Of a stretch of DNA of 64,000 bases, positions 1 to 64,000 are shown piece after piece. Every line of letters begins with the position of its first letter. The first letter of the stretch is position 1. The stretch lies in NCBI RefSeq assembly GCF_027920545.1, contig NZ_CP115859.1, forward strand, positions 2,536,001 to 2,600,000. Direction: 5' to 3'. A model generated the notes under the pieces. It was given only the letters and a program-made list of their open reading frames with translations, did no database searches and was not told the origin of the DNA. Made by a program: the position numbers and the translations under genes. Source of the DNA: Chryseobacterium camelliae (GTDB taxonomy: Bacteria > Bacteroidota > Bacteroidia > Flavobacteriales > Weeksellaceae).

Positions 1-1034
1 GCTTCTTTCGCTTTTAAGGCCGCTTCATCAGAGGCTTTTTTAGCCGCAACTTTTCTGGCTTCATCTCTTGCATTGGCTTCTGTTTTTGCTGCTTCTTCAG
101 TACGTTTTCTTTCTTCTTCAGCACGTTTAGCAGCTAATTCTGATGCTTTTTTTGCTTCTGCTTCCGCCAGTTTTCTTTCTCTTTCCAAAGCTTCTGCTTT
201 CGCTTTTGCCTCTGCTTCTATTCTTGCTTTTTCTCTTTCAGCCGCTATTTTTGCTAAACGAATTTTTTCTGCTTCTGCTTTTTTTCTGGCTTCCTCTTCC
301 GCTTTTGCAATTCTTATTTCTTCTGCAATAATAGCCCTGATTTGCCCTTCTAAAGCCTTAGATTGAGTCTGTTTTTGTTTTAGTTCGGCAGTGATCTTAG
401 CTTCGTTCTTCTTGAATTCAGCTACTAATTGCTGCTTTTGCACACGCTCTGCATTGATGGTCGCTAAGTCTTTTTTCTGTGTAATCAACAGGTTTTCTTT
501 TTCAGTTGCAGATTTCTTTTTCTGTGCGATTGACTTTTGTATTTGTGTGGCTGCTGTAGTTATTTCGGCAGCTTTTTTATCCTGATAGTCTGAATATTGC
601 TTTAAATATTGTACTCTTCTAAGCGCTTCGCCCAGGTTTTTTGAAGAAAGTATAAAAGTTACTTTATTCTGTACTCCTTTATTTTTATAAGCATTTACTA
701 AAACCTCTGCATAGTTTTTTCTTAAGATGGCCAATTCTCTGTTTTGACGGTTGATTTCCAACTGACGCAGATAGATTTCATCTTCAATAAATCTTTTCTC
801 CTTTTGAGTATTGTTATATACCTTTTCTCTTAATACTAGTTTTTTATTAACATTGGTAAGATAAGCAATAGAAAGCTTTGACTCACTTCTTGTTTTTGCT
901 AAATTGGTATTTATCTGTGCAATTTGTTTTTTAAGATCGGCGTTCTGCTTCTGTAGCTGTTCTTTCTTTTGCGCTTGTATATAGTGCAATCCAAACAACA
1001 AAATACCTATTAAAAAGCTAAATTTTTTAATCAT
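1..1034 (-). CDS. EnvC-like murein hydrolase activator, 3' part outside window
   Basis: An open frame runs on the minus strand from an ATG at 1034 through the left edge without a stop, about 344 codons. It starts with a signal peptide (MIKKFSFLIGILLFGLHYIQAQ) and is then almost entirely coiled coil, first Gln/Lys/Asn-rich and then a long Ala/Glu/Lys/Arg helix. This is the layout of EnvC/NlpD-type periplasmic activators of amidases, which end in an M23 (LytM) domain; that domain would lie beyond the edge and is not seen. The start overlaps the stop of the DUF4292 lipoprotein gene by 8 bases, so the two are probably cotranscribed. The plus-strand frames here are Ser/Phe/Leu-rich shadows of the coiled coil. 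Family assignment is inference from N-terminal architecture. Confidence 0.8.
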   Translation of the reverse strand, partial: MIKKFSFLIGILLFGLHYIQAQKKEQLQKQNADLKKQIAQINTNLAKTRSESKLSIAYLTNVNKKLVLREKVYNNTQKEKRFIEDEIYLRQLEINRQNRELAILRKNYAEVLVNAYKNKGVQNKVTFILSSKNLGEALRRVQYLKQYSDYQDKKAAEITTAATQIQKSIAQKKKSATEKENLLITQKKDLATINAERVQKQQLVAEFKKNEAKITAELKQKQTQSKALEGQIRAIIAEEIRIAKAEEEARKKAEAEKIRLAKIAAEREKARIEAEAKAKAEALERERKLAEAEAKKASELAAKRAEEERKRTEEAAKTEANARDEARKVAAKKASDEAALKAKE

Positions 1035-1875
1035 TTAATTCAATTTTCTTATAATTAGACGGTACAGAATAGCGTGTATCCATCCTCGAAAATTCAAATT
1101 TCGTATTTTCCAGTAAAATTTGACTGTTTTTGGTTCCTTTTATAATTATTTTAACATTTTTTGGAAGACGAATTTCATTTTGATATGTCTCCCATCCGTC
1201 ATAGATAATTTCTAAGGAATCATCAGAATTTGCATCCTGAAGTTTTACCTGTATAAGGTCATATTCCGGAGAATATTGAAGAACAATTTTATATTCTCTG
1301 GTGGTTTCCCCGGTTGCTATTTTTATATTGGAAATTGAAGCCAGCTGATAACCCTGCATATTTTGTGTAATGCGGGCGTTGCTTCCTTTAATGGTAAAAA
1401 AAGTTCTTCCAACCAGGAGTTTTTCCAGGTTTTTGTAATCTATAAAGTTTACATTCAGTAAATTGTTAAGATATTCGAAATCGGAGTCTATATAATTTTT
1501 ATTATACTTATCCATTGCCTTTATTCCTTCAGGGGTAATAAGCGCACGAGCAGCATTGATGAATAAGAAATTGATAGAAGAATATATTTTTTTATCTGTT
1601 TCTATATAGATAATAGCATCCAAAGGACTTACCCTTATATTATCAGCGGTAATTTTGCTGCTTATTTTGAGATATTCAAACTGAGGATGAATGTATACTT
1701 TTTCATAAAAAGTAACAGGATCGTGTACGTTTTCACCTACATCTATAGGTTTGTTATCATTAGGCTTTTGTAGTTGGATACTGTCTTTTCCTTCCGTGTT
1801 TTGTTCTACGGTTTTTCTTGTTTTACACGAAAATAAAACGAGAAGAATAAGTATTGATAAGATCCATTTGTTCAT
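1027..1875 (-). CDS. DUF4292 family lipoprotein
   Basis: Starting at the ATG at 1875 gives a clean lipoprotein signal peptide, MNKWILSILILLVLFSC, with a lipobox ending in LFSC; a longer frame opening at 1923 would put 16 unlikely residues before it. The roughly 265-residue mature protein resembles DUF4292, a Bacteroidota outer-membrane-associated lipoprotein family with a LolA/LolB-like beta fold. The molecular role is not established. It lies directly upstream of the EnvC-like gene with an 8-base overlap, a pairing that suggests an envelope function. Confidence 0.8.
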   Translation of the reverse strand: MNKWILSILILLVLFSCKTRKTVEQNTEGKDSIQLQKPNDNKPIDVGENVHDPVTFYEKVYIHPQFEYLKISSKITADNIRVSPLDAIIYIETDKKIYSSINFLFINAARALITPEGIKAMDKYNKNYIDSDFEYLNNLLNVNFIDYKNLEKLLVGRTFFTIKGSNARITQNMQGYQLASISNIKIATGETTREYKIVLQYSPEYDLIQVKLQDANSDDSLEIIYDGWETYQNEIRLPKNVKIIIKGTKNSQILLENTKFEFSRMDTRYSVPSNYKKIELND

Positions 1876-1910
1876 ATTCAAATTTAAATAAATGCTTTGC
1901 AATATTAACG

Positions 1911-1942
1911 CCAAACCACACAAAACATTTTGTGTGGTTTGG
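1911..1942 (-). terminator. 15-bp perfect inverted repeat, likely terminator
   Basis: A perfect inverted repeat with 15-base arms (CCAAACCACACAAAA and its complement) and a 2-base centre lies just after the stop of the nucleotidyltransferase gene. The U-run after the stem is weak on the minus strand, so it may be a leaky terminator or an RNA-stabilising hairpin. Confidence 0.5.
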
Positions 1943-1964
1943 CTATCTTGTTAAATCAGAGTAA

Positions 1965-2981
1965 TTATTTAGACAAAAAATCCAGTACGGAATAATCTCC
2001 TAGTGAAATTTCTCTCGCAACCCCGAAATACTGAGCTGAATTTCCGATCATCGAATTGGAAAGATTACCATGATTAATTCTGGTGTTCTCCTGAATCAAT
2101 GAATTTTCGATGTTGGAATTGACTACAACCGTATTGTTTCCTAAAGAAACTCCAGGACCCACTTTAGAGTTTGAAATTTTTACATTTTCACCAATAAAAC
2201 ATGGCTGAATAATCAAAGAATTCTCTATCTGTGCAGAAGCCGGAAAATGAGACATTTCTTCTTTTTCGTATTCTAAAATTTTGCTGTTGGTTTCTACCGT
2301 AGCATTTTTGTTTCCGCAATCCATCCAGTCATTTACTTTTCCTAATGTAAACTTTGCACCTTTGGCTCTCAGGTTTTCCAATGCTGTTGTTAATTGATAT
2401 TCCCCGCCGTTTTTAATATCATTATCCATGATATAATTAATTTCATTCATCAGTTTTTCGGCACTGTTGAAATAATAGATACCAATAATAGCCAGGTCTG
2501 AAACGAAGGTTGTCGGTTTTTCTACAAAATCTGTAATAAATCCATAGTTATCTAATTTTACAACCCCAAAAGCAGAAGGATCCTCTACACTTTTTACCCA
2601 GATCACGCCATCCGCATTTTTATCTAATTGAAAATCTGCACGGAAAAGCGTGTCTGCATATGCGACAACAACATTTCCTGTCATAGATGCTTCGGCACAT
2701 TTTAAAGAATGTGCTGTTCCCAACGGATCCAGCTGGTGATATATGCTTCCTTTTGCTCCTAGTTTTTCTGCAATTTGTAACAGAGATTTTTCAATCTCAG
2801 GACCAAAATCTCCGATGATAAAAGCTACTTCTTCAATTTTTTCTCCCGCTACTTTAGCAATATCCTCTACCAATCTTTGTACAATCGGTTTTCCTGCGAT
2901 AGGAATAAGAGGTTTTGGAACTGTTAATGTATGTGGACGCAATCTGGAACCACGCCCAGCCATTGGAACAATAATTTTCAT
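1965..2981 (-). CDS. Sugar-phosphate nucleotidyltransferase (glucose-1-phosphate thymidylyltransferase-like)
   Basis: The N-terminus (MKIIVPMAGRGSRLRPHT followed by PKPLIPIAGKP) is the nucleotide-binding signature of the NTP_transferase family, GxGxRLxP...PK. The first about 230 residues form the Rossmann-type transferase domain. The last about 90 residues are Asn/Ile/Ser/Val-rich and look like left-handed beta-helix repeats, as in long RmlA/GlmU-like enzymes. It should join a sugar-1-phosphate to dTTP or UTP for polysaccharide synthesis; the exact substrate cannot be read from sequence. The next gene, a flippase 26 bases upstream on the same strand, supports a role in surface glycan assembly. 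Confidence 0.85.
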   Translation of the reverse strand: MKIIVPMAGRGSRLRPHTLTVPKPLIPIAGKPIVQRLVEDIAKVAGEKIEEVAFIIGDFGPEIEKSLLQIAEKLGAKGSIYHQLDPLGTAHSLKCAEASMTGNVVVAYADTLFRADFQLDKNADGVIWVKSVEDPSAFGVVKLDNYGFITDFVEKPTTFVSDLAIIGIYYFNSAEKLMNEINYIMDNDIKNGGEYQLTTALENLRAKGAKFTLGKVNDWMDCGNKNATVETNSKILEYEKEEMSHFPASAQIENSLIIQPCFIGENVKISNSKVGPGVSLGNNTVVVNSNIENSLIQENTRINHGNLSNSMIGNSAQYFGVAREISLGDYSVLDFLSK

Positions 2982-3007
2982 ATATGAATGTTTGTTTTAT
3001 TTATTTT

Positions 3008-4465
3008 TTATGCTCTTCTGAGTATCTTATTAATCATTGTTCTTTCATTATAAACAAGGAATGCTATGAATAAAAGAAATAAGCCGTTTCCTATTAAATA
3101 ATTGTCTCTAAAATAATAAAAAGATATCATAGAGATCGCAATTGATAAGATCAGGTAAATAGAGATTTTCTTTATGTTATAATGTATAGGATATTGTATT
3201 TTTCCCCAAATGTAAGAAATTATCATCATGCTGGAATAGGTAATTAATGCGGCGAACGCACTTGCCCAATATCCGTACTTTGGAATAAATGTAAAATTGA
3301 TGAAAATCGTAATGGCAGCCCCAATTAATGAGATGTATAAGCCTATTCTCGTCTGATCAGACAATTTATACCAGATAGAAAGATTAAGGTAGATTCCCAG
3401 AAATAAAGCACCCAGCATTACAAAAGGAATGATTTCTATCCCTTCATAATAAAGAGGATTTTTCAGATATTTTTCTGAAATCCATTGTAGGTTAACCATC
3501 AATCCAATGTAAATTAAGCAGTTGCAGATCACAAAAATATCCATTAAAACGGCATACGTTTTATGATTGTTTTTGTCTTTAAAGCTCGAGAAAAAGTAGG
3601 GCTCAATTCCCAGCTGGTATGCTTGTCTGAATACGGTAATGAAAGTTGCAATCTTATAAACCGCACCATACACTCCGATTTGGTGTTTGGCTTCTTCTTT
3701 CGGAAGCAGATATTTTAAAAACTGTCTGTCCAGTGTCTGATTGATAATTCCGGCAAGACCTGCAATCATTACCGGCCAGGAATAATTCATGATTCTTTTC
3801 CATAGCTTAAAATCAAACTTACGGAAACTGAAATTCATAAATTCTTTCCCGACTATCGCTAATGTAATAATACTTTGTACCAAATTGGCAATAAAAACAT
3901 AGCCGACCCCAATTTCCGGGTCATATTTCAAGCCGAAGATTCCGTCCGGATATTTTGGAAGCCATTTGATGAAAAATACTACCAAAAAATAATAAGCCAA
4001 CGATCCGATTACTTTTGATAGCATATACTGAACAGGTTTCCCCTCCAGTCGTAAAACCGCAGAAGGAATAGTCGAAAAAGCATCAAAAGATAAAATAAAA
4101 AGGAAAATCACCAGATAATTAACCTGATCCGGAGTTTCAAAAGCATTGGCAAGATCCTGTCGGAAAACATATCCTAGAAGAAGATAAATAAAACCTGTCC
4201 CTAAAATACTTAAAGCACATGTTGAAATCAATGTTTTCTTGTCGATATCTCCTTCCTGCGCAAAACGGAAAAAAGAAGTTTCCATTCCGTGAGTCAGGAA
4301 AACGGTAATCACTCCGGCAATTGAATACCAGTCCACAAAAGGTGAAGAGGCAGAAGGCCCGAAAGCTTTGGTTACGATTGGGGCAATAAGAAATGGAAAG
4401 ATTCTTACCAATACAGAACTTAGTCCATATACAGCGGTTTGTCCGAATAGTTTCTTATACAAGTT
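3008..4465 (-). CDS. Polysaccharide flippase (Wzx/MOP family)
   Basis: A protein of about 485 residues with 12-14 hydrophobic segments and the flippase opening YKKLFGQTAVYGLSSVLVRI. MOP-superfamily members of this type move lipid-linked oligosaccharides across the inner membrane. There is no ATG near the 5' end. Two TTG codons are possible, at 4483 and 4465. I chose 4465 because a TAnnTTTG promoter element overlaps the upstream TTG and because the protein then begins at the conserved MYKKLFGQT segment. It precedes the nucleotidyltransferase gene on the same strand. Confidence 0.85.
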   Translation of the reverse strand, partial: NLYKKLFGQTAVYGLSSVLVRIFPFLIAPIVTKAFGPSASSPFVDWYSIAGVITVFLTHGMETSFFRFAQEGDIDKKTLISTCALSILGTGFIYLLLGYVFRQDLANAFETPDQVNYLVIFLFILSFDAFSTIPSAVLRLEGKPVQYMLSKVIGSLAYYFLVVFFIKWLPKYPDGIFGLKYDPEIGVGYVFIANLVQSIITLAIVGKEFMNFSFRKFDFKLWKRIMNYSWPVMIAGLAGIINQTLDRQFLKYLLPKEEAKHQIGVYGAVYKIATFITVFRQAYQLGIEPYFFSSFKDKNNHKTYAVLMDIFVICNCLIYIGLMVNLQWISEKYLKNPLYYEGIEIIPFVMLGALFLGIYLNLSIWYKLSDQTRIGLYISLIGAAITIFINFTFIPKYGYWASAFAALITYSSMMIISYIWGKIQYPIHYNIKKISIYLILSIAISMISFYYFRDNYLIGNGLFLLFIAFLVYNERTMINKILRRA

Positions 4466-4480
4466 TAGGTTTTTAAAATG

Positions 4481-4488
4481 CAAATGTA
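4481..4488 (-). promoter_or_regulatory. -7 type promoter element for the flippase gene
   Basis: Minus-strand TACATTTG matches the Bacteroidota -7 consensus TAnnTTTG and lies 16 bases before the chosen TTG start. No clear TTTG -33 partner was found. Confidence 0.4.
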
Positions 4489-4543
4489 AATATTAGAATT
4501 CATAAATTTCTGATTGATGATTAAAAATCACTTTGGAATATAT

Positions 4544-4551
4544 TAAATTTG
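4544..4551 (+). promoter_or_regulatory. -7 type promoter element for dihydroorotase gene
   Basis: TAAATTTG fits TAnnTTTG and lies 31 bases before the ATG at 4583. A -33 TTTG at the usual spacing is not seen. Confidence 0.4.
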
Positions 4552-4582
4552 TGCAATCTAATAAATCTTATAAAAGTCTCTA

Positions 4583-5917
4583 ATGAAAATTCTTATAAAA
4601 AATGCTCAAATCGTCAACGAAGGAAAAATTGTTACAAGTGATATTCTCATTGAAAACGCTTTGATTTCTAAAATAGATCCTTCTATTTCTGAAGAAGCAG
4701 ACCAGATTATCGATGCATCGGGAAAATATCTTTTACCGGGAGTTATTGATGATCAGGTTCACTTTCGTGAGCCGGGTTTAACGCATAAAGGAGATATTGA
4801 AAGCGAATCCAGAGCTGCCATTGCAGGAGGAACAACCAGTTTTATAGAACAGCCGAATACTGTACCGAATGCAGTAACCCAGGAATTGCTGGCTGATAAA
4901 TATGCAATCGCTTCCCAAAAATCTTTTGCCAATTACGGTTTTATGATGGGAGGTACGAATGATAACCTGGATGAGGTTTTAAAAACAAACCCTAGAAATG
5001 TTCCCGGAATTAAGTTATTTCTAGGTTCTTCTACCGGAAATATGCTGGTTGATAATCCGGAAACTCTGGAAAATATTTTCAGCAATACCAAAATGCTGAT
5101 TGCCGTTCATTGCGAAGATGAAGCCACCATCAGAGCCAATACTCAAAAATATCTGGATGAATATGGCGAAGATATTCCTGTGAAATTTCATCATCTGATC
5201 AGAAGTGAGGAAGCTTGCTATAAATCTTCTTCAAAAGCAATTGAACTGGCAAAGAAAACAGGAGCCAGACTTCACGTTTTCCATTTGTCAACAGCTATTG
5301 AAACGGATCTTTTCAGCAATGATATTCCTTTAAAAGATAAAAAAATAACAGCTGAAGTTTGTGTTCATCACCTTACTTTTACGAATGAAGATTACGAAAC
5401 CAGAGGAGGATTAATCAAATGGAATCCTGCCGTAAAAACTCAGAAAGATAAAGACGGACTTTGGGAAGCACTGCTTGACAACAGAATTGATGTAATCGCA
5501 ACGGATCACGCTCCTCATACCTGGGAAGAAAAGCAGAATGTGTATACAAAATGTCCTTCCGGAGCACCATTGGTACAACATTCTTTGGTTGTGATGCTTG
5601 AAAATTATAAAGAAGGAAAAATTTCTTTGGAAAGAATCGTAGAAAAAATGGCTCATAATCCTGCGATTTTATTCAGGATTGAGAAGAGAGGTTTCATCAG
5701 AGAAGGATATAAAGCAGATTTGGTATTGGTAGATTTAAATGAAGACTGGACGGTAGAAAAGGGCAATATCCTTTACAAATGTGGTTGGAGTCCGTTGGAA
5801 GGGATGAATTTCCATTCTAAAGTTACCCATACTTTCGTCAATGGAAACCTGGTTTACGAAAACGGGAAAATTAATGAAGAAAAATTTGGCGAGCGTTTGC
5901 TTTTTGAAGTAGAATAA
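4583..5917 (+). CDS. pyrC: Dihydroorotase (Bacteroidota type)
   Basis: A 444-residue amidohydrolase. Dihydroorotase cyclises carbamoyl-aspartate in pyrimidine synthesis. Recognisable metal and catalytic positions are Lys144 in GIKLFLGSSTGNML (the carboxylated Lys), His176 in HCEDE, His234 in HVFHLS and Asp308 in ATDHAPH. The usual HxH of the first strand reads DDQVHFREPG, so the first metal His is Gln58 and only His60 remains. I recall this form from Bacteroidota dihydroorotases, so it is probably a lineage variant and not decay. It stands alone, divergent from the flippase and closed by a strong terminator. Confidence 0.88.
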   Translation: MKILIKNAQIVNEGKIVTSDILIENALISKIDPSISEEADQIIDASGKYLLPGVIDDQVHFREPGLTHKGDIESESRAAIAGGTTSFIEQPNTVPNAVTQELLADKYAIASQKSFANYGFMMGGTNDNLDEVLKTNPRNVPGIKLFLGSSTGNMLVDNPETLENIFSNTKMLIAVHCEDEATIRANTQKYLDEYGEDIPVKFHHLIRSEEACYKSSSKAIELAKKTGARLHVFHLSTAIETDLFSNDIPLKDKKITAEVCVHHLTFTNEDYETRGGLIKWNPAVKTQKDKDGLWEALLDNRIDVIATDHAPHTWEEKQNVYTKCPSGAPLVQHSLVVMLENYKEGKISLERIVEKMAHNPAILFRIEKRGFIREGYKADLVLVDLNEDWTVEKGNILYKCGWSPLEGMNFHSKVTHTFVNGNLVYENGKINEEKFGERLLFEVE

Positions 5918-5921
5918 TAAA

Positions 5922-5956
5922 TAAAAAGGCTTTTCAAATTTTGAAAAGCCTTTTTT
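5922..5956. terminator. Bidirectional terminator between pyrC and azoR
   Basis: A near-perfect palindrome (AAAAAGGCTTTTC and complement) has an A-run on one side and a T-run on the other, so it can end transcription from both convergent genes. Confidence 0.85.
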
Positions 5957-5976
5957 CCCTCTAACAATTCATAGGT

Positions 5977-6579
5977 TTAAGCAATTACGATACTTTCAAT
6001 TCCTTTTGCCAAAGCCGTTTCCTGAAGATGAGGAAGCCCTAAGCCTTCTGCACGGAAAACACTCAAATCGGTAATTCCGATGAATCCCAACACACTTTTC
6101 AGATAAGGAACTACAAAATCATACGACTGATAATCTCCTTCAGAAAAAACGGAACCACTGGCAACGGCGATGTATGCCTTTTTGTTTTTTACCAATCCTT
6201 CAAAACCATTTTCAGAATATTGGAAAGTCATTCCGCCACGGGCAATATGGTCGATATAGGCTTTCAAAGCAGACGGGATTCCGAAGTTGTAAATCGGAAC
6301 AGAAATGACAATAATATCTGATGCCAGTAATTGTGCAATCGCATCATCAGAGCGTTTCACCGCTTCATTTTGTTCCGGAGTCCTGTTTTCTGCAGGAATA
6401 AACCAGGCATCAACCTGCTCTTCTCCCAAATGAGGAAACGGAGTCTTCAATAAATCCAATGTTGTGATTGCGTGTTCAGGATAAGCTTTCTGTAATTTTT
6501 CCTCGAGAGCATTTCCCAATGTTCTGCTTGCGGAGCTGCTCGTTCTTGAGCTTGAAATAATGTGAAGTATGTTTTTCAT
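5977..6579 (-). CDS. azoR: FMN-dependent NADH-azoreductase
   Basis: A 200-residue flavodoxin-like NAD(P)H:quinone/azo reductase. The N-terminal loop (HIISSSRTSSSASRTLG) binds FMN phosphate. The segments VPIYNFGIPSALKAYIDHI and the following GMTFQY are typical of AzoR. Such enzymes reduce quinones and azo compounds by two electrons in the cytosol. The gene is divergent from an HxlR regulator with 114 bases between them containing repeat-rich regulatory DNA, so it is the likely target of that regulator. Confidence 0.92.
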   Translation of the reverse strand: MKNILHIISSSRTSSSASRTLGNALEEKLQKAYPEHAITTLDLLKTPFPHLGEEQVDAWFIPAENRTPEQNEAVKRSDDAIAQLLASDIIVISVPIYNFGIPSALKAYIDHIARGGMTFQYSENGFEGLVKNKKAYIAVASGSVFSEGDYQSYDFVVPYLKSVLGFIGITDLSVFRAEGLGLPHLQETALAKGIESIVIA

Positions 6580-6606
6580 TTTTTTTGATGATTAAAATTT
6601 CTTTAG

Positions 6607-6680
6607 CAAAATTATGTACATTTGCTTTTGAAAAGTTAGTAGTGAATAAAAGGTTAGTAGTAACCTTTTGGTTAGTAATT
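6607..6680. promoter_or_regulatory. Divergent azoR/hxlR promoter region with operator repeats
   Basis: Minus-strand TAATTTTG (6607-6614) and plus-strand TACATTTG (6617-6624) are -7 type elements for azoR and the HxlR gene. Next come three direct copies of GTTAGTA at 6635, 6653 and 6671, exactly 18 bases apart. A perfect inverted repeat (AAAAGGTTA, 4-base spacer, TAACCTTTT; 6648-6669) overlaps the middle copy. This is a good candidate HxlR operator; binding is inference. Confidence 0.6.
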
Positions 6681-6693
6681 AAAAATAAATAGT

Positions 6694-7083
6694 ATGGAAA
6701 GTCCAATCAATACTTTTGTTGAAACTCAGGAAGCTCCTTGTAGAGCAAATTGTAGCGAAAATCTTTCGGCTGTAGAAGATGCAATTTATGTAATCGGAGG
6801 GAAATGGAAGCTGAAAATCATTATTGTTTTACAGGAACTGGGAAATGTTCGTTTTAATGAATTACAGAGAATGATATCCGGGATTTCAGCAAAGGTTTTA
6901 TCAAACGAATTAAAAGATCTGGAACTTAATGGCTTTGTAAAACGAGTCGTACATGCGGAACAGACTCCTGTTGTGGTAGAGTATATTTCGACGGATTATA
7001 GCCGGACTTTAAAAACGGTGATCATGTCACTTTCTGAATGGGGAAGAAAGCATAAAAATAATATCAGAGAAGATGTATTTTAA
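6694..7083 (+). CDS. HxlR family transcriptional regulator
   Basis: A 129-residue winged-helix protein with the HxlR core (YVIGGKWKLKIIIVLQELG, then FNELQRMISGISAKVLSNELKDLE). Two Cys in the N-terminal tail (CRANC, Cys16 and Cys20) could sense thiol-reactive or quinone stress, as in HypR/QorR-type HxlR proteins. Divergent placement next to azoreductase fits that role; the sensing mechanism is inference. Confidence 0.92.
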   Translation: MESPINTFVETQEAPCRANCSENLSAVEDAIYVIGGKWKLKIIIVLQELGNVRFNELQRMISGISAKVLSNELKDLELNGFVKRVVHAEQTPVVVEYISTDYSRTLKTVIMSLSEWGRKHKNNIREDVF

Positions 7084-7106
7084 ATTTTATGAATCTAAAA
7101 AGAAAT

Positions 7107-7137
7107 AAAAAAGACTACAATTTGTAGTCTTTTTTTG
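7107..7137. terminator. Bidirectional terminator
   Basis: AGACTACAA and its complement form a stem with an A-run before and a T-run after, placed between the convergent HxlR and GH92 genes. Confidence 0.8.
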
Positions 7138-7194
7138 TTTTATTCGTGTAAACAAATTACTTTTTATGGGAATCATCAATATATAGAATGGTGT

Positions 7195-9492
7195 CTATTT
7201 ATTCGGTTTAGGACTCATATAAAAGCTCAATTTTCCACCATTCATTATTGCTGAATGTTTCAGCGTAAAGTTTTTAATTTCCTTCCCATTCAAAAGGATT
7301 TTTTGAACATATACATTTTTCGGACTCTGATTGATGGCTTCTATTTCAAAAGTTTTTCCGTTTTCTAAATGTAAGACTGCATGATCAATTGCCGGACTTC
7401 CGATGGCATAATCTTCCGAACCCGGAGCAACAGGATAAAAACCAAGTGAGCTCAAAATATACCAAGCACTCATTTGTCCTGCATCATCATTACCTCCCAA
7501 TCCATCAGGAGTTGCTTTATATTGCATTTCTAAAATTCTTCGGATCTGTGCCTGAGTTTTCCACGGTTGTCCCGCCCAATTGTAAAGATATGCTACGTGG
7601 TGAGCCGGTTCATTTCCGTGAACATAGCCGCCGATGATTCCCTCTCTTGTAATATCTTCCGTATCTGCAAAAAACTCGTCGGGAAGATGCATGCTGAACA
7701 ATTCATCCAGTTTTGAAGCAAATTTTTTCTTTCCGCCCATCAACTGAATTAATTCATCCGGGGTTTGAGGAACGAAGAAGGTGTAATTCCACGAGTTTCC
7801 TTCTATAAAACCTTGTCCGTGCGTACTTAAAGCATTAAAATCTTTCTTAAAACTTCCATCTGACAAACGAGGACGCATAAATCCTGTTGTTTTATCAAAA
7901 TTGTTTTTCCAGTTTTCAGAACGTTTAATGAATTGATTATATATTTCAGTTTCACCCAGATGTTTTGCTAATTGAGCAATTGCCCAATCGTCATAAGCAT
8001 ATTCTAAGGTATTGGAAACTGAAGTTCCGTTTTTCTCTGCAGGAATATATCCCAAATCAAAATATTGCCCGATTCCTTCGTAATCTCTTTTATTGGCAGT
8101 TGCAATGCAGGCTTTCAATGCTTCTTTTGCATCACCGTCATAATTTCCTTTAATAATGGCATCTGCAACCACGCTTACACTGTGATAACCGCTCATACAC
8201 CAGTTGTCATTGGCATAATGCGACCAGATCGGCAACATTTTCATAGAAAACTGATCATAATGAGCCATCATCGATTTCACCATATCTCCGTTCCTTTTAG
8301 GCTGAATAATATTAAAGAAAGGATGAAGCGCACGATACGTATCCCAAAGTGAGAAAGTGGTATAATTGGTGAAACCGTCTGCTTTGTGAATATTTTGATC
8401 CAGACCTTTATATTCTCCGTTTACATCATTATAGGTTGTCGGATTGATAAACGTATGATACATAGCTGTATAGAAATTTGTTTTTTCTGTTTCAGAACCT
8501 TTAATGACGATTTTGTTTAATTCTTTATTCCAGTTTTGCTGTGTTTGTGCTTTTACCTGGTCAAAAGATAAATTTGCGGTTTCTTTGTCTAGGTTTTCGA
8601 GCGCATTGGTTTGGCTTACAGGTGAAATAGCCAGCTTAACTTCAATGGCTTCATTCTCATTCGTATCAAAGTCAAAATACATTTTCAGATTTTTGCCTGC
8701 GATCTCAGGAAAGTTTTTTGTCTGGTCAAATTTTCTCCAAAATCCTTTGTAAACCTGTTTCTCATCGTAGTTTTTCTGACCGTAAGATTTAAACGGCTTT
8801 GAGAATTTCATGGCAAAATAAACCGTTCTTGTTCTTGCCCAGCCGTTGGTTTGTCGATAGCCGGTAATGGTATTTCCGTTTTCTACACGAATATAAGTCC
8901 AGACGTTTTTCCCGTCGTAATTATAAATTCCGGCCATTAAATCTAAAATGATGTGAGCCTGGTCAGACTTGGGAAAAGTGTAGCGATGAACTCCAACTCT
9001 TGTCGTAGCCGTTAGTTCAGCCAAAATATTAGAATCATCCAGTTTTACTTTGTAATATCCCGCTTCTGCGGTTTCGTTCTGATGTGAAAATCTGCTTCTG
9101 TAACCGTTTTCAGGGTTCGTTGCCGTTCCCGGATTCAATTGTAATTTTCCAACGGTTGGCATGACCAAAAAATCTCCGAGATCAGAGTGTCCGGTTCCGC
9201 TGAAGTGTGTGAAACTAAATCCTACGATGGTTTTATCTTCATAGCGATACCCTGCACAATATTTATAGACTTCACCGTTATATTTTCCGTTCAGCTCGTA
9301 AGAGATGGTATCTGTTTCCGGGCTCAGCTGAACAGCTCCAAACGGTGCCGTTGCGCCGGGATAGGTATGCCCCATTTTTTCAGTCCCGATCAATGGATTT
9401 ACATATTGGTAGAGTTTTTCAAATGTTTGAGCTTTACCATATAAACTAAAAAACAAGAGAAATAGAAAAATAGGAGTTCCTGATTTTTTCAT
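7195..9492 (-). CDS. GH92 family glycosidase (alpha-1,2-mannosidase type)
   Basis: A 765-residue secreted enzyme with a signal peptide ending near LYGKAQ. It matches glycoside hydrolase family 92 along its length: N-terminal beta-sandwich (VNPLIGTEKMGHTYPGA, then GFSFTHFSGTGHSDLGD), then an (alpha/alpha)6 barrel with HPFFNIIQPKRNGDMVKSM, GNSWNYTFFVPQ and the family signature GGNDDAGQMSAWYILSSLG. GH92 enzymes are calcium-dependent exo-mannosidases acting on host or yeast mannans and N-glycans. No SusC/SusD pair is adjacent, so it is not part of a classical polysaccharide utilisation locus here. Confidence 0.92.
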   Translation of the reverse strand: MKKSGTPIFLFLLFFSLYGKAQTFEKLYQYVNPLIGTEKMGHTYPGATAPFGAVQLSPETDTISYELNGKYNGEVYKYCAGYRYEDKTIVGFSFTHFSGTGHSDLGDFLVMPTVGKLQLNPGTATNPENGYRSRFSHQNETAEAGYYKVKLDDSNILAELTATTRVGVHRYTFPKSDQAHIILDLMAGIYNYDGKNVWTYIRVENGNTITGYRQTNGWARTRTVYFAMKFSKPFKSYGQKNYDEKQVYKGFWRKFDQTKNFPEIAGKNLKMYFDFDTNENEAIEVKLAISPVSQTNALENLDKETANLSFDQVKAQTQQNWNKELNKIVIKGSETEKTNFYTAMYHTFINPTTYNDVNGEYKGLDQNIHKADGFTNYTTFSLWDTYRALHPFFNIIQPKRNGDMVKSMMAHYDQFSMKMLPIWSHYANDNWCMSGYHSVSVVADAIIKGNYDGDAKEALKACIATANKRDYEGIGQYFDLGYIPAEKNGTSVSNTLEYAYDDWAIAQLAKHLGETEIYNQFIKRSENWKNNFDKTTGFMRPRLSDGSFKKDFNALSTHGQGFIEGNSWNYTFFVPQTPDELIQLMGGKKKFASKLDELFSMHLPDEFFADTEDITREGIIGGYVHGNEPAHHVAYLYNWAGQPWKTQAQIRRILEMQYKATPDGLGGNDDAGQMSAWYILSSLGFYPVAPGSEDYAIGSPAIDHAVLHLENGKTFEIEAINQSPKNVYVQKILLNGKEIKNFTLKHSAIMNGGKLSFYMSPKPNK

Positions 9493-9623
9493 GTATGAAT
9501 ATTTTTCGAAGAGTAAATGTAGAGAAAATCAAAAATAAATTTTTATCCTTTTTATGTTATTTGAACTTAATTATTAAAAATTTTAATAAAGAGGATATTG
9601 TGATTTTTCAAAAAATAGAATGA

Positions 9624-10304
9624 TTATTTTTCCGAGAAACGGAAGCCGATTCCATGTAAGTTTTCGATGATAATATGTTGATCGTCTGCAAATACCTTCC
9701 GTAATCTTGAGATAAAAACATCCAGGCTTCGTCCCATAAAATAGTCGTCATCTCCCCAAACGGCCTTTAAAATATCCTGTCTTTTCAATACCGTATTTTT
9801 GTTACGGATGAAATATAAAAGCAGTTCAGATTCTCTTTGAGTAAGTGATATTGTGCTTTTCTGATCCTGTAAAGTATAATTTTTAGGGTCGAAATTGAAT
9901 TTTCCGACTTTGTATTTTTGCGGAGAAGGTTCTGTTTTTTTGGAACGTTTAAGGAAAACTTCAATTTTTAAAATAAGCTCTTCAATACTGAAAGGTTTTA
10001 CGAGGTAATCATCTGCGCCAATTTTCAATCCTTTAATTCGGTCTTCCTTTAAAGCTTTTGCAGAAATAAAAATGATCGGAATTTCCGAGTTTTTTTCACG
10101 AATCTGTTGGGCAACTTCGAAGCCGTTCATTTCGGGCATCATGATATCTAAAAGGCAAATGTCAAAACTTTCGTTACTGAATGCTTCAAACGCAGATTTT
10201 CCGTCGGCATAGCAGGAAATATCGTAATAGCTTTCCAGGCTGTCCTGAATCAGAAAAGCTATTGTTTTGTCGTCTTCGGCATATAAAATTTTAGATTTTT
10301 CCAT
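9624..10304 (-). CDS. OmpR/PhoB-type response regulator
   Basis: A 226-residue two-domain regulator. Receiver: acidic pair ED11, phosphoacceptor Asp53 in LLDIMMP, Ser in FISAK and Lys in YLVKPF. C-terminal OmpR winged helix with LTQRESELLLYFIRN and RSLDVFISRLRKVF. It follows its sensor kinase with an 18-base gap. The kinase gene is divergent from a DUF1573 gene, a possible target. The stimulus is unknown. Confidence 0.93.
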   Translation of the reverse strand: MEKSKILYAEDDKTIAFLIQDSLESYYDISCYADGKSAFEAFSNESFDICLLDIMMPEMNGFEVAQQIREKNSEIPIIFISAKALKEDRIKGLKIGADDYLVKPFSIEELILKIEVFLKRSKKTEPSPQKYKVGKFNFDPKNYTLQDQKSTISLTQRESELLLYFIRNKNTVLKRQDILKAVWGDDDYFMGRSLDVFISRLRKVFADDQHIIIENLHGIGFRFSEK

Positions 10305-10322
10305 GAATTGCTCATTAATTGT

Positions 10323-11567
10323 TTAAAACGGTAAAAACAGGGTGGTGGTAATTCCCTGATCCGGATTGTTTTCAACTGAAATTTTCCAGTTGTGTTGCTG
10401 GACAATCTTTTTTACATAAAATAATCCTAGCCCAAAACCGGTCACTTCATCACTTTTCTTTGTGTTTACCCGATAAAATTTATCAAAAATATGAGGAATG
10501 TTTTTAGCCGGAATTCCCATTCCGTTATCTTTAAACTTTAAATATAAGCCTTTTGAATCTTTATTTGAGGAAATTGTAATGACCGGTTTTGTCTCACAAT
10601 ATTTAATAGAGTTGTCTAAAATATTGTAAATGATATTGGTAAAGTGAAATTCGTCTGCAATGATGGAAATATTGTTGTCAATATCTATTTCAACGGATAG
10701 ATTTTCATTCTTTTGTTTTATAGTATCAACAATTTCCTGAATAAACGGGAGCAAAATTATTCTTTGAGGTTTTAAAGATAAACCGGAAGCATCATTTTTA
10801 GCAATATTCAGTATTTTTTCGATGTGATTGTTAAGTTTATGACATTGATCGGTGATGATGGAAGTATATGTTTGCAGCTTAGGATTTTCTTTCACCAGAT
10901 CCTGTTTTCTTAAGGCTTCTGAAGCTAGAAGTATTGAAGAAAGAGGAGTCTTAAATTCATGGGTCATATTATTGATGAAATCCCTTTGCAGTTCGGAGAA
11001 TTTTTTTTGCTGAATAATGGTATAAATGGAGTACACATACACCAAAAGAATAATAATTAAGGCAAATGTAAGCAAATACCAAAAGCGCAATGAACTGATC
11101 AGATAGGTTGTTTTATCCGGAAAACGGATAGAAAAATAATACACCAGATTCTTATGTTTTGGAAATTGTATTTTAGTATTGGGACTTTCCTGATTTTTGG
11201 ATATATATTTTCCATAGATCATTTTATCGCTATGGCAATTGTATAAAGCGTAAACGTAATTGGTATTGATCTGAAAACGGGTGAATTCTGTTTTTAAATA
11301 GTGCTCTAAAACGGCAGGATGAAACTCATTATTAATATTAACCACATAATAATCATTCGAAATATTCTGCACCGGGTTTTCCGTGAAAGAGGTTTTTCCT
11401 CCGGACAGCTTTTCCACAACTTCGAGTAATGCAACATTTACTTTTTGGTTAAATTTTTGATTTTCGAGATTATAAGCTTGCCGGGTCCATAGAAGCTGTG
11501 CTATCAAAATTCCGATAATAGCAACAAACCCCAGGCTGATAATAATATTAAGTCTTTTTATTTCCAT
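10323..11567 (-). CDS. Sensor histidine kinase (HisKA type)
   Basis: A 414-residue membrane kinase. TM1 is about residues 8-27, followed by an extracytoplasmic loop of about 130 residues and TM2 about 162-184. The dimerisation box contains phosphoacceptor His203 in MTHEFKTPLSS. The ATPase domain has the N box (ILDNSIKY), G1 (KDNGMGIP) and G2 (GFGLGL). There is no HAMP domain between TM2 and the kinase core. It pairs with the OmpR-type regulator immediately downstream. Confidence 0.93.
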   Translation of the reverse strand: MEIKRLNIIISLGFVAIIGILIAQLLWTRQAYNLENQKFNQKVNVALLEVVEKLSGGKTSFTENPVQNISNDYYVVNINNEFHPAVLEHYLKTEFTRFQINTNYVYALYNCHSDKMIYGKYISKNQESPNTKIQFPKHKNLVYYFSIRFPDKTTYLISSLRFWYLLTFALIIILLVYVYSIYTIIQQKKFSELQRDFINNMTHEFKTPLSSILLASEALRKQDLVKENPKLQTYTSIITDQCHKLNNHIEKILNIAKNDASGLSLKPQRIILLPFIQEIVDTIKQKNENLSVEIDIDNNISIIADEFHFTNIIYNILDNSIKYCETKPVITISSNKDSKGLYLKFKDNGMGIPAKNIPHIFDKFYRVNTKKSDEVTGFGLGLFYVKKIVQQHNWKISVENNPDQGITTTLFLPF

Positions 11568-11727
11568 TTTACAGAAACAATATTATCCAAAAATATCTAT
11601 TAATTTTTTATCATTAACAACTTATTAACAAATGTTTGATAGCGGTTAACAAGTCGTATTCAAATTCAGCTTACATTTGCTGTAACAAAAAATAAAAATC
11701 GGTTATTAACTATTAAAATTTATACTC

Positions 11728-12141
11728 ATGAAAAATTTAAAAATTACAGCAATTTTAGCAGTTTTGGCATTTTCTCCATTTTATGCAAATGTACTTCCTA
11801 CAGATAATTCTCCTGTCGTAAAAGTGCTTGCAGACGCAATTAAGTGGAAATCAGAATCAATCGAATTGGGAAATATTCCCCAAGGGAAACCAAAAGTAAT
11901 CAGATTTGAATTTACCAATACATCAAAGAAACCTGTCATTATCGAAAATGTAGCGCCTTCATGTGGCTGTACAACAGCAGATTATACAAAAACTCCGATC
12001 CTTCCGGGGAAAAAAGGATTTGTAGAAGCTAGCTACAACGCCGCAACTGCAGGTCCGTTCATGAAAACGGTGAATGTTACCACCAGCGACAGTAAAACCC
12101 CAAAAACACTTTCATTCAAAGGAACGGTTGTTGCTTCATAA
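11728..12141 (+). CDS. DUF1573 domain protein, exported
   Basis: A 137-residue protein with a signal peptide (MKNLKITAILAVLAFSPFYA) and one DUF1573 domain. The core is FEFTNTSKKPVIIENVAPSCGCTTADY, an Ig-like fold with the conserved CGC motif. DUF1573 proteins are common secreted or surface proteins of Bacteroidota with no settled function. It is divergent from the two-component system. A -7 type element TACATTTG lies at 11672-11679. Confidence 0.88.
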   Translation: MKNLKITAILAVLAFSPFYANVLPTDNSPVVKVLADAIKWKSESIELGNIPQGKPKVIRFEFTNTSKKPVIIENVAPSCGCTTADYTKTPILPGKKGFVEASYNAATAGPFMKTVNVTTSDSKTPKTLSFKGTVVAS

Positions 12142-12167
12142 TTAATTTAATCTTGTTCAATATAAAG

Positions 12168-12200
12168 CAGCCTGATGAATGATTTGTCAGGCTGTTTTTT
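12168..12200 (+). terminator. Rho-independent terminator
   Basis: CAGCCTGA pairs with TCAGGCTG around an 11-base loop and is followed by six Ts, 26 bases after the DUF1573 stop codon. Confidence 0.85.
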
Positions 12201-12295
12201 ATATAACTTAAAATAATTATTTGTAGCATTATTTCTTAGTGTATTTTAAAGGATTACGTTTCAATATTTACTATTTTTAAGAAAAAATAAAACGT

Positions 12296-13177
12296 ATGAA
12301 TCTTTATACACAACCCATGTTGCGCGAAGACGCACTAAAAGATAAAGTAGCAATTGTTACAGGGGGAGGAAGCGGTCTTGGAAAAGCAATGACGAAATAT
12401 TTCCTTCAGTTAGGAGCAAAAGTGGTGATCACTTCCAGAAATTTGGAAAAATTACAAGGAACCGCAAAAGAATTAGAAGAGGAAACGGGAGGCAGAGTTC
12501 TTTGTGTTGCCTGTGATGTGAGAAACTGGGATGAGGTAGAAGCAATGAAAGAAGCGACTTTAAAAGAATTCGGAAAGATTGATATTTTATTAAATAATGC
12601 GGCCGGAAATTTCATTTCGCCAACTGAAAGATTGACGCATTCAGCGTTCGATTCTATTTTAGATATTGTACTGAAAGGAACAAAAAACTGTACGTTATCC
12701 ATCGGAAAACATTGGATTGATTCTAAAACTCCGGGAACGGTTTTAAATATTGTCACTACTTATTCATGGACGGGTTCTGCATACGTTGTGCCATCGGCTT
12801 GTGCAAAAGCTGGAGTTTTAGCCATGACAAGATCTTTGGCAGTTGAATGGGCGAAGTATGGAATCCGTTTCAATGCGATTGCACCGGGACCTTTCCCTAC
12901 CAAAGGAGCTTGGGACAGGCTGCTTCCGGGAGATTTGCAGGAAAAGTTTGATATGAGGAAAAAAGTTCCTCTAAGAAGAGTGGGAGAACATCAGGAGTTG
13001 GCTAATCTTGCTGCATATCTGGTTTCTGATTATTCAGCGTATATGAATGGGGAAGTGGTCACCATTGACGGAGGCGAATGGCTGCAGGGAGCAGGTGAAT
13101 TTAATATGCTGGAAGATATTCCGCAGGAAATGTGGGATGCATTGGAAGCAATGATTAAAGCTAAAAAATCAAATTGA
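12296..13177 (+). CDS. 2,4-dienoyl-CoA reductase-like SDR oxidoreductase
   Basis: A 293-residue short-chain dehydrogenase with the NADP-binding TGGGSGLG motif (residues 22-29) and NNAAG (100-104). The usual YxxxK is absent: position 167 is Ser, while Lys171 and a Tyr fifteen residues before it (Tyr156) remain. That arrangement is characteristic of mitochondrial-type 2,4-dienoyl-CoA reductase (DECR1), as is the adjoining VVPSACAKAGV. It should reduce 2,4-dienoyl-CoA with NADPH during unsaturated fatty acid oxidation. Specific function is inferred from these residues. Confidence 0.85.
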   Translation: MNLYTQPMLREDALKDKVAIVTGGGSGLGKAMTKYFLQLGAKVVITSRNLEKLQGTAKELEEETGGRVLCVACDVRNWDEVEAMKEATLKEFGKIDILLNNAAGNFISPTERLTHSAFDSILDIVLKGTKNCTLSIGKHWIDSKTPGTVLNIVTTYSWTGSAYVVPSACAKAGVLAMTRSLAVEWAKYGIRFNAIAPGPFPTKGAWDRLLPGDLQEKFDMRKKVPLRRVGEHQELANLAAYLVSDYSAYMNGEVVTIDGGEWLQGAGEFNMLEDIPQEMWDALEAMIKAKKSN

Positions 13178-13195
13178 TTAAAAAATGAATTAATT

Positions 13196-13228
13196 TCCTG
13201 GATTTGTAACGATTCCGGGATTTTTTTT
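13196..13228 (+). terminator. Rho-independent terminator
   Basis: TCCTGGA pairs with TCCGGGA (one G-U pair) around an 11-base loop and is followed by eight Ts. Confidence 0.75.
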
Positions 13229-13240
13229 ACCTATTACATA

Positions 13241-13290
13241 AATGAATTAAAATGAATTAAAATGAATTAAAAAGAATTTCAATGAATTTT
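13241..13290 (+). repeat. 10-bp tandem repeat in the M1 peptidase leader
   Basis: Three exact copies of AATGAATTAA are followed by two degenerate copies; the last (AATGAATTTT) contains the true start codon. Each exact copy holds a minimal ORF, ATG AAT TAA (Met-Asn-stop). Confidence 0.9.
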
Positions 13291-15483
13291 AAATTTCCAA
13301 CCCTTATTTCAGCTGTTGCGGTGGTTCTCTTGGCTCAACCGATACATGCTCAGGAATCTCCGAAATATGATTATGTAGAAACCTTTAAACCGTTTTTTTA
13401 TCCGCAAACCGGTACTTCAACCAGATCTGCAAGCGGACAACCGGGACATGCCTACTGGCAGAATTCGGCGGATTATCATTTGAATGTAAGCCTTAATGAA
13501 GCTAAAAATGAAATTACAGGAACTGCAGAGATTACCTATACTAATAATAGTCCGGACAAAATGGGTTTTCTATGGCTGCAGCTGGATCAGAATTTATTTG
13601 AAAAAAACTCAAGAGGAAATGCTGTAGTTCCGATGTCGGGAAGCCGAAACGGAGCCCATGGTGAAGAGTTTGAAGGAGGGTATAAAATAAAATCTGTAAA
13701 ATATAACGGCAAAGAGATAAAATATACCATTACAGATACGAGAATGCAGATCGATCTCCCGGAAGAGCTTAAATCTAAAGGCGGAGTTGCGAAAATTAAA
13801 GTGGAATATTCTTTCCTTTCTCCAAAATACGGTTCAGACAGAATGGGAATTCAGGATACCAAGAACGGGAAAATCTTTACCATGGCTCAGTGGTATCCGA
13901 GAATGTGCGTATATGATGATGTTCAGGGATGGAATACCATGCCTTATTTGGGAGCTTCCGAATTTTATCTGGAATACGGAGATATTACGGCTAACATTAC
14001 GGTGCCTGCGAATCAATATGTAGTGGCTTCAGGAGAGCTTCTGAATGCAAAGGAAGTCTACACAAAGGAAGAAAACAAACGATGGGAGGAAGCAAAAAAC
14101 AGTGATAAGACAGTGATTATCCGTTCAGAATCTGAATTGGGAAAAAATACATCAACCGGAACAAAAACTTGGAAGTTTAAAATCAATCAGGCAAGAGATT
14201 TTGCCTGGGCGTCTTCGTCCGCTTTCATTTTGGATGCGGCAAAAATTAATCTTCCTAGCGGTAAAAAATCGATAGCAATCTCAGCTTATCCGGTAGAAAG
14301 CGCAGGAGACAAAGCGTGGGGAAGATCAACCGAATATACGAAAGCTGCAATTGAGCATTATTCAGCAAAATGGTACGAATATACTTATCCGGCTGCGACC
14401 AATGTTGCGGGGAATGAAGGCGGAATGGAATATCCCGGAATTGTTTTCTGTCACATGAATTCCAAGGGAGAAAGTCTTTGGGGGGTTACGGATCATGAAT
14501 TTGGTCACAACTGGTTCCCGATGATTGTAGGCTCTAATGAAAGGCTGTTTGCATGGATGGATGAAGGTTTTAATACTTTTATTAACGAACTATCAACGGA
14601 AGCTTTTAATAAAGGTGAGTATTATGAGAAGAAAAATATTGCTCAAATGGGAGGCTTCCTGATGAATGATAATTTTGAGCCGATTATGGTAGGGCCAGAC
14701 AATATGAAAGAAAATAATATTGGTGTTTTGGCTTATTATAAACCGGGACTAGGATTAGGAATATTAAGAGACGCTATTTTAGGACCGGAGAAATTTGATA
14801 AGGCATTTAAAACCTATATTGACCGTTGGGCTTTCAAGCATCCTACACCTTGGGATTTTTTTCATACGATGGAAAATGTTTCGGGAGAAGAGCTTAATTG
14901 GTTCTGGAGAGGGTGGTTTATTAATAAATGGAAAATTGACCAGTCTGTGAAAAATGTGAAGTACGTAAACGGAGATTTTAAAAACGGAGCGCAGATTACG
15001 GTTGAAAATCTGGGACAGCTTCCTATGCCGACGACAGTTCAGGTGAAATTCAAAGACGGGACCGAGCAAATTGTAAAATTGCCTATCGAAGTCTGGAAGA
15101 GAAATAAAGAATGGACGTTTAAAATTAATTCAACGAAAGAAATTTCATTGGTGAAATTGGATCCTGATTCTCAAATTCCTGATGTTAATTCTAAAAATAA
15201 TAGCTGGAACAGTTCTGAAGCCGCACCTGCTGAAAAAATAAATATCAAAGACTTCACGGGAACATTCGGAAGTAAAGATATCCCTTTGAAGCTTGCCTTT
15301 ACGGAGAAAAACAATCAGCTTTTCGGGCAGGCAGCCGGTCAGCCGGAATTCGCTCTTGAATATGCCGGAAATAATACGTTTACTTTTGAAGATGCAGAAA
15401 TTTCAATGACCTATAGTCAGGATAAAAAGACGATTACTTTCAAACAGGGTTCAAGGGAATTTAAATTTACTAAAGAAAAATAG
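13282..15483 (+). CDS. M1 family zinc metallopeptidase, secreted
   Basis: A 733-residue protein with a signal peptide ending at about IHAQ. The gluzincin site is HEFGH (His405-His409) with the third ligand Glu428 in WMDEGFNTF, an exact HExxH-x18-E spacing. The M1 N-terminal beta-domain precedes it, and a segment of about 80 residues after the catalytic core ([15 protein letters not shown] onward) looks like an extra beta-domain. It should be an exported or periplasmic aminopeptidase. A second M1 paralogue lies 1.1 kb downstream with a similar YWQN start region, suggesting an old duplication. Confidence 0.9.
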
Positions 15484-15490
15484 TCTATTA

Positions 15491-15517
15491 ACTCCGGGGA
15501 AATTTCCGGAGTTTTTT
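15491..15517 (+). terminator. Rho-independent terminator
   Basis: ACTCCGG pairs with CCGGAGT across an 8-base loop, followed by a run of Ts. Confidence 0.85.
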
Positions 15518-15609
15518 ATTTTCTGAAACCATCCTTGCAATAAATCAAAATTCATTGCTTCTTTATGAAACATATATTTTATTTTTGTTTAACTTTTTAA
15601 TTAAGAATA

Positions 15610-16437
15610 ATGAAGTTTAAATTTTCAGGACTATTTCTATTGCTTTTTATCCTCAGTTTTTCTCAGGATTATAAAGTAATGAGCTTTAACATCAGACTAC
15701 AGGTAGAATCGGATAAGGATAATGCCTGGACACAGAGAAAACAAGATGCTATTGACTTATTAAGTTATTATCATCCGGATTATTTCGGGGTGCAGGAAGC
15801 ACTTCCGGAGCAGATGAAAGACATTAAGAACGGACTAAAAAACTATGATTACGTAGGAGTCGGAAGAGATGATGGCAAGGAAAAAGGAGAGTTTTCAGCT
15901 ATTTTTTATGATACAGATAGGCTTCAGGTAGTAAGTTCCGGCACATTCTGGTTGTCTGAAACTCCTGAAAAACCGTCAAAAGGCTGGGATGCAGCTTATA
16001 ACAGAATCTGTACTTATGCTGTATTCAAGGATAAGAAGTCTAAAAAAGAATTTATGGCACTTAATTTACATTTTGATCACGTAGGAAATGTAGCGAGAGT
16101 GAAATCTGCAGATTTAATTTTAAAGAAGATCAAAGAGATTAATCCTAAAAATTTACCTGTAACATTAAGCGGAGATTTTAATCTGACAGACGACACGGAA
16201 CCGATTAAAATTCTTTCTAAAAATTTAACGGATACCTTTTATCACTCACAAACCAAACATTATGGTCCTGTAGGGACGTTTACGGCATTTAATGTGAATG
16301 AAGTTCCCCAAAATAGAATTGATTATATCTTCGTAAAAGGATTCAAGGTGAAATCTCACAGGCATATTAATGACAGAAGAGAGAATCTGCTTTATCCTTC
16401 GGATCATTTTCCGGTGTTGGTGGATATTTCCTTATAA
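15610..16437 (+). CDS. Endonuclease/exonuclease/phosphatase family protein, exported
   Basis: A 275-residue protein with a signal peptide (MKFKFSGLFLLLFILSFSQ). EEP-fold motifs in order: SFNIR, GVQEA (catalytic Glu), LNLHFDH, SGDFN (Asp/Asn), RIDYIFV and SDHFPV (general base Asp-His). Exported EEP proteins of Bacteroidota may act as phosphodiesterases or nucleases; the substrate is not predictable. It lies between two M1 peptidase genes and has its own terminator. Confidence 0.9.
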   Translation: MKFKFSGLFLLLFILSFSQDYKVMSFNIRLQVESDKDNAWTQRKQDAIDLLSYYHPDYFGVQEALPEQMKDIKNGLKNYDYVGVGRDDGKEKGEFSAIFYDTDRLQVVSSGTFWLSETPEKPSKGWDAAYNRICTYAVFKDKKSKKEFMALNLHFDHVGNVARVKSADLILKKIKEINPKNLPVTLSGDFNLTDDTEPIKILSKNLTDTFYHSQTKHYGPVGTFTAFNVNEVPQNRIDYIFVKGFKVKSHRHINDRRENLLYPSDHFPVLVDISL

Positions 16438-16469
16438 ATTAAAGATTGACAACGAAATTAATTAAAAAT

Positions 16470-16499
16470 CCAATTCTTTACCGGAGTTGGTTTTTTTTT
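16470..16499 (+). terminator. Rho-independent terminator
   Basis: CCAATTC pairs with GAGTTGG (one G-U pair) around TTTACCG, followed by nine Ts. Confidence 0.8.
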
Positions 16500-16562
16500 G
16501 AACTGTAAAACTGTAAAAAATAAACCGAAACTCAATTTTTACGAAATAGTGTGATGAAAGAA

Positions 16563-16596
16563 TTTGCTTTTGTCTATAACATTTTTCCTAATTTTG
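16563..16596 (+). promoter_or_regulatory. Promoter for second M1 peptidase
   Basis: TTTG (16563-16566), 22 bases, then TAATTTTG (16589-16596), a match to the Bacteroidota TTTG / TAnnTTTG pattern. It lies inside the longest open frame and supports starting translation at 16617. Confidence 0.5.
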
Positions 16597-16616
16597 AGGC
16601 ACTTAAAATAAGAGAT

Positions 16617-18482
16617 ATGAAGAGATTTCTTTCCGGCCTGCTAATGATCATTTCATTGCAGCAGATCTCCGCACAGGAGCTATATATGCCAAGAAATATA
16701 AAAAAAGCATACGAAAACGGAACAAGAAGTGTATCGGGAGCACCCGGGAAAAACTATTGGCAAAATAAAGGAATTTATAATGTTGAGGTAAAAGTAGATG
16801 CGGGAACAAAAACAGTTTCCGGAAAAGAAACAATTGTTTACAGCAATAATAGCCCGAATGATTTGAACGAATTGGCAATTAGATTTGTGAATAATTTGCA
16901 TAAACCTCAGTCGCCGAGATCCGGCTTTGTTTCTAAAGATTTTTTATCATCAGGTCTGGAAATTAAATCATTTTTTGTGAATGGTGAGAAATATGATATC
17001 AACAGTGATGACTGGGGAACCGTAGAAAAAGTAAGGCTGAATGCTGTTTTAAAATCAAAGTCGAAAGCGGAGATTAAAATAGAATGGGAGTATCCTCTTT
17101 CTGTTCAGAGTGGAAGGGAAGGACAAATTGACCCAGAAACGTTTTATGTAGCTTATTCCTTTCCAAGAGTTTCCGTATATGATGATTATAATGGTTGGGA
17201 TATGCTTCCGCATTCGGACAGACAAGAATTCTATAATGATTTTAATGATTATTCTTTTGCCATTACTGCACCCAAAAACTATGTGGTTTGGGCAACCGGG
17301 GACTTTTTGAATCCCGAAGCCGTTCTTCAGCCGGAATATCTGAAAAGATATAAAGTTTCTTTAAAAAGTGATAGAATAATAAATATTGCTACAGAGCAAG
17401 AAATGAGATCGGGAAAAGTCACGAAACAAAATAAGTGGAATGTGTGGAAATTTAAAGCAAGCCACATTACAGACTTTTGCTTTGCCTTAAGTAAGCACTA
17501 TAATTGGGATGCAGCAAGTGTACAGTTAAAAACAAAACGAGTAAGTGTTCAGTCCGGATTTAAAACCGGAGCAAAAGATTTTGAACATTATACGGAATGG
17601 ATGAGATATAATCTGGATTGGTTTTCAAAAAACTGGCCGGGAGTTGAATATCCATATAATGTGATGACTGCCATTCAGGGGTACGCCGATATGGAATATC
17701 CTATGATGATTAATGATACAAGTATTCCTGATGATCTTCAGGATGCGAGATTAACGGCTGATCACGAAATTGCTCATACTTATTTCCCTTTTTATATGGG
17801 AATTAATGAAACACGCTATGCTTTTATGGATGAAGGCTGGGCGACAACTTTGGAATATCTTATCGGAATTGATGAAAACGGAGAAGCTGCAGCAAAAGAA
17901 TTCTACAAAAATTTTCGTGTAAAAAAATGGATTAAAGATCCTTCCTCAGAGCAGGATCAGCCTATTATTACCATGAGTACTCAGGTAAGCGGAGCGGGCT
18001 ACGGAAACAATTCATATGTGAAATCTTCTTTATCTTATTTAGCGCTGAAAGATTATCTGGGTGACGAATTGTTTAAAAAAGCGCTTCATCATTATATGAA
18101 TAACTGGAATGGAAAGCACCCGATTCCATGGGATTATTTTAATTCAATGAACACAGGTTCCGGAAAGAATCTGAACTGGTTTTTTAATAATTGGTTCTAT
18201 ACCAACAACTACATCGACTTAAAAGTAGGGGCTGCGGCTCAGCAAAATAATCTGCTTTCTATCAGTGTAGATAATATAGGCGGTTTTGCTATTCCTTTTG
18301 ATACAAAAATTAATTATGAGGACGGAGCAACAGAAACTATTCATTTTTCACCTTCAGTTTGGGAAAAAGATCAGACAAAGACGGTTCTTACTATTCCTAC
18401 CAAGAAAAAAGTAAAATCCATAAATTTAGATGGAGGGCTCTTCATGGATTATACACCGGAAAATAATTCAAAAAACCTATAA
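16617..18482 (+). CDS. M1 family zinc metallopeptidase, secreted (second paralogue)
   Basis: Starting at the ATG at 16617 gives a 621-residue protein with a signal peptide (MKRFLSGLLMIISLQQISAQ). The frame is open from 16551, but that start would bury the signal peptide and lies upstream of a promoter element. The active site is HEIAH (His383-His387) with Glu406 in FMDEGWATT, the M1 spacing of 18. It lacks the C-terminal extension of the upstream paralogue and ends soon after the peptidase C-domain. The role is inferred as exported peptide degradation. Confidence 0.88.
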   Translation: MKRFLSGLLMIISLQQISAQELYMPRNIKKAYENGTRSVSGAPGKNYWQNKGIYNVEVKVDAGTKTVSGKETIVYSNNSPNDLNELAIRFVNNLHKPQSPRSGFVSKDFLSSGLEIKSFFVNGEKYDINSDDWGTVEKVRLNAVLKSKSKAEIKIEWEYPLSVQSGREGQIDPETFYVAYSFPRVSVYDDYNGWDMLPHSDRQEFYNDFNDYSFAITAPKNYVVWATGDFLNPEAVLQPEYLKRYKVSLKSDRIINIATEQEMRSGKVTKQNKWNVWKFKASHITDFCFALSKHYNWDAASVQLKTKRVSVQSGFKTGAKDFEHYTEWMRYNLDWFSKNWPGVEYPYNVMTAIQGYADMEYPMMINDTSIPDDLQDARLTADHEIAHTYFPFYMGINETRYAFMDEGWATTLEYLIGIDENGEAAAKEFYKNFRVKKWIKDPSSEQDQPIITMSTQVSGAGYGNNSYVKSSLSYLALKDYLGDELFKKALHHYMNNWNGKHPIPWDYFNSMNTGSGKNLNWFFNNWFYTNNYIDLKVGAAAQQNNLLSISVDNIGGFAIPFDTKINYEDGATETIHFSPSVWEKDQTKTVLTIPTKKKVKSINLDGGLFMDYTPENNSKNL

Positions 18483-18484
18483 AA

Positions 18485-18514
18485 AATAAGCCTGAGAATT
18501 TTCTCAGGCTTATT
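18485..18514. terminator. Convergent terminator
   Basis: A perfect 14-base inverted repeat (AATAAGCCTGAGAA and complement) with a 2-base centre sits between the convergent M1 and M43 genes. Confidence 0.75.
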
Positions 18515-18534
18515 CTGTAGTATCAAGGTTAATT

Positions 18535-19536
18535 TTAATAGACTCTTAATCCAGCTCTCACCCCGGATGAAGCAACTACGGATTGCATTCTTGTTTTTTG
18601 TCCTCCCGAAAACATAAACATGGCGCCATCATCCACATAATCCATGTAGTTCATGAACATTACAGATCTTTGTACGCCGGTACAAGTGTTATATAGAGGG
18701 TAGGTTGGTTTTCCATAATTCGCTGTTGTTTGCGTAGGAGTATCTGTTACAAGGTCGTTTCCACAATTGGCATCTCCCCAGATATGTCTTAAATTAAGGT
18801 AGTGCCCTACCTCATGAGTCGCTGTTCTTCCAAGGTTAAAAGGAGAAGAAGCGCCTGTTTTCCCAAAGAAAGGAGCAGCAATTACCACACCGTCGTTCCA
18901 CAGACCTGCAGATTCCGGGAATGTGGCATATCCTAAAATAGTTCTTCCCTGGCTGGTCATTTTACCAACTACCCACATATTAAAATAATTAGTAGGGTTA
19001 GTAGCATCAATGCCTCCTGACGAAGCTTTTTTCATGGCATCATTGGTTCTCCAGCTTTTAGTGGTCGTTTTTTTCCTGATGGTATTTACTAATCTGAATT
19101 TTATTTTGGTATCCCCGGCGCTCACCGTCTGAAACTCACTAGGGATTTTACTAATATCGCTGTTAGTAGCTGTGAAATCTTCATTCAGCACAGCAATTTG
19201 CTCTGCAATTCTTGCGTCCGAAACATTTTCAGCGGTGGTATTATAAAGAACATTTACGACTACAGGAATTTCTACTGTTCCGTCAGCAAGTACTTTTCCT
19301 AATTTTAAATCATTAGCAAATTTTTCTGTATTGGTTTCCAAAGTAGCAAATTTCTGTCTTAGCTCAGGACTGTTTTTTAGAGCCTCCTGACGTATTTCTT
19401 CCGATGGGCAGCCTCTTTTTACTAGACCAGAAGATTCCTGAGTATTGGATAAATCTTCGGATTGATTGGTGATATTATCACTGTTACAAGATGATACAGC
19501 CCCTAAAGCCAGGATGCCTAATAGTAATTTTTTCAT
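18535..19536 (-). CDS. M43 (cytophagalysin/pappalysin-like) zinc metalloprotease lipoprotein
   Basis: A protein of about 333 residues whose signal peptide MKKLLLGILALGAVSSC ends in a lipobox; an in-frame ATG two codons earlier (19542) is also possible. The metzincin motif is HEVGHYLNLRHIWGD (first His about residue 241), with the Cys-containing loop after it and a Met-turn candidate (SVMFMNYMDY) later, as in pappalysin-family M43 enzymes. No T9SS sorting domain follows, so it is probably a lipid-anchored surface protease. Confidence 0.9.
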   Translation of the reverse strand: MKKLLLGILALGAVSSCNSDNITNQSEDLSNTQESSGLVKRGCPSEEIRQEALKNSPELRQKFATLETNTEKFANDLKLGKVLADGTVEIPVVVNVLYNTTAENVSDARIAEQIAVLNEDFTATNSDISKIPSEFQTVSAGDTKIKFRLVNTIRKKTTTKSWRTNDAMKKASSGGIDATNPTNYFNMWVVGKMTSQGRTILGYATFPESAGLWNDGVVIAAPFFGKTGASSPFNLGRTATHEVGHYLNLRHIWGDANCGNDLVTDTPTQTTANYGKPTYPLYNTCTGVQRSVMFMNYMDYVDDGAMFMFSGGQKTRMQSVVASSGVRAGLRVY

Positions 19537-19712
19537 AACCATTCTCTTTAAAATTTCTTAAAGTGAATTTAGAATATTTGAAATTAATATGCAATAACAA
19601 TTTTAAATATATTGTATGGATGTGATAATAGTTTTGTTTTAAATTTGTTTTATTTGTATTATTTTTTAATTTTTGTTGGCTTTGTGTGTTTTTGATTTTC
19701 CGAAAGAAATAT

Positions 19713-19741
19713 AAAAAAACCTTTCCCTAAAAAGAGAAAGG
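19713..19741 (-). terminator. Rho-independent terminator of the signalling operon
   Basis: On the minus strand CCTTTC pairs with GAAAGG and is followed by seven Ts, 45 bases after the response regulator stop. Confidence 0.75.
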
Positions 19742-19786
19742 CTTCCTTGAGTTAAATATATAATTGAATGTGTTTATGGGTCTTAA

Positions 19787-20431
19787 TTAAGATTCTGCGA
19801 AACCATTTTTAATAGCGTAAATCGCTAAACCGACACGTGTTTTTAGCTCTAGTTTTTCGCAGAGCTGATCACGGTAGCTTTCTACGGTTCTCGGGCTACA
19901 GAACATTTTTTCTGCAATTTCCTTATAGCTGAGTTCTGTCACAGTATACTTTAAAAATTCTTTTTCCCGATCAGAAATTTTTATATTGCCGTCAGAGCCA
20001 TGAGGATTGTTCAGATTTGAAAGAATGATTTTTGAAGCCCATTCCGGATAAAAATAACCGTCTTTATTCAATCTGGTTAAGGCTTCTTCCAGATCTTTTG
20101 GATGAGTATTTTTCAGCAGGTAGCCTTTTGCCCCGTTTTTAACCATTTTGATCACGCTTTTATCATCTCCCTGCATGCTGAGAGCCATTACCTTGATATC
20201 CGGATGGTTCTCCTGGAGCCATAATACCGTTTCGAAACCATCCATAATTGGCATGCTGATGTCTAATAGTATGATATCGGGTATTGCGTTTTTCTCTTCA
20301 AACTTTTGAATAAGATCTTTTCCGTTTTCTGCAACATAAATAACTTCAAAATCGTTAAAATTATCAATAATTCCTTCCAAAGCTTTTGCAATGAGTACGT
20401 GGTCGTCTACAATTACTATCGTCTTTTTCAT
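19787..20431 (-). CDS. NarL/LuxR-type response regulator
   Basis: A 214-residue regulator. Receiver with DD9-10, phosphoacceptor Asp57 in LLDISMP and Lys in GYLLKN; C-terminal LuxR HTH with ELSYKEIAEKMFCSPRTVESYRDQL. Its ATG overlaps the stop of the kinase gene by 4 bases (ATGA), so the pair is translationally coupled. It is last in a four-gene minus-strand operon. Confidence 0.94.
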   Translation of the reverse strand: MKKTIVIVDDHVLIAKALEGIIDNFNDFEVIYVAENGKDLIQKFEEKNAIPDIILLDISMPIMDGFETVLWLQENHPDIKVMALSMQGDDKSVIKMVKNGAKGYLLKNTHPKDLEEALTRLNKDGYFYPEWASKIILSNLNNPHGSDGNIKISDREKEFLKYTVTELSYKEIAEKMFCSPRTVESYRDQLCEKLELKTRVGLAIYAIKNGFAES

Positions 20432-21213
20432 GGCTGTCTTTTTAAAATTATTTTAACTCGTGTTCCTTTGTTTTTCTCACTTTCTATTATAAAATCTGCA
20501 TTAATGATTTTTGCCCTGTTTTTCATGTTGGTAAGACCGATTCCGTTATTGAGTGTCTTTGAAATATCAAAACCTATTCCATCATCATTAATTTCGAGCT
20601 CCCAAAGAAAATCGTCAGAGGTATCTAACCGGATATAAATATTCTTACATTGAGAATGTTTTATGCTATTTTGAATAAATTCCTGAGTAATTCTTAGAAG
20701 CACATTTTTATGTACAAAGCTTAGATCCATCCGGTCAAAATTGTGCTCAAAAATGATATGGCACTTCTTAAAGGAGTTGGTGTTGTCTACTTCTTCCTGG
20801 ATGAGTGTTACAATTTCTTTTTTATTAATATTGTCATCCGTCAGTGTCTTTGAAAGACTTCGAAGATCCTGTAACGACTGATTGATGATATGAGAAACCT
20901 GCTCAATTCTTTCACTGGCTTCCGGAACTTTATTTTCATACAGCATTTGCTGGGTGTAGAGACTTACCAGAGTGAGCTTTTGCCCTATATTATCGTGCAG
21001 TTCTCTCCCGATTTGATGCATGGTTGCCTGCTGAATTTCCAGCTGCGTAGCAAGCAATTCCTTTTGATGAATTTCGTTATTGATTTCGATCTCATTTAAA
21101 TATTCCTTTTTTCTCTGCTGGTATTTTCTAATGTAGATCATTATGGCTACAACAAAGAATACAAAGAACAGATTAAATAAAATAATCGTTAAGAATAATT
21201 CTGTTTTCCCCAT
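20428..21213 (-). CDS. NarX/DesK-type sensor histidine kinase (HisKA_3)
   Basis: A 261-residue kinase with one N-terminal TM (about residues 6-27), a coiled linker, a HisKA_3 box with phosphoacceptor His73 (GRELHDNIGQKL) and an HATPase domain (FIQNSIKHS, INDDGIGFD). It has no sensing domain of its own. The adjacent seven-helix membrane protein, whose gene overlaps it by 25 bases, is a natural candidate sensor. It is coupled to the NarL-type regulator downstream. Confidence 0.92.
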   Translation of the reverse strand: MGKTELFLTIILFNLFFVFFVVAIMIYIRKYQQRKKEYLNEIEINNEIHQKELLATQLEIQQATMHQIGRELHDNIGQKLTLVSLYTQQMLYENKVPEASERIEQVSHIINQSLQDLRSLSKTLTDDNINKKEIVTLIQEEVDNTNSFKKCHIIFEHNFDRMDLSFVHKNVLLRITQEFIQNSIKHSQCKNIYIRLDTSDDFLWELEINDDGIGFDISKTLNNGIGLTNMKNRAKIINADFIIESEKNKGTRVKIILKRQP

Positions 21214-21845
21214 ACGAATGAACTTGCAAATAAAATATACATAATAATTCCAGACATCAGGAAGTAGTTAAAATAGATATCCCAAATTTCTTTATGTTCG
21301 AACAACTGAAAGTAAAATGACCAAAACGGAAGTGTCCCGATATAAAACAAAGTTACTCCAATATTGACGTAAAACATTCTGTTTTTTGCAAAATGTAAAA
21401 TATTATCAGAGTTAATTTGCTTATAATATTCCATGACTACAAGAAACATGAGTAGTAAACTTCCAAAAGTATAAGTGAAAGAATAAATAATTTTGTTCTT
21501 TAAAATATTAAAATACAACTCATGTGGAATAAATGACAATAGATAGAGCGCAGTAAATAGGTAAAAAAGATTTTTCTTATCCAAAGATTTCCATGCATAT
21601 AGCCAATAAAAGAATATAAACTCTATTGGGATAACAAAATAATTGTAGAATATAATTTTAGATACAGAAGCATAGCTGGCTACATATTTTGCAAAGGTTT
21701 CGCAACAAAAGATAAAAATAAGAAAAAAGGAAAAATAGATATAGTGGCTTCCCTTTAATTTTTTAAAATATAAAATTGATGCTAGTGCTGCAATGCCCTC
21801 GCTTGTTCTCATTAAATTTTGCAGTAATATCTGGAAATCGGTCAT
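21189..21845 (-). CDS. Multi-TM membrane protein of a two-component operon, unknown function
   Basis: A 218-residue hydrophobic protein with about seven predicted membrane segments and many aromatic residues. I do not recognise the family. Its 3' end overlaps the histidine kinase start by 25 bases and its 5' end lies 11 bases from the preceding small gene, so all four genes are probably one transcript. A sensory or partner role for the kinase, which lacks an input domain, is inference from context. Confidence 0.75.
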   Translation of the reverse strand: MTDFQILLQNLMRTSEGIAALASILYFKKLKGSHYIYFSFFLIFIFCCETFAKYVASYASVSKIIFYNYFVIPIEFIFFYWLYAWKSLDKKNLFYLFTALYLLSFIPHELYFNILKNKIIYSFTYTFGSLLLMFLVVMEYYKQINSDNILHFAKNRMFYVNIGVTLFYIGTLPFWSFYFQLFEHKEIWDIYFNYFLMSGIIMYILFASSFVWGKQNYS

Positions 21846-21856
21846 TTAAAAATAAA

Positions 21857-22330
21857 TTAATAAGACTCAACATTAGTTGACCCTGGTGGAACTAGATCAC
21901 CGTGATTTTGTGCCATAGCCATTCTTCCGGTTATTGCCAAAGCATTTTCTTCACTTTCAAAAGGATTAAAATCATAGTTTTGATTTTGCTCTTTTTTTGT
22001 GGGAACCATAACTAAAGTATGTTTTTTAGAAAAATTTTCAGGTATAGGTTCTTGAGGGATTTCAGGATAAGCTGCATAATAAAAACGTACTCCTAAATCT
22101 TCCTCGGAAATTGGTGAATCAAGGTTTTGAGCTGCTTCTTCTATCTCAGCGATGAATTTTTTTAATGTCACAAGATCAAACCAAATTGAATGTGCATCAT
22201 CTATACCTAGCTTTTCGTTGATAAACGTTAGCTGATTTGAGCGGTAGTTATCAATTAGATTCTGAATAATTTCAGTTGATAGTCTTGCTGAGTTGCCAGC
22301 ATTAAAATTTTCATTGTCTGTTGATTCCAT
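21857..22330 (-). CDS. Small soluble protein, first gene of the signalling operon
   Basis: The ATG at 22330 gives a 157-residue soluble, acidic protein; the frame is open to 22360 but the added residues look like leader. Visible motifs are IQNLIDNYRSNQL, HSIWFDLVTLKKFI and GVRFYYAAYPEIPQEP. I recall similar hypothetical proteins in flavobacteria but know no function. There are no membrane segments and no signal peptide. It may be a soluble partner of the membrane protein and kinase encoded downstream. Confidence 0.7.
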   Translation of the reverse strand: MESTDNENFNAGNSARLSTEIIQNLIDNYRSNQLTFINEKLGIDDAHSIWFDLVTLKKFIAEIEEAAQNLDSPISEEDLGVRFYYAAYPEIPQEPIPENFSKKHTLVMVPTKKEQNQNYDFNPFESEENALAITGRMAMAQNHGDLVPPGSTNVESY

Positions 22331-22682
22331 TTTATTAGTGTTTATAAATGATAGGTACAAATCTCTGAAAAAAAAATGTAATGCGACATGGTTTTTTCCC
22401 GAATTAAAAATCCGTGTTTTTACGGATTGTGTTTATTGGATGGATTGGATATGACTTATCATAAAAAAATAAGTACCGAAGACCAGATTTACAGCACTTA
22501 TTATAAATATATATTTACAAAATTTGATGTCAGAAAAAAATAAAATATAAAAATATGGATGATGGATTTTCAACGAATTACAACCTAGATGATAATTTGA
22601 AAATTTATACGAGGAAAAACTCTATAATAAATGATAGATTTGCAGCGATTATTTAATCGGTTAAACATAAAAAAATTATAAA
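22331..22682. other. AT-rich intergenic region with both promoters
   Basis: No convincing longer gene. It holds a 7-base stem hairpin (AATCCGT/ACGGATT, 22409-22428) followed by Ts on the minus strand, i.e. in the possible leader of the signalling operon. A -7 type element TAGATTTG (22635-22642) precedes the FKBP gene. An open frame of 33 codons (22555-22656, plus) is too short to trust. Confidence 0.4.
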
Positions 22683-23387
22683 ATGAAAAGACAGACTATC
22701 GCATTATTTTGCATAGCAGTATTTAGTATTTCATGTGCTAAGAAAGATGAGACTAAAATGGATAGCAAATACACTGATGATCAAAAAGCTTCTTATTATA
22801 TAGGTTTAAGTATTGCCCAAAACATGAAGCAAGAAGGTTTCAAAGTAGATGCAGACCTTTTAGCTCAGGCTATTAAAGAAGAAATGAATGGGACAAAAAA
22901 GTTGATGCCGGCTGAAGAAATGACTGCCTTTATGCAGGAATTTATGCAGAAGCAACATGAAAAAAAACAAGCTGAATCGGGAGTGCAAGCAGATGAAAAT
23001 AAGAAAAAAGGTCTGGATTTTCTTACAAAAAATAAAAGTAATCCTAAAATAAAAACCACAGCTTCAGGTTTGCAATATGAAGTGTTGCAGGAAGGTGATG
23101 GTACAACAAAACCAAAAGCGTCAGATGTTGTACAGGTAAAATATACTGGAAAGCTTCTGGATGGAACTGTTTTCGACTCTACTGACAAAAATGGAGGCGC
23201 TCCAATGGATATTAATCTGGGTGCGGTAATCAAAGGATGGACAGAAGGTATCCAACTCATGAGCAAAGGATCTAAATACAGATTTTACATTCCTTCAGAT
23301 TTGGCTTATGGAGATAACGGTGCCGGACCAGTAATTCCTGCAGGCGCTACTATCATTTTTGATGTGGAATTAGTGAGTATAAAATAG
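22683..23387 (+). CDS. FKBP-type peptidyl-prolyl isomerase lipoprotein
   Basis: A 234-residue protein with a lipoprotein signal peptide (MKRQTIALFCIAVFSISC). An FkpA/Mip-type helical dimerisation domain follows (about residues 30-115), then a C-terminal FKBP domain (VQVKYTGKLLDGTVFDST, GWTEGIQLMSKGSKYRFYIPS). It should assist folding of exported proteins in the periplasm or at the outer membrane. A close paralogue with an ordinary signal peptide is encoded at 54105-54788. Confidence 0.92.
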   Translation: MKRQTIALFCIAVFSISCAKKDETKMDSKYTDDQKASYYIGLSIAQNMKQEGFKVDADLLAQAIKEEMNGTKKLMPAEEMTAFMQEFMQKQHEKKQAESGVQADENKKKGLDFLTKNKSNPKIKTTASGLQYEVLQEGDGTTKPKASDVVQVKYTGKLLDGTVFDSTDKNGGAPMDINLGAVIKGWTEGIQLMSKGSKYRFYIPSDLAYGDNGAGPVIPAGATIIFDVELVSIK

Positions 23388-23454
23388 AGATATTGTTGGT
23401 TGTAAGGTTGGCAACAATCGAATTTGCTTGTTTTATAGCTGATATGTTACAAAT

Positions 23455-23488
23455 AGAATTTCCGCAGATTTTTGTCTGCGGAAATTCT
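23455..23488. terminator. Convergent terminator
   Basis: A perfect 14-base stem (AGAATTTCCGCAGA and complement) with a 6-base loop lies between the convergent FKBP and clpB genes. Confidence 0.85.
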
Positions 23489-23517
23489 TCAAAAATAATA
23501 TATATGAAAAAAACTAC

Positions 23518-26112
23518 TTATTGCTCAGTAGGTCTGAAAACCAAACCCGTTTCCTCAAAATAATCCAAAGTGATTCTGTCACCGTCATTTACCGTTCCTG
23601 CAAGAATCTCTCGGGATAATTTATTTAAAACTTCCTGCTGAATAACTCTTTTCAAAGGTCTTGCACCGAAAACCGGATCGTACCCTTTATTCATCAGATA
23701 GTCTACAGCGTCTTGTGTTGCTGTCATAATGATATTTCGTTTTGCCAGCATATCATTGAATCCTCTCAACTGATATGTAACGATTTTTCCGATTTCTTTT
23801 CTTCTTAGAGGCTGGAATAATACCACCTCGTCAATTCTGTTTAAGAACTCCGGACGTAATGTTTGTTTCAATAAATCGAAAACTTCGTCTTTTGTTTTGT
23901 CTACAATCTCATCTTGGTTTTCATCCGTAATGTTCTCAAAATTCTCCTGAATCAGGTGTGAGCCTAAATTCGAAGTCATAATGATAATCGAATTTTTAAA
24001 ATTCACCACTCTGCCTTTGTTGTCCGTCAAACGACCGTCATCCAAAACCTGTAATAAAGTATTGAAAACATCAGGATGTGCTTTTTCAATTTCATCCAAA
24101 AGTACCACAGAATAAGGTCTTCTTCTCACAGCTTCTGTTAATTGTCCTCCCTCATCATATCCTACATATCCAGGAGGGGCACCAACAAGCCTAGATACGC
24201 TGTGTCTTTCCTGGTATTCACTCATATCGATTCTCGTCATATTGTTTTCGTCATCAAATAAAAACTCAGCCAAAGCTTTTGCCAGTTCCGTTTTTCCGAC
24301 ACCGGTGGTTCCCAGGAATAGGAAAGATCCGATGGGTTTTTTATCATCACTCAGTCCGGCTCTGTTTCTTCTGATCGCATCTGCTACTGCCTGAATGGCT
24401 TCGTCTTGTCCTACAACCCTGTGATGGAGCTCGGTTTCAAGACTTAACAACTTCTCTCTTTCAGACTGTAATAGTTTGGTAACAGGAATTCCTGTCCATT
24501 TTGCAATGACTTCTGAAATGTTTTCGGAAGTTACTTCTTCTTTAATCAATTCATTCTGATGGTTTTGCATCTCCAGTTCCAGTTTCTGCAAAGCATCCTC
24601 CTTCTCTTTTATTTTTCCGTACTGAATTTCAGCAACTTTTGCATAATCTCCTGCTCTTGAAGCTCTTTCAGCCTCCAGTTTCAGAGATTCAATATCTTTT
24701 TTAATCTGAGTCAAATCCTCAGATTTTTGTTTCTCTTTCAGCCATTTTGCATTAATTTCATTTCTTTCTTCCGAAATTTTTGAAATATCTTCTTTTAAAT
24801 GGTCAATTTTTGTCTGGTTGCCTTCTCTTGAAATGGCAGCCAATTCAATTTCCAGCTGCATTAATCTTCTGTCTAAAACATCCAGTTCTTCCGGTTTTGA
24901 ATTGATTTCCATTCTCAATTTAGCCGAAGCTTCATCAATTAAGTCAATCGCTTTATCCGGTAAAAATCTGTCCGAAATATATCGTTGAGACATTTCCACA
25001 GCTGCAATGATTGCTTCATCTTTGATTCTTACCTTATGATGCGCTTCATATTTATCCTTAATTCCACGAAGAATAGAAATGGCGGATTCAGTATCCGGTT
25101 CTTCCACCATTACTTTCTGGAAACGTCTTTCTAGTGCTTTATCTTTTTCAAAATATTTTTGATATTCATTTAAAGTGGTGGCACCGATGGCTCTTAATTC
25201 TCCTCTTGCCAAAGCAGGTTTCAAAATATTTGCAGCATCCATGGCGCCTTCTCCCCCTCCTGCTCCCACCAACGTGTGGATTTCATCAATGAAAAGAATG
25301 ATTTGCCCGTCTGATTTGATTACTTCATTCACCACCGATTTCAAACGCTCTTCAAATTCACCTTTGTATTTTGCACCGGCGATCAAAGCTCCCATATCCA
25401 ATGAATACAAGGTTTTATCCATCAAATTCTCCGGAATATCCCCGGAAATGATACGGTGTGCAATTCCTTCTGCAATGGCGGTTTTACCAACTCCTGGTTC
25501 ACCAATCAGGATCGGGTTGTTTTTCGTTCTTCTTGAAAGGATCTGTAAAACCCTTCTTATTTCCTCATCACGACCGATTACAGGATCTAATTTTCCTTCG
25601 GCTGCTAGTTCGTTGAAGTTTTTAGCATACTTATTTAAAGCTTGATAAGTCTGTTCCGAGCTTGCAGATGTTGCCTTACTTCCTTTTCTTAGTTCCTTAA
25701 TGCCGCCTTCCAGAAGACTTTTTGTAACACCCATATCTTTCAGCATTTTCGAAACTTCTGAATGGGTTTCTAAAAGCGAAAGCCATAAATGTTCAATGGT
25801 TACAAATTCGTCACCCATTTTTTTTGCTATGTTGGGGGCATCAAGCAAAACTTTGTTTGCCGATTGTGAAAGATAAATACTTCCTCCCTGTACTTTCGGA
25901 AGTTTTTCTAAATTTTCACGGTTACGCTCTCTTAATAAAGTAGCATCAGCTTCTGATTTCTTTAATAAGAATGGCGATATGTTTTCATCTACCTGAAAAA
26001 TTCCTTCAAGTAAATGTTGAGGTTCTATTTGCTGATTGCCAAATTCCATAGCGACTTGTTGTGCTGCCTGGATGGCTTCCTGCGATTTTACGGTATATTG
26101 ATTTAAATTCAT
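23518..26112 (-). CDS. clpB: ATP-dependent disaggregase ClpB
   Basis: An 864-residue Hsp100 of normal length. The N-domain is about 1-145. NBD1 has Walker A GEPGVGKT (204-211) and Walker B ILFIDEIHTLVGAGG. The coiled M-domain spans about 405-525, and NBD2 has GTTGVGKT and VVLLDEIEKAHPDV. With DnaK it rescues aggregated proteins after heat stress. The gene stands alone with a repeat-rich upstream region; no CIRCE-like element was seen. Confidence 0.97.
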   Translation of the reverse strand: MNLNQYTVKSQEAIQAAQQVAMEFGNQQIEPQHLLEGIFQVDENISPFLLKKSEADATLLRERNRENLEKLPKVQGGSIYLSQSANKVLLDAPNIAKKMGDEFVTIEHLWLSLLETHSEVSKMLKDMGVTKSLLEGGIKELRKGSKATSASSEQTYQALNKYAKNFNELAAEGKLDPVIGRDEEIRRVLQILSRRTKNNPILIGEPGVGKTAIAEGIAHRIISGDIPENLMDKTLYSLDMGALIAGAKYKGEFEERLKSVVNEVIKSDGQIILFIDEIHTLVGAGGGEGAMDAANILKPALARGELRAIGATTLNEYQKYFEKDKALERRFQKVMVEEPDTESAISILRGIKDKYEAHHKVRIKDEAIIAAVEMSQRYISDRFLPDKAIDLIDEASAKLRMEINSKPEELDVLDRRLMQLEIELAAISREGNQTKIDHLKEDISKISEERNEINAKWLKEKQKSEDLTQIKKDIESLKLEAERASRAGDYAKVAEIQYGKIKEKEDALQKLELEMQNHQNELIKEEVTSENISEVIAKWTGIPVTKLLQSEREKLLSLETELHHRVVGQDEAIQAVADAIRRNRAGLSDDKKPIGSFLFLGTTGVGKTELAKALAEFLFDDENNMTRIDMSEYQERHSVSRLVGAPPGYVGYDEGGQLTEAVRRRPYSVVLLDEIEKAHPDVFNTLLQVLDDGRLTDNKGRVVNFKNSIIIMTSNLGSHLIQENFENITDENQDEIVDKTKDEVFDLLKQTLRPEFLNRIDEVVLFQPLRRKEIGKIVTYQLRGFNDMLAKRNIIMTATQDAVDYLMNKGYDPVFGARPLKRVIQQEVLNKLSREILAGTVNDGDRITLDYFEETGLVFRPTEQ

Positions 26113-26166
26113 ATTGTATTTGTTTTTGATTTCTTACTCTTTAGTTTTTTCTTTTTTTAGATTTTA

Positions 26167-26238
26167 GACATCAGATTTCAGACCATAAGAGTCAAATAAA
26201 TGTTAATTTTTAAATCCGATTTTCTAATTTCTGATGTC
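26167..26238. repeat. REP-like inverted repeat upstream of clpB
   Basis: GACATCAGA (26167-26175) is matched by TCTGATGTC (26230-26238) in an AT-rich stretch with further degenerate copies of the same words (CAGATTTCAGA, TAATTTCTGATG). It looks like a dispersed intergenic repeat. Confidence 0.45.
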
Positions 26239-26486
26239 CTCAATCTTATTTAATCATTTAATTCTGATTTCTTAATCTCAAAAAGTGTTCAATTATTGAT
26301 TTTTTAAAAATAATGGACAAAATTTCCGAAATATGTATTTTCGGAAACGTTGAAAACGACAAAATTTCCGATTCGATTGATTTAAATAAAAAATTATGGA
26401 AAAACAGTCAGTTGGGTTTGGAATGATAAAACTGAGAAGGGGTAAAATGATATGAGTTGCCTAAATATTTATGGGCGAAATCAAAA

Positions 26487-26534
26487 TTCCCCTCCTGTGG
26501 AGGGGTGGCGAAAAAAGAATTTTTGACGGGGTGG
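26487..26534. repeat. GC-rich hairpin repeat (CCCCTCC type)
   Basis: CCCCTCC-TGT-GGAGGGG forms a 7-base stem, followed by GGCG, an A/T stretch and GACGGGGTGG. It is far more GC-rich than the surroundings and looks like a dispersed intergenic repeat of flavobacteria. The rest of 26113-26645 shows no gene. Confidence 0.5.
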
Positions 26535-26645
26535 CTTTAAAATAACATTTATAGATTTAGCTTTGGTCAGTTCTTATAGCTTGTAAAAATCATCCTCTCA
26601 AAATCAGATTATTAAAATCAAAATAGCTATTTTTGCGTTTTACAG

Positions 26646-27227
26646 ATGGAGCTTAAAGAAAAACAAAGGAAAATATTAGATGTTGCCGTAGAACTTTTCA
26701 AGGAAAAAGGATATATGGGCAGCTCTGTGAGGGATTTGGCGACAAAGCTTAACATTAAGGCAGCTTCTTTGTATGCACATATCCGTTCGAAGGAAGAAAT
26801 TCTGGAATGGATTTGTTTCGGAATCGCACAGGAATTTTTCGATGAACTTCAGGATGTAAAAAATACCGACATTTCTCCTAAAGATAAGCTCAATCTTTTT
26901 ATTGATAAACATTTGTCGGTAGTATTAAAAAACCGCGATGTTACCCATATTTATTCCAACGAATGGAAACATTTGGAAGAAAAGCTTCCGGAATTCGTGG
27001 AATTAAGAAAAAATTATCAGCAGGAAGTTGAAGAATTGATTTCTGAAATTTACAATGCTGAAAACTGGGAGCTGAAGTCTCCGGCTTTTACAACACGATT
27101 TATTCTTCATACCTTAAACAATTCTTATTTCTGGTTCAAAAGAAATATTGAATCGGGTTCTGAAATTACTGATGAAATCAGGGATAAAATTCTTTTTGGG
27201 CTTTTAGGAAACCAGAAAAATAGTTAA
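26646..27227 (+). CDS. TetR/AcrR family regulator, probable PaaR
   Basis: A 193-residue TetR protein. Residues 1-55 are the HTH domain (ILDVAVELFKEKGYMGSSVRDLA, then IKAASLYAHIRSKEEIL); the rest is an all-helical ligand domain. A -7 type element TATTTTTG lies at 26628-26635, only ten bases before the ATG. It is the first gene before the phenylacetate operon, and a palindrome overlapping the paaK promoter is its likely site. By analogy with PaaR regulators the inducer would be phenylacetyl-CoA; that is inference. Confidence 0.85.
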   Translation: MELKEKQRKILDVAVELFKEKGYMGSSVRDLATKLNIKAASLYAHIRSKEEILEWICFGIAQEFFDELQDVKNTDISPKDKLNLFIDKHLSVVLKNRDVTHIYSNEWKHLEEKLPEFVELRKNYQQEVEELISEIYNAENWELKSPAFTTRFILHTLNNSYFWFKRNIESGSEITDEIRDKILFGLLGNQKNS

Positions 27228-27260
27228 TTTATCTGATTCAAAACAAAGATTTCCAGAGTA

Positions 27261-27345
27261 TTTGTCATTCCGTAGGAATCTCGACAACTACAACAAAATT
27301 TTACTTAGATTCCACGCTTCACTTCGTTTCGCTCTGAATGACAAA
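27261..27345. repeat. 85-bp MITE-like/REP element with terminal inverted repeats
   Basis: Perfect 10-base terminal inverted repeats (TTTGTCATTC and GAATGACAAA) enclose inner complementary words GGAATCT (27275) and AGATTCC (27307), so the element can fold on itself. The right half (CGCTTCACTTCGTTTCGCTCTG) is related to the CATTCTGAACGAAGTGAAG words at 31057-31082 and 40268-40295. It lies between tetR and paaK; the rest of that 365-base gap holds repeat remnants and the paaK promoter. Confidence 0.7.
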
Positions 27346-27532
27346 CTTTTTGGTTAGTTACTATGAATCAAACTATTATTTCGGCGGCGGAGAAATCTAT
27401 ATTTAAGATGTTAAAAGTAAATTCTTTACTCTACTTTGTTTTGTTCAGAATGATGAAACCAGCCTTAAACTCAACCTAAACCTTATCCTAGTTATTTAGA
27501 ACCATTCAAAATATGATAAAAATCATAAAAAT

Positions 27533-27580
27533 TTTGTCACCTGGTAAAATCTTTTTAAATTTACACCTAACAAATGTTAG
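27533..27580 (+). promoter_or_regulatory. paa operon promoter with overlapping operator palindrome
   Basis: TTTG (27533-27536), exactly 19 bases, then TAAATTTA (27556-27563), differing from TAnnTTTG only in the last base. A palindrome CTAACA-AA-TGTTAG (27567-27580) covers the expected transcription start, 12 bases before the paaK ATG. The placement is typical of repressor sites; the neighbouring TetR protein is the likely binder. Confidence 0.65.
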
Positions 27581-27592
27581 TTAGTTAATGAT

Positions 27593-28909
27593 ATGGATTT
27601 TTCAGTTGAATATTTAAAGCTCGACCAATTGAGACAGCTTCAATCTGAGCGATTGGCTGATTTGGTGAACTACCTTGGAGAGAAATCGGAATTTTATAAA
27701 GGAAAATTTAATGAATTGGGAATATCTCCGCAGGATGTCAGGTCGATTGAGGATATTACGAAACTTCCGATTACTTACAAACAGGATTTGAGAGACAATT
27801 ATCCGTTTGGATTATTTACCGTTCCGAAAAATGAGTTACAGAGAATTCACTGTTCAAGCGGAACAACAGGGAAGCCGACGGTAGTAGGATATACAAAAGA
27901 AGATGTTGATTTATTCAGCGAAGTAGTAGCAAGATCTTTGAACGCAGCAGGGGCAAAACCGGGAATGCAGCTACATAATGCCTATGGATATGGGATTTTT
28001 ACAGGAGGATTGGGGTTGCATTACGGGGCGGAGAAATTAGGCATGAGCGTTCTTCCGATTTCGGGAGGAATGACGACAAGACAGGTGGATTTAATTATGG
28101 ATTTTAAACCTGAGGTTATTTGTTGTTCACCTTCTTATGCTTTAACGATTGCTGATGAATTTGCAAAACGTGGCGTTTCTGCGGATGAGATCAGCTTGAA
28201 ATATGCGGTTCTGGGTTCTGAGCCTTGGACGGAAATTATCAGACACCATATTGAAGAAAGATTGGGCGTTCATGCAACCAATATTTACGGGTTAAGCGAA
28301 ATTATCGGTCCAGGAGTTTCTATGGAGGATTTTGAGGAGAAAGGAGGTTCATATATTTGGGAAGATCACTTTTATCCTGAAATTTTAGATCCGGTTACAA
28401 AACAACCGGTTCCTTTCGGAGAAGAAGGTGTTTTGGTCATTACCACTTTAACGAAGAAAGCAATGCCGCTTTTGCGTTATTGGACCAACGATATTACGAG
28501 TCTTTATTATGACGAAACCGGTAAGAGAACAATGGTTAAAATGAAGTCTATTCTCGGAAGAGCCGACGATATGTTAATTGTAAGAGGCGTAAATGTATAT
28601 CCGAGTCAGATTGAGGAAGCTTTTTCTCATGTAGATGGAGTGGTTCCGAATTATTACTTAACACCGGTTGAAAAAGAACAAATGTGTGTGGCGCTGGATA
28701 TTGATCTGGAGATTGATGATGATTTTGTAAAAGCGCAAAAATTTGAGAGTAATACCGATGATTATGCTATTTTTGTCGGGAACTTTGGAAAAAATATAGA
28801 AAGTGAAATAAAAAAGAGAGTGGGAATCACTACGAAAGTAAAAATTCACGCTCAGGACAGCCTGCCGAAGTGCGAAGGCGGAAAAATTAATAGAATACTT
28901 AAAAAATAA
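27593..28909 (+). CDS. paaK: Phenylacetate-CoA ligase
   Basis: A 438-residue adenylate-forming ligase of normal length. The phosphate loop is HCSSGTTGKPTVVGYT, and YGLSEIIGPGV and LGRADDMLIVRGVNVYPSQIEE are the PaaK-type A5-A8 motifs. It converts phenylacetate, ATP and CoA to phenylacetyl-CoA, the entry step of the pathway and probably the source of the inducer. It is the first gene after the promoter. Its stop codon overlaps the paaE start by one base (TAATG). Confidence 0.95.
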   Translation: MDFSVEYLKLDQLRQLQSERLADLVNYLGEKSEFYKGKFNELGISPQDVRSIEDITKLPITYKQDLRDNYPFGLFTVPKNELQRIHCSSGTTGKPTVVGYTKEDVDLFSEVVARSLNAAGAKPGMQLHNAYGYGIFTGGLGLHYGAEKLGMSVLPISGGMTTRQVDLIMDFKPEVICCSPSYALTIADEFAKRGVSADEISLKYAVLGSEPWTEIIRHHIEERLGVHATNIYGLSEIIGPGVSMEDFEEKGGSYIWEDHFYPEILDPVTKQPVPFGEEGVLVITTLTKKAMPLLRYWTNDITSLYYDETGKRTMVKMKSILGRADDMLIVRGVNVYPSQIEEAFSHVDGVVPNYYLTPVEKEQMCVALDIDLEIDDDFVKAQKFESNTDDYAIFVGNFGKNIESEIKKRVGITTKVKIHAQDSLPKCEGGKINRILKK

Positions 28910-29994
28910 TGAATTCATTTTATAAACTTAAAACCGTGAAGGTTCAGAAAGATACTTCCGATGCGGTAAACGTAGCGGTAGAAATTCCTGAAGAACTGAA
29001 AGATAAATTCAGGTTCAAGCAGGGACAGTATCTTAATTTCCGAATGATGATCGACGGAAACGAAGAAAGACGTTCTTATTCGATCTGTAATGCTCCGAGT
29101 GAAAAGAGCAATACGTTGGAAGTATTGGTGAAATTATTGGAAAACGGAAAAGTTTCAGGTTATTTCAACGAGCATCTTCATATGGATGAAGTTCTTGAAG
29201 TAATGCCTCCAATGGGCGGTTTCAACACTTCTTATCACCCGACCAACGTGAAAACTTATATTGGTCTGGCTGCAGGAAGCGGAATTTCTCCGGTGTTGTC
29301 AAACATTAAAGAAAGTCTTTACCAGGAACCTAATTCTAATGCCTATTTATTCTACAGCAACAGAAGCATGAATCATGTGATGAAAAAGGCTGAGATCGAT
29401 AAATTGGTAGAGCAGTTCAACGGAAGACTGAAAGTTGTTTATTTAGTAAGCCGTGAGCAGCATGAAGACCCGATTTTTGAAGGAAGAATTTCTCCTGAAA
29501 AATTAGATCAGCTGTTTGAAAGATATGCAGATATCGATGTGAAAGAATCTACATTCTTTATTTGCGGACCTTCAGAAATGATCAAAGGAATCGCAGATTA
29601 TTTAAAGAAAGATAAAAAAGTACCTGCAATTCAGGTTTTATTTGAATATTTCACTGCTCCTGACGAAGAAAATACGGAGGAAATGAGTGATGAGTTCAAA
29701 GCCATTGCCAATATTGAAAGTATGGTAACGGTAATTATCGATGATGATGAATATTCGTTCCACCTGAATTCAAAAAAAGAAAGTATCTTAGATAAAGCAT
29801 TGAAAGACAATCTTCCTGTACCCTTTGCATGTAAAGGAGGAGTTTGTTGTACGTGTAAAGCGGAGGTTTTGGAAGGAGAAGTTTTCATGGAGAAAAACTA
29901 TGCGCTTACCGAAGAAGAAGTAGCCAGAGGTTATGTTCTTACCTGCCAATGTCACCCGACAACGAATGTGGTGATGCTTAATTATGACGTATAA
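28909..29994 (+). CDS. paaE: Phenylacetyl-CoA epoxidase reductase subunit PaaE
   Basis: A 361-residue reductase. It has an FAD/NAD ferredoxin-reductase module (RRSYSICNAP for FAD, GLAAGSGISPVLSNI for NAD(P)H, FFICGP) followed by a C-terminal plant-type 2Fe-2S domain (CKGGVCCTCKAEV, later Cys in LTCQCHP). It passes electrons from NADPH to the PaaAC di-iron oxygenase. Here paaE precedes paaABC, whereas in E. coli it follows them. Confidence 0.95.
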   Translation: MNSFYKLKTVKVQKDTSDAVNVAVEIPEELKDKFRFKQGQYLNFRMMIDGNEERRSYSICNAPSEKSNTLEVLVKLLENGKVSGYFNEHLHMDEVLEVMPPMGGFNTSYHPTNVKTYIGLAAGSGISPVLSNIKESLYQEPNSNAYLFYSNRSMNHVMKKAEIDKLVEQFNGRLKVVYLVSREQHEDPIFEGRISPEKLDQLFERYADIDVKESTFFICGPSEMIKGIADYLKKDKKVPAIQVLFEYFTAPDEENTEEMSDEFKAIANIESMVTVIIDDDEYSFHLNSKKESILDKALKDNLPVPFACKGGVCCTCKAEVLEGEVFMEKNYALTEEEVARGYVLTCQCHPTTNVVMLNYDV

Positions 29995-29999
29995 TTAAT

Positions 30000-30067
30000 G
30001 TAACAATTTACCGGTTTGCCGATGTAACAATCATTGGTACATTGCTAGACTGATACATTGCTAAATT
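30000..30067. repeat. 4x8 inverted-repeat element, copy 1 (paaE-paaA)
   Basis: Left arm 30000-30031 is four 8-mers: GTAACAAT, TTACCGGT, TTGCCGAT, GTAACAAT. Right arm 30033-30067 is ATTGGTAC, ATTGCTAG, ACTGATAC, ATTGCTAA plus ATT. The arms are separated by one base and fill the spacer from 5 bases after the paaE stop to 9 before the paaA start. Confidence 0.85.
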
Positions 30068-30075
30068 GAAAAATT

Positions 30076-31014
30076 ATGGATTTAGAAAAATTTGTACAAT
30101 ACGTACACGAAGAAAATAAAGTAGAACCAAAAGATGTAATGCCGGATGATTACAGAAAATTATTGGTTCGTCAGATTTCACAGCATGCACATTCTGAAAT
30201 TGTTGGAATGTTGCCGGAAGCCAACTGGATTTCAAGAGCACCTTCATTGAGAAGAAAAATGGCTCTTTTGGCTAAAGTTCAGGATGAAGCAGGTCATGGT
30301 TTATATCTTTATTCTGCAACGGAAACTTTAGGAGACGGAAGTATCAGAGCTGACAGAGATGCTACTTACGACGATATGTTGGAAGGAAAAGCAAAATATT
30401 CAAGTATTTTCAACTATCCGACATTAAGCTGGGCAGATATCGGTGCGATCGGCTGGTTGGTTGATGGTGCTGCGATTATGAACCAGGTAATGTTGATGGG
30501 AAATTCTTATGGTCCGTATTCAAGAGCGATGGTGAAAATCTGTAAAGAGGAATCTTTCCACCAAAGACAAGGATACGAGATTTTGATGGCGCTTTGCCGT
30601 GGTACAAAACAGCAGAAAGAAATGGCCCAGGCTTCGTTAAACCGTTTTTGGTGGCCGGCTTTAATGATGTTTGGTCCGAATGACGACAGCTCGCCAAACT
30701 CTAAAATCTCTATGAATTACAGAGTAAAAAGAGAAAGTAACGACAGTCTTCGTCAGAGATTTATTGATGTTACCGTTTCTCAAGCTGAATTCTTAGGATT
30801 AACGATTCCGGATAAAGATCTTAAATGGAATGAAGAAAGACAGCATTATGATTTCGGAGAGCTCCCTTGGGATGAATTCATGGAAATCCTGAAAGGAAAC
30901 GGACCTGCCAACAAAAAGCGTATCGAAACCAAGAGAAAAGCTCAAAGAGAAAATTCTTGGGTAAAAGAAGCAGCGGCGGCATTTGCAGAAAAACAACAAA
31001 AAGAAGTAATATAA
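30076..31014 (+). CDS. paaA: Phenylacetyl-CoA epoxidase catalytic subunit PaaA
   Basis: A 312-residue ferritin-like protein of normal length. Di-iron ligand motifs are [11 protein letters not shown] (ExxH) and [12 protein letters not shown] (ExxH). With PaaC it forms the catalytic core that inserts one oxygen atom to make ring-1,2-epoxyphenylacetyl-CoA. A short Lys/Arg/Glu-rich tail ends the protein. It is bracketed by two copies of the 4x8 inverted repeat. Confidence 0.96.
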
Positions 31015-31018
31015 TAAT

Positions 31019-31117
31019 GTAACAATATACCAATGTAAAAATGTAACAATCAATTGTTATTCTGAGCAAAGTGAAGAATCTCATTGGTAAATCGGTACAT
31101 TGATACATTGTTAAATT
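31019..31117. repeat. 4x8 inverted-repeat element, copy 2 (paaA-paaB), with nested repeat
   Basis: Left arm 31019-31050: GTAACAAT, ATACCAAT, GTAAAAAT, GTAACAAT. Right arm 31083-31117: ATTGGTAA, ATCGGTAC, ATTGATAC, ATTGTTAA plus ATT. Between them lies a 32-base insert containing ATTCTGAGCAAAGTGAAG then AATCTC, nearly the same insert as in copy 8. Confidence 0.85.
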
Positions 31118-31126
31118 AATTTGACT

Positions 31127-31408
31127 ATGGCAAATTTAGATATGTGGGAAGTGTTTATTCAGACTAAACCGGGATTATCTCACAAACACGTTGGAATTGT
31201 ACAGGCACCAACAGCAGAAATGGCTTTGCAAAATGCAAGAGACGTTTATACAAGAAGAAAAGAAGGAACTTCAGTTTGGGTAGTTCCGAGTAAATATATT
31301 GTGACCTCGGAAGGGGTGGACAAAGAAGCGTTCTTCGATCCTGCTGATGACAAATTATACCGTCACCCTACTTTCTACGAGATTCCAAACGATGTAAAAA
31401 ATATGTAA
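31127..31408 (+). CDS. paaB: Phenylacetyl-CoA epoxidase subunit PaaB
   Basis: A 93-residue protein of normal PaaB length. It opens MANLDMWEVFIQTKPGLSH and contains NARDVYTRRKEGTSVWVVPS. PaaB bridges PaaAC subunits in the epoxidase complex. I start at the ATG at 31127; a TTG two codons earlier is less likely. Confidence 0.95.
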   Translation: MANLDMWEVFIQTKPGLSHKHVGIVQAPTAEMALQNARDVYTRRKEGTSVWVVPSKYIVTSEGVDKEAFFDPADDKLYRHPTFYEIPNDVKNM

Positions 31409-31477
31409 AACAGCGATTGGCTGTTAGCTGCTTGCAATTTGCCAAAAGCTATACGCCAAAAACCAAAAGCTAAAATA
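31409..31477. repeat. Spacer with degenerate Ala-Lys-like repeat words
   Basis: The paaB-paaC gap lacks the 4x8 element. It holds another repetitive segment (GATTGGCTGTTAGCTG, then GCCAAAAGCTATACGCC, CCAAAAGCTAAA) in which the words TTAGCT and AGCTAAA are partly complementary, probably an intergenic repeat remnant. Confidence 0.35.
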
Positions 31478-32227
31478 ATGAACCCATTATATAATTATTT
31501 ATTAAAACTAGCAGACGACAGTTTCATTATGGGACAGCGTTTGTCTGCATGGTGCGGTGAAGGTCCTTATTTGGAGGAAGATATTGCATTAACGAATATT
31601 GCGTTGGATGAGCTAGGCCAGGCGAATAACTTTTACGTTTATGCTTCAAGAGTGATCGATAACGGAAAAAGTGAAGATGATTTGGCATTTTTAAGATACG
31701 AGCACGAATACTTAAATGCGCACTGGACAGAGCTTCCGAACGAAGATTATGCTCAGACGATTCTAAAAGTGTATGTTTTTGCAACGTATCAGAAATTGAT
31801 GTACGAAGCATTATCAAACTCTGCGAATGAAGAACTTTCTGCGATTGCTCAAAAATCTTTGAAAGAAGTAAGGTATCATTATACTCACGCTGCTTCCTGG
31901 ATGAAAATTTTCGCGCAGGGAACAAAAGAAAGTAAGGCTCGTTTGGTAAAAGCGATTGAAAATATCTGGGAATATACAAAAGGTTTATTTGCAAAAACAG
32001 AAGGAGAAGATGATTTGGTCGCTTTAAATATTGCTCCGAATACAGATGCTCTTTACGAAGAATTCCTTGCTATTACACAGAAAGATTTTGCTGATTTCAA
32101 ATTAGAATATCCGACAAATTCTTTCATGCAGCCAAAATCAAGAACGGGTTATCACACTGAGTATTTTGGATATATTCTTTGTGAGTTACAGTATATGCAG
32201 AGAGCATATCCTGGTTGTACTTGGTAA
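31478..32227 (+). CDS. paaC: Phenylacetyl-CoA epoxidase structural subunit PaaC
   Basis: A 249-residue ferritin-like protein, the partner of PaaA. Motifs are GQRLSAWCGEGPYLEEDIAL and LDELGQANNFY near the start and EVRYHYTHAASWM in the middle. The start is the ATG at 31478 (MNPLYNYLLKLADD); a TTG-initiated extension from 31439 would encode repeat DNA. Confidence 0.95.
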   Translation: MNPLYNYLLKLADDSFIMGQRLSAWCGEGPYLEEDIALTNIALDELGQANNFYVYASRVIDNGKSEDDLAFLRYEHEYLNAHWTELPNEDYAQTILKVYVFATYQKLMYEALSNSANEELSAIAQKSLKEVRYHYTHAASWMKIFAQGTKESKARLVKAIENIWEYTKGLFAKTEGEDDLVALNIAPNTDALYEEFLAITQKDFADFKLEYPTNSFMQPKSRTGYHTEYFGYILCELQYMQRAYPGCTW

Positions 32228-32237
32228 ATTTTTAAAT

Positions 32238-32269
32238 GTAACAATGTAGCAGTTTATCAATGTAACAAT
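32238..32269 (+). repeat. 4x8 element, copy 3: solitary left arm after paaC
   Basis: GTAACAAT, GTAGCAGT, TTATCAAT, GTAACAAT, eleven bases after the paaC stop. No matching right arm is present before or after the next small gene. The following spacer (32280-32380) holds other repeat-like words (CTTTGTGAACTTAAAAG, CTTTGCGTTTAAA). Confidence 0.75.
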
Positions 32270-32387
32270 TTTGAACTGTTATTAAGTTGTACTATTTGTT
32301 GACTTTGTTAAGTGAAACGCCTTTGTGAACTTAAAAGCAGTTAACGGCCAAAAAACATAGTGCACTTTGCGTTTAAAATTTTTAAGT

Positions 32388-32633
32388 ATGAAAAGGAGTT
32401 ACTTTAAAATCTTGATTACTGTTTTGCTGATTTTAATTCCGGTGTTTTATTTTGGAATTTTTAATTCAAAAGTCAGCTTAACATATGAAACAAATAATCC
32501 TGGAGATTGTATTTCATTAATAACAGGAAGAAATTTATGTCAGGACATAGAACAAATGAAAATATTAATTGCTGTTGATATTATTATAATTGTTCTTTTG
32601 ATGTTGTTTAGGAAAAAAATAATAAGAGATTGA
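32388..32633 (+). CDS. Small membrane protein inside the paa locus, unknown
   Basis: An 81-residue protein with two hydrophobic segments (ILITVLLILIPVFYFGIF and ILIAVDIIIIVLLMLF) and two Cys in the loop between. I do not recognise it. It separates paaC from paaD, follows an unpaired left arm of the 4x8 repeat, and its TGA stop overlaps the paaD TTG start (TTGA). It is not a known Paa component and may be cargo inserted into the operon. Confidence 0.6.
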   Translation: MKRSYFKILITVLLILIPVFYFGIFNSKVSLTYETNNPGDCISLITGRNLCQDIEQMKILIAVDIIIIVLLMLFRKKIIRD

Positions 32634-33094
32634 AAAATCCTTTAGAAATATTAGAATTAGTTCCCGATCCGGAAATTCCGGTAATCAATATCGTGGAATT
32701 AGGCATTGTAAGAGAAGCGAAAGTTACAAGCGAGAATTCTTGTGAAGTAACCATTACGCCGACTTATTCTGCCTGTCCTGCTATGTTTACCATTGAGGAA
32801 GACATTATAAAGATTATGAAAGAAAACGGTTGGGAAGCGAAAGTAGTCACCAAAATGTTTCCGATTTGGACAACAGACTGGCTGACGGATGAAGCGAGAG
32901 AAAAACTTCGTGCTTACGGAATCACTCCTCCGGAAAAAGGAGCAGATGAACATCATATCGGGAAACCGAAAAAATGCCCTCGGTGTGGTTCTGAGCATAC
33001 CAAACAGATCAGTAGATTTGGATCCACGCTGTGTAAGGCATCCTATCAATGTTTAGATTGTTTAGAGCCTTTTGACTATTTTAAATGTCATTAA
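32630..33094 (+). CDS. paaD: Phenylacetate pathway maturation protein PaaD
   Basis: A 154-residue protein. The N-terminal MIP18/DUF59 domain has LVPDPEIPVINIVELGIV and TYSACPA; the C-terminal zinc-ribbon-like tail has KCPRCGS and QCLDCLEPF. PaaD probably supports Fe-S or di-iron assembly of the epoxidase. No ATG precedes the conserved start; TTG at 32630 gives the expected length and overlaps the upstream stop (TTGA), indicating translational coupling. Confidence 0.9.
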   Translation: MKNPLEILELVPDPEIPVINIVELGIVREAKVTSENSCEVTITPTYSACPAMFTIEEDIIKIMKENGWEAKVVTKMFPIWTTDWLTDEAREKLRAYGITPPEKGADEHHIGKPKKCPRCGSEHTKQISRFGSTLCKASYQCLDCLEPFDYFKCH

Positions 33095-33153
33095 AAATGA
33101 TTAACTTTATAAAACAATCATTTTAATATTAACCTATTAATAACCAGTATAAT

Positions 33154-33954
33154 ATGTATACACAAATTGACATTGAAACGCATTTTGACGGAAAACTTAA
33201 AATTGCTTATCTCAATCAGCCGGAAACAATGAACGCGCTTACAAAACCTTCTTTATCGGATCTTAAAGATTTTATTAAAGATTGTAGCGAAGACGAAACG
33301 GTAAGATGTGTGGCGATTTCAGGAAGAGGAAGAGCTTTCTGTTCCGGTCAGAATTTGGATGATGCTTTTGTACAAGGGAATGAACATCATGATAATGACA
33401 TTATCAGAAAAATTGTAACAGATTATTACAACCCTCTGGTTAAGGAAATTACACGCTGTAAAAAACCTGTAGTTGCATTGGTAAACGGACCTGCTGTAGG
33501 AGCCGGAGCAATGTTGGCATTAATTTCAGACTTCGTTTTAGCAGTTGATAAATCATATTTTGCTCAGGCATTTTCAAATATCGGTTTAATTCCTGATACG
33601 GGAGGAACCTATTTCTTACCAAAACTATTGGGAAGACAATTGGCAAATTATTTAGCATTTACAGGTAAAAAACTGTCTGCTGAAGAAGCTAAATCTCACG
33701 GCTTGGTTGCGGAAGTTTTCAACGAAGAAGAATTCTCGCCAAAATCAATGGAAATCCTTGAGAAAATGTCAAATATGCCGACTGCAGCTATTAAATTAAC
33801 CAAAAAAGCTTTCGCCGCATCTTACAATAATACATTGAAAGATCAATTGGAGCTGGAAGGAGATTTACAGCAGGAAGCTGCAGAAACAGAAGACTTTATC
33901 GAAGGTGTAAATGCCTTTTTACAAAAAAGAAAACCTAATTATAAAGGAAGATAA
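33154..33954 (+). CDS. paaG: Ring-1,2-epoxyphenylacetyl-CoA isomerase PaaG
   Basis: A 266-residue crotonase-fold protein. Oxyanion-hole segments are SGRGRAFCSGQNL and GPAVGAGAMLAL. The segment IGLIPDTGGTYFLPKLLG is typical of PaaG. PaaG converts the epoxide to oxepin-CoA and later shifts a double bond. Context between paaD and paaH supports PaaG over a generic hydratase. Confidence 0.9.
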   Translation: MYTQIDIETHFDGKLKIAYLNQPETMNALTKPSLSDLKDFIKDCSEDETVRCVAISGRGRAFCSGQNLDDAFVQGNEHHDNDIIRKIVTDYYNPLVKEITRCKKPVVALVNGPAVGAGAMLALISDFVLAVDKSYFAQAFSNIGLIPDTGGTYFLPKLLGRQLANYLAFTGKKLSAEEAKSHGLVAEVFNEEEFSPKSMEILEKMSNMPTAAIKLTKKAFAASYNNTLKDQLELEGDLQQEAAETEDFIEGVNAFLQKRKPNYKGR

Positions 33955-33962
33955 GAATTAAT

Positions 33963-34054
33963 ATAACAATGTACCAATGTAACAGTTTACCAATTATGGA
34001 ATTATTGGAATTCAATTAAATTGTTACATTGTTACATTGATACACTGTTACATT
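33963..34054. repeat. 4x8 inverted-repeat element, copy 4 (paaG-paaH)
   Basis: Left arm 33963-33994: ATAACAAT, GTACCAAT, GTAACAGT, TTACCAAT. Right arm 34020-34054: ATTGTTAC twice, ATTGATAC, ACTGTTAC plus ATT, ending directly at the paaH ATG. The middle is 25 AT-rich bases. Confidence 0.85.
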
Positions 34055-35188
34055 ATGACGAATGTAGGAATTATCGGTGCCGGAACAATGGGAATCGGCA
34101 TTGCACAAGTAGCCGCAACGAACGGATGCAAAGTTTGGGTCTATGATGCCAACGCAAAACAAGTAGAAACGGCAACCGTAGGTTTGGAAAAAACATTGAC
34201 CAAATTGGTTGATAAACAAAAAATTTCAGCAGAGAAAATGACTGAAATTTTAGCTAACATTTCTATTGCTACAGAATTAAAAGACTTCAAAGATTGCGAA
34301 CTGATTATTGAAGCAATCATTGAAAACAAAGAAATTAAAACCAAAGTTTTCACAGAATTAGAACAGCATGTTTCTGAAAGTTGTGTGATTGGTTCCAATA
34401 CATCCTCTATTTCCATCACCTCTCTGGGTGCGGAATTACAAAAACCGGAGCGTTTCATTGGAATTCACTTTTTCAATCCGGCTCCATTGATGCCTTTAGT
34501 TGAGGTTATTCCATCTTTATTAACAGAAAAAACTTTAGCGCAAAAAATTTATAATCTGATGAAAGATTGGGGGAAAACTCCAGTGATTGCTAAAGATATT
34601 CCAGGATTTATCGTAAACAGAATTGCTCGTCCTTACTATGGTGAAGGATTGAGAATTGTTGAAGAAAACATGGCAACGGTAGAACAGGTAGATGAAGCCA
34701 TGAAAATATTAGGGAACTTTAAAATGGGACCTTTTGAATTGATGGATTTAATTGGAGTTGATGTGAATTTTTCCGTAACAAAAACGGTTTACAACGAATA
34801 TTTCTACGATCCGAAATACAAGCCGTCTCTTCTTCAGCAAAGAATGTCGGAAGCCAAACTTCACGGCAGAAAAACAGGAAAAGGTTTCTACGATTATTCT
34901 GAAGGAGCGGAAAAACCTGTTGCGGAAAAAAACGATGCTCTTTATCAGTATATATTCTTGAGAATTATCTCTATGTTGATTAATGAAGCGGTTGAAGCAA
35001 AAAGACTAGGCGTTGCGAATGATGAAGATTTGGAATTGGCAATGCAGAAAGGCGTGAATTATCCAAAAGGATTATTAGCTTGGGGAAAAGAAATAGGATA
35101 CGCAAAAATCTCCGAAACCCTGCAAAATCTTTACGAGGAATATCAGGAAGAGAGATACAGACAAAGCCCGTTACTACGTAAATTATAA
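34055..35188 (+). CDS. paaH: 3-hydroxyadipyl-CoA dehydrogenase PaaH
   Basis: A 377-residue 3-hydroxyacyl-CoA dehydrogenase. The NAD motif is GIIGAGTMGIGIAQ at the N-terminus; the catalytic region has SNTSSISITSL and IGIHFFNPAPLMPLVEVI, followed by KDIPGFIVNRIARPY. The start is the ATG at 34055, immediately after the repeat; the earlier start at 34037 lies in repeat DNA. It oxidises 3-hydroxyadipyl-CoA to 3-oxoadipyl-CoA. Confidence 0.93.
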   Translation: MTNVGIIGAGTMGIGIAQVAATNGCKVWVYDANAKQVETATVGLEKTLTKLVDKQKISAEKMTEILANISIATELKDFKDCELIIEAIIENKEIKTKVFTELEQHVSESCVIGSNTSSISITSLGAELQKPERFIGIHFFNPAPLMPLVEVIPSLLTEKTLAQKIYNLMKDWGKTPVIAKDIPGFIVNRIARPYYGEGLRIVEENMATVEQVDEAMKILGNFKMGPFELMDLIGVDVNFSVTKTVYNEYFYDPKYKPSLLQQRMSEAKLHGRKTGKGFYDYSEGAEKPVAEKNDALYQYIFLRIISMLINEAVEAKRLGVANDEDLELAMQKGVNYPKGLLAWGKEIGYAKISETLQNLYEEYQEERYRQSPLLRKL

Positions 35189-35191
35189 AAT

Positions 35192-35268
35192 GTATCAATG
35201 TATCAGTTTACCAATATAACAATATATACAACCATTGGTAAATTGCTAGATTGTTAAATTGTTACATT
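35192..35268. repeat. 4x8 inverted-repeat element, copy 5 (after paaH)
   Basis: Left arm 35192-35223: GTATCAAT, GTATCAGT, TTACCAAT, ATAACAAT. Right arm 35234-35268: ATTGGTAA, ATTGCTAG, ATTGTTAA, ATTGTTAC plus ATT. The loop is 10 bases. Confidence 0.85.
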
Positions 35269-35274
35269 AGAATT

Positions 35275-35586
35275 ATGGATATAGAAGGGTTTAGAGCCGA
35301 ATTGGAAACAAGGCTTATCATTGAAAAAGACTACATCATTCAGGAGCTTTCTTCGATACATAATGATCGGGAAAAGTTGGAATTACTGGGAAAATTCAAT
35401 GAAAAATACAAAGAGCTGATTAAAAGAATGGCGAATGAAGAAGGTATCGATTTAAATGAGCTCTATCAAACCGAAGTCTCATCAAATTCAGAAAATCTTT
35501 CATATGAACAGATAATTCTTGGTAAAACCATGAATATTTATGACAAATTGGTTGATGAATTATATGAAGAAATAACACAAATCTGA
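35275..35586 (+). CDS. Small helical protein inside the paa locus, unknown
   Basis: A 103-residue acidic protein, probably all-helical (MDIEGFRAELETRLIIEKDYIIQELSSI at its start, written here as MDIEGFRAELETRL then IIEKDYIIQEL). It has no signal peptide or membrane segment. I do not recognise it. It follows repeat copy 5 and precedes a small membrane protein gene; like its neighbour it is not a known Paa component. Confidence 0.6.
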   Translation: MDIEGFRAELETRLIIEKDYIIQELSSIHNDREKLELLGKFNEKYKELIKRMANEEGIDLNELYQTEVSSNSENLSYEQIILGKTMNIYDKLVDELYEEITQI

Positions 35587-35633
35587 AGGCTGCCATTATA
35601 TTAGAGTCGGTTGTTAAATAAAGTATTAAAATT

Positions 35634-35882
35634 ATGCTTAAAAGAATTTTTACAAAGAAAAACTTTCTGAGATCTCTCGTAAGCGCAATCATTTTTAGTA
35701 TTGCTTTTTTTCTGATTAAACTTCTATTTTATTATTTTGAATGGGATGATGAAAAAAGCATAAATATATATGGTCTTGTATTTTATTTCATCTTTATGTT
35801 TTTAGCTTTCTTCATTTTAGACGGCAGAGATTACACTTGGAAAGATGTTATAAAATTAAAAAATTTAAATAAAAATAAATGA
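35634..35882 (+). CDS. Small two-TM membrane protein, unknown
   Basis: An 82-residue protein with a basic N-terminus (MLKRIFTKKNFLRS) and two hydrophobic segments, about residues 13-33 and 46-64. It resembles generic small DUF membrane proteins but no specific family is recognised. Its TGA overlaps the paaI ATG by 4 bases (ATGA), so it is coupled to the pathway gene. Confidence 0.6.
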   Translation: MLKRIFTKKNFLRSLVSAIIFSIAFFLIKLLFYYFEWDDEKSINIYGLVFYFIFMFLAFFILDGRDYTWKDVIKLKNLNKNK

Positions 35883-36292
35883 ACCCGAGACAGGTTGCAG
35901 AATATATGTTCGATCAGGATTATTTTTCCCAATGGATGAATATCAAACTAATCGAAGTAAAAGAAAATTATTGCTTAATAGAAATGCCCATTAAAAAAGA
36001 AATGATTAACGGGCTAAAAACGGTTCACGGAGGAGTTACATTTGCTTTTGCAGATTCTGCATTGGCATTTTCGTCTAACAATTCCGGAGATGCTGCCGTT
36101 GCACTGAATTGCATCATCAATTTTACCAAAGCTGGAAAAGAAGGAGATACCTTCAGAGCAGAAAGCACTTTGGTAAACGAGACCAGAAAAACAGCAGTTT
36201 ACGATATTAAAATTACCAATCAAAACGAAGAGTTAATTGCAAAATTTGTCGGAACGGTTTATAAAATCGGAAAAAAAGTAACTGAACTTTAA
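35879..36292 (+). CDS. paaI: Hydroxyphenylacetyl-CoA thioesterase PaaI
   Basis: A 137-residue hotdog-fold thioesterase. The signature INGLKTVHGGVTFAFADSA contains the HGG turn and the catalytic Asp of PaaI. It releases CoA from dead-end acyl-CoAs to protect the CoA pool. The start overlaps the upstream stop. Confidence 0.92.
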   Translation: MNPRQVAEYMFDQDYFSQWMNIKLIEVKENYCLIEMPIKKEMINGLKTVHGGVTFAFADSALAFSSNNSGDAAVALNCIINFTKAGKEGDTFRAESTLVNETRKTAVYDIKITNQNEELIAKFVGTVYKIGKKVTEL

Positions 36293-36299
36293 GCTTAAT

Positions 36300-36739
36300 G
36301 TAACAATGTAATAATTTACCAATCTAACAATTTTTAAATGATGATAAATTTTGAAAATAATCCATTAATTGAGAAGACGGTTCAATTTTCATTAGATATT
36401 ATTGAATTTTGTGAGTTGTTAGAGGAAAAAAGAAAATTTGTTATTGCAAAACAATTATTACGTTCCGGAACAAGCATTGGAGCAAATGCATTTGAAGCTC
36501 AAAACCCACACAGCAAGAATGATTTTGTAAATAAAATTAAAATTGCTGCTAAAGAATTAGAAGAAACAAAATATTGGCTCTATCTCTGTAAACATTCTAA
36601 AAACTATCCTTTCAATGAAAAATTAGAACTTCAAATTACCGAGATTGGAAAAATTATATATAAAATACTAAGTACAAGTCTAAATAAAAACCAATCAATA
36701 TAGCATTGGTAAACTGTTACATTGCTATATTTTTACATT
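36300..36739. repeat. 4x8 inverted-repeat element, copy 6, with a gene between its arms
   Basis: Left arm 36300-36331: GTAACAAT, GTAATAAT, TTACCAAT, CTAACAAT. Right arm 36705-36739: ATTGGTAA, ACTGTTAC, ATTGCTAT, ATTTTTAC plus ATT. A 366-base gene for an S23-family four-helix protein occupies the interval, beginning 6 bases after the left arm and ending one base before the right arm. Confidence 0.8.
36338..36703 (+). CDS. Four-helix bundle protein (S23 / 23S rRNA intervening-sequence family)
   Basis: A 121-residue all-helical protein with the family pattern: ENNPLIEKTVQFSLDIIEF, a KQLLRSGTSIGANAFEAQ motif, KNDFVNKIKIAAKELEET and YWLYLCKHSK. S23 proteins were first found in intervening sequences of 23S rRNA genes and related folds occur as bAvd in diversity-generating retroelements. 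Their own function is not settled. Here it sits exactly between the arms of repeat copy 6 in the paaI-paaJ spacer, so it looks like a passenger, not a pathway gene. Confidence 0.88.
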   Translation: MMINFENNPLIEKTVQFSLDIIEFCELLEEKRKFVIAKQLLRSGTSIGANAFEAQNPHSKNDFVNKIKIAAKELEETKYWLYLCKHSKNYPFNEKLELQITEIGKIIYKILSTSLNKNQSI

Positions 36740-36747
36740 AAAATATT

Positions 36748-37953
36748 ATGAACAACGTATACATCATAGATTATGTTAGAACTCCCATTTCAAAATTACA
36801 GGGAGGTTTATCAGAAGTGCGTGCCGATGATTTAGCGGCAGTTGTCCTTAAAGAAATAGTTGCAAGAAATCCTGAAGTTCCTGTTGAGGAAATTGAGGAT
36901 GTTATTTTCGGATGTGCCAATCAGGCTGGTGAAGATAACAGAAACGTAGCAAGAATGGGACTTTTATTGGCTGGGCTTCCTTACAAAATAGGAGGGGAAA
37001 CCGTAAACAGGTTGTGTGCTTCGGGAATGTCGGCGGTGGCTAATGCTTTCCGTTCGATTGCTGCAGGAGAAGGTGAAATTTATATTGCGGGTGGAGTGGA
37101 GCACATGACGCGTTCGCCTTATGTAATGTCAAAACCAAGTGCTGCTTTCGGTAGAGATAGTCAGATGTTTGATACGACTTTCGGATGGAGATTTATCAAT
37201 CCGAAAATGAAAGAATTATATGGTGTTGACGGAATGGGAGAAACTGCGGAAAACTTGGCAGACATCCACAATATCAGTCGTGAAGATCAGGATAAATTTG
37301 CCCTTTGGTCTCAGCAAAAGGCGACTAAAGCTCAGCAAAGCGGAAGATTAGCGGAAGAAATCGTAAAAGTGGAAATTCCGCAGAGAAAAGGTGAACCGAA
37401 AATCTTCGATACGGATGAATTCATCAAGCCTACTTCTTCAATGGAAGGATTAGGAAAACTTCGACCTGCTTTCAGAAAAGAAGGAACCGTAACGGCTGGA
37501 AATGCTTCAGGAATGAATGACGGAGCTGCGGTTTTAATTTTAGCAAGTGAAGAAGCTGTAAAAAAATATGGTTTGAAGCCGAAAGCTAAGATTTTAGGAT
37601 CATCTGTTGCCGGTGTTGAGCCGAGAATTATGGGAATCGGACCTGTTGAAGCGACTCAGAAGCTTTTAAAAAGACTGAACCTTTCATTAGATGATATGGA
37701 CATCATCGAATTGAACGAAGCTTTTGCAGCTCAGGCTTTAGCGGTAACAAGAACATTAGGATTAAAAGATGACGATTCAAGAATCAATCCAAACGGAGGT
37801 GCCATTGCAATTGGTCACCCACTGGGAGTTTCCGGAGCAAGAATTGTTGGCTCTGCGGCTATGGAACTTCAGAAACAGGATAAAAAATATGCATTGTGTA
37901 CCCTTTGTATCGGTGTCGGACAAGGTTATGCAATGATTATTGAAAAAGTATAA
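36748..37953 (+). CDS. paaJ: 3-oxoadipyl-CoA thiolase
   Basis: A 401-residue thiolase. The nucleophile Cys lies in VNRLCASGMSAV, the His in NPNGGAIAIGHPLGVSG and the second Cys in TLCIGVGQG. It cleaves 3-oxoadipyl-CoA to succinyl-CoA and acetyl-CoA, and also acts on the 3-oxo-5,6-dehydrosuberyl-CoA intermediate. The sequence is of PaaJ/PcaF type. Confidence 0.94.
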   Translation: MNNVYIIDYVRTPISKLQGGLSEVRADDLAAVVLKEIVARNPEVPVEEIEDVIFGCANQAGEDNRNVARMGLLLAGLPYKIGGETVNRLCASGMSAVANAFRSIAAGEGEIYIAGGVEHMTRSPYVMSKPSAAFGRDSQMFDTTFGWRFINPKMKELYGVDGMGETAENLADIHNISREDQDKFALWSQQKATKAQQSGRLAEEIVKVEIPQRKGEPKIFDTDEFIKPTSSMEGLGKLRPAFRKEGTVTAGNASGMNDGAAVLILASEEAVKKYGLKPKAKILGSSVAGVEPRIMGIGPVEATQKLLKRLNLSLDDMDIIELNEAFAAQALAVTRTLGLKDDDSRINPNGGAIAIGHPLGVSGARIVGSAAMELQKQDKKYALCTLCIGVGQGYAMIIEKV

Positions 37954-37966
37954 CATTTTCAATAAT

Positions 37967-38033
37967 ATAACAGTGTAACAGTTTACCAATGTACTAATAT
38001 TGTTAGACTGTTACATTGTTAAATTGGTACATT
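37967..38033. repeat. 4x8 inverted-repeat element, copy 7 (paaJ-paaY)
   Basis: Left arm 37967-37998: ATAACAGT, GTAACAGT, TTACCAAT, GTACTAAT. Right arm 37999-38033: ATTGTTAG, ACTGTTAC, ATTGTTAA, ATTGGTAC plus ATT. The arms abut with no spacer, the most compact copy. Confidence 0.85.
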
Positions 38034-38046
38034 AAATTAAAATTTT

Positions 38047-38640
38047 ATGAATATTTACTCATATCACGGAATTCGTCCCATCATTAAACCATCTGCATAC
38101 ATTCATCCGCAAGCGGTGATTATCGGAAATGTTGAAATCGGCGAAGAAGTTTATATCGGTCCGAATGCGGTAATCCGTGGCGACTGGGGTAAAATTATCA
38201 TCAAAGACGGTGCAAATGTTCAGGAAAACTGTACCCTTCATGTTTTTCCCGGGATTGAAACCATTCTGGAAGAATCTGCACACATTGGTCATGGAGCAAT
38301 TATTCATTCCGGGCACATCGGTAGAAACTGTTTGGTTGGAATGAATGCAGTGGTGATGGATAAAGCAGTTATTGGCGATGAATGTATTATCGGAGCATTA
38401 GCTTTTGTTCCTGCTAATTTTAAATGTGAGCCAAGAAAATTGATTGTTGGAAGTCCTGCAAAAATCATCCGTGATGTTTCTGATGAAATGATCAAATGGA
38501 AAACAGAAGGAACAAAATTATATCAGGAACTGGCAAGAGAAGGTAAAGACGCCATTTTGCCTTGTGAGCCTTTTACGGAATATGTTCAGCAGATTCCAAC
38601 CAAAATTGTAGATTACAGCATTTGGGATGATGTAAAATGA
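38047..38640 (+). CDS. paaY: Gamma-carbonic-anhydrase-like thioesterase PaaY
   Basis: A 197-residue left-handed beta-helix protein of the gamma carbonic anhydrase family. Hexapeptide repeats are clear (VIIGNVEIGEEVYIGPNAVI), and metal His residues lie in HVFPG, HIGHGAI and HSGHIG. In paa operons PaaY hydrolyses stalled acyl-CoAs alongside PaaI. It is the last paa gene before a transposase and esterase interrupt the order. Confidence 0.92.
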   Translation: MNIYSYHGIRPIIKPSAYIHPQAVIIGNVEIGEEVYIGPNAVIRGDWGKIIIKDGANVQENCTLHVFPGIETILEESAHIGHGAIIHSGHIGRNCLVGMNAVVMDKAVIGDECIIGALAFVPANFKCEPRKLIVGSPAKIIRDVSDEMIKWKTEGTKLYQELAREGKDAILPCEPFTEYVQQIPTKIVDYSIWDDVK

Positions 38641-38650
38641 TTTTTCTTAC

Positions 38651-38685
38651 TAAACCTCATAGGTTTTTAAAACCTATGAGGTTTA
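38651..38685. repeat. REP palindrome, left flank of RAYT gene
   Basis: AAACCTCATAGGTTTT and its exact complement with a single central T, 35 bases in all. It is nearly identical to the palindrome at 39314-39349. Confidence 0.85.
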
Positions 38686-38720
38686 ATTAAATATTAAAAC
38701 ACACAAATGAAGAAAAAGAA

Positions 38721-39299
38721 ATGTCAAATACAGAAAATTTTGAATGTGGTTATGTATACCATATTTACACTCATGCAAATGGAAAAGATTTAATTTTTAG
38801 GGAAGAAGAAAATTATAAATATTTTTTAGATAAGCTTGTAAAATATATTATTCCGATAGCTGAAATATATGCGTATTGTTTAATGTCTAATCATTTTCAT
38901 TTTTTAATAAGGTTTAAAAATTTAGACCAAATATCCAATGAGGGTGAGCATAAATATTTAATGAGACAGTTTAGTAACTTACTAAATGGCTATGCAAAAG
39001 CATATAATAAGAAATACAATAGAAAAGGTGCTCTTTTTCTTGATTTTTTAAAACGTAAGAGAGTGAATGATGAAAAGTATTTGATTAAATTATTTCATTA
39101 TATCCACAATAATCCTGTCAATCATGGATTTGTTGAAGATATTAATGATTGGAAATATTCATCTTATCATTCTTATATTAATTTGGCTAAAGAAAGTAAA
39201 ATTGAAAGAAAAGAAATGATGCAATATTTTGAAACAATAAAAGATTTTGTAGAATATCATAAATCAAACGTTGAATATGATTTTCTAACAATCGAATAA
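38721..39299 (+). CDS. REP-associated tyrosine transposase (RAYT, Y1/IS200-like)
   Basis: A 192-residue Y1_Tnp-fold protein. The HUH motif is SNHFHFLI (His58, His60) and the likely catalytic Tyr is in YAKAYNKKYNRKG (about residue 95); IHNNPVNHGFV is typical of the RAYT C-terminal part. Such single-copy transposases act on REP palindromes next to their own gene, and two matching palindromes flank this one. It lies in the paa operon orientation between paaY and the esterase gene. Confidence 0.9.
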   Translation: MSNTENFECGYVYHIYTHANGKDLIFREEENYKYFLDKLVKYIIPIAEIYAYCLMSNHFHFLIRFKNLDQISNEGEHKYLMRQFSNLLNGYAKAYNKKYNRKGALFLDFLKRKRVNDEKYLIKLFHYIHNNPVNHGFVEDINDWKYSSYHSYINLAKESKIERKEMMQYFETIKDFVEYHKSNVEYDFLTIE

Positions 39300-39313
39300 A
39301 ATAGAGTTTAACT

Positions 39314-39349
39314 CAAACCTCATAGGTTTCTAAAACCTATGAGGTTTTG
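39314..39349. repeat. REP palindrome, right flank of RAYT gene
   Basis: AAACCTCATAGGTTT and its complement with a 3-base centre, differing from the left copy by one or two bases. Together the pair brackets the transposase gene. Confidence 0.85.
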
Positions 39350-39386
39350 AATAAGGTTCGAAAAGACGATTAATAGTGAAAAAAGT

Positions 39387-40214
39387 ATGATCAAAAAACT
39401 TCTTATTTTCTGTAGTATTCTGTTTACATTTCAATTCATGGTTTTTGCCCAGAGTTCCAATGTAAAACCGTTAACTATTGGAGAAATAAGAACGATAAAG
39501 TCTAAGATTTTAAATGAAGAAAGAACTTTAAATATCTATCTTCCGCAAAATTTTGATAAAACAAAATCTTACCCGATCATTTATCTTCTGGATGGGAGCT
39601 TGAATGAAGATTTTATTCACGTTACAGGATTGATTCAATTCTTTAATCAAATGTATTCCATGCCGGAAACCATTGTGGTGGGAATTGCCAATATTGACAG
39701 GAAAAAAGATTTTACATTTCATACAGATTTAAAAGACTTACAGAAAGATTATCCTACAACGGGACACTCAGATCAATTCATCAGCTTTCTTGAAAAAGAA
39801 TTAAAACCTTACATCCGAAGTCAGTTTAAAACAACCGATAACTATTTATTCGGACAATCATTAGGCGGACTCTTAGCAACAGAAATTTTGTTGAAAAAAC
39901 CTGAAATGTTTACTAATTATTTTATCATCAGTCCAAGTTTGTGGTGGGATGATGAAAGTCTTTTAAAACAAGCCAATCAGTTACTCAGTAAAATTCCGGA
40001 TACCAAGAAATTTATTTATTTTTCTGTGGGAAAAGGAGAACATCCGGTGATGGTAAAAGATACGGAAGATTTATATGATGTTCTGAAAAAATCGGGTAAG
40101 AAAAACTGGATGGTAGAATATAAAATGATGGAAACAGACAACCACGCAACGATTCTTCACAGAAGTTTGTACGAAGGTTTGGTGAAATTGTTTCCTTATC
40201 AAGAACCGAAATAA
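39387..40214 (+). CDS. Exported alpha/beta hydrolase, esterase (Fes/IroE-like, esterase D family)
   Basis: A 275-residue protein with a signal peptide (MIKKLLIFCSILFTFQFMVFAQ). It is an alpha/beta hydrolase of the putative esterase family: YPIIYLLDGS, nucleophile Ser in FGQSLGGLLATE, SPSLWWDDE, and the catalytic His in ETDNHATILHRS near the end. Relatives hydrolyse ferric-siderophore esters or feruloyl esters. It is not a known phenylacetate enzyme; its position may be accidental. Confidence 0.85.
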   Translation: MIKKLLIFCSILFTFQFMVFAQSSNVKPLTIGEIRTIKSKILNEERTLNIYLPQNFDKTKSYPIIYLLDGSLNEDFIHVTGLIQFFNQMYSMPETIVVGIANIDRKKDFTFHTDLKDLQKDYPTTGHSDQFISFLEKELKPYIRSQFKTTDNYLFGQSLGGLLATEILLKKPEMFTNYFIISPSLWWDDESLLKQANQLLSKIPDTKKFIYFSVGKGEHPVMVKDTEDLYDVLKKSGKKNWMVEYKMMETDNHATILHRSLYEGLVKLFPYQEPK

Positions 40215-40224
40215 AATAAAAAAT

Positions 40225-40326
40225 ATAACAGTCTAAAAATGTATCATTATAACAATTTTTTACAACTTGTCATTCTGAACGAAGTGAAGAATCTCATTGG
40301 TAACTGTTAAATTGATACATTATTAA
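40225..40326. repeat. 4x8 inverted-repeat element, copy 8 (before paaZ), with nested repeat
   Basis: Left arm 40225-40256: ATAACAGT, CTAAAAAT, GTATCATT, ATAACAAT. Right arm 40296-40326: ATTGGTAA, CTGTTAA (one base short), ATTGATAC, ATTATTAA. The 39-base insert contains CATTCTGAACGAAGTGAAG then AATCTC, matching copy 2. Confidence 0.8.
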
Positions 40327-40338
40327 AGTAAAAACTAT

Positions 40339-42834
40339 ATGGAAAAATTAAAAAACTATATCTACGGTGAATGGGTAGAAGGAAGCGGAAATGGAATTCC
40401 TTTGTACAATGCCGTAAACGGAGAGCAGGTTGCCATTTCCGATACGGAAGGTCTGAATTTTGAGCAGGCACTTGACTACGGAAGAACAATAGGGTACAAA
40501 AACCTTTCATCCATGACATTCTATGATCGTGGAGAAATGTTGAAAAAAGTAGCTCTTTATTTATTAGAAAGAAAGAAAAAATATTACGAATTATCTTATA
40601 AAACAGGAGCAACTCATGTTGATTCTTGGGTAGATATCGAAGGAGGTTTCGGTACGTTCTTTACCTATTCAGGATTGGCAAAAAGGATGCTTCCGAATAC
40701 TCCGTTTTGGGTAGATGGAGAAACTCAGAAGATTTCTGCTAACGGAACTTTCCTGGGAACTCATATCCTGACTCCGAGTGAAGGAGTTTCAGTACAGATT
40801 AATGCTTACAACTTTCCGGTTTGGGGAATGTTGGAAAAATTATCGACCTCTTTATTGGCAGGTGTTCCTTCAATTGTAAAACCATCTCCATTTGGATCTT
40901 ATTTAACCAACGCAGTTTTCCAGGATATGATTGAAAGCGGAATTCTTCCTGAAGGAGCTGTTCAATTAGTTTGTGGCGAACCGGGAAATATTCTGGATTA
41001 TGTTCAGGATGGAGATTCTGTATTGTTCACAGGTTCTGCAACAACAGGTAGGAAATTGAAATCTTTACCGTCAGTTGCAGGAAATGCGGTTCGTTTCAAT
41101 ATGGAAGCAGATTCTTTGAACTGTTCAATTCTTGGATTGGATGCAAAACCGGGAACTCCTGAATTTGATCTATTCATTAAAGAGGTTCGTAACGAAATGA
41201 CGACGAAAGCCGGACAAAAATGTACGGCGATCAGAAGAATCATCGTTCCTGAAAACTTAATAGGAGATGTTCAGCATGCGTTGGCAAAAGCTTTAGACCA
41301 GACAAAAATAGGAAACCCGTTGAGCAGAGAAACGAGAATGGGTTCTTTGGTTGGAAAACAGCAGTATGATGAGGTATTGAGAAAAGTTAACTTGTTAAAA
41401 GCTGAAACGGAACTTGTTTATGACGGGAAACATGAATTGGTAGATGCCAACTACGAAAATGGAGCATTTATGAGTCCGAAATTGTTCTTAAACGATTCTC
41501 CATTTACAAAAAACATCTCTCATGATGTCGAAGCTTTCGGCCCGGTTTCTACGTTAATGCCTTACAAAGACGCAGAAGAAGCGGCAGCTTTGGCAAAAAG
41601 AGGAAAAGGAAGCTTGGTAGGATCTATCATTTCTCATGACGATCAGTTCGTAGCAGAGACTTCCTGGAAAATGGCTTCTCAGCACGGAAGAATTTTCGTG
41701 TTGAACAGAGATAATGCAAAAGAAAGTACAGGTCACGGTTCTCCGCTTCCTACTTTAATGCATGGCGGACCTGGTAGAGCAGGAGGTGGTGAGGAAATGG
41801 GTGGACTGAACGGTCTTCATTTCTTCCTTCAGAAAACAGCGATTCAGGGCTCTCCGGATACGTTGACCGCAATTACTAAAATTTATCAGCAGGGTGCTGA
41901 GAAAAAATATTCAGATAAGCATCCTTTCCAGAAATATTTCGAAGAAGTGGAAGTTGGAGATTCTCTGGAAACTGCTGGAAGAACGGTTACTGATGCAGAT
42001 ATCGTGAATTTCTCTAATGTTTCTTGGGATCATTTCTACGCGCATACAGATGCTACAAGCTTAACGGGGACTATCTTTGATAAAACAGTTGCTCACGGAT
42101 ATTTCATCCTTTCTGCAGCAGCGGGATTATTCGTTTCAGGTAAAAAAGGACCGGTTATTGCGAACTACGGATTAGAAAACTGCTCATTCTTCAAGCCTGT
42201 TTATGCAGGAGATACCATTACGGTGTATTTAACAGCAAAAGAAAAAATCAACAGAGGAGTAAAAGGAAGAAATATTCCTTCAGGTGTGGTAAAATGGTTG
42301 GTTGAAGTGGTGAATCAAAGAGATGAGGTAGTTTGTGTGGCGACAATTTTAACGTTGGTAGCGAAACAATCTCCTTTCATCGATCTTAACTTAAAGAGTA
42401 TTCAAAAAGCTTTAAATGGCTTAACTGAATCTACTCAGCCAAATTGGGGTAAAATGTCTCCTCAGCAGATGATTGAACATTTAGAGCACGGCGTTTTGGT
42501 AAGTTTGGGTGAACCGGAAGCAGACAAATGCTTTACTCCTGAAGAACAGCTGGATAAATGGCAGGATTCTTTGTACAATCACAGAAAAATGCCGAAAGAT
42601 TTCCCTGCACCATTCTTATCAGAAGATGAAAAGCTGTTGGAATTAAGACACAAAAACCTTGAAGCTGCAAAAATTTCTTTCATGGATAATCTGAAAAGAT
42701 TCTCTATCTACTACAAAGAAAATCCACAGGCAGAACATATGAATTTTGTGTTCGGAAAGCTAAATAAAGAAATGTGGGAGTTAATGCACAAGAAACATTT
42801 TACGCATCATTTTGAACAGTTTGGATTGATTTAA
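40339..42834 (+). CDS. paaZ: PaaZ oxepin-CoA hydrolase/semialdehyde dehydrogenase with C-terminal DUF1569 domain
   Basis: An 831-residue protein, about 150 longer than E. coli PaaZ. Residues 1 to about 510 form the aldehyde dehydrogenase (FTGSATTG for NAD, catalytic Cys295 in AGQKCTAIRR). About 530-675 is the MaoC-like hydratase (WDHFYAHTDAT, VAHGYFI). From about 685 to the end is a DinB-superfamily/DUF1569-like helical domain (MSPQQMIEHLEHGV and HKKHFTHHFEQFG with metal-type His). PaaZ opens oxepin-CoA and oxidises the resulting aldehyde. The role of the fused domain is unknown; the fusion may be common in flavobacteria. Confidence 0.92.
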   Translation: MEKLKNYIYGEWVEGSGNGIPLYNAVNGEQVAISDTEGLNFEQALDYGRTIGYKNLSSMTFYDRGEMLKKVALYLLERKKKYYELSYKTGATHVDSWVDIEGGFGTFFTYSGLAKRMLPNTPFWVDGETQKISANGTFLGTHILTPSEGVSVQINAYNFPVWGMLEKLSTSLLAGVPSIVKPSPFGSYLTNAVFQDMIESGILPEGAVQLVCGEPGNILDYVQDGDSVLFTGSATTGRKLKSLPSVAGNAVRFNMEADSLNCSILGLDAKPGTPEFDLFIKEVRNEMTTKAGQKCTAIRRIIVPENLIGDVQHALAKALDQTKIGNPLSRETRMGSLVGKQQYDEVLRKVNLLKAETELVYDGKHELVDANYENGAFMSPKLFLNDSPFTKNISHDVEAFGPVSTLMPYKDAEEAAALAKRGKGSLVGSIISHDDQFVAETSWKMASQHGRIFVLNRDNAKESTGHGSPLPTLMHGGPGRAGGGEEMGGLNGLHFFLQKTAIQGSPDTLTAITKIYQQGAEKKYSDKHPFQKYFEEVEVGDSLETAGRTVTDADIVNFSNVSWDHFYAHTDATSLTGTIFDKTVAHGYFILSAAAGLFVSGKKGPVIANYGLENCSFFKPVYAGDTITVYLTAKEKINRGVKGRNIPSGVVKWLVEVVNQRDEVVCVATILTLVAKQSPFIDLNLKSIQKALNGLTESTQPNWGKMSPQQMIEHLEHGVLVSLGEPEADKCFTPEEQLDKWQDSLYNHRKMPKDFPAPFLSEDEKLLELRHKNLEAAKISFMDNLKRFSIYYKENPQAEHMNFVFGKLNKEMWELMHKKHFTHHFEQFGLI

Positions 42835-42846
42835 TTCAAAGTATAT

Positions 42847-42884
42847 AAATCCCTTTTAAACTAATTTTAAAAGGGATTTCTTAT
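42847..42884 (+). terminator. Terminator of the paa operon
   Basis: AAATCCCTTTTAAA pairs perfectly over 14 bases with its complement around a 5-base loop, followed by a T-rich tail. The rest of the 219-base gap to 43054 is AT-rich with nothing recognised. Confidence 0.85.
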
Positions 42885-43053
42885 TTAAAAGATTCATCTT
42901 TAGTGATATGAACTTTTATAAAACATGTACAAAATGATTTTTAAACAAAAAGCTTTATTAGGAAAATATAAACCTTTAGAATGTTAAAAAAATCAATTTT
43001 AATTCAAAATAAATATAGATATTTGATGAAGCTACTTTTAAAAAAAAAATACT

Positions 43054-43584
43054 ATGGAATTAAGGTTTTTCAAAGATTTTGACTTTACAAATTTTTGGAG
43101 TGAGTGCAGTTATTCGTCAAAAGATTATATTGAAGATTTTCCGAACGATGAAATCATTACTGCAATCGAAAGTGAATTAGGGTATCAACTTCCCGGATCT
43201 TATATCGAACTGATGAAAATACAGAATGGGGGATTGGTAAATAAATCATGTTTCTCCATTACTGAAAGCGTTTCCTGGGCAGAAGATCATGTTGCCATTA
43301 CCGGAATTATGGGGATCGGAAAAATAAAATCACACGCAGTTTGCGGAGAACTTGGAAGCCAGTTTATGATGAAGGAATGGGGATATCCAGCTGATGGTAT
43401 TTATATTTGCGATTGTCCTTCTGCCGGGCACGATATGATTTTACTTGATTATTCCTCTTGTGGAAAAAACGGAGAACCGGAAGTGGTGCACGTAGATCAG
43501 GAAAATAACTTTAAAAAAACTTTTTTGGCAAAAGATTTTGAAACATTCATCAGAGGATTGAGGAATGAAGAAGAATTTGATTAA
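43054..43584 (+). CDS. SMI1/KNR4 family protein
   Basis: A 176-residue protein with the SMI1/KNR4 (SUKH) pattern: IESELGYQLPGSYIELMKIQNGG near the N-terminus (written here as IESELGYQLPGSYIEL and MKIQNGG), then GYPADGIYICDCPSAGHD. SUKH proteins often act as immunity proteins to contact-dependent toxins, but many are housekeeping or unassigned. No toxin gene is adjacent. The stop overlaps the next start by one base (TAATG). Confidence 0.88.
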   Translation: MELRFFKDFDFTNFWSECSYSSKDYIEDFPNDEIITAIESELGYQLPGSYIELMKIQNGGLVNKSCFSITESVSWAEDHVAITGIMGIGKIKSHAVCGELGSQFMMKEWGYPADGIYICDCPSAGHDMILLDYSSCGKNGEPEVVHVDQENNFKKTFLAKDFETFIRGLRNEEEFD

Positions 43585-44282
43585 TGAATGCAATGAATAA
43601 AACTTTTGCAGATAAAGTCATTGAGTTTAATCAAAACTTACACTATTCCGGGGAATTACCGGAAGACTTTCAGGTGCTCAATCCATATTTGGATAATCCT
43701 GAAACAATGATTGTGATGCAAAAGTTTTATCACAAATATTATAATGATTCAAACAGAAGGAAATTTATCATAGGAATTAATCCAAGCCGTCACGGAGCAG
43801 GAGTTACGGGAGTTCCTTTTACCGATACCAAACGTTTGGAAAATATTTGCGGAATTAAAATGAAATCCGCGCACACCCATGAAGTTTCTTCCGTTTTTAT
43901 GTATGATATGATTGCGGAATATGGAGGTGCAGAAGAATTTTATAAAAACATCTACATCAACTCTCCGTTTCCTCTGGCGATTGTAAGAAAATCGAAAAAC
44001 GGCTGGCTGAATGCCAATTACTATGATGACAAAGTACTTTTTAATGATGTAAAAGATTTCATGATTGCTTCTTTACAGAAACATATCAGTTTAAATCTGA
44101 TCACAGCTGAAGTCTTTGTTTTAGGAAAGAAAAATGCGGATTTTATTTCAAAATTAAACCAGGAAGCTCATCTTTTCGAAAAAATGACCGTGTTGGAACA
44201 TCCAAGATATATACAACAATATAAATCAAAAGAAAAACAGCTCTATATTGATAAATATATTTTGGCTTTGAATAAAAATTAA
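43584..44282 (+). CDS. SMUG2-type uracil-DNA glycosylase family (DUF4918)
   Basis: A 232-residue protein. IGINPSRHGAGVTGVPFTD carries the water-activating loop of UDG-superfamily enzymes, and LEHPRYIQQYKSK corresponds to the C-terminal His loop. The pattern is that of the SMUG2/DUF4918 group. It should excise uracil or damaged bases from DNA. It overlaps the SMI1-family gene by one base, indicating cotranscription; a second ATG at 43593 is possible as start. Confidence 0.82.
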   Translation: MNAMNKTFADKVIEFNQNLHYSGELPEDFQVLNPYLDNPETMIVMQKFYHKYYNDSNRRKFIIGINPSRHGAGVTGVPFTDTKRLENICGIKMKSAHTHEVSSVFMYDMIAEYGGAEEFYKNIYINSPFPLAIVRKSKNGWLNANYYDDKVLFNDVKDFMIASLQKHISLNLITAEVFVLGKKNADFISKLNQEAHLFEKMTVLEHPRYIQQYKSKEKQLYIDKYILALNKN

Positions 44283-44303
44283 GTCACCAAATACCATTTA
44301 AAT

Positions 44304-45068
44304 ATGCCCTGGAATCCTGAAGTTTACAATCAGTTTAAAAATATCCGTTACCAACCTTTCTTTGATTTGATGGAAAACATTTCGTCAGATGGTTTAAAAA
44401 AAGCCATTGATATTGGTTGCGGAACAGGAGAACAAACCAAAATTCTTTCAGAAAAATTCTCAGATGCCGTTTTTTTAGGAATTGATTCTTCTGTGGAAAT
44501 GCTTGCCCAGTCGAATGTATTTAAACACGAACGATTAAGTTTTCAACAGAAAACAGTTGAAGAACTCTATGATGCTAATGATCAATGGGATTTGATTTTC
44601 AGTAATGCGGCTTTACAATGGTCGGATAACCATGAAAAGCTATTTCCAAAGTTGCTTTCTTTACTAAGTGAGAACGGACAGTTTGCGGTACAAATGCCAA
44701 TGCAGTCGGAAAATATTCTTAATCAGATTCTGTTTCAGCTTGCTTCCGAAGAGCCTTACAAAACCAATCTTCAGCATTGGAACAGGATTTCTCCGGTGCT
44801 AAGCGTGGATGAATATACAAAGATGATGTTTGAATATGGGCTTAAAGACTTGCAGATTTCCATTAAAGTGTACCCGATTATTGCTGAGGATGCTGAAAAC
44901 CTCTTTCAGTTTATTTCCGGTTCGGCTTTGATTCCTTATCTGGAAAGGCTGGATGAAAATACTCAGGAAAAATTCATTGAAGAATATAAAAAACGGATCG
45001 CGAAAAAATTTGACAGATTTCCCGCTATTTATGCTTTTAAAAGAATATTGTTGTACGGAAGAAAATAA
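44304..45068 (+). CDS. Trans-aconitate 2-methyltransferase-like SAM methyltransferase
   Basis: A 254-residue class I methyltransferase. The SAM motif is AIDIGCGTGEQT, with LGIDSSVEML and DLIFSNAALQW following; the opening MPWNPEVYNQFKNIRYQPFFDL is typical of Tam. Tam methylates trans-aconitate, an inhibitor of the citrate cycle. Substrate assignment is by resemblance only. Confidence 0.82.
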   Translation: MPWNPEVYNQFKNIRYQPFFDLMENISSDGLKKAIDIGCGTGEQTKILSEKFSDAVFLGIDSSVEMLAQSNVFKHERLSFQQKTVEELYDANDQWDLIFSNAALQWSDNHEKLFPKLLSLLSENGQFAVQMPMQSENILNQILFQLASEEPYKTNLQHWNRISPVLSVDEYTKMMFEYGLKDLQISIKVYPIIAEDAENLFQFISGSALIPYLERLDENTQEKFIEEYKKRIAKKFDRFPAIYAFKRILLYGRK

Positions 45069-45162
45069 AGAAAAGACGTTCTAAAATTGGAAAATCTCTG
45101 GTTTTAGTTTTCCTAAAAGCCCTTTATTTAGTATTTTTGTACCAATCCAATAGATACTAAAA

Positions 45163-45927
45163 ATGAGTGATTTTGTAAGATCAGAAATTAAAAATAATAT
45201 TGCCGAGATTACATTCGGAACCGCAAAAAGTAATTCTCTTCCGGGAGCTATTCTTGAAAAACTGGCTCAGACTATTCTTGACGAAGGAGCTAAAGCTGAA
45301 GTAAAAGCTATTCTTGTAAAAAGTGAAGGTGAAAAAGCGTTCTGCGCAGGAGCTAGTTTTGACGAATTATTAGCAATTGAAGAACTGGAAGCTTCTACCC
45401 GATTTTTTGGAGGATTTGCCAAAGTTTTAAATGCAATGAGAAATTGCGGGAAGATTGTTGTGGTAAGAGTTCAGGGTAAAACAACCGGAGGCGGAGTAGG
45501 TCTTGCATGTGGAGCAGATTACTGTTTTGCAACGAAAGATTCGGCATTGGCCTTAACGGAACTTAATCTTGGAATTGGTCCTTTTGTTATCGGTCCTTAT
45601 GTGGAAAGAAAAATAGGAAAATCACAATTTTCAGCGATGGCGATCGATGCAGACTTCAGATCCGCAGCATGGGCAGAACAGCACAATATTTATCACTCAG
45701 TTTCAGAAAATATTGCAGAAATGGATTCTAAGTTAGAGAAGTTTTTGAACACTTTGGCTACAAGAAGTGAAGATGCTTTAGCTTTAATCAAGAAAGTGTC
45801 TTGGGAAGGAACAGATCATTTCAATGAATTGATGCCTGCAAGAATTCATATGAGTGCAAGCCTTATTCTGGAAGATTCTGCTAAAAAGAATATTGAATCA
45901 ATCAAAGAAAGATTGAGAGTAAAATAA
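45163..45927 (+). CDS. Enoyl-CoA hydratase/isomerase family protein
   Basis: A 254-residue crotonase-fold protein. Oxyanion segments are GEKAFCAGASFDEL and KTTGGGVGLACGADYCFA; the expected catalytic Glu region reads LGIGPFVIGPYV. A -7 type element TATTTTTG lies at 45133-45140. The paa locus 2.3 kb upstream lacks a distinct paaF (2,3-dehydroadipyl-CoA hydratase); this gene could fill that step but nothing in the sequence proves it. Confidence 0.85.
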   Translation: MSDFVRSEIKNNIAEITFGTAKSNSLPGAILEKLAQTILDEGAKAEVKAILVKSEGEKAFCAGASFDELLAIEELEASTRFFGGFAKVLNAMRNCGKIVVVRVQGKTTGGGVGLACGADYCFATKDSALALTELNLGIGPFVIGPYVERKIGKSQFSAMAIDADFRSAAWAEQHNIYHSVSENIAEMDSKLEKFLNTLATRSEDALALIKKVSWEGTDHFNELMPARIHMSASLILEDSAKKNIESIKERLRVK

Positions 45928-45944
45928 TTTGACAGTTTTAAAAT

Positions 45945-45983
45945 AAAAAAAGCGTTGCTAGATTTTCTAACAACGCTTTTTTT
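45945..45983. terminator. Bidirectional terminator
   Basis: An A-run, AGCGTTG, a short mismatch and TAGA are mirrored by TCTA, CAACGCT and a T-run. It lies between convergent genes. Confidence 0.85.
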
Positions 45984-45989
45984 AAGGTT

Positions 45990-47591
45990 TTAAGCTTTCA
46001 GTAAATTAATGGAAACCGTTGCAAGCTCAGAGTTCGGGAATTTCCGGAAAAGGTCTTTGTCGATTTTTAAACCGGTTTCTTCACAGATTTTCCTGAAAAC
46101 ATCAATTTCCAGAATATATTGATCTGAAAAGCCATGAGTAGCTTCATAAGCGGTAGCTGCAGTTTTTCCCAGATTTTCACGAGTGAGTTTTGGAGCCAAA
46201 GAATGAAGTTCTATGATGAGAAGTCCGTTCTTTTGAATGTAAGGAAGCCAAAGTTCAAGATGTTCTTTTAAACTTTCTTCAACTAATGCATTCGGAAGCC
46301 TTTTCCCACGATATGCAAATGCTCCTGTTGAAGTACTTATTCTTTGTGGATTTTTGTTGCCGGGAGCTTGCCAGATTCTGTTATGGTCTAGAAATGTTCT
46401 GATATTGAGAAGCTCAGAAAGCTCAATTTCGTAATTATCTTTTAAATCTTCTGCCAGTTTTTTCGGATTTCCGATGTCGCCCCAGATTACTTTGGCCCAA
46501 ATATCATTATTAATCAGGTTGGCTCTTGTTACTTTCAATGCAGCCGGATTATAATCTGCGCCTACCAGAAATAAAGGATATTCTTCAAGCATTTTTCCCC
46601 GTAACGTATATCTTTCAATGGTTTCAAAAATATGCTGGATGAAGGCGCCGTTTCCGCAACCCATATCCAAAACGCCTTTGGGCTGTAAATGAATAGGCTG
46701 ATTAAAAATCTGAATGATAAAATCATTGGCGACTTTAAAATAATTGGAATGAGCGCCTCCGCTTCCCCAAACATTCATCGCTCTGTCTACATGTATTTCA
46801 TCTTCTCCTTCTTCAACATCTCTTATTTTACCGGCATTTCCGAATAAAAGTTCGTCCATTTTATTCATGAGTGGAAGATAAGAAACGGTAACTCCGTAAG
46901 AAGCGGCTCTTTTGGCAAAGTAAATTCCGGTTTCTGTAAACTTATAAGTGTTTCCTGATTTTTTAAACCACTCTAAATGGGTAAGGAAATCTAAAATAAT
47001 TTCAAAGTTTTCAGAGTTTTTATGAAATTCTGCGGCCTGAAAAGAGGTCTCCATAAAATATTTGTGAAACATTCCGGTCATTCCAAGATAGACAATGAGA
47101 GGTCCGATTACGCATCCTTCAATATGTTTGAGGATTTGTTCCTGGACTTTTTTTTCTTCCGGATCTTCGGAAAAAGCAATTCCGAAATTATCTTTAATGG
47201 AATGGGTAAGTTTTTCAAATTCTTCGATAAATAAAGCATCTGTAACTTGATTTTTTATATCAACCGATTTTTTTTGGAAAGAAATTACTTTAAGATATAG
47301 AGGAGAGTATTTTTGGAGAAATTGTGTATGGCTGTTTTCTGAAATAATAATGTTATCGGTTGTATTGTTGAGTTCATACTCTAAGAAACCTTGTGAAGCC
47401 AAACTCCGTAAAGCAACATTCAGATAGCCTTCGTTGGCTTTGTAGATTTTGGTGAGTTCTGATAAGGAAATGCTCTTTTTGTCGATGATATAGCATAAGA
47501 TTTCACGCTTGATCAACGAAGCCACAATGGGAGCTGTAACAATCCCGTCCAGATGTCTGAAAATTAGCGAACGTAAAATTTCTTTATCCAT
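45990..47591 (-). CDS. Large class I SAM-dependent methyltransferase with winged-helix N-terminus
   Basis: A protein of about 533 residues from the ATG at 47591 (a TTG at 47600 is also open). Residues 1-75 resemble a winged helix as in O-methyltransferases (SLSELTKIYKANEGYLNVAL). The SAM motif VLDMGCGNGAFIQ lies near residue 300. Motifs LDHNRIW and EATHGFSDQY later in the chain recall, from memory, the AprA-MT1 type polyketide methyltransferases with a bound metal. No polyketide synthase is nearby. Substrate unknown. Confidence 0.75.
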   Translation of the reverse strand: MDKEILRSLIFRHLDGIVTAPIVASLIKREILCYIIDKKSISLSELTKIYKANEGYLNVALRSLASQGFLEYELNNTTDNIIISENSHTQFLQKYSPLYLKVISFQKKSVDIKNQVTDALFIEEFEKLTHSIKDNFGIAFSEDPEEKKVQEQILKHIEGCVIGPLIVYLGMTGMFHKYFMETSFQAAEFHKNSENFEIILDFLTHLEWFKKSGNTYKFTETGIYFAKRAASYGVTVSYLPLMNKMDELLFGNAGKIRDVEEGEDEIHVDRAMNVWGSGGAHSNYFKVANDFIIQIFNQPIHLQPKGVLDMGCGNGAFIQHIFETIERYTLRGKMLEEYPLFLVGADYNPAALKVTRANLINNDIWAKVIWGDIGNPKKLAEDLKDNYEIELSELLNIRTFLDHNRIWQAPGNKNPQRISTSTGAFAYRGKRLPNALVEESLKEHLELWLPYIQKNGLLIIELHSLAPKLTRENLGKTAATAYEATHGFSDQYILEIDVFRKICEETGLKIDKDLFRKFPNSELATVSINLLKA

Positions 47592-47672
47592 AATTTTCAA
47601 GTGTTAGTTTTCCTAAAGTTAAGAATTAGTTTAAAGCTTAATGAAAAAGGCTTGAAAATTTTTAAAAAATAT

Positions 47673-47713
47673 TTTGATGTTTAAAATTTAATTATAACTT
47701 TGTATTTCAAAGT
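47673..47713 (+). promoter_or_regulatory. Promoter with overlapping palindromic operator (box 1)
   Basis: TTTG (47673-47676), 18 bases, then TAACTTTG (47695-47702), a full -33/-7 match. A 17-base palindrome ACTTTG-TATTT-CAAAGT (47697-47713) overlaps the -7 element. The same palindrome recurs at 49202-49218, and the small winged-helix protein encoded between them is the likely binder. Confidence 0.65.
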
Positions 47714-47720
47714 TCTTTAT

Positions 47721-48338
47721 ATGGAATCAAAAAACTATCACGAAGACTTATCACATATTCGTTCTATGATGGAGCGTTCTTCAAGATTTATTTCTTTGAG
47801 CGGACTGTCTGGAGTTTTTGCAGGATTGGCAGCTATTTTAGGTGCTATATATGTGTACTTTGCCTTTCAGCGCGAGGGAATTGATTATTTTGCCGGACAG
47901 CGAAATGTTTTTAAAGCCGGTTTGGTGAATGAGCTGATTATTACCGGAATTGTGATTCTTGCTGTAGCTCTTTTAAGCGGATATATTTTTACCGCCAATA
48001 AAAGCCGCAGAAAAGGATTGAAAATTTGGGATGCTACCACTAAGAGACTTTTGATTACCTTTGCGGTCCCTTTAATTTCAGGAGGAATCTTTTGTTTAGG
48101 ACTTTTGTATCATCATCTTTTTGTCTTCATCGCTCCGGCTACTCTTATTTTCTATGGACTGGCTTTAGTGAGTGCGGAACGATATACATTAACTGATGTA
48201 AAATATCTAGGATATTGCCAGATTGCATTAGGGTTGTTTTCCCTTTTCTTTATTGGATGGGGATTGGTGACCTGGACGATTGGTTTTGGCGTACTTCATG
48301 TGGTGTATGGATTGATTATGCATAAGAAATATAAATAG
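47721..48338 (+). CDS. Membrane protein linked to winged-helix regulator
   Basis: The ATG at 47721 gives a 205-residue protein with a soluble N-terminal helix (MESKNYHEDLSHIRSMMERS) and about five TM segments. Such proteins recur in Bacteroidota next to small MarR/HTH_34-type regulators, as here, but no activity is known. It heads an operon with a transglutaminase-like protein and the regulator and has a strong promoter carrying a palindrome. Confidence 0.75.
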   Translation: MESKNYHEDLSHIRSMMERSSRFISLSGLSGVFAGLAAILGAIYVYFAFQREGIDYFAGQRNVFKAGLVNELIITGIVILAVALLSGYIFTANKSRRKGLKIWDATTKRLLITFAVPLISGGIFCLGLLYHHLFVFIAPATLIFYGLALVSAERYTLTDVKYLGYCQIALGLFSLFFIGWGLVTWTIGFGVLHVVYGLIMHKKYK

Positions 48339-48342
48339 AACA

Positions 48343-48891
48343 GTGAAAGTGAAGAAATGGGTTGTATTTTTAATGATTATTTTTGCAATCGTTATTTGCA
48401 GAACTTATTTATTCATGTCTTTTTTCAAGTATGAAATAATTAGAGAAAGCGCAGCACCTGTTTCAGTTATTACCAATCAGAAACTTTTAGATGATTTAAA
48501 AACAAGTAGATCAGAAGATGCTATTGATAATATTATTCAGGATGCATTAAGGAAAACAAGTTCTGACTTAAGTTTTACATTTAATAAATGCTATAATGAG
48601 GTTAATCATTTGGCGGAATCTAAAAACGCAAATTGTATTGGATATGCCGGATTTTTATCAGCAATAATTCAATATAAGTTAAATAAAAGTAGACATGATA
48701 AGCAGTGGAAGGTTCATCATAAAGTCGGGAAAATTTATTTTTTGAATGAAAATATAAATAAATTTTTTGATTCGAATTTTTTTAAAGACCATGATTTTGT
48801 AACTGTTGAAAACATAGAAACAAAAGAGATAATTCCAATTGACGGTACAGTTTACGATTACTTTAAAATAAATAGAGTACAATTAAAATGA
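48343..48891 (+). CDS. Membrane-anchored protein with transglutaminase-like Cys-His-Asp pattern
   Basis: A 182-residue protein from a GTG start, with one N-terminal TM (about residues 5-27). The rest contains NCIGYAGFLSAIIQY (Cys98), HDFVTVEN (His150) and IPIDGTVYD (Asp167), in the order and spacing of a transglutaminase/protease-like triad. The family was not recognised; catalytic activity is inference. It lies 4 bases after the membrane protein gene and its stop overlaps the regulator start (ATGA). Confidence 0.65.
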   Translation: MKVKKWVVFLMIIFAIVICRTYLFMSFFKYEIIRESAAPVSVITNQKLLDDLKTSRSEDAIDNIIQDALRKTSSDLSFTFNKCYNEVNHLAESKNANCIGYAGFLSAIIQYKLNKSRHDKQWKVHHKVGKIYFLNENINKFFDSNFFKDHDFVTVENIETKEIIPIDGTVYDYFKINRVQLK

Positions 48892-49178
48892 TCAAAATAA
48901 ATCAACTCAACAAAGAATTCGAAAGTCGTGTAAGATTGGGCATTATGTCTGTTCTTATGGTGAACGATTGGGTTGATTTTTCTGAAATGAAAAGCCTTTT
49001 AGAAATTACGGACGGTAATTTGGCAAGTCACAGCAGTGCATTGGAAAAGTCTAATTACATTGAAGTAAAAAAAGAATTTGTAGGTAAAAAGCCAAAAACA
49101 TCTTATCGGGTGACTCAGGCCGGAAGATTAGCATTTACCGAACATTTGAATGCTCTTGAAAAATTATTGGGTAGATAA
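48888..49178 (+). CDS. Small winged-helix transcriptional regulator (HTH_34/MarR-like)
   Basis: A 96-residue winged-helix protein: FESRVRLGIMSVLMVNDWVDF, then LLEITDGNLASHSSALEKSNYI (recognition helix, written in parts as LLEITDGNLASHS and ALEKSNYI) and the wing KKPKTSYRVTQAGR. It overlaps the upstream stop by 4 bases. The two 17-base palindromes on the promoters of its own operon and of the next one are probable targets, so autoregulation is likely. Confidence 0.88.
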   Translation: MIKINQLNKEFESRVRLGIMSVLMVNDWVDFSEMKSLLEITDGNLASHSSALEKSNYIEVKKEFVGKKPKTSYRVTQAGRLAFTEHLNALEKLLGR

Positions 49179-49201
49179 GAGTCAATTTTTTTTGAATTTA
49201 A

Positions 49202-49218
49202 ACTTTGTATTCCAAAGT
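49202..49218 (+). promoter_or_regulatory. Palindromic operator (box 2)
   Basis: ACTTTG-TATTC-CAAAGT, differing by one base from box 1 at 47697-47713, followed in both places by CTTTAT. It lies 28 bases before the ATG at 49246 and 23 bases after the regulator stop. Confidence 0.65.
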
Positions 49219-49245
49219 ACTTTATAAATTAAAAATAAGAATATT

Positions 49246-49536
49246 ATGAAAACACTAAAACAAACCAACATCCTGATTTTCGCTGTCCCGGCATTGCTTT
49301 TGGCAGCGGCTTTTTTCTGCAATCTTTTTGTGGAAGGGTTTAACTGGTCTTTACCGGACTTCATCATTGCCGGAATTTTACTTTTTGGAACAGCATTCGT
49401 CATCAACCTGGTTGTTCATTCCCAAAAAACACTTTTGTTCAAGCTAATCATTAGTGGAATCGTGCTTTTGATTCTTCTTTTAATTTGGATAGAATTAGCG
49501 GTTGGAATTTTCGGAAGTCCGTTTGCCGGAAGCTAA
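49246..49536 (+). CDS. Small three-TM membrane protein, unknown
   Basis: A 96-residue protein with three hydrophobic segments (about residues 8-27, 36-57 and 62-88). No family is recognised. It starts behind operator box 2 and is followed 7 bases later by the broken metallophosphoesterase, so they share a transcript under the winged-helix regulator. Confidence 0.7.
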   Translation: MKTLKQTNILIFAVPALLLAAAFFCNLFVEGFNWSLPDFIIAGILLFGTAFVINLVVHSQKTLLFKLIISGIVLLILLLIWIELAVGIFGSPFAGS

Positions 49537-49543
49537 AAAGGAA

Positions 49544-50385
49544 ATGATGACAAGAAAAGATTTTTTAAAAAGGATTTTTCAACTTTCCGTTATCGGTGCA
49601 TTTCCGGCGTTGTATTCCTGGCAGGTGGAGCCTTTTTGGGTAGAATTTGTCCAGCGGAAACTGTCTGTCAAAAATCTTCCTGCCGAACTGGAAGGAAAAA
49701 TTCTGATGCAAATCTCAGATCTTCATGTAGGAGACCGGTTTGATTATCATTTCCTGATAGGATCATTTCAGAAAGCGAAACAATTTGAACCCGATTTTGT
49801 AGTGTATACCGGAGATTATGTGAATCACGGAAGTACTGAAGATCACGAAAAGCTGAAGAAAGTAATGAGTAACGCGGTCATGGGAAAGCTGGGAACCTTC
49901 GGAATTTTAGGAAACCATGATTATGGAAAGAAATGGAAAGACTTGGGTTCTTCGGAAATTACCTGCCGGATTTTAGAAAATCACGGAATCACTATGCTGA
50001 ATAATGCACAGGAAGAATCTCACGGATTAAATTTTATAGGCTTCGACGATCTGTGGTCGCCCAACTTTGATCCGATGAGCGTGATGAAAGATTATGACGC
50101 TTCAAAAGCGAATATTGTTCTTGTCATAATCCCGATGTTTGTGATAAAGAGGTATGGAACGGTTATCAAGGCTGGATTTTGAGCGGACATACACACGGCG
50201 GACAATGCAGAATTCCGGGTGTGGTTACTCCAGTACTTCCTGTAGAAAACAGAAAGTATATATCAGGCGAAATTGATCTTGAAGATGGAAGAATGCTGTA
50301 CATCAACCGTGCTTTGGGGCATTCTTTTCAGGTAAGGTTTATGGTTCGACCGGAAATCACGGTTTTTACTTTAACTCAAGCTTAA
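49544..50385 (+). pseudogene. Metallophosphoesterase (YkuE-like), frameshifted
   Basis: The first frame runs from 49544 to 50182 and carries SDLHVGD, TGDYVNHG and GNHDYG, the first metal motifs of a calcineurin-like phosphoesterase; a weak Tat-like start (TRKDFLKR) precedes a hydrophobic segment. After NIVL at about 50121 the frame becomes VIIPMF and soon stops. Shifting one base from 50122 restores CHNPDVCDKEVWNGY and then SGHTHGGQ, the last metal motifs, through to 50385. One base is therefore missing near 50121-50122. Either a real recent mutation or a sequencing error; the two halves cannot work separately. Confidence 0.88.
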
Positions 50386-50394
50386 AATTTTTAT

Positions 50395-50694
50395 ATGAAA
50401 AATGAATCTTTAATTTATTTCGGAAAATCAGTTTTGGGTCTTTTTTTCGCACTTGGAAATATATGTCTACTAGGATACTTAATTACTAAAAATCAAGATT
50501 TTGCTTTATATGGATTTATGCTATTACTATATGCTACACCAATTAATTTATTGGTAATAATATGTTTGTTAATCTATGGTTTGTTTAATAAATCTCAACT
50601 TAATATCTGCTGCAAAGCATCATCAATTATTTGTATAAACATTCCTGTAGCAATCCTTTATTTGTATATCGGAATTTCAATTCTGAATTTTTAA
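50395..50694 (+). CDS. Small three-TM membrane protein, unknown
   Basis: A 99-residue hydrophobic protein with three predicted helices (about residues 9-29, 36-62 and 74-98). No family is recognised. It lies 9 bases after the phosphoesterase remnant and 4 bases before the next membrane gene, in one operon. Confidence 0.65.
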   Translation: MKNESLIYFGKSVLGLFFALGNICLLGYLITKNQDFALYGFMLLLYATPINLLVIICLLIYGLFNKSQLNICCKASSIICINIPVAILYLYIGISILNF

Positions 50695-50698
50695 ATAA

Positions 50699-51082
50699 AT
50701 GAGTATGGAAAATTCAGAAAAAAAGAATCTTAGAAAATGGTGGCTTAACAGAAGAATTAAATATAATGTCGGACTATTAATTTCAGGTTTTGTATCATTT
50801 AATTTATATTGGTTTTTAGGAGAACTTCTGATTTTTCCTTATGATGATAGTTTTGAAGTGACCTTGTTTACAATGTCTTTTCAATTTGTTGGATATTTTT
50901 TTTTCACTCTTATTGCCAATATTTTTTACTTCTTGGGCTATTTTGTTGATGTTTTCTTCAATAAAAACAGTAGTGAAAAATTTAGAACTAATCTTTTTAA
51001 TAGTGGATTTGTATTCTCTCTATTTATTCCTTTTATAGTCCCAATTCTTATTGTAGTGCGATATTTCGTCGAATATTATTAA
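50699..51082 (+). CDS. Membrane protein, unknown
   Basis: A 127-residue protein with a Lys/Arg-rich N-terminus and three hydrophobic, Phe-rich segments (about residues 22-43, 54-82 and 99-122). A second ATG at 50705 is possible. No family is recognised; it is part of the same run of membrane genes. Confidence 0.65.
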   Translation: MSMENSEKKNLRKWWLNRRIKYNVGLLISGFVSFNLYWFLGELLIFPYDDSFEVTLFTMSFQFVGYFFFTLIANIFYFLGYFVDVFFNKNSSEKFRTNLFNSGFVFSLFIPFIVPILIVVRYFVEYY

Positions 51083-51097
51083 AATTTAATCAGAACT

Positions 51098-51583
51098 ATG
51101 AAAAAACTACGTGTCAAATTCTTGCTCTTCGTTTACGATAAAACACAAAAACTCTATAGAACTTATTTTAAAAAGAAAAAAAGACAATGGCAGTTTAATG
51201 AAAAACAATTGCTGGAATTCCATAAAGATTCTTTAGGCAGAAAGCTGGGTGAGTTTTATAAAAAGTATGGCTTTTCAATGATTCCTAAAATGGAAAATCA
51301 TGATGTTCATCATTTAATCACCGGTATCGGAACCCAGTTCGAAGAAGAAATTGCCATGCAATATCTTTTGCTGGGAAACGGAAAACTGAATGCTCATCTT
51401 CTGGCTGCCATCGTTTTGGGAACAATGATTCTTCCGGAATATTCTAAGATGTACATCAATGCTTACAGAAAAGGACAAAGTATGAGAAAGTTTCATCATC
51501 TGAATTTCGAAGAGCTCCTTTGGCAAAATTTTGAACATGTGAAGGATTTTATTCTGCAAAAAGAAAATCCTGTTTTGTATTAG
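51098..51583 (+). CDS. Coq4-like protein
   Basis: A 161-residue protein with a basic N-terminus. Residues 68-84 (HDVHHLITGIGTQFEEE) match the Coq4 zinc motif HDxxH-x11-E exactly (His68, Asp69, His72, Glu84). Coq4 acts in ubiquinone synthesis, but Flavobacteriia generally use menaquinone, so the bacterial role is open. It lies in an operon of membrane proteins. Confidence 0.78.
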   Translation: MKKLRVKFLLFVYDKTQKLYRTYFKKKKRQWQFNEKQLLEFHKDSLGRKLGEFYKKYGFSMIPKMENHDVHHLITGIGTQFEEEIAMQYLLLGNGKLNAHLLAAIVLGTMILPEYSKMYINAYRKGQSMRKFHHLNFEELLWQNFEHVKDFILQKENPVLY

Positions 51584-51606
51584 TTTAACTTTATTAAAAT
51601 TTTCCT

Positions 51607-52965
51607 ATGAAAACTCATCATCTTATCATTCTTACAACCGTACTGTTTGTCGTGCTTTTTTATGGAGAAACTCCCGGAATCAACCTTGGGATTCTCGGGA
51701 TTGCATATGCCGTATTTACTTTTTTTAAAACCCCGGAAAAAAACAAAACACAAACTTTTTATATTTTATGGGCTGCTTCCATTATATCCAGTCTGGCATT
51801 TGCCTGGTATCGTGATTTTCCGTCACTCTTAGCAGTAGCTTCTTCGCTTTTATTCTTAGGGCTAAAATCAAAAACAAGAAAACTGAAGTCCCTTTTTATT
51901 ATTCCTGTTTTTGTAACGAACATTTTTACTTTTTTTTGCAGATTTTTCAGTTTCGAAAAATGGCTTCCTAAATTTAACACTTCAGGAATGCTGCAGAAAA
52001 CGATTGCCATTATCTTTATTCCTGCTTTTTTTATTATGGTATTCTTCTGCATTTATACCTATGGAAGCGATCATTTTGCAACACTTTTTGAAAATATTGA
52101 GTTTGACTTTAATTTTCTTGATTTTTTCGGACTTGCTATTCTGGGATTCTTCATTGCATTCAACTTCTGGAATTTTTCTGTGGAAAGATTTATTTATAAA
52201 CAGAACCACTATTTAAACAATACTTTTTCAGCTCAGGAAAGATCTCAGAAAGCCACTTTTAGCTTTATGACTTTTGATCTGGAAAGAACAAGCGGAATCG
52301 TGACGTTCCTGGTATTAAATGTTATGCTTCTGTTTTTTATTTTCACCTATAACTATGAACAGTTTTATGAAATTCCGAAAACTCCGTCTCAACTCTCAGA
52401 TGAAACACACGAAAGAGTAGCTGCTGTTATTTTCAGTATTGTTATGGCCATTACAGTCATTATGTTTTATTTCAAAGGGGCTTTTAATTTTGATAAAAAT
52501 GCCGGAGTTTTAAAAACGCTGGCTAAAATATGGGTGGTTCTTAATGCTGTTTTAGTATTTTCTGCGATGGCTAAGAATACAGAATATGTCCATAATTTAG
52601 GCTTAACATATAAGAGATTGGGTGTCTATGCATTTTTATTGTTGAGCATCATTGGTTTGGTTGTTACTTTCCTTAAAATTCAGAAGCAAAAAACAAATGC
52701 TTTTCTCTTCAATCAGATGCTGTGGTATTTCTATGGAATGATTTTGGTTTGCAGTTATTTCAATTGGGGTGGAATGGCAACTAAATATAATATCCGGAAC
52801 CATAAAGGAAATTTTGAATTTCTGCACTCGCTGAATTATAATGATGAAGTGTTGGAGAATACATTTCCGCAAGAGATGAAAACAAAAATTAATGATGATA
52901 GAGTAGCAAGTGATAAAGCCACATTCCTTTCCAAGATTTTATATTATGAATCCATAAAAAAATAA
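51607..52965 (+). CDS. DUF4153/DUF4173-like polytopic membrane protein
   Basis: A 452-residue protein with about ten TM segments. The segment SDETHERVAAVIFSIVMAI, followed by FYFKGAFNF, and the soluble C-terminal tail starting near GGMATKYNIRN resemble the DUF4153/DUF4173 membrane family. No biochemical role is known. It ends the run of membrane genes and is followed 3 bases later by a lipoprotein gene. Confidence 0.75.
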   Translation: MKTHHLIILTTVLFVVLFYGETPGINLGILGIAYAVFTFFKTPEKNKTQTFYILWAASIISSLAFAWYRDFPSLLAVASSLLFLGLKSKTRKLKSLFIIPVFVTNIFTFFCRFFSFEKWLPKFNTSGMLQKTIAIIFIPAFFIMVFFCIYTYGSDHFATLFENIEFDFNFLDFFGLAILGFFIAFNFWNFSVERFIYKQNHYLNNTFSAQERSQKATFSFMTFDLERTSGIVTFLVLNVMLLFFIFTYNYEQFYEIPKTPSQLSDETHERVAAVIFSIVMAITVIMFYFKGAFNFDKNAGVLKTLAKIWVVLNAVLVFSAMAKNTEYVHNLGLTYKRLGVYAFLLLSIIGLVVTFLKIQKQKTNAFLFNQMLWYFYGMILVCSYFNWGGMATKYNIRNHKGNFEFLHSLNYNDEVLENTFPQEMKTKINDDRVASDKATFLSKILYYESIKK

Positions 52966-52968
52966 AAT

Positions 52969-53487
52969 ATGAAAAAGCTGCTGTTCGTTATTCCTGTTAT
53001 TGTGTTGTCTTGTAAAAAAGAGACAAAAGATATCGAAATAAAAACCATTGATTCTGTAACGCTAAAGCAGAAGTCTGAAAATACAATTGATTCGGTTGTA
53101 AAGAAAGAAGATGCAAAGATCACAGATACTATAACTCCCGAAGATAGGGCAACAACCGAAGAAAATGGCAGAGTTCTGGTAAAAACAGTGGACGGAAGCC
53201 GCTTTCCAATTGTTTTGCAGGAAGAATTTACGAAAGAACATGATAAATTGATCATTAAAATTTCAAATTATTCAAAACCTGAACTGAAAGCCAGGATTGT
53301 CACTAAGCAAAATGATTTCAACATAAGATTCAACCAGATCAAACTTCCGGATGGAATGATGGATGGGCCATTCGGAAGAGAAATTACCTACAAAATTCCT
53401 ACAAAAGGAGAAGTATGGCTTATCATCGGGAAAAATAACATGGCAGATGGTAAAATTACCGGTGTTTTTTCTGTGAACATAGAATAG
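52969..53487 (+). CDS. Hypothetical lipoprotein
   Basis: A 172-residue protein with a short lipoprotein signal peptide (MKKLLFVIPVIVLSC). A charged linker of about 60 residues is followed by a beta-rich domain (VDGSRFPIVLQEEF, PFGREITYKIPTKGEVWLIIG). No family is recognised. The 3-base spacing suggests cotranscription with the membrane protein upstream. Confidence 0.75.
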   Translation: MKKLLFVIPVIVLSCKKETKDIEIKTIDSVTLKQKSENTIDSVVKKEDAKITDTITPEDRATTEENGRVLVKTVDGSRFPIVLQEEFTKEHDKLIIKISNYSKPELKARIVTKQNDFNIRFNQIKLPDGMMDGPFGREITYKIPTKGEVWLIIGKNNMADGKITGVFSVNIE

Positions 53488-53530
53488 ATTTGGTATAGTT
53501 TATGCAAGTGAAAACTTAAAATAAATTATT

Positions 53531-54043
53531 ATGAAAAATATTTTTTCAACAGCAATAATCGCTTCTGTAGCTTTGGTGAGCTGCGGAGCGGTACAGTCTA
53601 TTGTTCAGAATACATTTCCATATACTGCAAATGTGTTGATTTCTACGGGTGTGCCTGCCAATAAAGAAGTTTCTTCTACGGCAACGGCCTCTAATGTGCA
53701 AACATGGTTTGGAGGAAATAATAATGCCAAGATAAAAGATGTAAGGATTTCTGATGCGAAAATATCGGTGGTAAGTCCTTCCGGGGGTAATCTTAGCGAT
53801 TTTAAATCGGTAAAAGTATATATTTCTTCAAACGGAACCGGAGAAAAGCTGGTCGCTTCAAGATCTGATATCTCAACAACTTCATCAAGTATCAATTTAG
53901 ACTTAAATGATACAGGATATTTAGATGAGGTGGTGAAAAGTTCCGGTCTTACCGTAAGAACCGTTTATGAATTGAAAAATCAGACAAGCTCTGATATGAA
54001 TATCAAAGTAGCGCTTAATTTCAGCAGTATCCCTGCACAGTAA
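53531..54043 (+). CDS. Hypothetical lipoprotein
   Basis: A 170-residue protein with a signal peptide ending in LVSC (MKNIFSTAIIASVALVSC). The mature part is Ser/Thr/Val-rich and beta-predicted, with periodic segments such as KSVKVYISSNGTGEKLVAS. No family is recognised. A terminator follows. Confidence 0.72.
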   Translation: MKNIFSTAIIASVALVSCGAVQSIVQNTFPYTANVLISTGVPANKEVSSTATASNVQTWFGGNNNAKIKDVRISDAKISVVSPSGGNLSDFKSVKVYISSNGTGEKLVASRSDISTTSSSINLDLNDTGYLDEVVKSSGLTVRTVYELKNQTSSDMNIKVALNFSSIPAQ

Positions 54044-54050
54044 TAAAACT

Positions 54051-54090
54051 AAACCCCGCCTTTCAAAATTTTTGAAAGGTGGGGTTTTAT
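54051..54090. terminator. Bidirectional terminator
   Basis: AACCCCGCCTTTCAAAA and its complement (one G-U pair) form a long stem followed by T-rich sequence between convergent genes. Confidence 0.85.
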
Positions 54091-54104
54091 TTTGATAGTA
54101 GATA

Positions 54105-54788
54105 TTATTTAAAATCTACCAACTCAATATCAAAAATAAGGGTTGCTCCCGGAGGAATGACTCCTGATGCTCCACTATCTCCGTATGCTAAATCCGAAGG
54201 GATGTAGAATCTGTATTTTGCCCCTTTGGTCATTAACTGAATTCCTTCCGTCCACCCTCTGATTACACCGGAAAGACTCAATTCCATTGGTTTTCCGCCA
54301 TGGTTGTCTGTACTGTCAAAAACAGTTCCATCCATTAGTTTTCCTGTGTACATTACATTGGCTGTACTGGAAGCAGTAGGTTTTGTTTTTCCGTCTCCCG
54401 GTTTCAGAACCTCATATTGTAAACCACTTGCTGTAGTCGTTATTTTTTTATTTAATTTGTTTTTAGCTAAGAATTCTGCTCCTTTCTTCTTGTTTTCTTC
54501 AGCTTTTACCTGTGCTTCAGCTTGTCTTTTTTCATTTTGCTTCTGCATAAAGCCTTGTAAGAAAGTCCCCATTTCTTCTTTTGGGAATAGTTTAGCTTTA
54601 TCGGAGAATTCATCTTTTAAAGCTTGTGCCATAAGATCGGGGTCTACGGTGAATCCTTGTCTTTTCATATTTTGAGCAATATCAAGACCTATATAATAAG
54701 AAGCTTTTTGTTCGTCCGTATAAGACTTTTGAGCGAAAGAAGCTGTAAATCCGGCAAGAAGAGCTATAGTAGCTAACGTTTTTTTCAT
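54105..54788 (-). CDS. FKBP-type peptidyl-prolyl isomerase, exported
   Basis: The ATG at 54788 gives a 227-residue protein with signal peptide MKKTLATIALLAGFTASFAQ; the longer frame from 54848 would hide it. It is a close paralogue of the lipoprotein at 22683-23387: both share YTDEQKASYYIGL, a helical dimerisation domain and the FKBP domain (NVMYTGKLMDGTVFDST, GWTEGIQLMTKGAKYRFYIPS). This copy has no lipobox, so it should be periplasmic and soluble. Confidence 0.92.
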   Translation of the reverse strand: MKKTLATIALLAGFTASFAQKSYTDEQKASYYIGLDIAQNMKRQGFTVDPDLMAQALKDEFSDKAKLFPKEEMGTFLQGFMQKQNEKRQAEAQVKAEENKKKGAEFLAKNKLNKKITTTASGLQYEVLKPGDGKTKPTASSTANVMYTGKLMDGTVFDSTDNHGGKPMELSLSGVIRGWTEGIQLMTKGAKYRFYIPSDLAYGDSGASGVIPPGATLIFDIELVDFK

Positions 54789-54819
54789 GTGTTGAAATAA
54801 ATTATATTTTGTTGTAAAA

Positions 54820-55269
54820 TTAAGCTTTCGTAACGGAATCCATGACAATAGTCACAGGACCGTCGTTGATTAAAGATACTTTCATGTCTGCGCCAAAGAT
54901 TCCGCTTTCAGTTTTTAATCCAGATTTTGAGATCTGCTCTTTAAAATAATCGAAAAGAGGAATGGCCTTATCCGGTTTTGCAGCTTTAATGAAAGAAGGG
55001 CGATTGCCTTTTTTGTAATCTGCGATTAATGTAAATTGGCTTATACAAAGGATTTCACCTTTTATATCCTGAACAGAAAGATTGAGTTTATCATTTTCAT
55101 CCCCGAAAATCCTGAGATTTAAAATCTTCTGAACCAGCCAGTCTGCATCTGTTTTCTCATCGTTTTCATCAATTCCTATCAAAAGCATTAATCCTTTTCC
55201 GATTTCACCTACAATTTTTCCATCTACTTTTACACTGGATTCGGAAACCCTCTGTATGATAACCTTCAT
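54820..55269 (-). CDS. dtd: D-aminoacyl-tRNA deacylase
   Basis: A 149-residue protein of normal DTD length. It opens MKVIIQRVSESSVKVDGKIV, with the catalytic SQFTL motif and NDGPVT near the C-terminus (family GlyPro motif). It removes D-amino acids and glycine from mischarged tRNAs. Its start is immediately after the stop of the Rieske-like lipoprotein gene. Confidence 0.96.
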   Translation of the reverse strand: MKVIIQRVSESSVKVDGKIVGEIGKGLMLLIGIDENDEKTDADWLVQKILNLRIFGDENDKLNLSVQDIKGEILCISQFTLIADYKKGNRPSFIKAAKPDKAIPLFDYFKEQISKSGLKTESGIFGADMKVSLINDGPVTIVMDSVTKA

Positions 55270-55270
55270 A

Positions 55271-55726
55271 TTAATAGTAAATCGTTAAAATATTCGTTGA
55301 AGCATCGTAGTTATAAGGATAGGTTTTGGGAGGTAATCCGGTCACCTGATTGGCGGGCTGTCCGCTGAGAAGAATCCATTTGGCATTATCTTTCGGGCAT
55401 ATGATGCTGATATCATCTTTTACTTCAAGGGTAGTGTTGTTATCCGGACAAAGATGAGGGGCATTTCGGTCGTAAACTTTGAAACCGTTTCCGCCTGCAT
55501 TAACAACAATTAGACCTCTTGTTCCGGACTGTTGTTCGTCAATATATTTCCATCCGCCGGTATTGTTAAGGTCATAGTAAGCCGGAAGATTTAAATTGAG
55601 TGTTACATTGATTGGGCTGCTTGGGAAGCAGCTTACCGTATCCTGGGTTCTTCCACAAGAGTTTAGGGTTAAATTACTGAAAATCAGCAATATTGAAATA
55701 ATTAAGATTGAAAAACTTTTTTTCAT
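55271..55726 (-). CDS. Rieske-like lipoprotein without cluster ligands
   Basis: A 151-residue protein with a lipoprotein-like signal peptide ending in LNSC. The domain (YDRNAPHLCPDN, then ISIICPKDNAKWILLSGQ and GLPPKTYPYNYD) follows the outline of a Rieske domain, including the FDL..G-type turn. The CxH and CxxH pairs needed for the 2Fe-2S cluster are not intact, so it probably binds no Rieske cluster. Assignment is by pattern and memory of similar flavobacterial proteins. Confidence 0.65.
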   Translation of the reverse strand: MKKSFSILIISILLIFSNLTLNSCGRTQDTVSCFPSSPINVTLNLNLPAYYDLNNTGGWKYIDEQQSGTRGLIVVNAGGNGFKVYDRNAPHLCPDNNTTLEVKDDISIICPKDNAKWILLSGQPANQVTGLPPKTYPYNYDASTNILTIYY

Positions 55727-55835
55727 TTCAATTTAAATTTTTATATATTTGTAAAAATTAAACGATTATTACACGAAAACATTGTCCGGCAAATGTCGGA
55801 TTATTTTTTTATACTAAAACTAAATTTTAAAAATT

Positions 55836-56306
55836 ATGGCAAGCTATGTTACAAAGGAGGGACTAGACAAAATGAAAGCCGAGCTGGAACAGTTGGAAAC
55901 GATTGAGAGACCTAGAATTACCCAGCAGATTGCAGAAGCCAGAGATAAGGGAGATCTTTCAGAAAATGCTGAATATGATGCTGCTAAAGAAGCGCAGGGG
56001 ATGCTGGAAATGAGGATTTCTAAATTAAAGGACGTTATTTCTACTTCTAAAATTATAGATGAAAGCCAATTAGATACTTCTAAAGTTTCAATTTTAACAA
56101 CGGTGAAGCTTAAAAATAACGCTACAAAGCAAGAACAGGTATTTAAATTGGTTCCTGATAATGAAAGTGATCTTAAATCCGGAAAAATTTCTGTAAATAC
56201 CCCTATTGCTAAAGGTCTTTTGGGTAAAGTGGTTGGTGAAACTGCCGAAATTACTTTGCCAAACGGAAATAAACTGTCTTTCGAAGTATTGGAAATCACT
56301 CTGTAA
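55836..56306 (+). CDS. greA: Transcription elongation factor GreA
   Basis: A 156-residue protein of normal length. The N-terminal coiled coil has RPRITQQIAEARDKGDLSENAEYDAAKE (shown here as EARDKGDLSENAEYDAAKE), with the acidic tip DLSENAEY; the C-terminal FKBP-like domain ends with PLAIG-type ISVNTPIAKGLLGKVVGE. It rescues backtracked RNA polymerase. A -7 type element TATATTTG is at 55744-55751. The HIT gene follows after 19 bases. Confidence 0.96.
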   Translation: MASYVTKEGLDKMKAELEQLETIERPRITQQIAEARDKGDLSENAEYDAAKEAQGMLEMRISKLKDVISTSKIIDESQLDTSKVSILTTVKLKNNATKQEQVFKLVPDNESDLKSGKISVNTPIAKGLLGKVVGETAEITLPNGNKLSFEVLEITL

Positions 56307-56325
56307 AAACTAAATCCGTAGAATA

Positions 56326-56715
56326 ATGAGCACAATATTCACTAAAATAATTAACGGAGAAATACCGGCTTATAAAATTGCTGAAGATGAAAATTTTATT
56401 GCATTTTTAGATGCAATGCCTTTGGTAAAAGGACATACGTTGGTAGTTCCGAAGAAAGAAGTCGATTTGATTTTTGATTTGGATAGTGATGAATATAAAA
56501 ATCTTTGGGGATTTGCTCAGGAAGTCGCTAAGAAAGTAAAAAATGCAATTCCATGTATAAGAGTGGGAGTTGCTGTAGTAGGGCTGGAAGTTCCTCATGC
56601 TCATATCCATTTGATCCCTTTGAATAAAATGGAAGACATGAACTTCAGAAATGACAGACTGAAATTATCTGTAGAAGAGTATACAGAAATTCAAAATTCA
56701 ATTATTAATTCTTAA
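56326..56715 (+). CDS. HIT family protein
   Basis: A 129-residue histidine-triad protein. The opening IFTKIINGEIPAYKIAED and the active-site motif PHAHIHLIP (HxHxH) are diagnostic. HIT proteins hydrolyse nucleoside phosphoramidates or dinucleotides. It probably forms an operon with greA and is closed by a terminator. Confidence 0.94.
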   Translation: MSTIFTKIINGEIPAYKIAEDENFIAFLDAMPLVKGHTLVVPKKEVDLIFDLDSDEYKNLWGFAQEVAKKVKNAIPCIRVGVAVVGLEVPHAHIHLIPLNKMEDMNFRNDRLKLSVEEYTEIQNSIINS

Positions 56716-56727
56716 CCCATAACAGAG

Positions 56728-56760
56728 ATCGTAAAAAAGCAATTTTTTACGATTTTCTTT
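56728..56760 (+). terminator. Rho-independent terminator with GCAA tetraloop
   Basis: ATCGTAAAAAA and its exact complement enclose GCAA and are followed by a T-rich tail. Confidence 0.85.
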
Positions 56761-56778
56761 AATAATATTTTATATAAA

Positions 56779-57966
56779 ATGAACTCAAATCAATGTTCAT
56801 TCTGCGGCAGAAAAAGAAATGAAGTACAGATGCTGATTTCGGGGCAGAATGGTTTTATTTGTGAAAACTGTATCGAGCAGGCGCATTCAATTGTAAAAGA
56901 CAGTAATTCTAAGACAGGATATTCTCCTGCTGAAAATATAGACGAGCTGAAAAAGCCGAAAGAGATTAAAAGCTTTTTGGATCAGTATGTAATCGGGCAG
57001 GATCAGGCAAAAAAGCAGCTTTCGATAGCCGTTTATAATCATTACAAAAGACTGCTTCATGCTAAAGATGAAAATAGAGAAGTAGAACTTGAGAAGTCAA
57101 ACATCATCATGATCGGTGAAACCGGAACGGGAAAAACGTTGTTGGCGAAAACGATTGCACGTGAGCTGAATGTTCCGTTTTGTATTGTAGATGCTACCAT
57201 TCTTACAGAAGCCGGTTATGTGGGTGAAGATGTGGAAAGTATCTTGTCAAGACTTTTAATGGTGGCGGACTACGATGTTGAAAAAGCAGAGAAAGGGATT
57301 GTATTTATAGATGAAATTGATAAAATTGCCAGAAAATCTGATAACCCGAGTATTACAAGAGATGTTTCCGGAGAAGGAGTGCAGCAGGGTTTATTGAAAT
57401 TGCTGGAAGGAAGTATCGTGAATGTTCCGCCGCAAGGAGGAAGAAAGCATCCTGATCAAAAATATATCCAGGTGAACACTCAGAATATTTTGTTCATTGC
57501 AGGTGGAGCTTTTGACGGAATTAAGGAAATTATTGAGCGAAGAATGAATAAGCAGGCGATTGGTTTCAGCTCAGAAAAAATTAATAAAGTTGATGAGAAT
57601 GAATATGTGTTAAGAAATATTAATGCAATAGATTTAAGATCTTTCGGGTTGATTCCTGAGCTTTTGGGAAGGTTCCCGATCATTACCTATCTGGAAAAAC
57701 TTACGAAAGAGACCATGGTTCGAATCATGAAAGAACCTAAAAATTCTATTGTAAATCAGTTTGTTGAGCTTTTCAAAATGGATGGCATACAGCTGACTTT
57801 CACAGATGATGCCATTGAAAAGATTGTGGAAGAGACTATGGAAAAGGGATTGGGAGCAAGAGGACTTAGAGGAACAACGGAGAAAGTACTTGAGGACTAT
57901 ATGTTTGACATAGGAGAACAAAACGAAATCGTATTAACTGCTGATAATATTTTGGTAACTAAATGA
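56779..57966 (+). CDS. clpX: ATP-dependent Clp protease ATP-binding subunit ClpX
   Basis: A 395-residue AAA+ unfoldase. The N-terminal zinc domain has CSFCGRKRNEV and CENCIEQA; Walker A is GETGTGKT, Walker B is GIVFIDEIDKI, and sensor-2 is GLGARGLRG. It delivers substrates to ClpP. No clpP gene is adjacent, as is usual in this group. Confidence 0.97.
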   Translation: MNSNQCSFCGRKRNEVQMLISGQNGFICENCIEQAHSIVKDSNSKTGYSPAENIDELKKPKEIKSFLDQYVIGQDQAKKQLSIAVYNHYKRLLHAKDENREVELEKSNIIMIGETGTGKTLLAKTIARELNVPFCIVDATILTEAGYVGEDVESILSRLLMVADYDVEKAEKGIVFIDEIDKIARKSDNPSITRDVSGEGVQQGLLKLLEGSIVNVPPQGGRKHPDQKYIQVNTQNILFIAGGAFDGIKEIIERRMNKQAIGFSSEKINKVDENEYVLRNINAIDLRSFGLIPELLGRFPIITYLEKLTKETMVRIMKEPKNSIVNQFVELFKMDGIQLTFTDDAIEKIVEETMEKGLGARGLRGTTEKVLEDYMFDIGEQNEIVLTADNILVTK

Positions 57967-57995
57967 TTTTTATAGTTTTTTGTTAAAAAAAATTA

Positions 57996-58003
57996 TATAT
58001 TTG
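57996..58003 (+). promoter_or_regulatory. -7 type promoter element for the T9SS cargo gene
   Basis: TATATTTG matches TAnnTTTG 42 bases before the ATG at 58046. A TTTG lies only 13 bases upstream, shorter than usual. Confidence 0.45.
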
Positions 58004-58045
58004 CATAGAGTATTTTATTATATTAACACATAAAAATAATATACA

Positions 58046-60019
58046 ATGAAAAAAAATTTATTTACTATAGCACTTTTGGCCACGATGTGTTCTGTTCAGG
58101 CGCAGCTATTACACATCGATAATTCGGCAAATGTTTATGTAAGTCAAGGTACTTTGGTGTATAGTGGAGGTGGTGTACAAACGAAAGGGACTGGTGTAGT
58201 TGAGAACCACGGAAACTTTATGATCCAAGGAACAACAACTGATGTTTTCAGAAATTTAGATGCATCAGGTACTGAAATTACTACAGGAAATGCTGGCGGA
58301 TCTTTTATTAACAAACTGAATCAGCCTACAGCTTATGCTTCTGTAAACACCAATTCTTCTTCTGCAACTCCGGTTTATACTTATGGACAGCTATTCATTT
58401 CAGGTTTACCTCAAACTGCAATCACAGGGGTGGTTAACCAGGAATACAGAGCTGTTAGTCACGGAGATTACCAGCAAATGGGGATGCCTTTCTACGGAAA
58501 GACGATTGCTTCTCTAAACGCGAATAGCGGTGCTGAATTAGGAAAGACCTTTACAACAACAAGAGGTTCTAAAAACGAAATTCTTTACTGGGATAATACA
58601 AACGTATATTTCCCTAATCTACCTACCGGACTGAACACAACTATGGGAGTTGATACCAATCCTTACGCTTATTATATTATGGGTGGAAACGGATTAGATG
58701 TGTCATCTGCCACTCGTACATTGGTAGGAAGACCGGTTTCTGATGCTAACATGACTGTTTCTTTGGCAAACGCAGGAGCAAATGTGAATTTCGGAACAGG
58801 AGGAAGCAACTTAAATCCTGTAAACGAAAAATACTATACGTATTTACAAGATGGGTTTAGTGCATCTGCTGGCCTATGGACAGGAAACTTCGGGAAAAAT
58901 ATTTATCAGTTTGGTAACCCGTTCATGACGAACTTAGATTTGAGTAATCTTGGTGTTAATCAAACTAACTCAGACGGTAATTATTTAAGTAACATTTACG
59001 GAGTTCGACTAGAATATCAGGGAGTACAATACTCAACCGGAGGTGGCGGTGGAGCTTCTGCTTATAAATTCATCACATTTGGTGGAGGATCTTTAGCCGG
59101 AGATGTTGACTATGCTATGATTAGACCTTACGGAACATTTGTGGTTAAATTGAACGACAATGTTACGCAGCCTACTTTAAACTTAGCCAACCTTCGCAGA
59201 TTTAACTACTATTCAAGAAATGCTGCTACAACTCCATATTCTGTAAGTGCCAATAAAAACGGTGCAAGCGGTACATTGAAACAATTAGGAGTAATTGGCT
59301 TAGATGCTAACGGAAAAGAAGTGGCAAGAACTTATTATATTGTATCTCCAACTACTGTTTCCGGACATTCATCAACGGTGAAAGCTCAGGTGATCACATC
59401 CAGCAGTTCATTAGGAACTTTTGAAGAAGATCCTGTAAACGGAGGTTATGATCTGAATAATGTTAATTATTGGATGTATATCAACGAAGCGAATGAGGTT
59501 AACTTTAAAGGTAAGAATATTAAATTGGTAAATTACGATCCAAGTATTGTTTCTTACAAATTTGAAATAAGAGAAAATGCAGCTTTAGTTGCCAACGGAA
59601 CTCATATTCTTTCTGCAGGTGAAGGGTTCTATTATAAAAAATCTACCGACACCAATGTAACAGCTGCTTCACAAGGAGCTACGGTTACAGCAAACGGTGC
59701 TGCAAACGGAGTAGAGTATGACTTATATTATGGGGTTCCTAATTCCGGAACTTTAGCAACTTCTGAAACAAATAAGTCTGCAAAAACAATGGTTATTTAT
59801 AATCCTGATAATGACGGATATTTCGTAAGGTTTGACGGTTCATGGAAAACAGCAGATATAAATGTGTTTGATATGAGCGGTAAATTAGTTTTCTCTCAAA
59901 AAGGAGTGAATGCGAAAAAAGACTATGATTTGAGCTTAGATAAGAAACTTAATGTAGGCTATATTGTTAACGTTGTGTCTGAAAAAGGAGAAAGAGTAAC
60001 CTCAAAAATTGTAAGATAA
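58046..60019 (+). CDS. T9SS type A sorting-domain protein, secreted
   Basis: A 657-residue protein with a signal peptide ending SVQAQ. The body is Gly/Asn/Thr/Ser-rich and beta-predicted, as in adhesin-like surface proteins. The last about 75 residues (VFDMSGKLVFSQ, then LNVGYIVNVVSEKGERVTSKIVR, written as LNVGYIVNVV and ERVTSKIVR) are a type IX secretion C-terminal domain, so it is exported through the outer membrane and probably anchored or released there. Function unknown. The next small gene starts 1 base after the stop. Confidence 0.85.
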   Translation: MKKNLFTIALLATMCSVQAQLLHIDNSANVYVSQGTLVYSGGGVQTKGTGVVENHGNFMIQGTTTDVFRNLDASGTEITTGNAGGSFINKLNQPTAYASVNTNSSSATPVYTYGQLFISGLPQTAITGVVNQEYRAVSHGDYQQMGMPFYGKTIASLNANSGAELGKTFTTTRGSKNEILYWDNTNVYFPNLPTGLNTTMGVDTNPYAYYIMGGNGLDVSSATRTLVGRPVSDANMTVSLANAGANVNFGTGGSNLNPVNEKYYTYLQDGFSASAGLWTGNFGKNIYQFGNPFMTNLDLSNLGVNQTNSDGNYLSNIYGVRLEYQGVQYSTGGGGGASAYKFITFGGGSLAGDVDYAMIRPYGTFVVKLNDNVTQPTLNLANLRRFNYYSRNAATTPYSVSANKNGASGTLKQLGVIGLDANGKEVARTYYIVSPTTVSGHSSTVKAQVITSSSSLGTFEEDPVNGGYDLNNVNYWMYINEANEVNFKGKNIKLVNYDPSIVSYKFEIRENAALVANGTHILSAGEGFYYKKSTDTNVTAASQGATVTANGAANGVEYDLYYGVPNSGTLATSETNKSAKTMVIYNPDNDGYFVRFDGSWKTADINVFDMSGKLVFSQKGVNAKKDYDLSLDKKLNVGYIVNVVSEKGERVTSKIVR

Positions 60020-60020
60020 T

Positions 60021-60242
60021 ATGAAAAAGATTTATTTCAAACTTGTATTTACATTCTGTCTGTTAATGTGTACATTTTTTTACGCACAGACACCTACTAA
60101 CCCTAATCCTCCGGGTGGAGTAGGCGGAGGTACTCCGGGAGCTCAGGCTTCGCCGATCGATATGTATGTGTATGTACTGGGAATCGTAGCTATGTTGCTT
60201 ATCGTATTCTTTACAAAAAAATACAAAAGTCAAAAAATATAA
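60021..60242 (+). CDS. Small exported protein with Pro/Gly linker and C-terminal TM
   Basis: A 73-residue protein: signal peptide (to about FFYAQ), a Pro/Gly/Asn linker (TPTNPNPPGGVGGGTPG), an ASPIDMY motif, one TM helix and a basic end (KKYKSQK). The same three-part layout occurs in small flavobacterial proteins encoded next to T9SS cargo. It begins one base after the T9SS gene stop. Function unknown. Confidence 0.75.
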   Translation: MKKIYFKLVFTFCLLMCTFFYAQTPTNPNPPGGVGGGTPGAQASPIDMYVYVLGIVAMLLIVFFTKKYKSQKI

Positions 60243-60264
60243 AAATTTTATTAAAATAATAGCA

Positions 60265-60293
60265 AACTCTCTGATTAGTCGGGGAGTTTTTTT
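60265..60293 (+). terminator. Rho-independent terminator
   Basis: AACTCTCTGA pairs with TCGGGGAGTT (with G-U pairs) around TTAG, followed by a T-run. Confidence 0.8.
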
Positions 60294-60304
60294 ATTTTTA
60301 CGAT

Positions 60305-61588
60305 ATGAAAAAGATACTTTTATTGTCGGGGATGATGGCAGGATTGTCTATCCATGCTCAGTTTTCAATCACTATTCAAGGACCGGAAGGATTCAAAGAG
60401 CAAGATGCTGTTTTATATACACTGAGTGGATCTAAAGATATCATTGTTACCAAAGAACAGAAAAAAAATAATGTATGGACGTTTAAGTATCCTAAAGCTT
60501 ATTCCGGGATGATGAAGGCGTATTTTCCTAATACAAATAATACGGTAACATTTATTTCTGAAAATAAGAATGTAAACATCAGGCTTGAGGCAGACGGTAA
60601 TAAAATAAAGGACATCATTTATCTTGATGAAGCCAATGCTTTAATGAGTAGTATTCAGGAATCATCTCAAAAGAAAGAAGTGATACTTCCTGCGCTATCA
60701 CAAATAAAAGAATATTATAAAGACAATACAGAGTTTGGAAAAGCTTTAAAAGCGGAAATAGGAAGACTATCCGGAAATGATAATTCAGATGCATCTAAAT
60801 TTCCTTTTGTGAATTATTATAATACAAATTATAATAAGTACTTATCTGCTGAAAATACCAAAAAAATTTCCCAGGATGATATCATTAACTTTATCGATAA
60901 GTCCAATGATATGCTGGAAACCTCTTCTTTGCTAAGACCATTATTGGTGGCATACCTGAACAACGGCGGAAATACTAATGTTGCTGGCTCTGTAGATCAA
61001 TTATTAGATAAGCTAAAGGTAGAAACTCCTCGTGGACAAACTGTTTTATCAGAACTTATTGATATTTTTGACGTCTATGATATGGCGGAATATAAAAATA
61101 AGTATTTAGGGCTTGCAAAGAATCTTAAATGCACGATTACAGATCGATTGGCATCCACATTAAAATCTAATGCCAATGTGGAATTAGGGGCAGTTTTCCC
61201 TAACTATAAATTTCAGTCTGCTGTAAATACCGATGCAAAGACAATTCATGATGTAAAAGCAGATAAAAAGGTTATTGTTTTCTGGTCGTCTACATGTTCA
61301 CACTGTGAAACCGAGCTTCCGCAGTTGCTGGCAAAATACAAGGAATTACAAGCTAAAAAGATTCAGATTATTGGATTGTCATTGGATACTGACAAAAGCT
61401 CATATACAACTAGAATTGCGGCCTTTCCTTGGATCAATGATTCGGAATTGAGAGGATGGAACAGTTCATACTCGGAAACCTATAATGTACATGCTACACC
61501 GACCTATTTTATTTTAGATGCTAACAATAAGATTATCAGTAAACCAGAGCATGTAGGGAATGTTTTAGAATATTTTAATGCAAAATAA
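60305..61588 (+). CDS. TlpA-like thioredoxin-fold protein, exported
   Basis: A 427-residue protein with a signal peptide ending SIHAQ. An N-terminal DUF4369-like beta domain and a helical middle part precede a C-terminal thioredoxin domain with active site WSSTCSHCETELPQL (CxxC = CSHC) and cis-Pro in ATPTYFI. It is probably a periplasmic thiol-disulfide oxidoreductase of the TlpA/ResA type. It stands alone before the tRNA pair. Confidence 0.9.
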   Translation: MKKILLLSGMMAGLSIHAQFSITIQGPEGFKEQDAVLYTLSGSKDIIVTKEQKKNNVWTFKYPKAYSGMMKAYFPNTNNTVTFISENKNVNIRLEADGNKIKDIIYLDEANALMSSIQESSQKKEVILPALSQIKEYYKDNTEFGKALKAEIGRLSGNDNSDASKFPFVNYYNTNYNKYLSAENTKKISQDDIINFIDKSNDMLETSSLLRPLLVAYLNNGGNTNVAGSVDQLLDKLKVETPRGQTVLSELIDIFDVYDMAEYKNKYLGLAKNLKCTITDRLASTLKSNANVELGAVFPNYKFQSAVNTDAKTIHDVKADKKVIVFWSSTCSHCETELPQLLAKYKELQAKKIQIIGLSLDTDKSSYTTRIAAFPWINDSELRGWNSSYSETYNVHATPTYFILDANNKIISKPEHVGNVLEYFNAK

Positions 61589-61589
61589 T

Positions 61590-61620
61590 TTTGGAGGTAA
61601 AGAAATAATTTATATATTTG
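61590..61620 (+). promoter_or_regulatory. Promoter of the tRNA operon
   Basis: TTTG (61590-61593), exactly 19 bases, then TATATTTG (61613-61620), an ideal Bacteroidota promoter ending 12 bases before the tRNA. Confidence 0.75.
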
Positions 61621-61632
61621 CACCACGAAAAA

Positions 61633-61706
61633 GGCGAGGTAGCTCAGTTGGTTAGAGCGCAGGATTCATAACCCTGAGGTCACGGGTTCAATTCCCGTCT
61701 TCGCTA
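61633..61706 (+). tRNA. tRNA-Met (CAT)
   Basis: A 74-base cloverleaf: acceptor GGCGAGG with its partner CTTCGCT, D arm AGCTCAGTTGGTTAGAGC (18 bases), anticodon loop TTCATAA, T arm CGGGTTCAATTCCCG. CCA is not encoded. The acceptor starts with a G-U pair and the anticodon stem closes with an A-C mismatch. The elongator Met assignment is likely; tRNA-Ile2 with a modified CAT cannot be wholly excluded by eye. Confidence 0.88.
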
Positions 61707-61741
61707 CAAATTGTACCTTCGGTAGGTGCTGAAAAATATAC

Positions 61742-61814
<73 letters not shown>

Positions 61815-61817
61815 CTA

Positions 61818-61850
61818 AAATCGTAACTATTTTTAGTTGCGATTTTTTTT
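61818..61850 (+). terminator. Terminator of the tRNA operon
   Basis: AAATCGTAACTA pairs with TAGTTGCGATTT (one G-U pair) around TTTT, followed by a T-run. Confidence 0.85.
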
Positions 61851-62160
61851 TAGGAAAACTCAAGTTGTTTTAAAAGCTTTAAAGAATTTGGTTTTATAGA
61901 TTTTCTTTTTGTTTTCATCATTATTAACCTTTTAATTTGATCTAAAAAATAATAAAACTATAAATAAATAGATTTAAATTTTCTTTACAGAAGAAGGTGC
62001 TTTTAAAAGAAGAAGAGGTTATGATTTTATTAAAAAAAATAAGTATCTTTATTGTGAATTATTTGAAATTGTGAAAAAGTCTTAAAATAAATTCAAAAAA
62101 TCTTAAATTTTTCATAAAACTCGATAAAAGGAAGAAATAAATTTTTTATTTATAAATATT

Positions 62161-62268
62161 GTTGTATTTTTACAACGCCTTGAATGAGGGAACAAGTCAA
62201 GGTAATAAATTTTTTTTCATCATTTGTGTTTTTAGAATCGTATCGCCTGATACGATTCTTTTTTTTTG
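62161..62268 (+). ncRNA. Candidate small RNA ending in a strong terminator
   Basis: No ORF is present. Three hairpins follow each other: GTTGTA/TACAAC (62161-62176), CCTTGA/TCAAGG with a purine-rich 13-base loop (62178-62202), a T-rich stretch, and a perfect 11-base terminator stem. The terminator has its U-run on the plus strand and is oriented away from the convergent DUF3810 gene, so something must be transcribed toward it. No clear -33/-7 pair was found. Confidence 0.4.
62234..62268 (+). terminator. Strong rho-independent terminator without an upstream gene
   Basis: AGAATCGTATC-GCCT-GATACGATTCT followed by a run of Ts on the plus strand. The nearest plus-strand gene (tRNA-fMet) already has its own terminator 385 bases before. 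Confidence 0.85.
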
Positions 62269-62272
62269 ACTA

Positions 62273-63331
62273 TTATTTTTCGTAGTTTAGGAGTAAATCG
62301 ATAAAGTAGGAATAAGTAACGGAACCTTCCTGCTGATTGCTTTTAAGAAACAGATTGTTGGTGAACCCAAAAAAATCATCCAGCCAGCTCTGATGTTCCA
62401 GAATGAAAGCTTTTTCAAATGCCCTGTCCCTTTTCATTCCTTCAGAATAGTTGTTTAAAACTGATTCTACGAATTCAGGATCAGTTTCTACAATAAATCT
62501 TAAAAGGCTTCTTAAAGTGAAGTATTCGGTGCTGTAGCGTAATTCCGTGTTTGAAGATGTACTGCCGATCAGATAGCCTACAAAATTAGCCTCCTGTTCC
62601 CTGGCAAAACCTAATTGATGTGAACTTTCGTGAGCCATTGTAAAAGGAATTGATGTAAAGGGAAGCTGCGAATTGTATTGAGCTTCTGCGGTGAAAGGAT
62701 TATAATATCCGAGAATTCCGGTAAAGCTCATTACGTTTTTGAAGAGACTGGGCTTAAAGGAATTGATCTCCGGAGCTTTTTTAGTTGTAATGAATCGAGG
62801 TATTGCTTGTTGTCTGTGTAGAATTTCAGTTTGAATAGTATTGAGGTTAGAAATCATAAAGATGCCGTTTTTGTCCTCTTTTACCCTTTTCCTGCTGGCT
62901 TTGCATTTTTCAAGATATTTCAGAGCTAGTGCTTTTGCTTGGTTGATATCAGGCTCTTTTTGGCTTGACAGCTTTTGGAAGATTGGTGTTTGAAAATATA
63001 ACATACCCCAGAATACCTGATAGCAGAAGTATATGATATTAATGGTGAAAAGAAATCTTATCATGGTTTTGTTTCTTTCTCTCTTTTTTAAAAATTCAAT
63101 AAAAGAATACAAAATAAAGATCCCTAAGACTACATATAAAATATCGCCCAACGAAAAAGGAACCCATGAAAAGAGAAGCTGATGAGTTTTTTTCTGAATT
63201 TCAAAAAGACTTTCAAAAAAAGAAATCATCAATACTGATTTCGAGAACACAAAAAATAAAAGAAATTGGGCAAGTAATAAACCCGCCCAAAATCTTTTCT
63301 TCGTATATATTTTACTACTGTTAATGACCAC
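62273..63331 (-). CDS. DUF3810 family membrane zinc metallopeptidase-like protein
   Basis: A protein of about 352 residues with three N-terminal TM helices (about residues 15-35, 55-75 and 90-110 counting from 63331) and a gluzincin-type motif AHESSHQLGFAREQEANF (HExxH plus downstream Glu), matching DUF3810. The 5' end has no ATG: TTG at 63352 overlaps the transporter gene by 32 bases and GTG at 63331 by 11. I chose the GTG, with low certainty. The substrate is unknown. Confidence 0.82.
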   Translation of the reverse strand: MVINSSKIYTKKRFWAGLLLAQFLLFFVFSKSVLMISFFESLFEIQKKTHQLLFSWVPFSLGDILYVVLGIFILYSFIEFLKKRERNKTMIRFLFTINIIYFCYQVFWGMLYFQTPIFQKLSSQKEPDINQAKALALKYLEKCKASRKRVKEDKNGIFMISNLNTIQTEILHRQQAIPRFITTKKAPEINSFKPSLFKNVMSFTGILGYYNPFTAEAQYNSQLPFTSIPFTMAHESSHQLGFAREQEANFVGYLIGSTSSNTELRYSTEYFTLRSLLRFIVETDPEFVESVLNNYSEGMKRDRAFEKAFILEHQSWLDDFFGFTNNLFLKSNQQEGSVTYSYFIDLLLNYEK

Positions 63332-64000
63332 TTCCTTTTGTGAGTTTGTCAAGGTCTATTCCCTGAGATTTTAAAATACCAGTCACGCGGATTGCGTAGA
63401 AGGCTAAATATGCAAAACAAATAACTCCTACAATATAACTGATATGTATTGTTGTTAAATCTGCAATATATCCCTGGATAAGGCTTACAATTCCACCTCC
63501 CATGATCATCATGATCAATAATCCGGAACCTTGATTGGTGTGTTTTCCGAGACCATTGATGGCAAGAGCAAAAATACAAGGCCATAATGTAGAACAGAAT
63601 AAACCTACACTTGTGAATGCATATACAGAAACCATTCCGCTTGTAAACATTCCGGTAAGCAGGGCTATGATTCCTGCAGTAGAGAAAATAAGAAGCATTC
63701 TCGCAGGATTTCCTTTACTCATTACATCACAGATAATCATTACAATAATAATTAAACCATACACATAGAAAGGTGTTAAGTCATGTTTTGCAATTGCATT
63801 AACCAATAGGAATACTCCAAAAGCCAAATAAGGAGCTAAAAATCTTAATATCTTCTTGAATCCTGCACTAAAATCAAAAGCATCAACAGCTCCTGTCCAA
63901 CGTCCAATCATCATAGAAGCCCAATAAAGAGAAATATAAGGAGCTACATCTTTTGTTTCAAATCCCAGGTCTTTTTCCATGTATGCAGGTAAATTACTGG
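63321..64000 (-). CDS. Sugar MFS transporter (FucP/GluP-like), 5' part outside window
   Basis: The frame is open from the right edge to a stop at 63321, about 226 codons, with six TM segments of an MFS C-terminal half. It opens in mid-protein (SNLPAYMEKDLGFETKD); an internal Met at 63980 is not the start because coding sequence continues upstream. The segments NGLGKHTNQGSGLLIMMIMGGG and YWASMMIGRW resemble the FucP/glucose-galactose transporter group. Substrate uncertain. Confidence 0.8.
   Translation of the reverse strand, partial: SNLPAYMEKDLGFETKDVAPYISLYWASMMIGRWTGAVDAFDFSAGFKKILRFLAPYLAFGVFLLVNAIAKHDLTPFYVYGLIIIVMIICDVMSKGNPARMLLIFSTAGIIALLTGMFTSGMVSVYAFTSVGLFCSTLWPCIFALAINGLGKHTNQGSGLLIMMIMGGGIVSLIQGYIADLTTIHISYIVGVICFAYLAFYAIRVTGILKSQGIDLDKLTKGSGH

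Follow-up and report, generated by a model that had tools for sequence, protein, structure and literature searches.

REP/REPIN sequences with their RAYT transposases are short palindromic elements of intergenic spacers, some copies of which hold a small protein gene. Several other elements are built from short tandem units. The IVS of the Coxiella 23S rRNA carries tandem heptamers 5' of an S23 ORF and a 28-bp terminal stem; it has been termed a selfish element, and in the authors' view the ORF is decaying and no S23 protein is produced in vivo (PMC4990558). In the P6b stem-loop of the Nostoc trnL intron, either of two unrelated 7-nt motifs builds the stem, and their distribution follows phylogeny imprecisely (PMC4476775). 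In Xanthomonas and Nostoc, GGGAATC and GGGGA(T/C)T heptamers form intergenic arrays that have been studied as quadruplex-forming repeats; inverted pairs at close distance number 70 in one Xanthomonas genome and 75 in another but are few in Nostoc (PMC4692102), and the TAACTGA repeats of Beggiatoaceae are tandem heptamers in spacers, many of them ending right before a start codon (PMC4679880).

The hairpins studied here lie in spacers of the phenylacetate-degradation (paa) operon of Chryseobacterium camelliae, within a 64-kb stretch of DNA, the whole of which we refer to as the window, and have arms composed of tandem 8-mers. They resemble the Coxiella IVS in the presence of an S23/IVP ORF within a terminal stem, in their tandem repeat units and in their scattered distribution, but they are mostly ORF-less, their units are 8-mers, and the window copies sit between protein genes rather than in 23S rRNA (compare PMC4990558). 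The likeness to Nostoc P6b is one of architecture only, a stem of interchangeable short tandem motifs; P6b lies inside a group I intron and, in the available text, has no IVP link, whereas a single paa spacer has at least five classes here (PMC4476775). The Xanthomonas and Nostoc heptamers are likewise intergenic arrays, and the terms 'S23' and 'four helix bundle' are absent from the text of PMC4692102. Unlike the octamer hairpins, the TAACTGA repeats comprise 169 direct sets and one inverted, with no IVP term in the part of PMC4679880 available. The initial annotation held that the copies are neither a simple terminator nor a classical REP, and our results agree. The arms are A+T-rich and inside an operon, and do not form a G+C-rich stem with a T run behind it; they are arrays of tandem units with no RAYT-type transposase between them; and the RAYT-like gene of the window (38721-39299; NF047646, 61.5 bits, under the cut-off of 80) is flanked by other palindromes, which differ from the octamer arms.

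Anatomy and folding of the octamer hairpins

We scored four consecutive 8-mers against the pattern [GAT]TANCA[AG]T, with a maximum of 32. All matches of at least 27 within the window fall inside 29992-40334, and the best score was 26 or less in five first-order Markov sequences of window length, scanned on one strand. A left arm of 4 x 8 nt is present in eight paa spacers and a right arm in seven, far above this control (Table 1). The scoring bore out the arm counts of the initial annotation, including the copy 8 unit that is one base short, as well as the absence of further copies in the window, although the genome does carry copies elsewhere. The free fourth base of the unit was also confirmed; in addition, position 1 is largely free and position 7 is A or G. 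Each window copy sits between a stop codon and the next start codon of a single operon. The terminal inverted repeats by which MITEs are recognised are present but imperfect, with one side missing in copy 3, and seven of the eight copies have no ORF.

Table 1. Coordinates of the hairpin copies and associated features (positions in the window)
Feature	Position	Strand	Description
Copy 1	30000..30064	+	left arm 30000-30031, right arm 30033-30064; paaE-paaA spacer
Copy 2	31019..31114	+	left arm 31019-31050, right arm 31083-31114; paaA-paaB; second repeat in loop
paaB-paaC repeat	31409..31479	+	other, GCCAAAA-like class, ~7 nt by eye; site empty in five species
Copy 3	32238..32269	+	left arm alone, after paaC; no recognisable right arm
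Copy 4	33963..34051	+	left arm 33963-33994, right arm 34020-34051; paaG-paaH
Copy 5	35192..35265	+	left arm 35192-35223, right arm 35234-35265; after paaH
Copy 6, ORF-bearing form	36300..36736	+	left arm 36300-36331, right arm 36705-36736; paaI-thiolase
IVP/S23 four-helix-bundle protein gene inside copy 6	36338..36703	+	PF05635 E 4.6e-21; TIGR02436 E 2.8e-25
Copy 7	37967..38030	+	left arm 37967-37998, right arm 37999-38030; loop-free; thiolase-paaY
Copy 8	40225..40326	+	left arm 40225-40256, right arm ~40296-40326, one unit 1 base short; before paaZ

Four units are the norm of the octamer family. Runs of three or more units are present on 380 spacer strands (paa spacers of up to 700 nt from 59 genomes), and the longest run is four in 273 of these, three in 56, five in 43, six in 6 and seven in 2.

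RNA folding was compared with dinucleotide shuffles for seven copies (1-5, 7 and 8). Five have z scores of -2.6 to -5.7, and neither copy 3 (z -0.8) nor copy 8 (z -1.7) has a fold that stands out. No compensatory changes were found between the arms, and pairing at unit positions 1, 4 and 7 is on average below that of shuffled arms, with the exception of position 1 of unit 3, which pairs above it. We do not claim that the mismatches are maintained by selection, as the copies share descent and may lie in both orientations. A search of 29500-43000 against Rfam returned only mir-2804, at 35.1 bits (E 5.3e-4) against a gathering score of 86.

IVP genes between inverted arrays

Copy 6 is the only one of the eight window copies with an S23/IVP ORF between the terminal inverted repeats. 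The solved homologue of its product has five chains (2RLD, E 3.5e-21); dN/dS is about 0.05-0.07 among relatives, and the gene is under purifying selection. All 28 loci whose IVP is at least 75% identical to that of copy 6 carry octamer arms to the left and right of the gene; 17 of these loci are at paaI-thiolase and 11 at an unrelated second site, carA-carB. IVPs of 50-53% identity at paaG-paaH sit in a separate TTTGAAAA arm class, but a decayed IVP frame of 58% identity (L388) was found inside octamer arms, so arm class and IVP identity are not strictly coupled. Two further loci (L142 and L156) appear to be decay forms, with IVP remnants enclosed by arms.

The median number of arms per genome is 42 in the 20 genomes with a copy-6-type IVP and 20.5 in the 40 without, kinship being ignored. 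Arms occur in the absence of a copy-6-type IVP in 40 of the 60 genus genomes, so this protein is unnecessary for keeping them. We also considered whether the IVP is the general cargo of the octamer family and rejected this, as only one of ten IVP places in the C. camelliae genome has octamer arms, the others belonging to other 7-mer or 8-mer classes.

Across many phyla, IVP genes are flanked by tandem 7-mers or 8-mers in inverted arrays, the unit sequence differing between lineages. Of the 183 usable IVP loci, 172 have a best flank lag of 7, 8 or 14 and 161 reach p <= 0.05, the loci being mostly top-scoring matches and including two (L037 and L196) with a mis-set frame, counted as they stand; for control ORFs of these loci the corresponding figures are 14/49 and 6/49. 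In an unselected set from the C. camelliae genome, seven of nine loci have p <= 0.05. The loci include near relatives, with 175 full proteins, or 159 once those over 88% identical are removed. Compared as inverted repeats, left and right units have a mean match of 0.752 within loci (perfect in 37/183) and 0.525 between loci (perfect in 4/1830). Unit identity rises with IVP identity, and the IVP tree requires 9 changes of period, compared with at least 16 in 200 shuffles. Unit and period follow IVP descent, which shows that arms and IVP travel together but does not show binding. The proteins are only mildly basic (median pI 8.5, above 8.5 in 89/177), and their genes are co-directional with the upstream neighbour in 139/160 cases and the downstream neighbour in 123/143. 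Five rRNA motifs gave only six matches among 187 IVP loci, all to one 16-mer.

Dispersal and exchange of hairpin classes

About 26 octamer copies are dispersed over the C. camelliae genome, where 45 arm matches have E <= 0.011 among the 150 scored of 1807 first-look candidates, and octamer arms occur in all 60 genus genomes and 122 of 197 family genomes sampled. Because the copies are scattered genome-wide and the arms extend across the genus and the family, the octamer hairpin is not a paa leader. We also applied a hairpin-first detector and counted hairpins with a best lag of 7 or 8 at >= 0.45. It recovered five of the eight octamer copies in paa (11 kb), nothing in the remaining 53 kb of the window, and six hairpins in a 400-kb sample (none in its shuffle), two of which are known octamer copies; five further hairpins in the sample have a lag of 9 or 12. 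A strict array detector found one case in the same 400 kb.

A single paa spacer holds up to five hairpin classes across species, swapped with little regard to phylogeny, where classes are hand-made patterns and rows classed as 'other' were dropped before changes were counted; phylogenetic signal is present for the paaH-I and paaB-C spacers. The paaB-paaC spacer is empty (2-4 nt) in five of 59 genomes and filled (71-145 nt) in 54; the one in the window has an unremarkable RNA fold (z -0.97). By eye, filled and empty paaB-paaC sites have no consistent target duplication, and a non-systematic look recognised no transposase or reverse transcriptase with octamer arms.

The suggestion of a mobile intercistronic element made in the initial annotation is supported by the dispersed copies, the class exchange, the empty and filled orthologous spacers, and the finding of arms with an IVP at two unrelated sites. 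Its other suggestion, that the hairpins may tune expression between operon genes as RNA, would suit the structured folds of most copies examined, but the arms lack compensatory changes; the annotation is thus supported in part. What that annotation missed is the IVP gene of copy 6 and the place of the octamers among many 7-mer and 8-mer families of one architecture. It had also named two outcomes that would count against it, an 8-mer periodicity no stronger than in shuffled spacers and an ancestral operon leader; both were looked for and neither was found.

Origin and significance of the hairpins

We consider it probable (about 70%) that the octamer hairpins represent the ORF-less form of a mobile hairpin element that is transcribed and akin to the 23S rRNA IVSs. 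The complete form would consist of a left arm of tandem 8-mers, an IVP/S23 gene and an inverted right arm, and would be one of a large class of elements with an IVP gene enclosed by inverted 7-mer or 8-mer arrays, the unit being lineage-specific. The element presumably settles at stop/start codon junctions within operons, is co-transcribed with the operon and then folds, and the host may tolerate it there since cleavage of the mRNA or a persisting fold would do no harm, as with RNase III on 23S rRNA IVSs. The IVP, a pentamer in the solved relative, may bind the repeat units, with each subunit perhaps taking one, and could aid spread or persistence of the element, with a copying enzyme possibly acting in trans.

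An alternative that we regard as unlikely is that the host keeps the hairpins: operon spacers of this kind would require a long, imperfect hairpin of one class or another, whether for segmenting the mRNA, stabilising it or insulating translation, with the 7-mer or 8-mer class neutral and a mobile origin secondary. Nearly all long paa spacers inspected do, by eye, hold some hairpin class despite the swaps, and the strong folds of five of the seven copies (z <= -2.6) and the prevailing co-direction of IVP genes with their neighbours fit such a role. However, the arms lack compensatory changes, certain spacers are empty or have lost one arm, the density at paa is special (five hairpins in 11 kb, compared with none in the remaining 53 kb and six in the 400-kb sample), and the IVP is left unexplained.

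Polymerase slippage on hairpins, creating the tandem units in place without movement, is in our view very improbable. Slippage has been put forward as a source of heptamer repeats, which bacteria have in excess (PMC4692102), and unit number does vary somewhat, but slippage does not sit well with a single octamer consensus at about 26 places and across genera, with the predominance of four units, or with related IVPs that travel with the arms, the identical unit consensus and IVP being seen at unrelated sites. Least probable of all is that a DNA-binding protein of the host recognises four sites in each arm, arranged as inverted arrays between genes. The rigid spacing, and a motif that is conserved within arms while the pairing of its variable bases is not, would suit such sites, but the copies in the window sit at stop/start junctions inside a single operon, and species differ wholly in the consensus that they have at an equivalent spacer.

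We tentatively propose that IVP/S23 proteins form rings that read tandem units of 7 or 8 nt. Each lineage would read the arm unit of its own transcript and spread the hairpin to stop/start junctions, although it encodes no transposase itself. If this speculative model is true, the heptamer repeats of many bacteria that so far lack an explanation, the class-switching P6b stem of Nostoc and 23S rRNA IVSs would all go back to a single type of mobile hairpin. The testable rule that IVP genes lie between inverted tandem 7-mer or 8-mer arrays joins phenomena that have been described separately, namely S23/IVP proteins without an assigned function, 23S rRNA IVSs, over-represented heptamers and class-swapping stems, and it supplies a candidate IVP ligand for each genome. 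Among close species, operon spacers are refilled by interchangeable hairpins.

Octamer hairpins in the window and their dispersal

Tandem-octamer matches of at least 27 of 32 points are all confined to the paa region of the window, as the initial annotation had claimed, and lie well beyond chance, the maximum in five Markov sequences (one strand scanned) being 26. The positions of the copies and their defects were likewise correctly described. The paa gene names are those of the initial annotation together with general knowledge, with a few proteins tested; the names for hairpin classes, such as octamer or TTTGAAAA, are labels coined here.

Features of the paa region (window coordinates)
Feature	Position	Strand	Remark
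Octamer copies 1-8	30000-40326		paa spacers
Octamer matches of at least 27/32	29992-40334		all such matches in the window
Copy 6	36300-36736		paaI-thiolase spacer
IVP gene	36338-36703	+	enclosed by copy 6
Palindrome copies near AACCTCATAGGTTT..AAACCTATGAGGTT	38650-39345		flank the transposase-like gene
REP-associated tyrosine-transposase-like gene	38721-39299		NF047646 match below cut-off

The transposase-like gene and its palindromes, which lie between paaY and paaZ, form a small mobile element distinct from the octamer hairpins. A second repeat, of type GTCATTCTGAACGAAGTGAAGAATCTC or GTCATGCTGAGCTTGTCGAAGCATCTC, is frequent in octamer hairpin loops (window copies 2 and 8; loci L004 and L020; relatives' spacers such as L124, L128, L146 and L151), and no paper containing these strings was found in open-licence PMC text. 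Nor was an earlier description of the octamer family recognizable there from titles and the opening of abstracts.

Using a 38-column sequence model built from 32 arms of the window's own genome (3.44 Mb), we found at least 45 arms in that genome at E <= 0.011, with 150 of 1807 candidates scored. By our pairing, these 45 arms form 19 two-armed and 7 one-armed places; eight of the genome's octamer places are in the paa operon, and copies are scattered beyond it, in line with the dispersed element suspected at the outset. Arms are present in all 60 genus-sample genomes including this one (4 to 74 per genome, E <= 1e-3), and in 122 of the 197 family-sample genomes, representing 19 of its 33 genera (E <= 1e-4). 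Of the 43 genomes with matches among 246 in the order sample, 34 are from the window's bacterial family, and the other nine have one or two matches apiece (best E 1.2e-8); matches outside being so few and sparse, the octamer hairpins are for the most part limited to a single bacterial family.

We compared the two arms in 137 distinct octamer elements. Pairing is 0.88-0.98 at unit positions 2, 3, 5, 6 and 8, where the motif is fixed. At positions 1, 4 and 7 pairing is 0.32, 0.37 and 0.75, below the 0.39, 0.45 and 0.80 of shuffled arms, and no compensatory covariation was seen at these positions, which therefore give no covariation support for selection on the stem. Significant RNA structure was obtained for five of the seven window copies folded.

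Turnover in paa spacers and the elements at carA-carB

paaA was found in 59 of 60 genus genomes, and the paa comparison covers 58 loci beside the window's, three of them incomplete at a region or contig end. Octamer arms occupy the paaE-A spacer in 36 of 59, paaA-B in 38 and paaB-C in none. Orthologous spacers of different species carry different hairpins at the identical place; at paaG-H the classes are octamer, TTTGAAAA (with or without IVP), TTAGAAG, GTACAAT and ATGTATTA. The paaB-C spacer measures 2-4 nt, and so is empty, in five of the 59 loci; in the other 54 it is filled (71-145 nt).

Class changes were mapped on a tree built from the nucleotide sequences of five paa genes and compared with 30 label shuffles. 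For most spacers they about equal the shuffled labels (paaG-H, 27 against a mean of 30.4; paaI-F, 23 against 24.9; paaE-A, 14 against 13.7), and they fall below all 30 shuffles at paaH-I (8 against 11.7) and paaB-C (4 against 6.6, n=13). The pairs L124/L145 and L133/L137 are 94-95% identical in these five genes and unlike in hairpin class at several spacers; L138/L164, the most closely related pair, has the same class at four spacers of five. Interspecies recombination could add to the count.

At carA-carB, read in 30 genomes, the octamer element with a copy-6-type IVP occurs in five, an IVP in CAGATATTAG-type arms in six and one in AAGAACC-type arms in three. The remaining 16 have other sequence, including a probable remnant (L424) and an arm-like carA tail without IVP (L433, L435), resembling ..FKNVTV/..FKNVPV. 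Where the octamer element follows carA (L409, L410, L414, L415, L417), the carA product ends in ..FKNVTV or ..FKNVPV instead of ..FKK, the frame running into the left arm.

The IVP gene within copy 6

The octamer family is a dispersed hairpin element with ORF-bearing and ORF-less forms. Copy 6 encloses an IVP/S23-family frame of 121 aa (PF05635; TIGR02436), with a weak, below-cut-off match to the retroelement protein Avd. A solved relative, 2RLD, has five chains, and PMC4990558 describes the S23 protein of Xanthomonas as a homopentameric toroid.

Across 98 genus genomes, 28 loci carry an IVP that shares 75% identity or more with that of copy 6, 17 at paaI-thiolase and 11 at carA-carB (L375-L384, L386), as assigned by flanking proteins or coordinates, and octamer arms flank both sides in all 28 (30-32 of 32 points). 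Of two loci at 58% identity, the IVP in a sufB-sufC spacer (L387) is without octamer arms and the decayed frame at paa (L388) has them. Median dN/dS is 0.05 within paa (89/91 pairs usable), 0.07 within carA-carB (45/45) and 0.05 between the two (75/140, the others saturated), and the copy-6-type IVP is thus maintained by selection. In two further paa spacers (L142, L156) arms are present and the IVP frame is apparently just a remnant, these elements being apparent decay intermediates. Genus genomes with a copy-6 IVP have a median of 42 arms (n=20) against 20.5 without (n=40; Mann-Whitney p 1.2e-5, a statistic that ignores phylogeny).

IVP genes between inverted arrays

By eye, inverted arrays of short tandem units appear to lie on both sides of all ten IVP places in the own genome, the unit differing per place. 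Autocorrelation of flanks at 67 loci (9 from the own genome, 28 from the family and 30 from the phylum) gave best lags of 7 in 46, 8 in 12, 14 in 6, 12 in 2 and 9 in 1; against Markov shuffles, 60 loci reached p <= 0.05 and 50 reached p <= 0.01. Among 49 control ORFs from those loci, 2 reached p <= 0.01; when the controls were run again, 6 had p <= 0.05 and 14 had a best lag of 7, 8 or 14. These lags were best in 37 of 40 further Bacteroidota loci (p <= 0.05 in 34), and in 73 of 78 loci with named records (p <= 0.05 in 69), taken from the best 80 of at least 588 relatives and spanning Cyanobacteria, Proteobacteria, Acidobacteria, Planctomycetes, Chloroflexi, Spirochaetes, Firmicutes and a Methanophagales archaeon MAG; omitting two loci with N-masked flanks leaves 71 and 67 of 76. 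Pooled, leaving out two loci that are too short, the counts are 172 and 161 of 183. Arm period is 9 at one IVP locus, L191, and unit lengths are therefore not limited to 7 and 8. Arms most often have five or six units (lenient count, 131 high-scoring loci).

Left and right units of the same locus match as inverted repeats with a mean of 0.752 (perfect in 37/183), against 0.525 for different loci (perfect in 4/1830) and 0.488 as direct repeats. In pairwise comparison of 159 IVPs, the same-period share rises from 0.63 below 35% protein identity to 1.00 at 75-88%, and unit identity from 0.57 to 0.83. The IVP tree requires 9 period changes, against at least 16 (mean 19.1) in 200 label shuffles. 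Of 144 IVP pairs at least 60% identical, 89 are without detected flank homology; 83 of these have a common period, with a mean unit identity of 0.71. This shows that arms and IVP are co-inherited.

From titles and the opening of abstracts in open-licence PMC text, we recognized no paper that links IVP genes in general to arms of tandem 7/8-mers. For the Coxiella IVS, PMC4990558 describes tandem heptamers preceding the S23 ORF, a terminal stem of 28 bp and excision by RNase III; its authors argue that production of the S23 protein there is unlikely. Two unrelated 7-nt motifs in the Nostoc P6b stem (PMC4476775), inverted pairs of heptamer arrays in Xanthomonas (PMC4692102) and tandem TAACTGA sets (PMC4679880) are also described; the portions available of these four papers make no connection among the systems.

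IVP genes share the orientation of the upstream neighbour in 139 of 160 cases and of the downstream neighbour in 123 of 143, which is compatible with expression from the host transcript, although bacterial neighbours are often co-directional regardless. We infer that the IVP, as a ring, would bind the arm repeat units, that the hairpin transcript would undergo RNase III-like processing, and that the element would be copied in trans.
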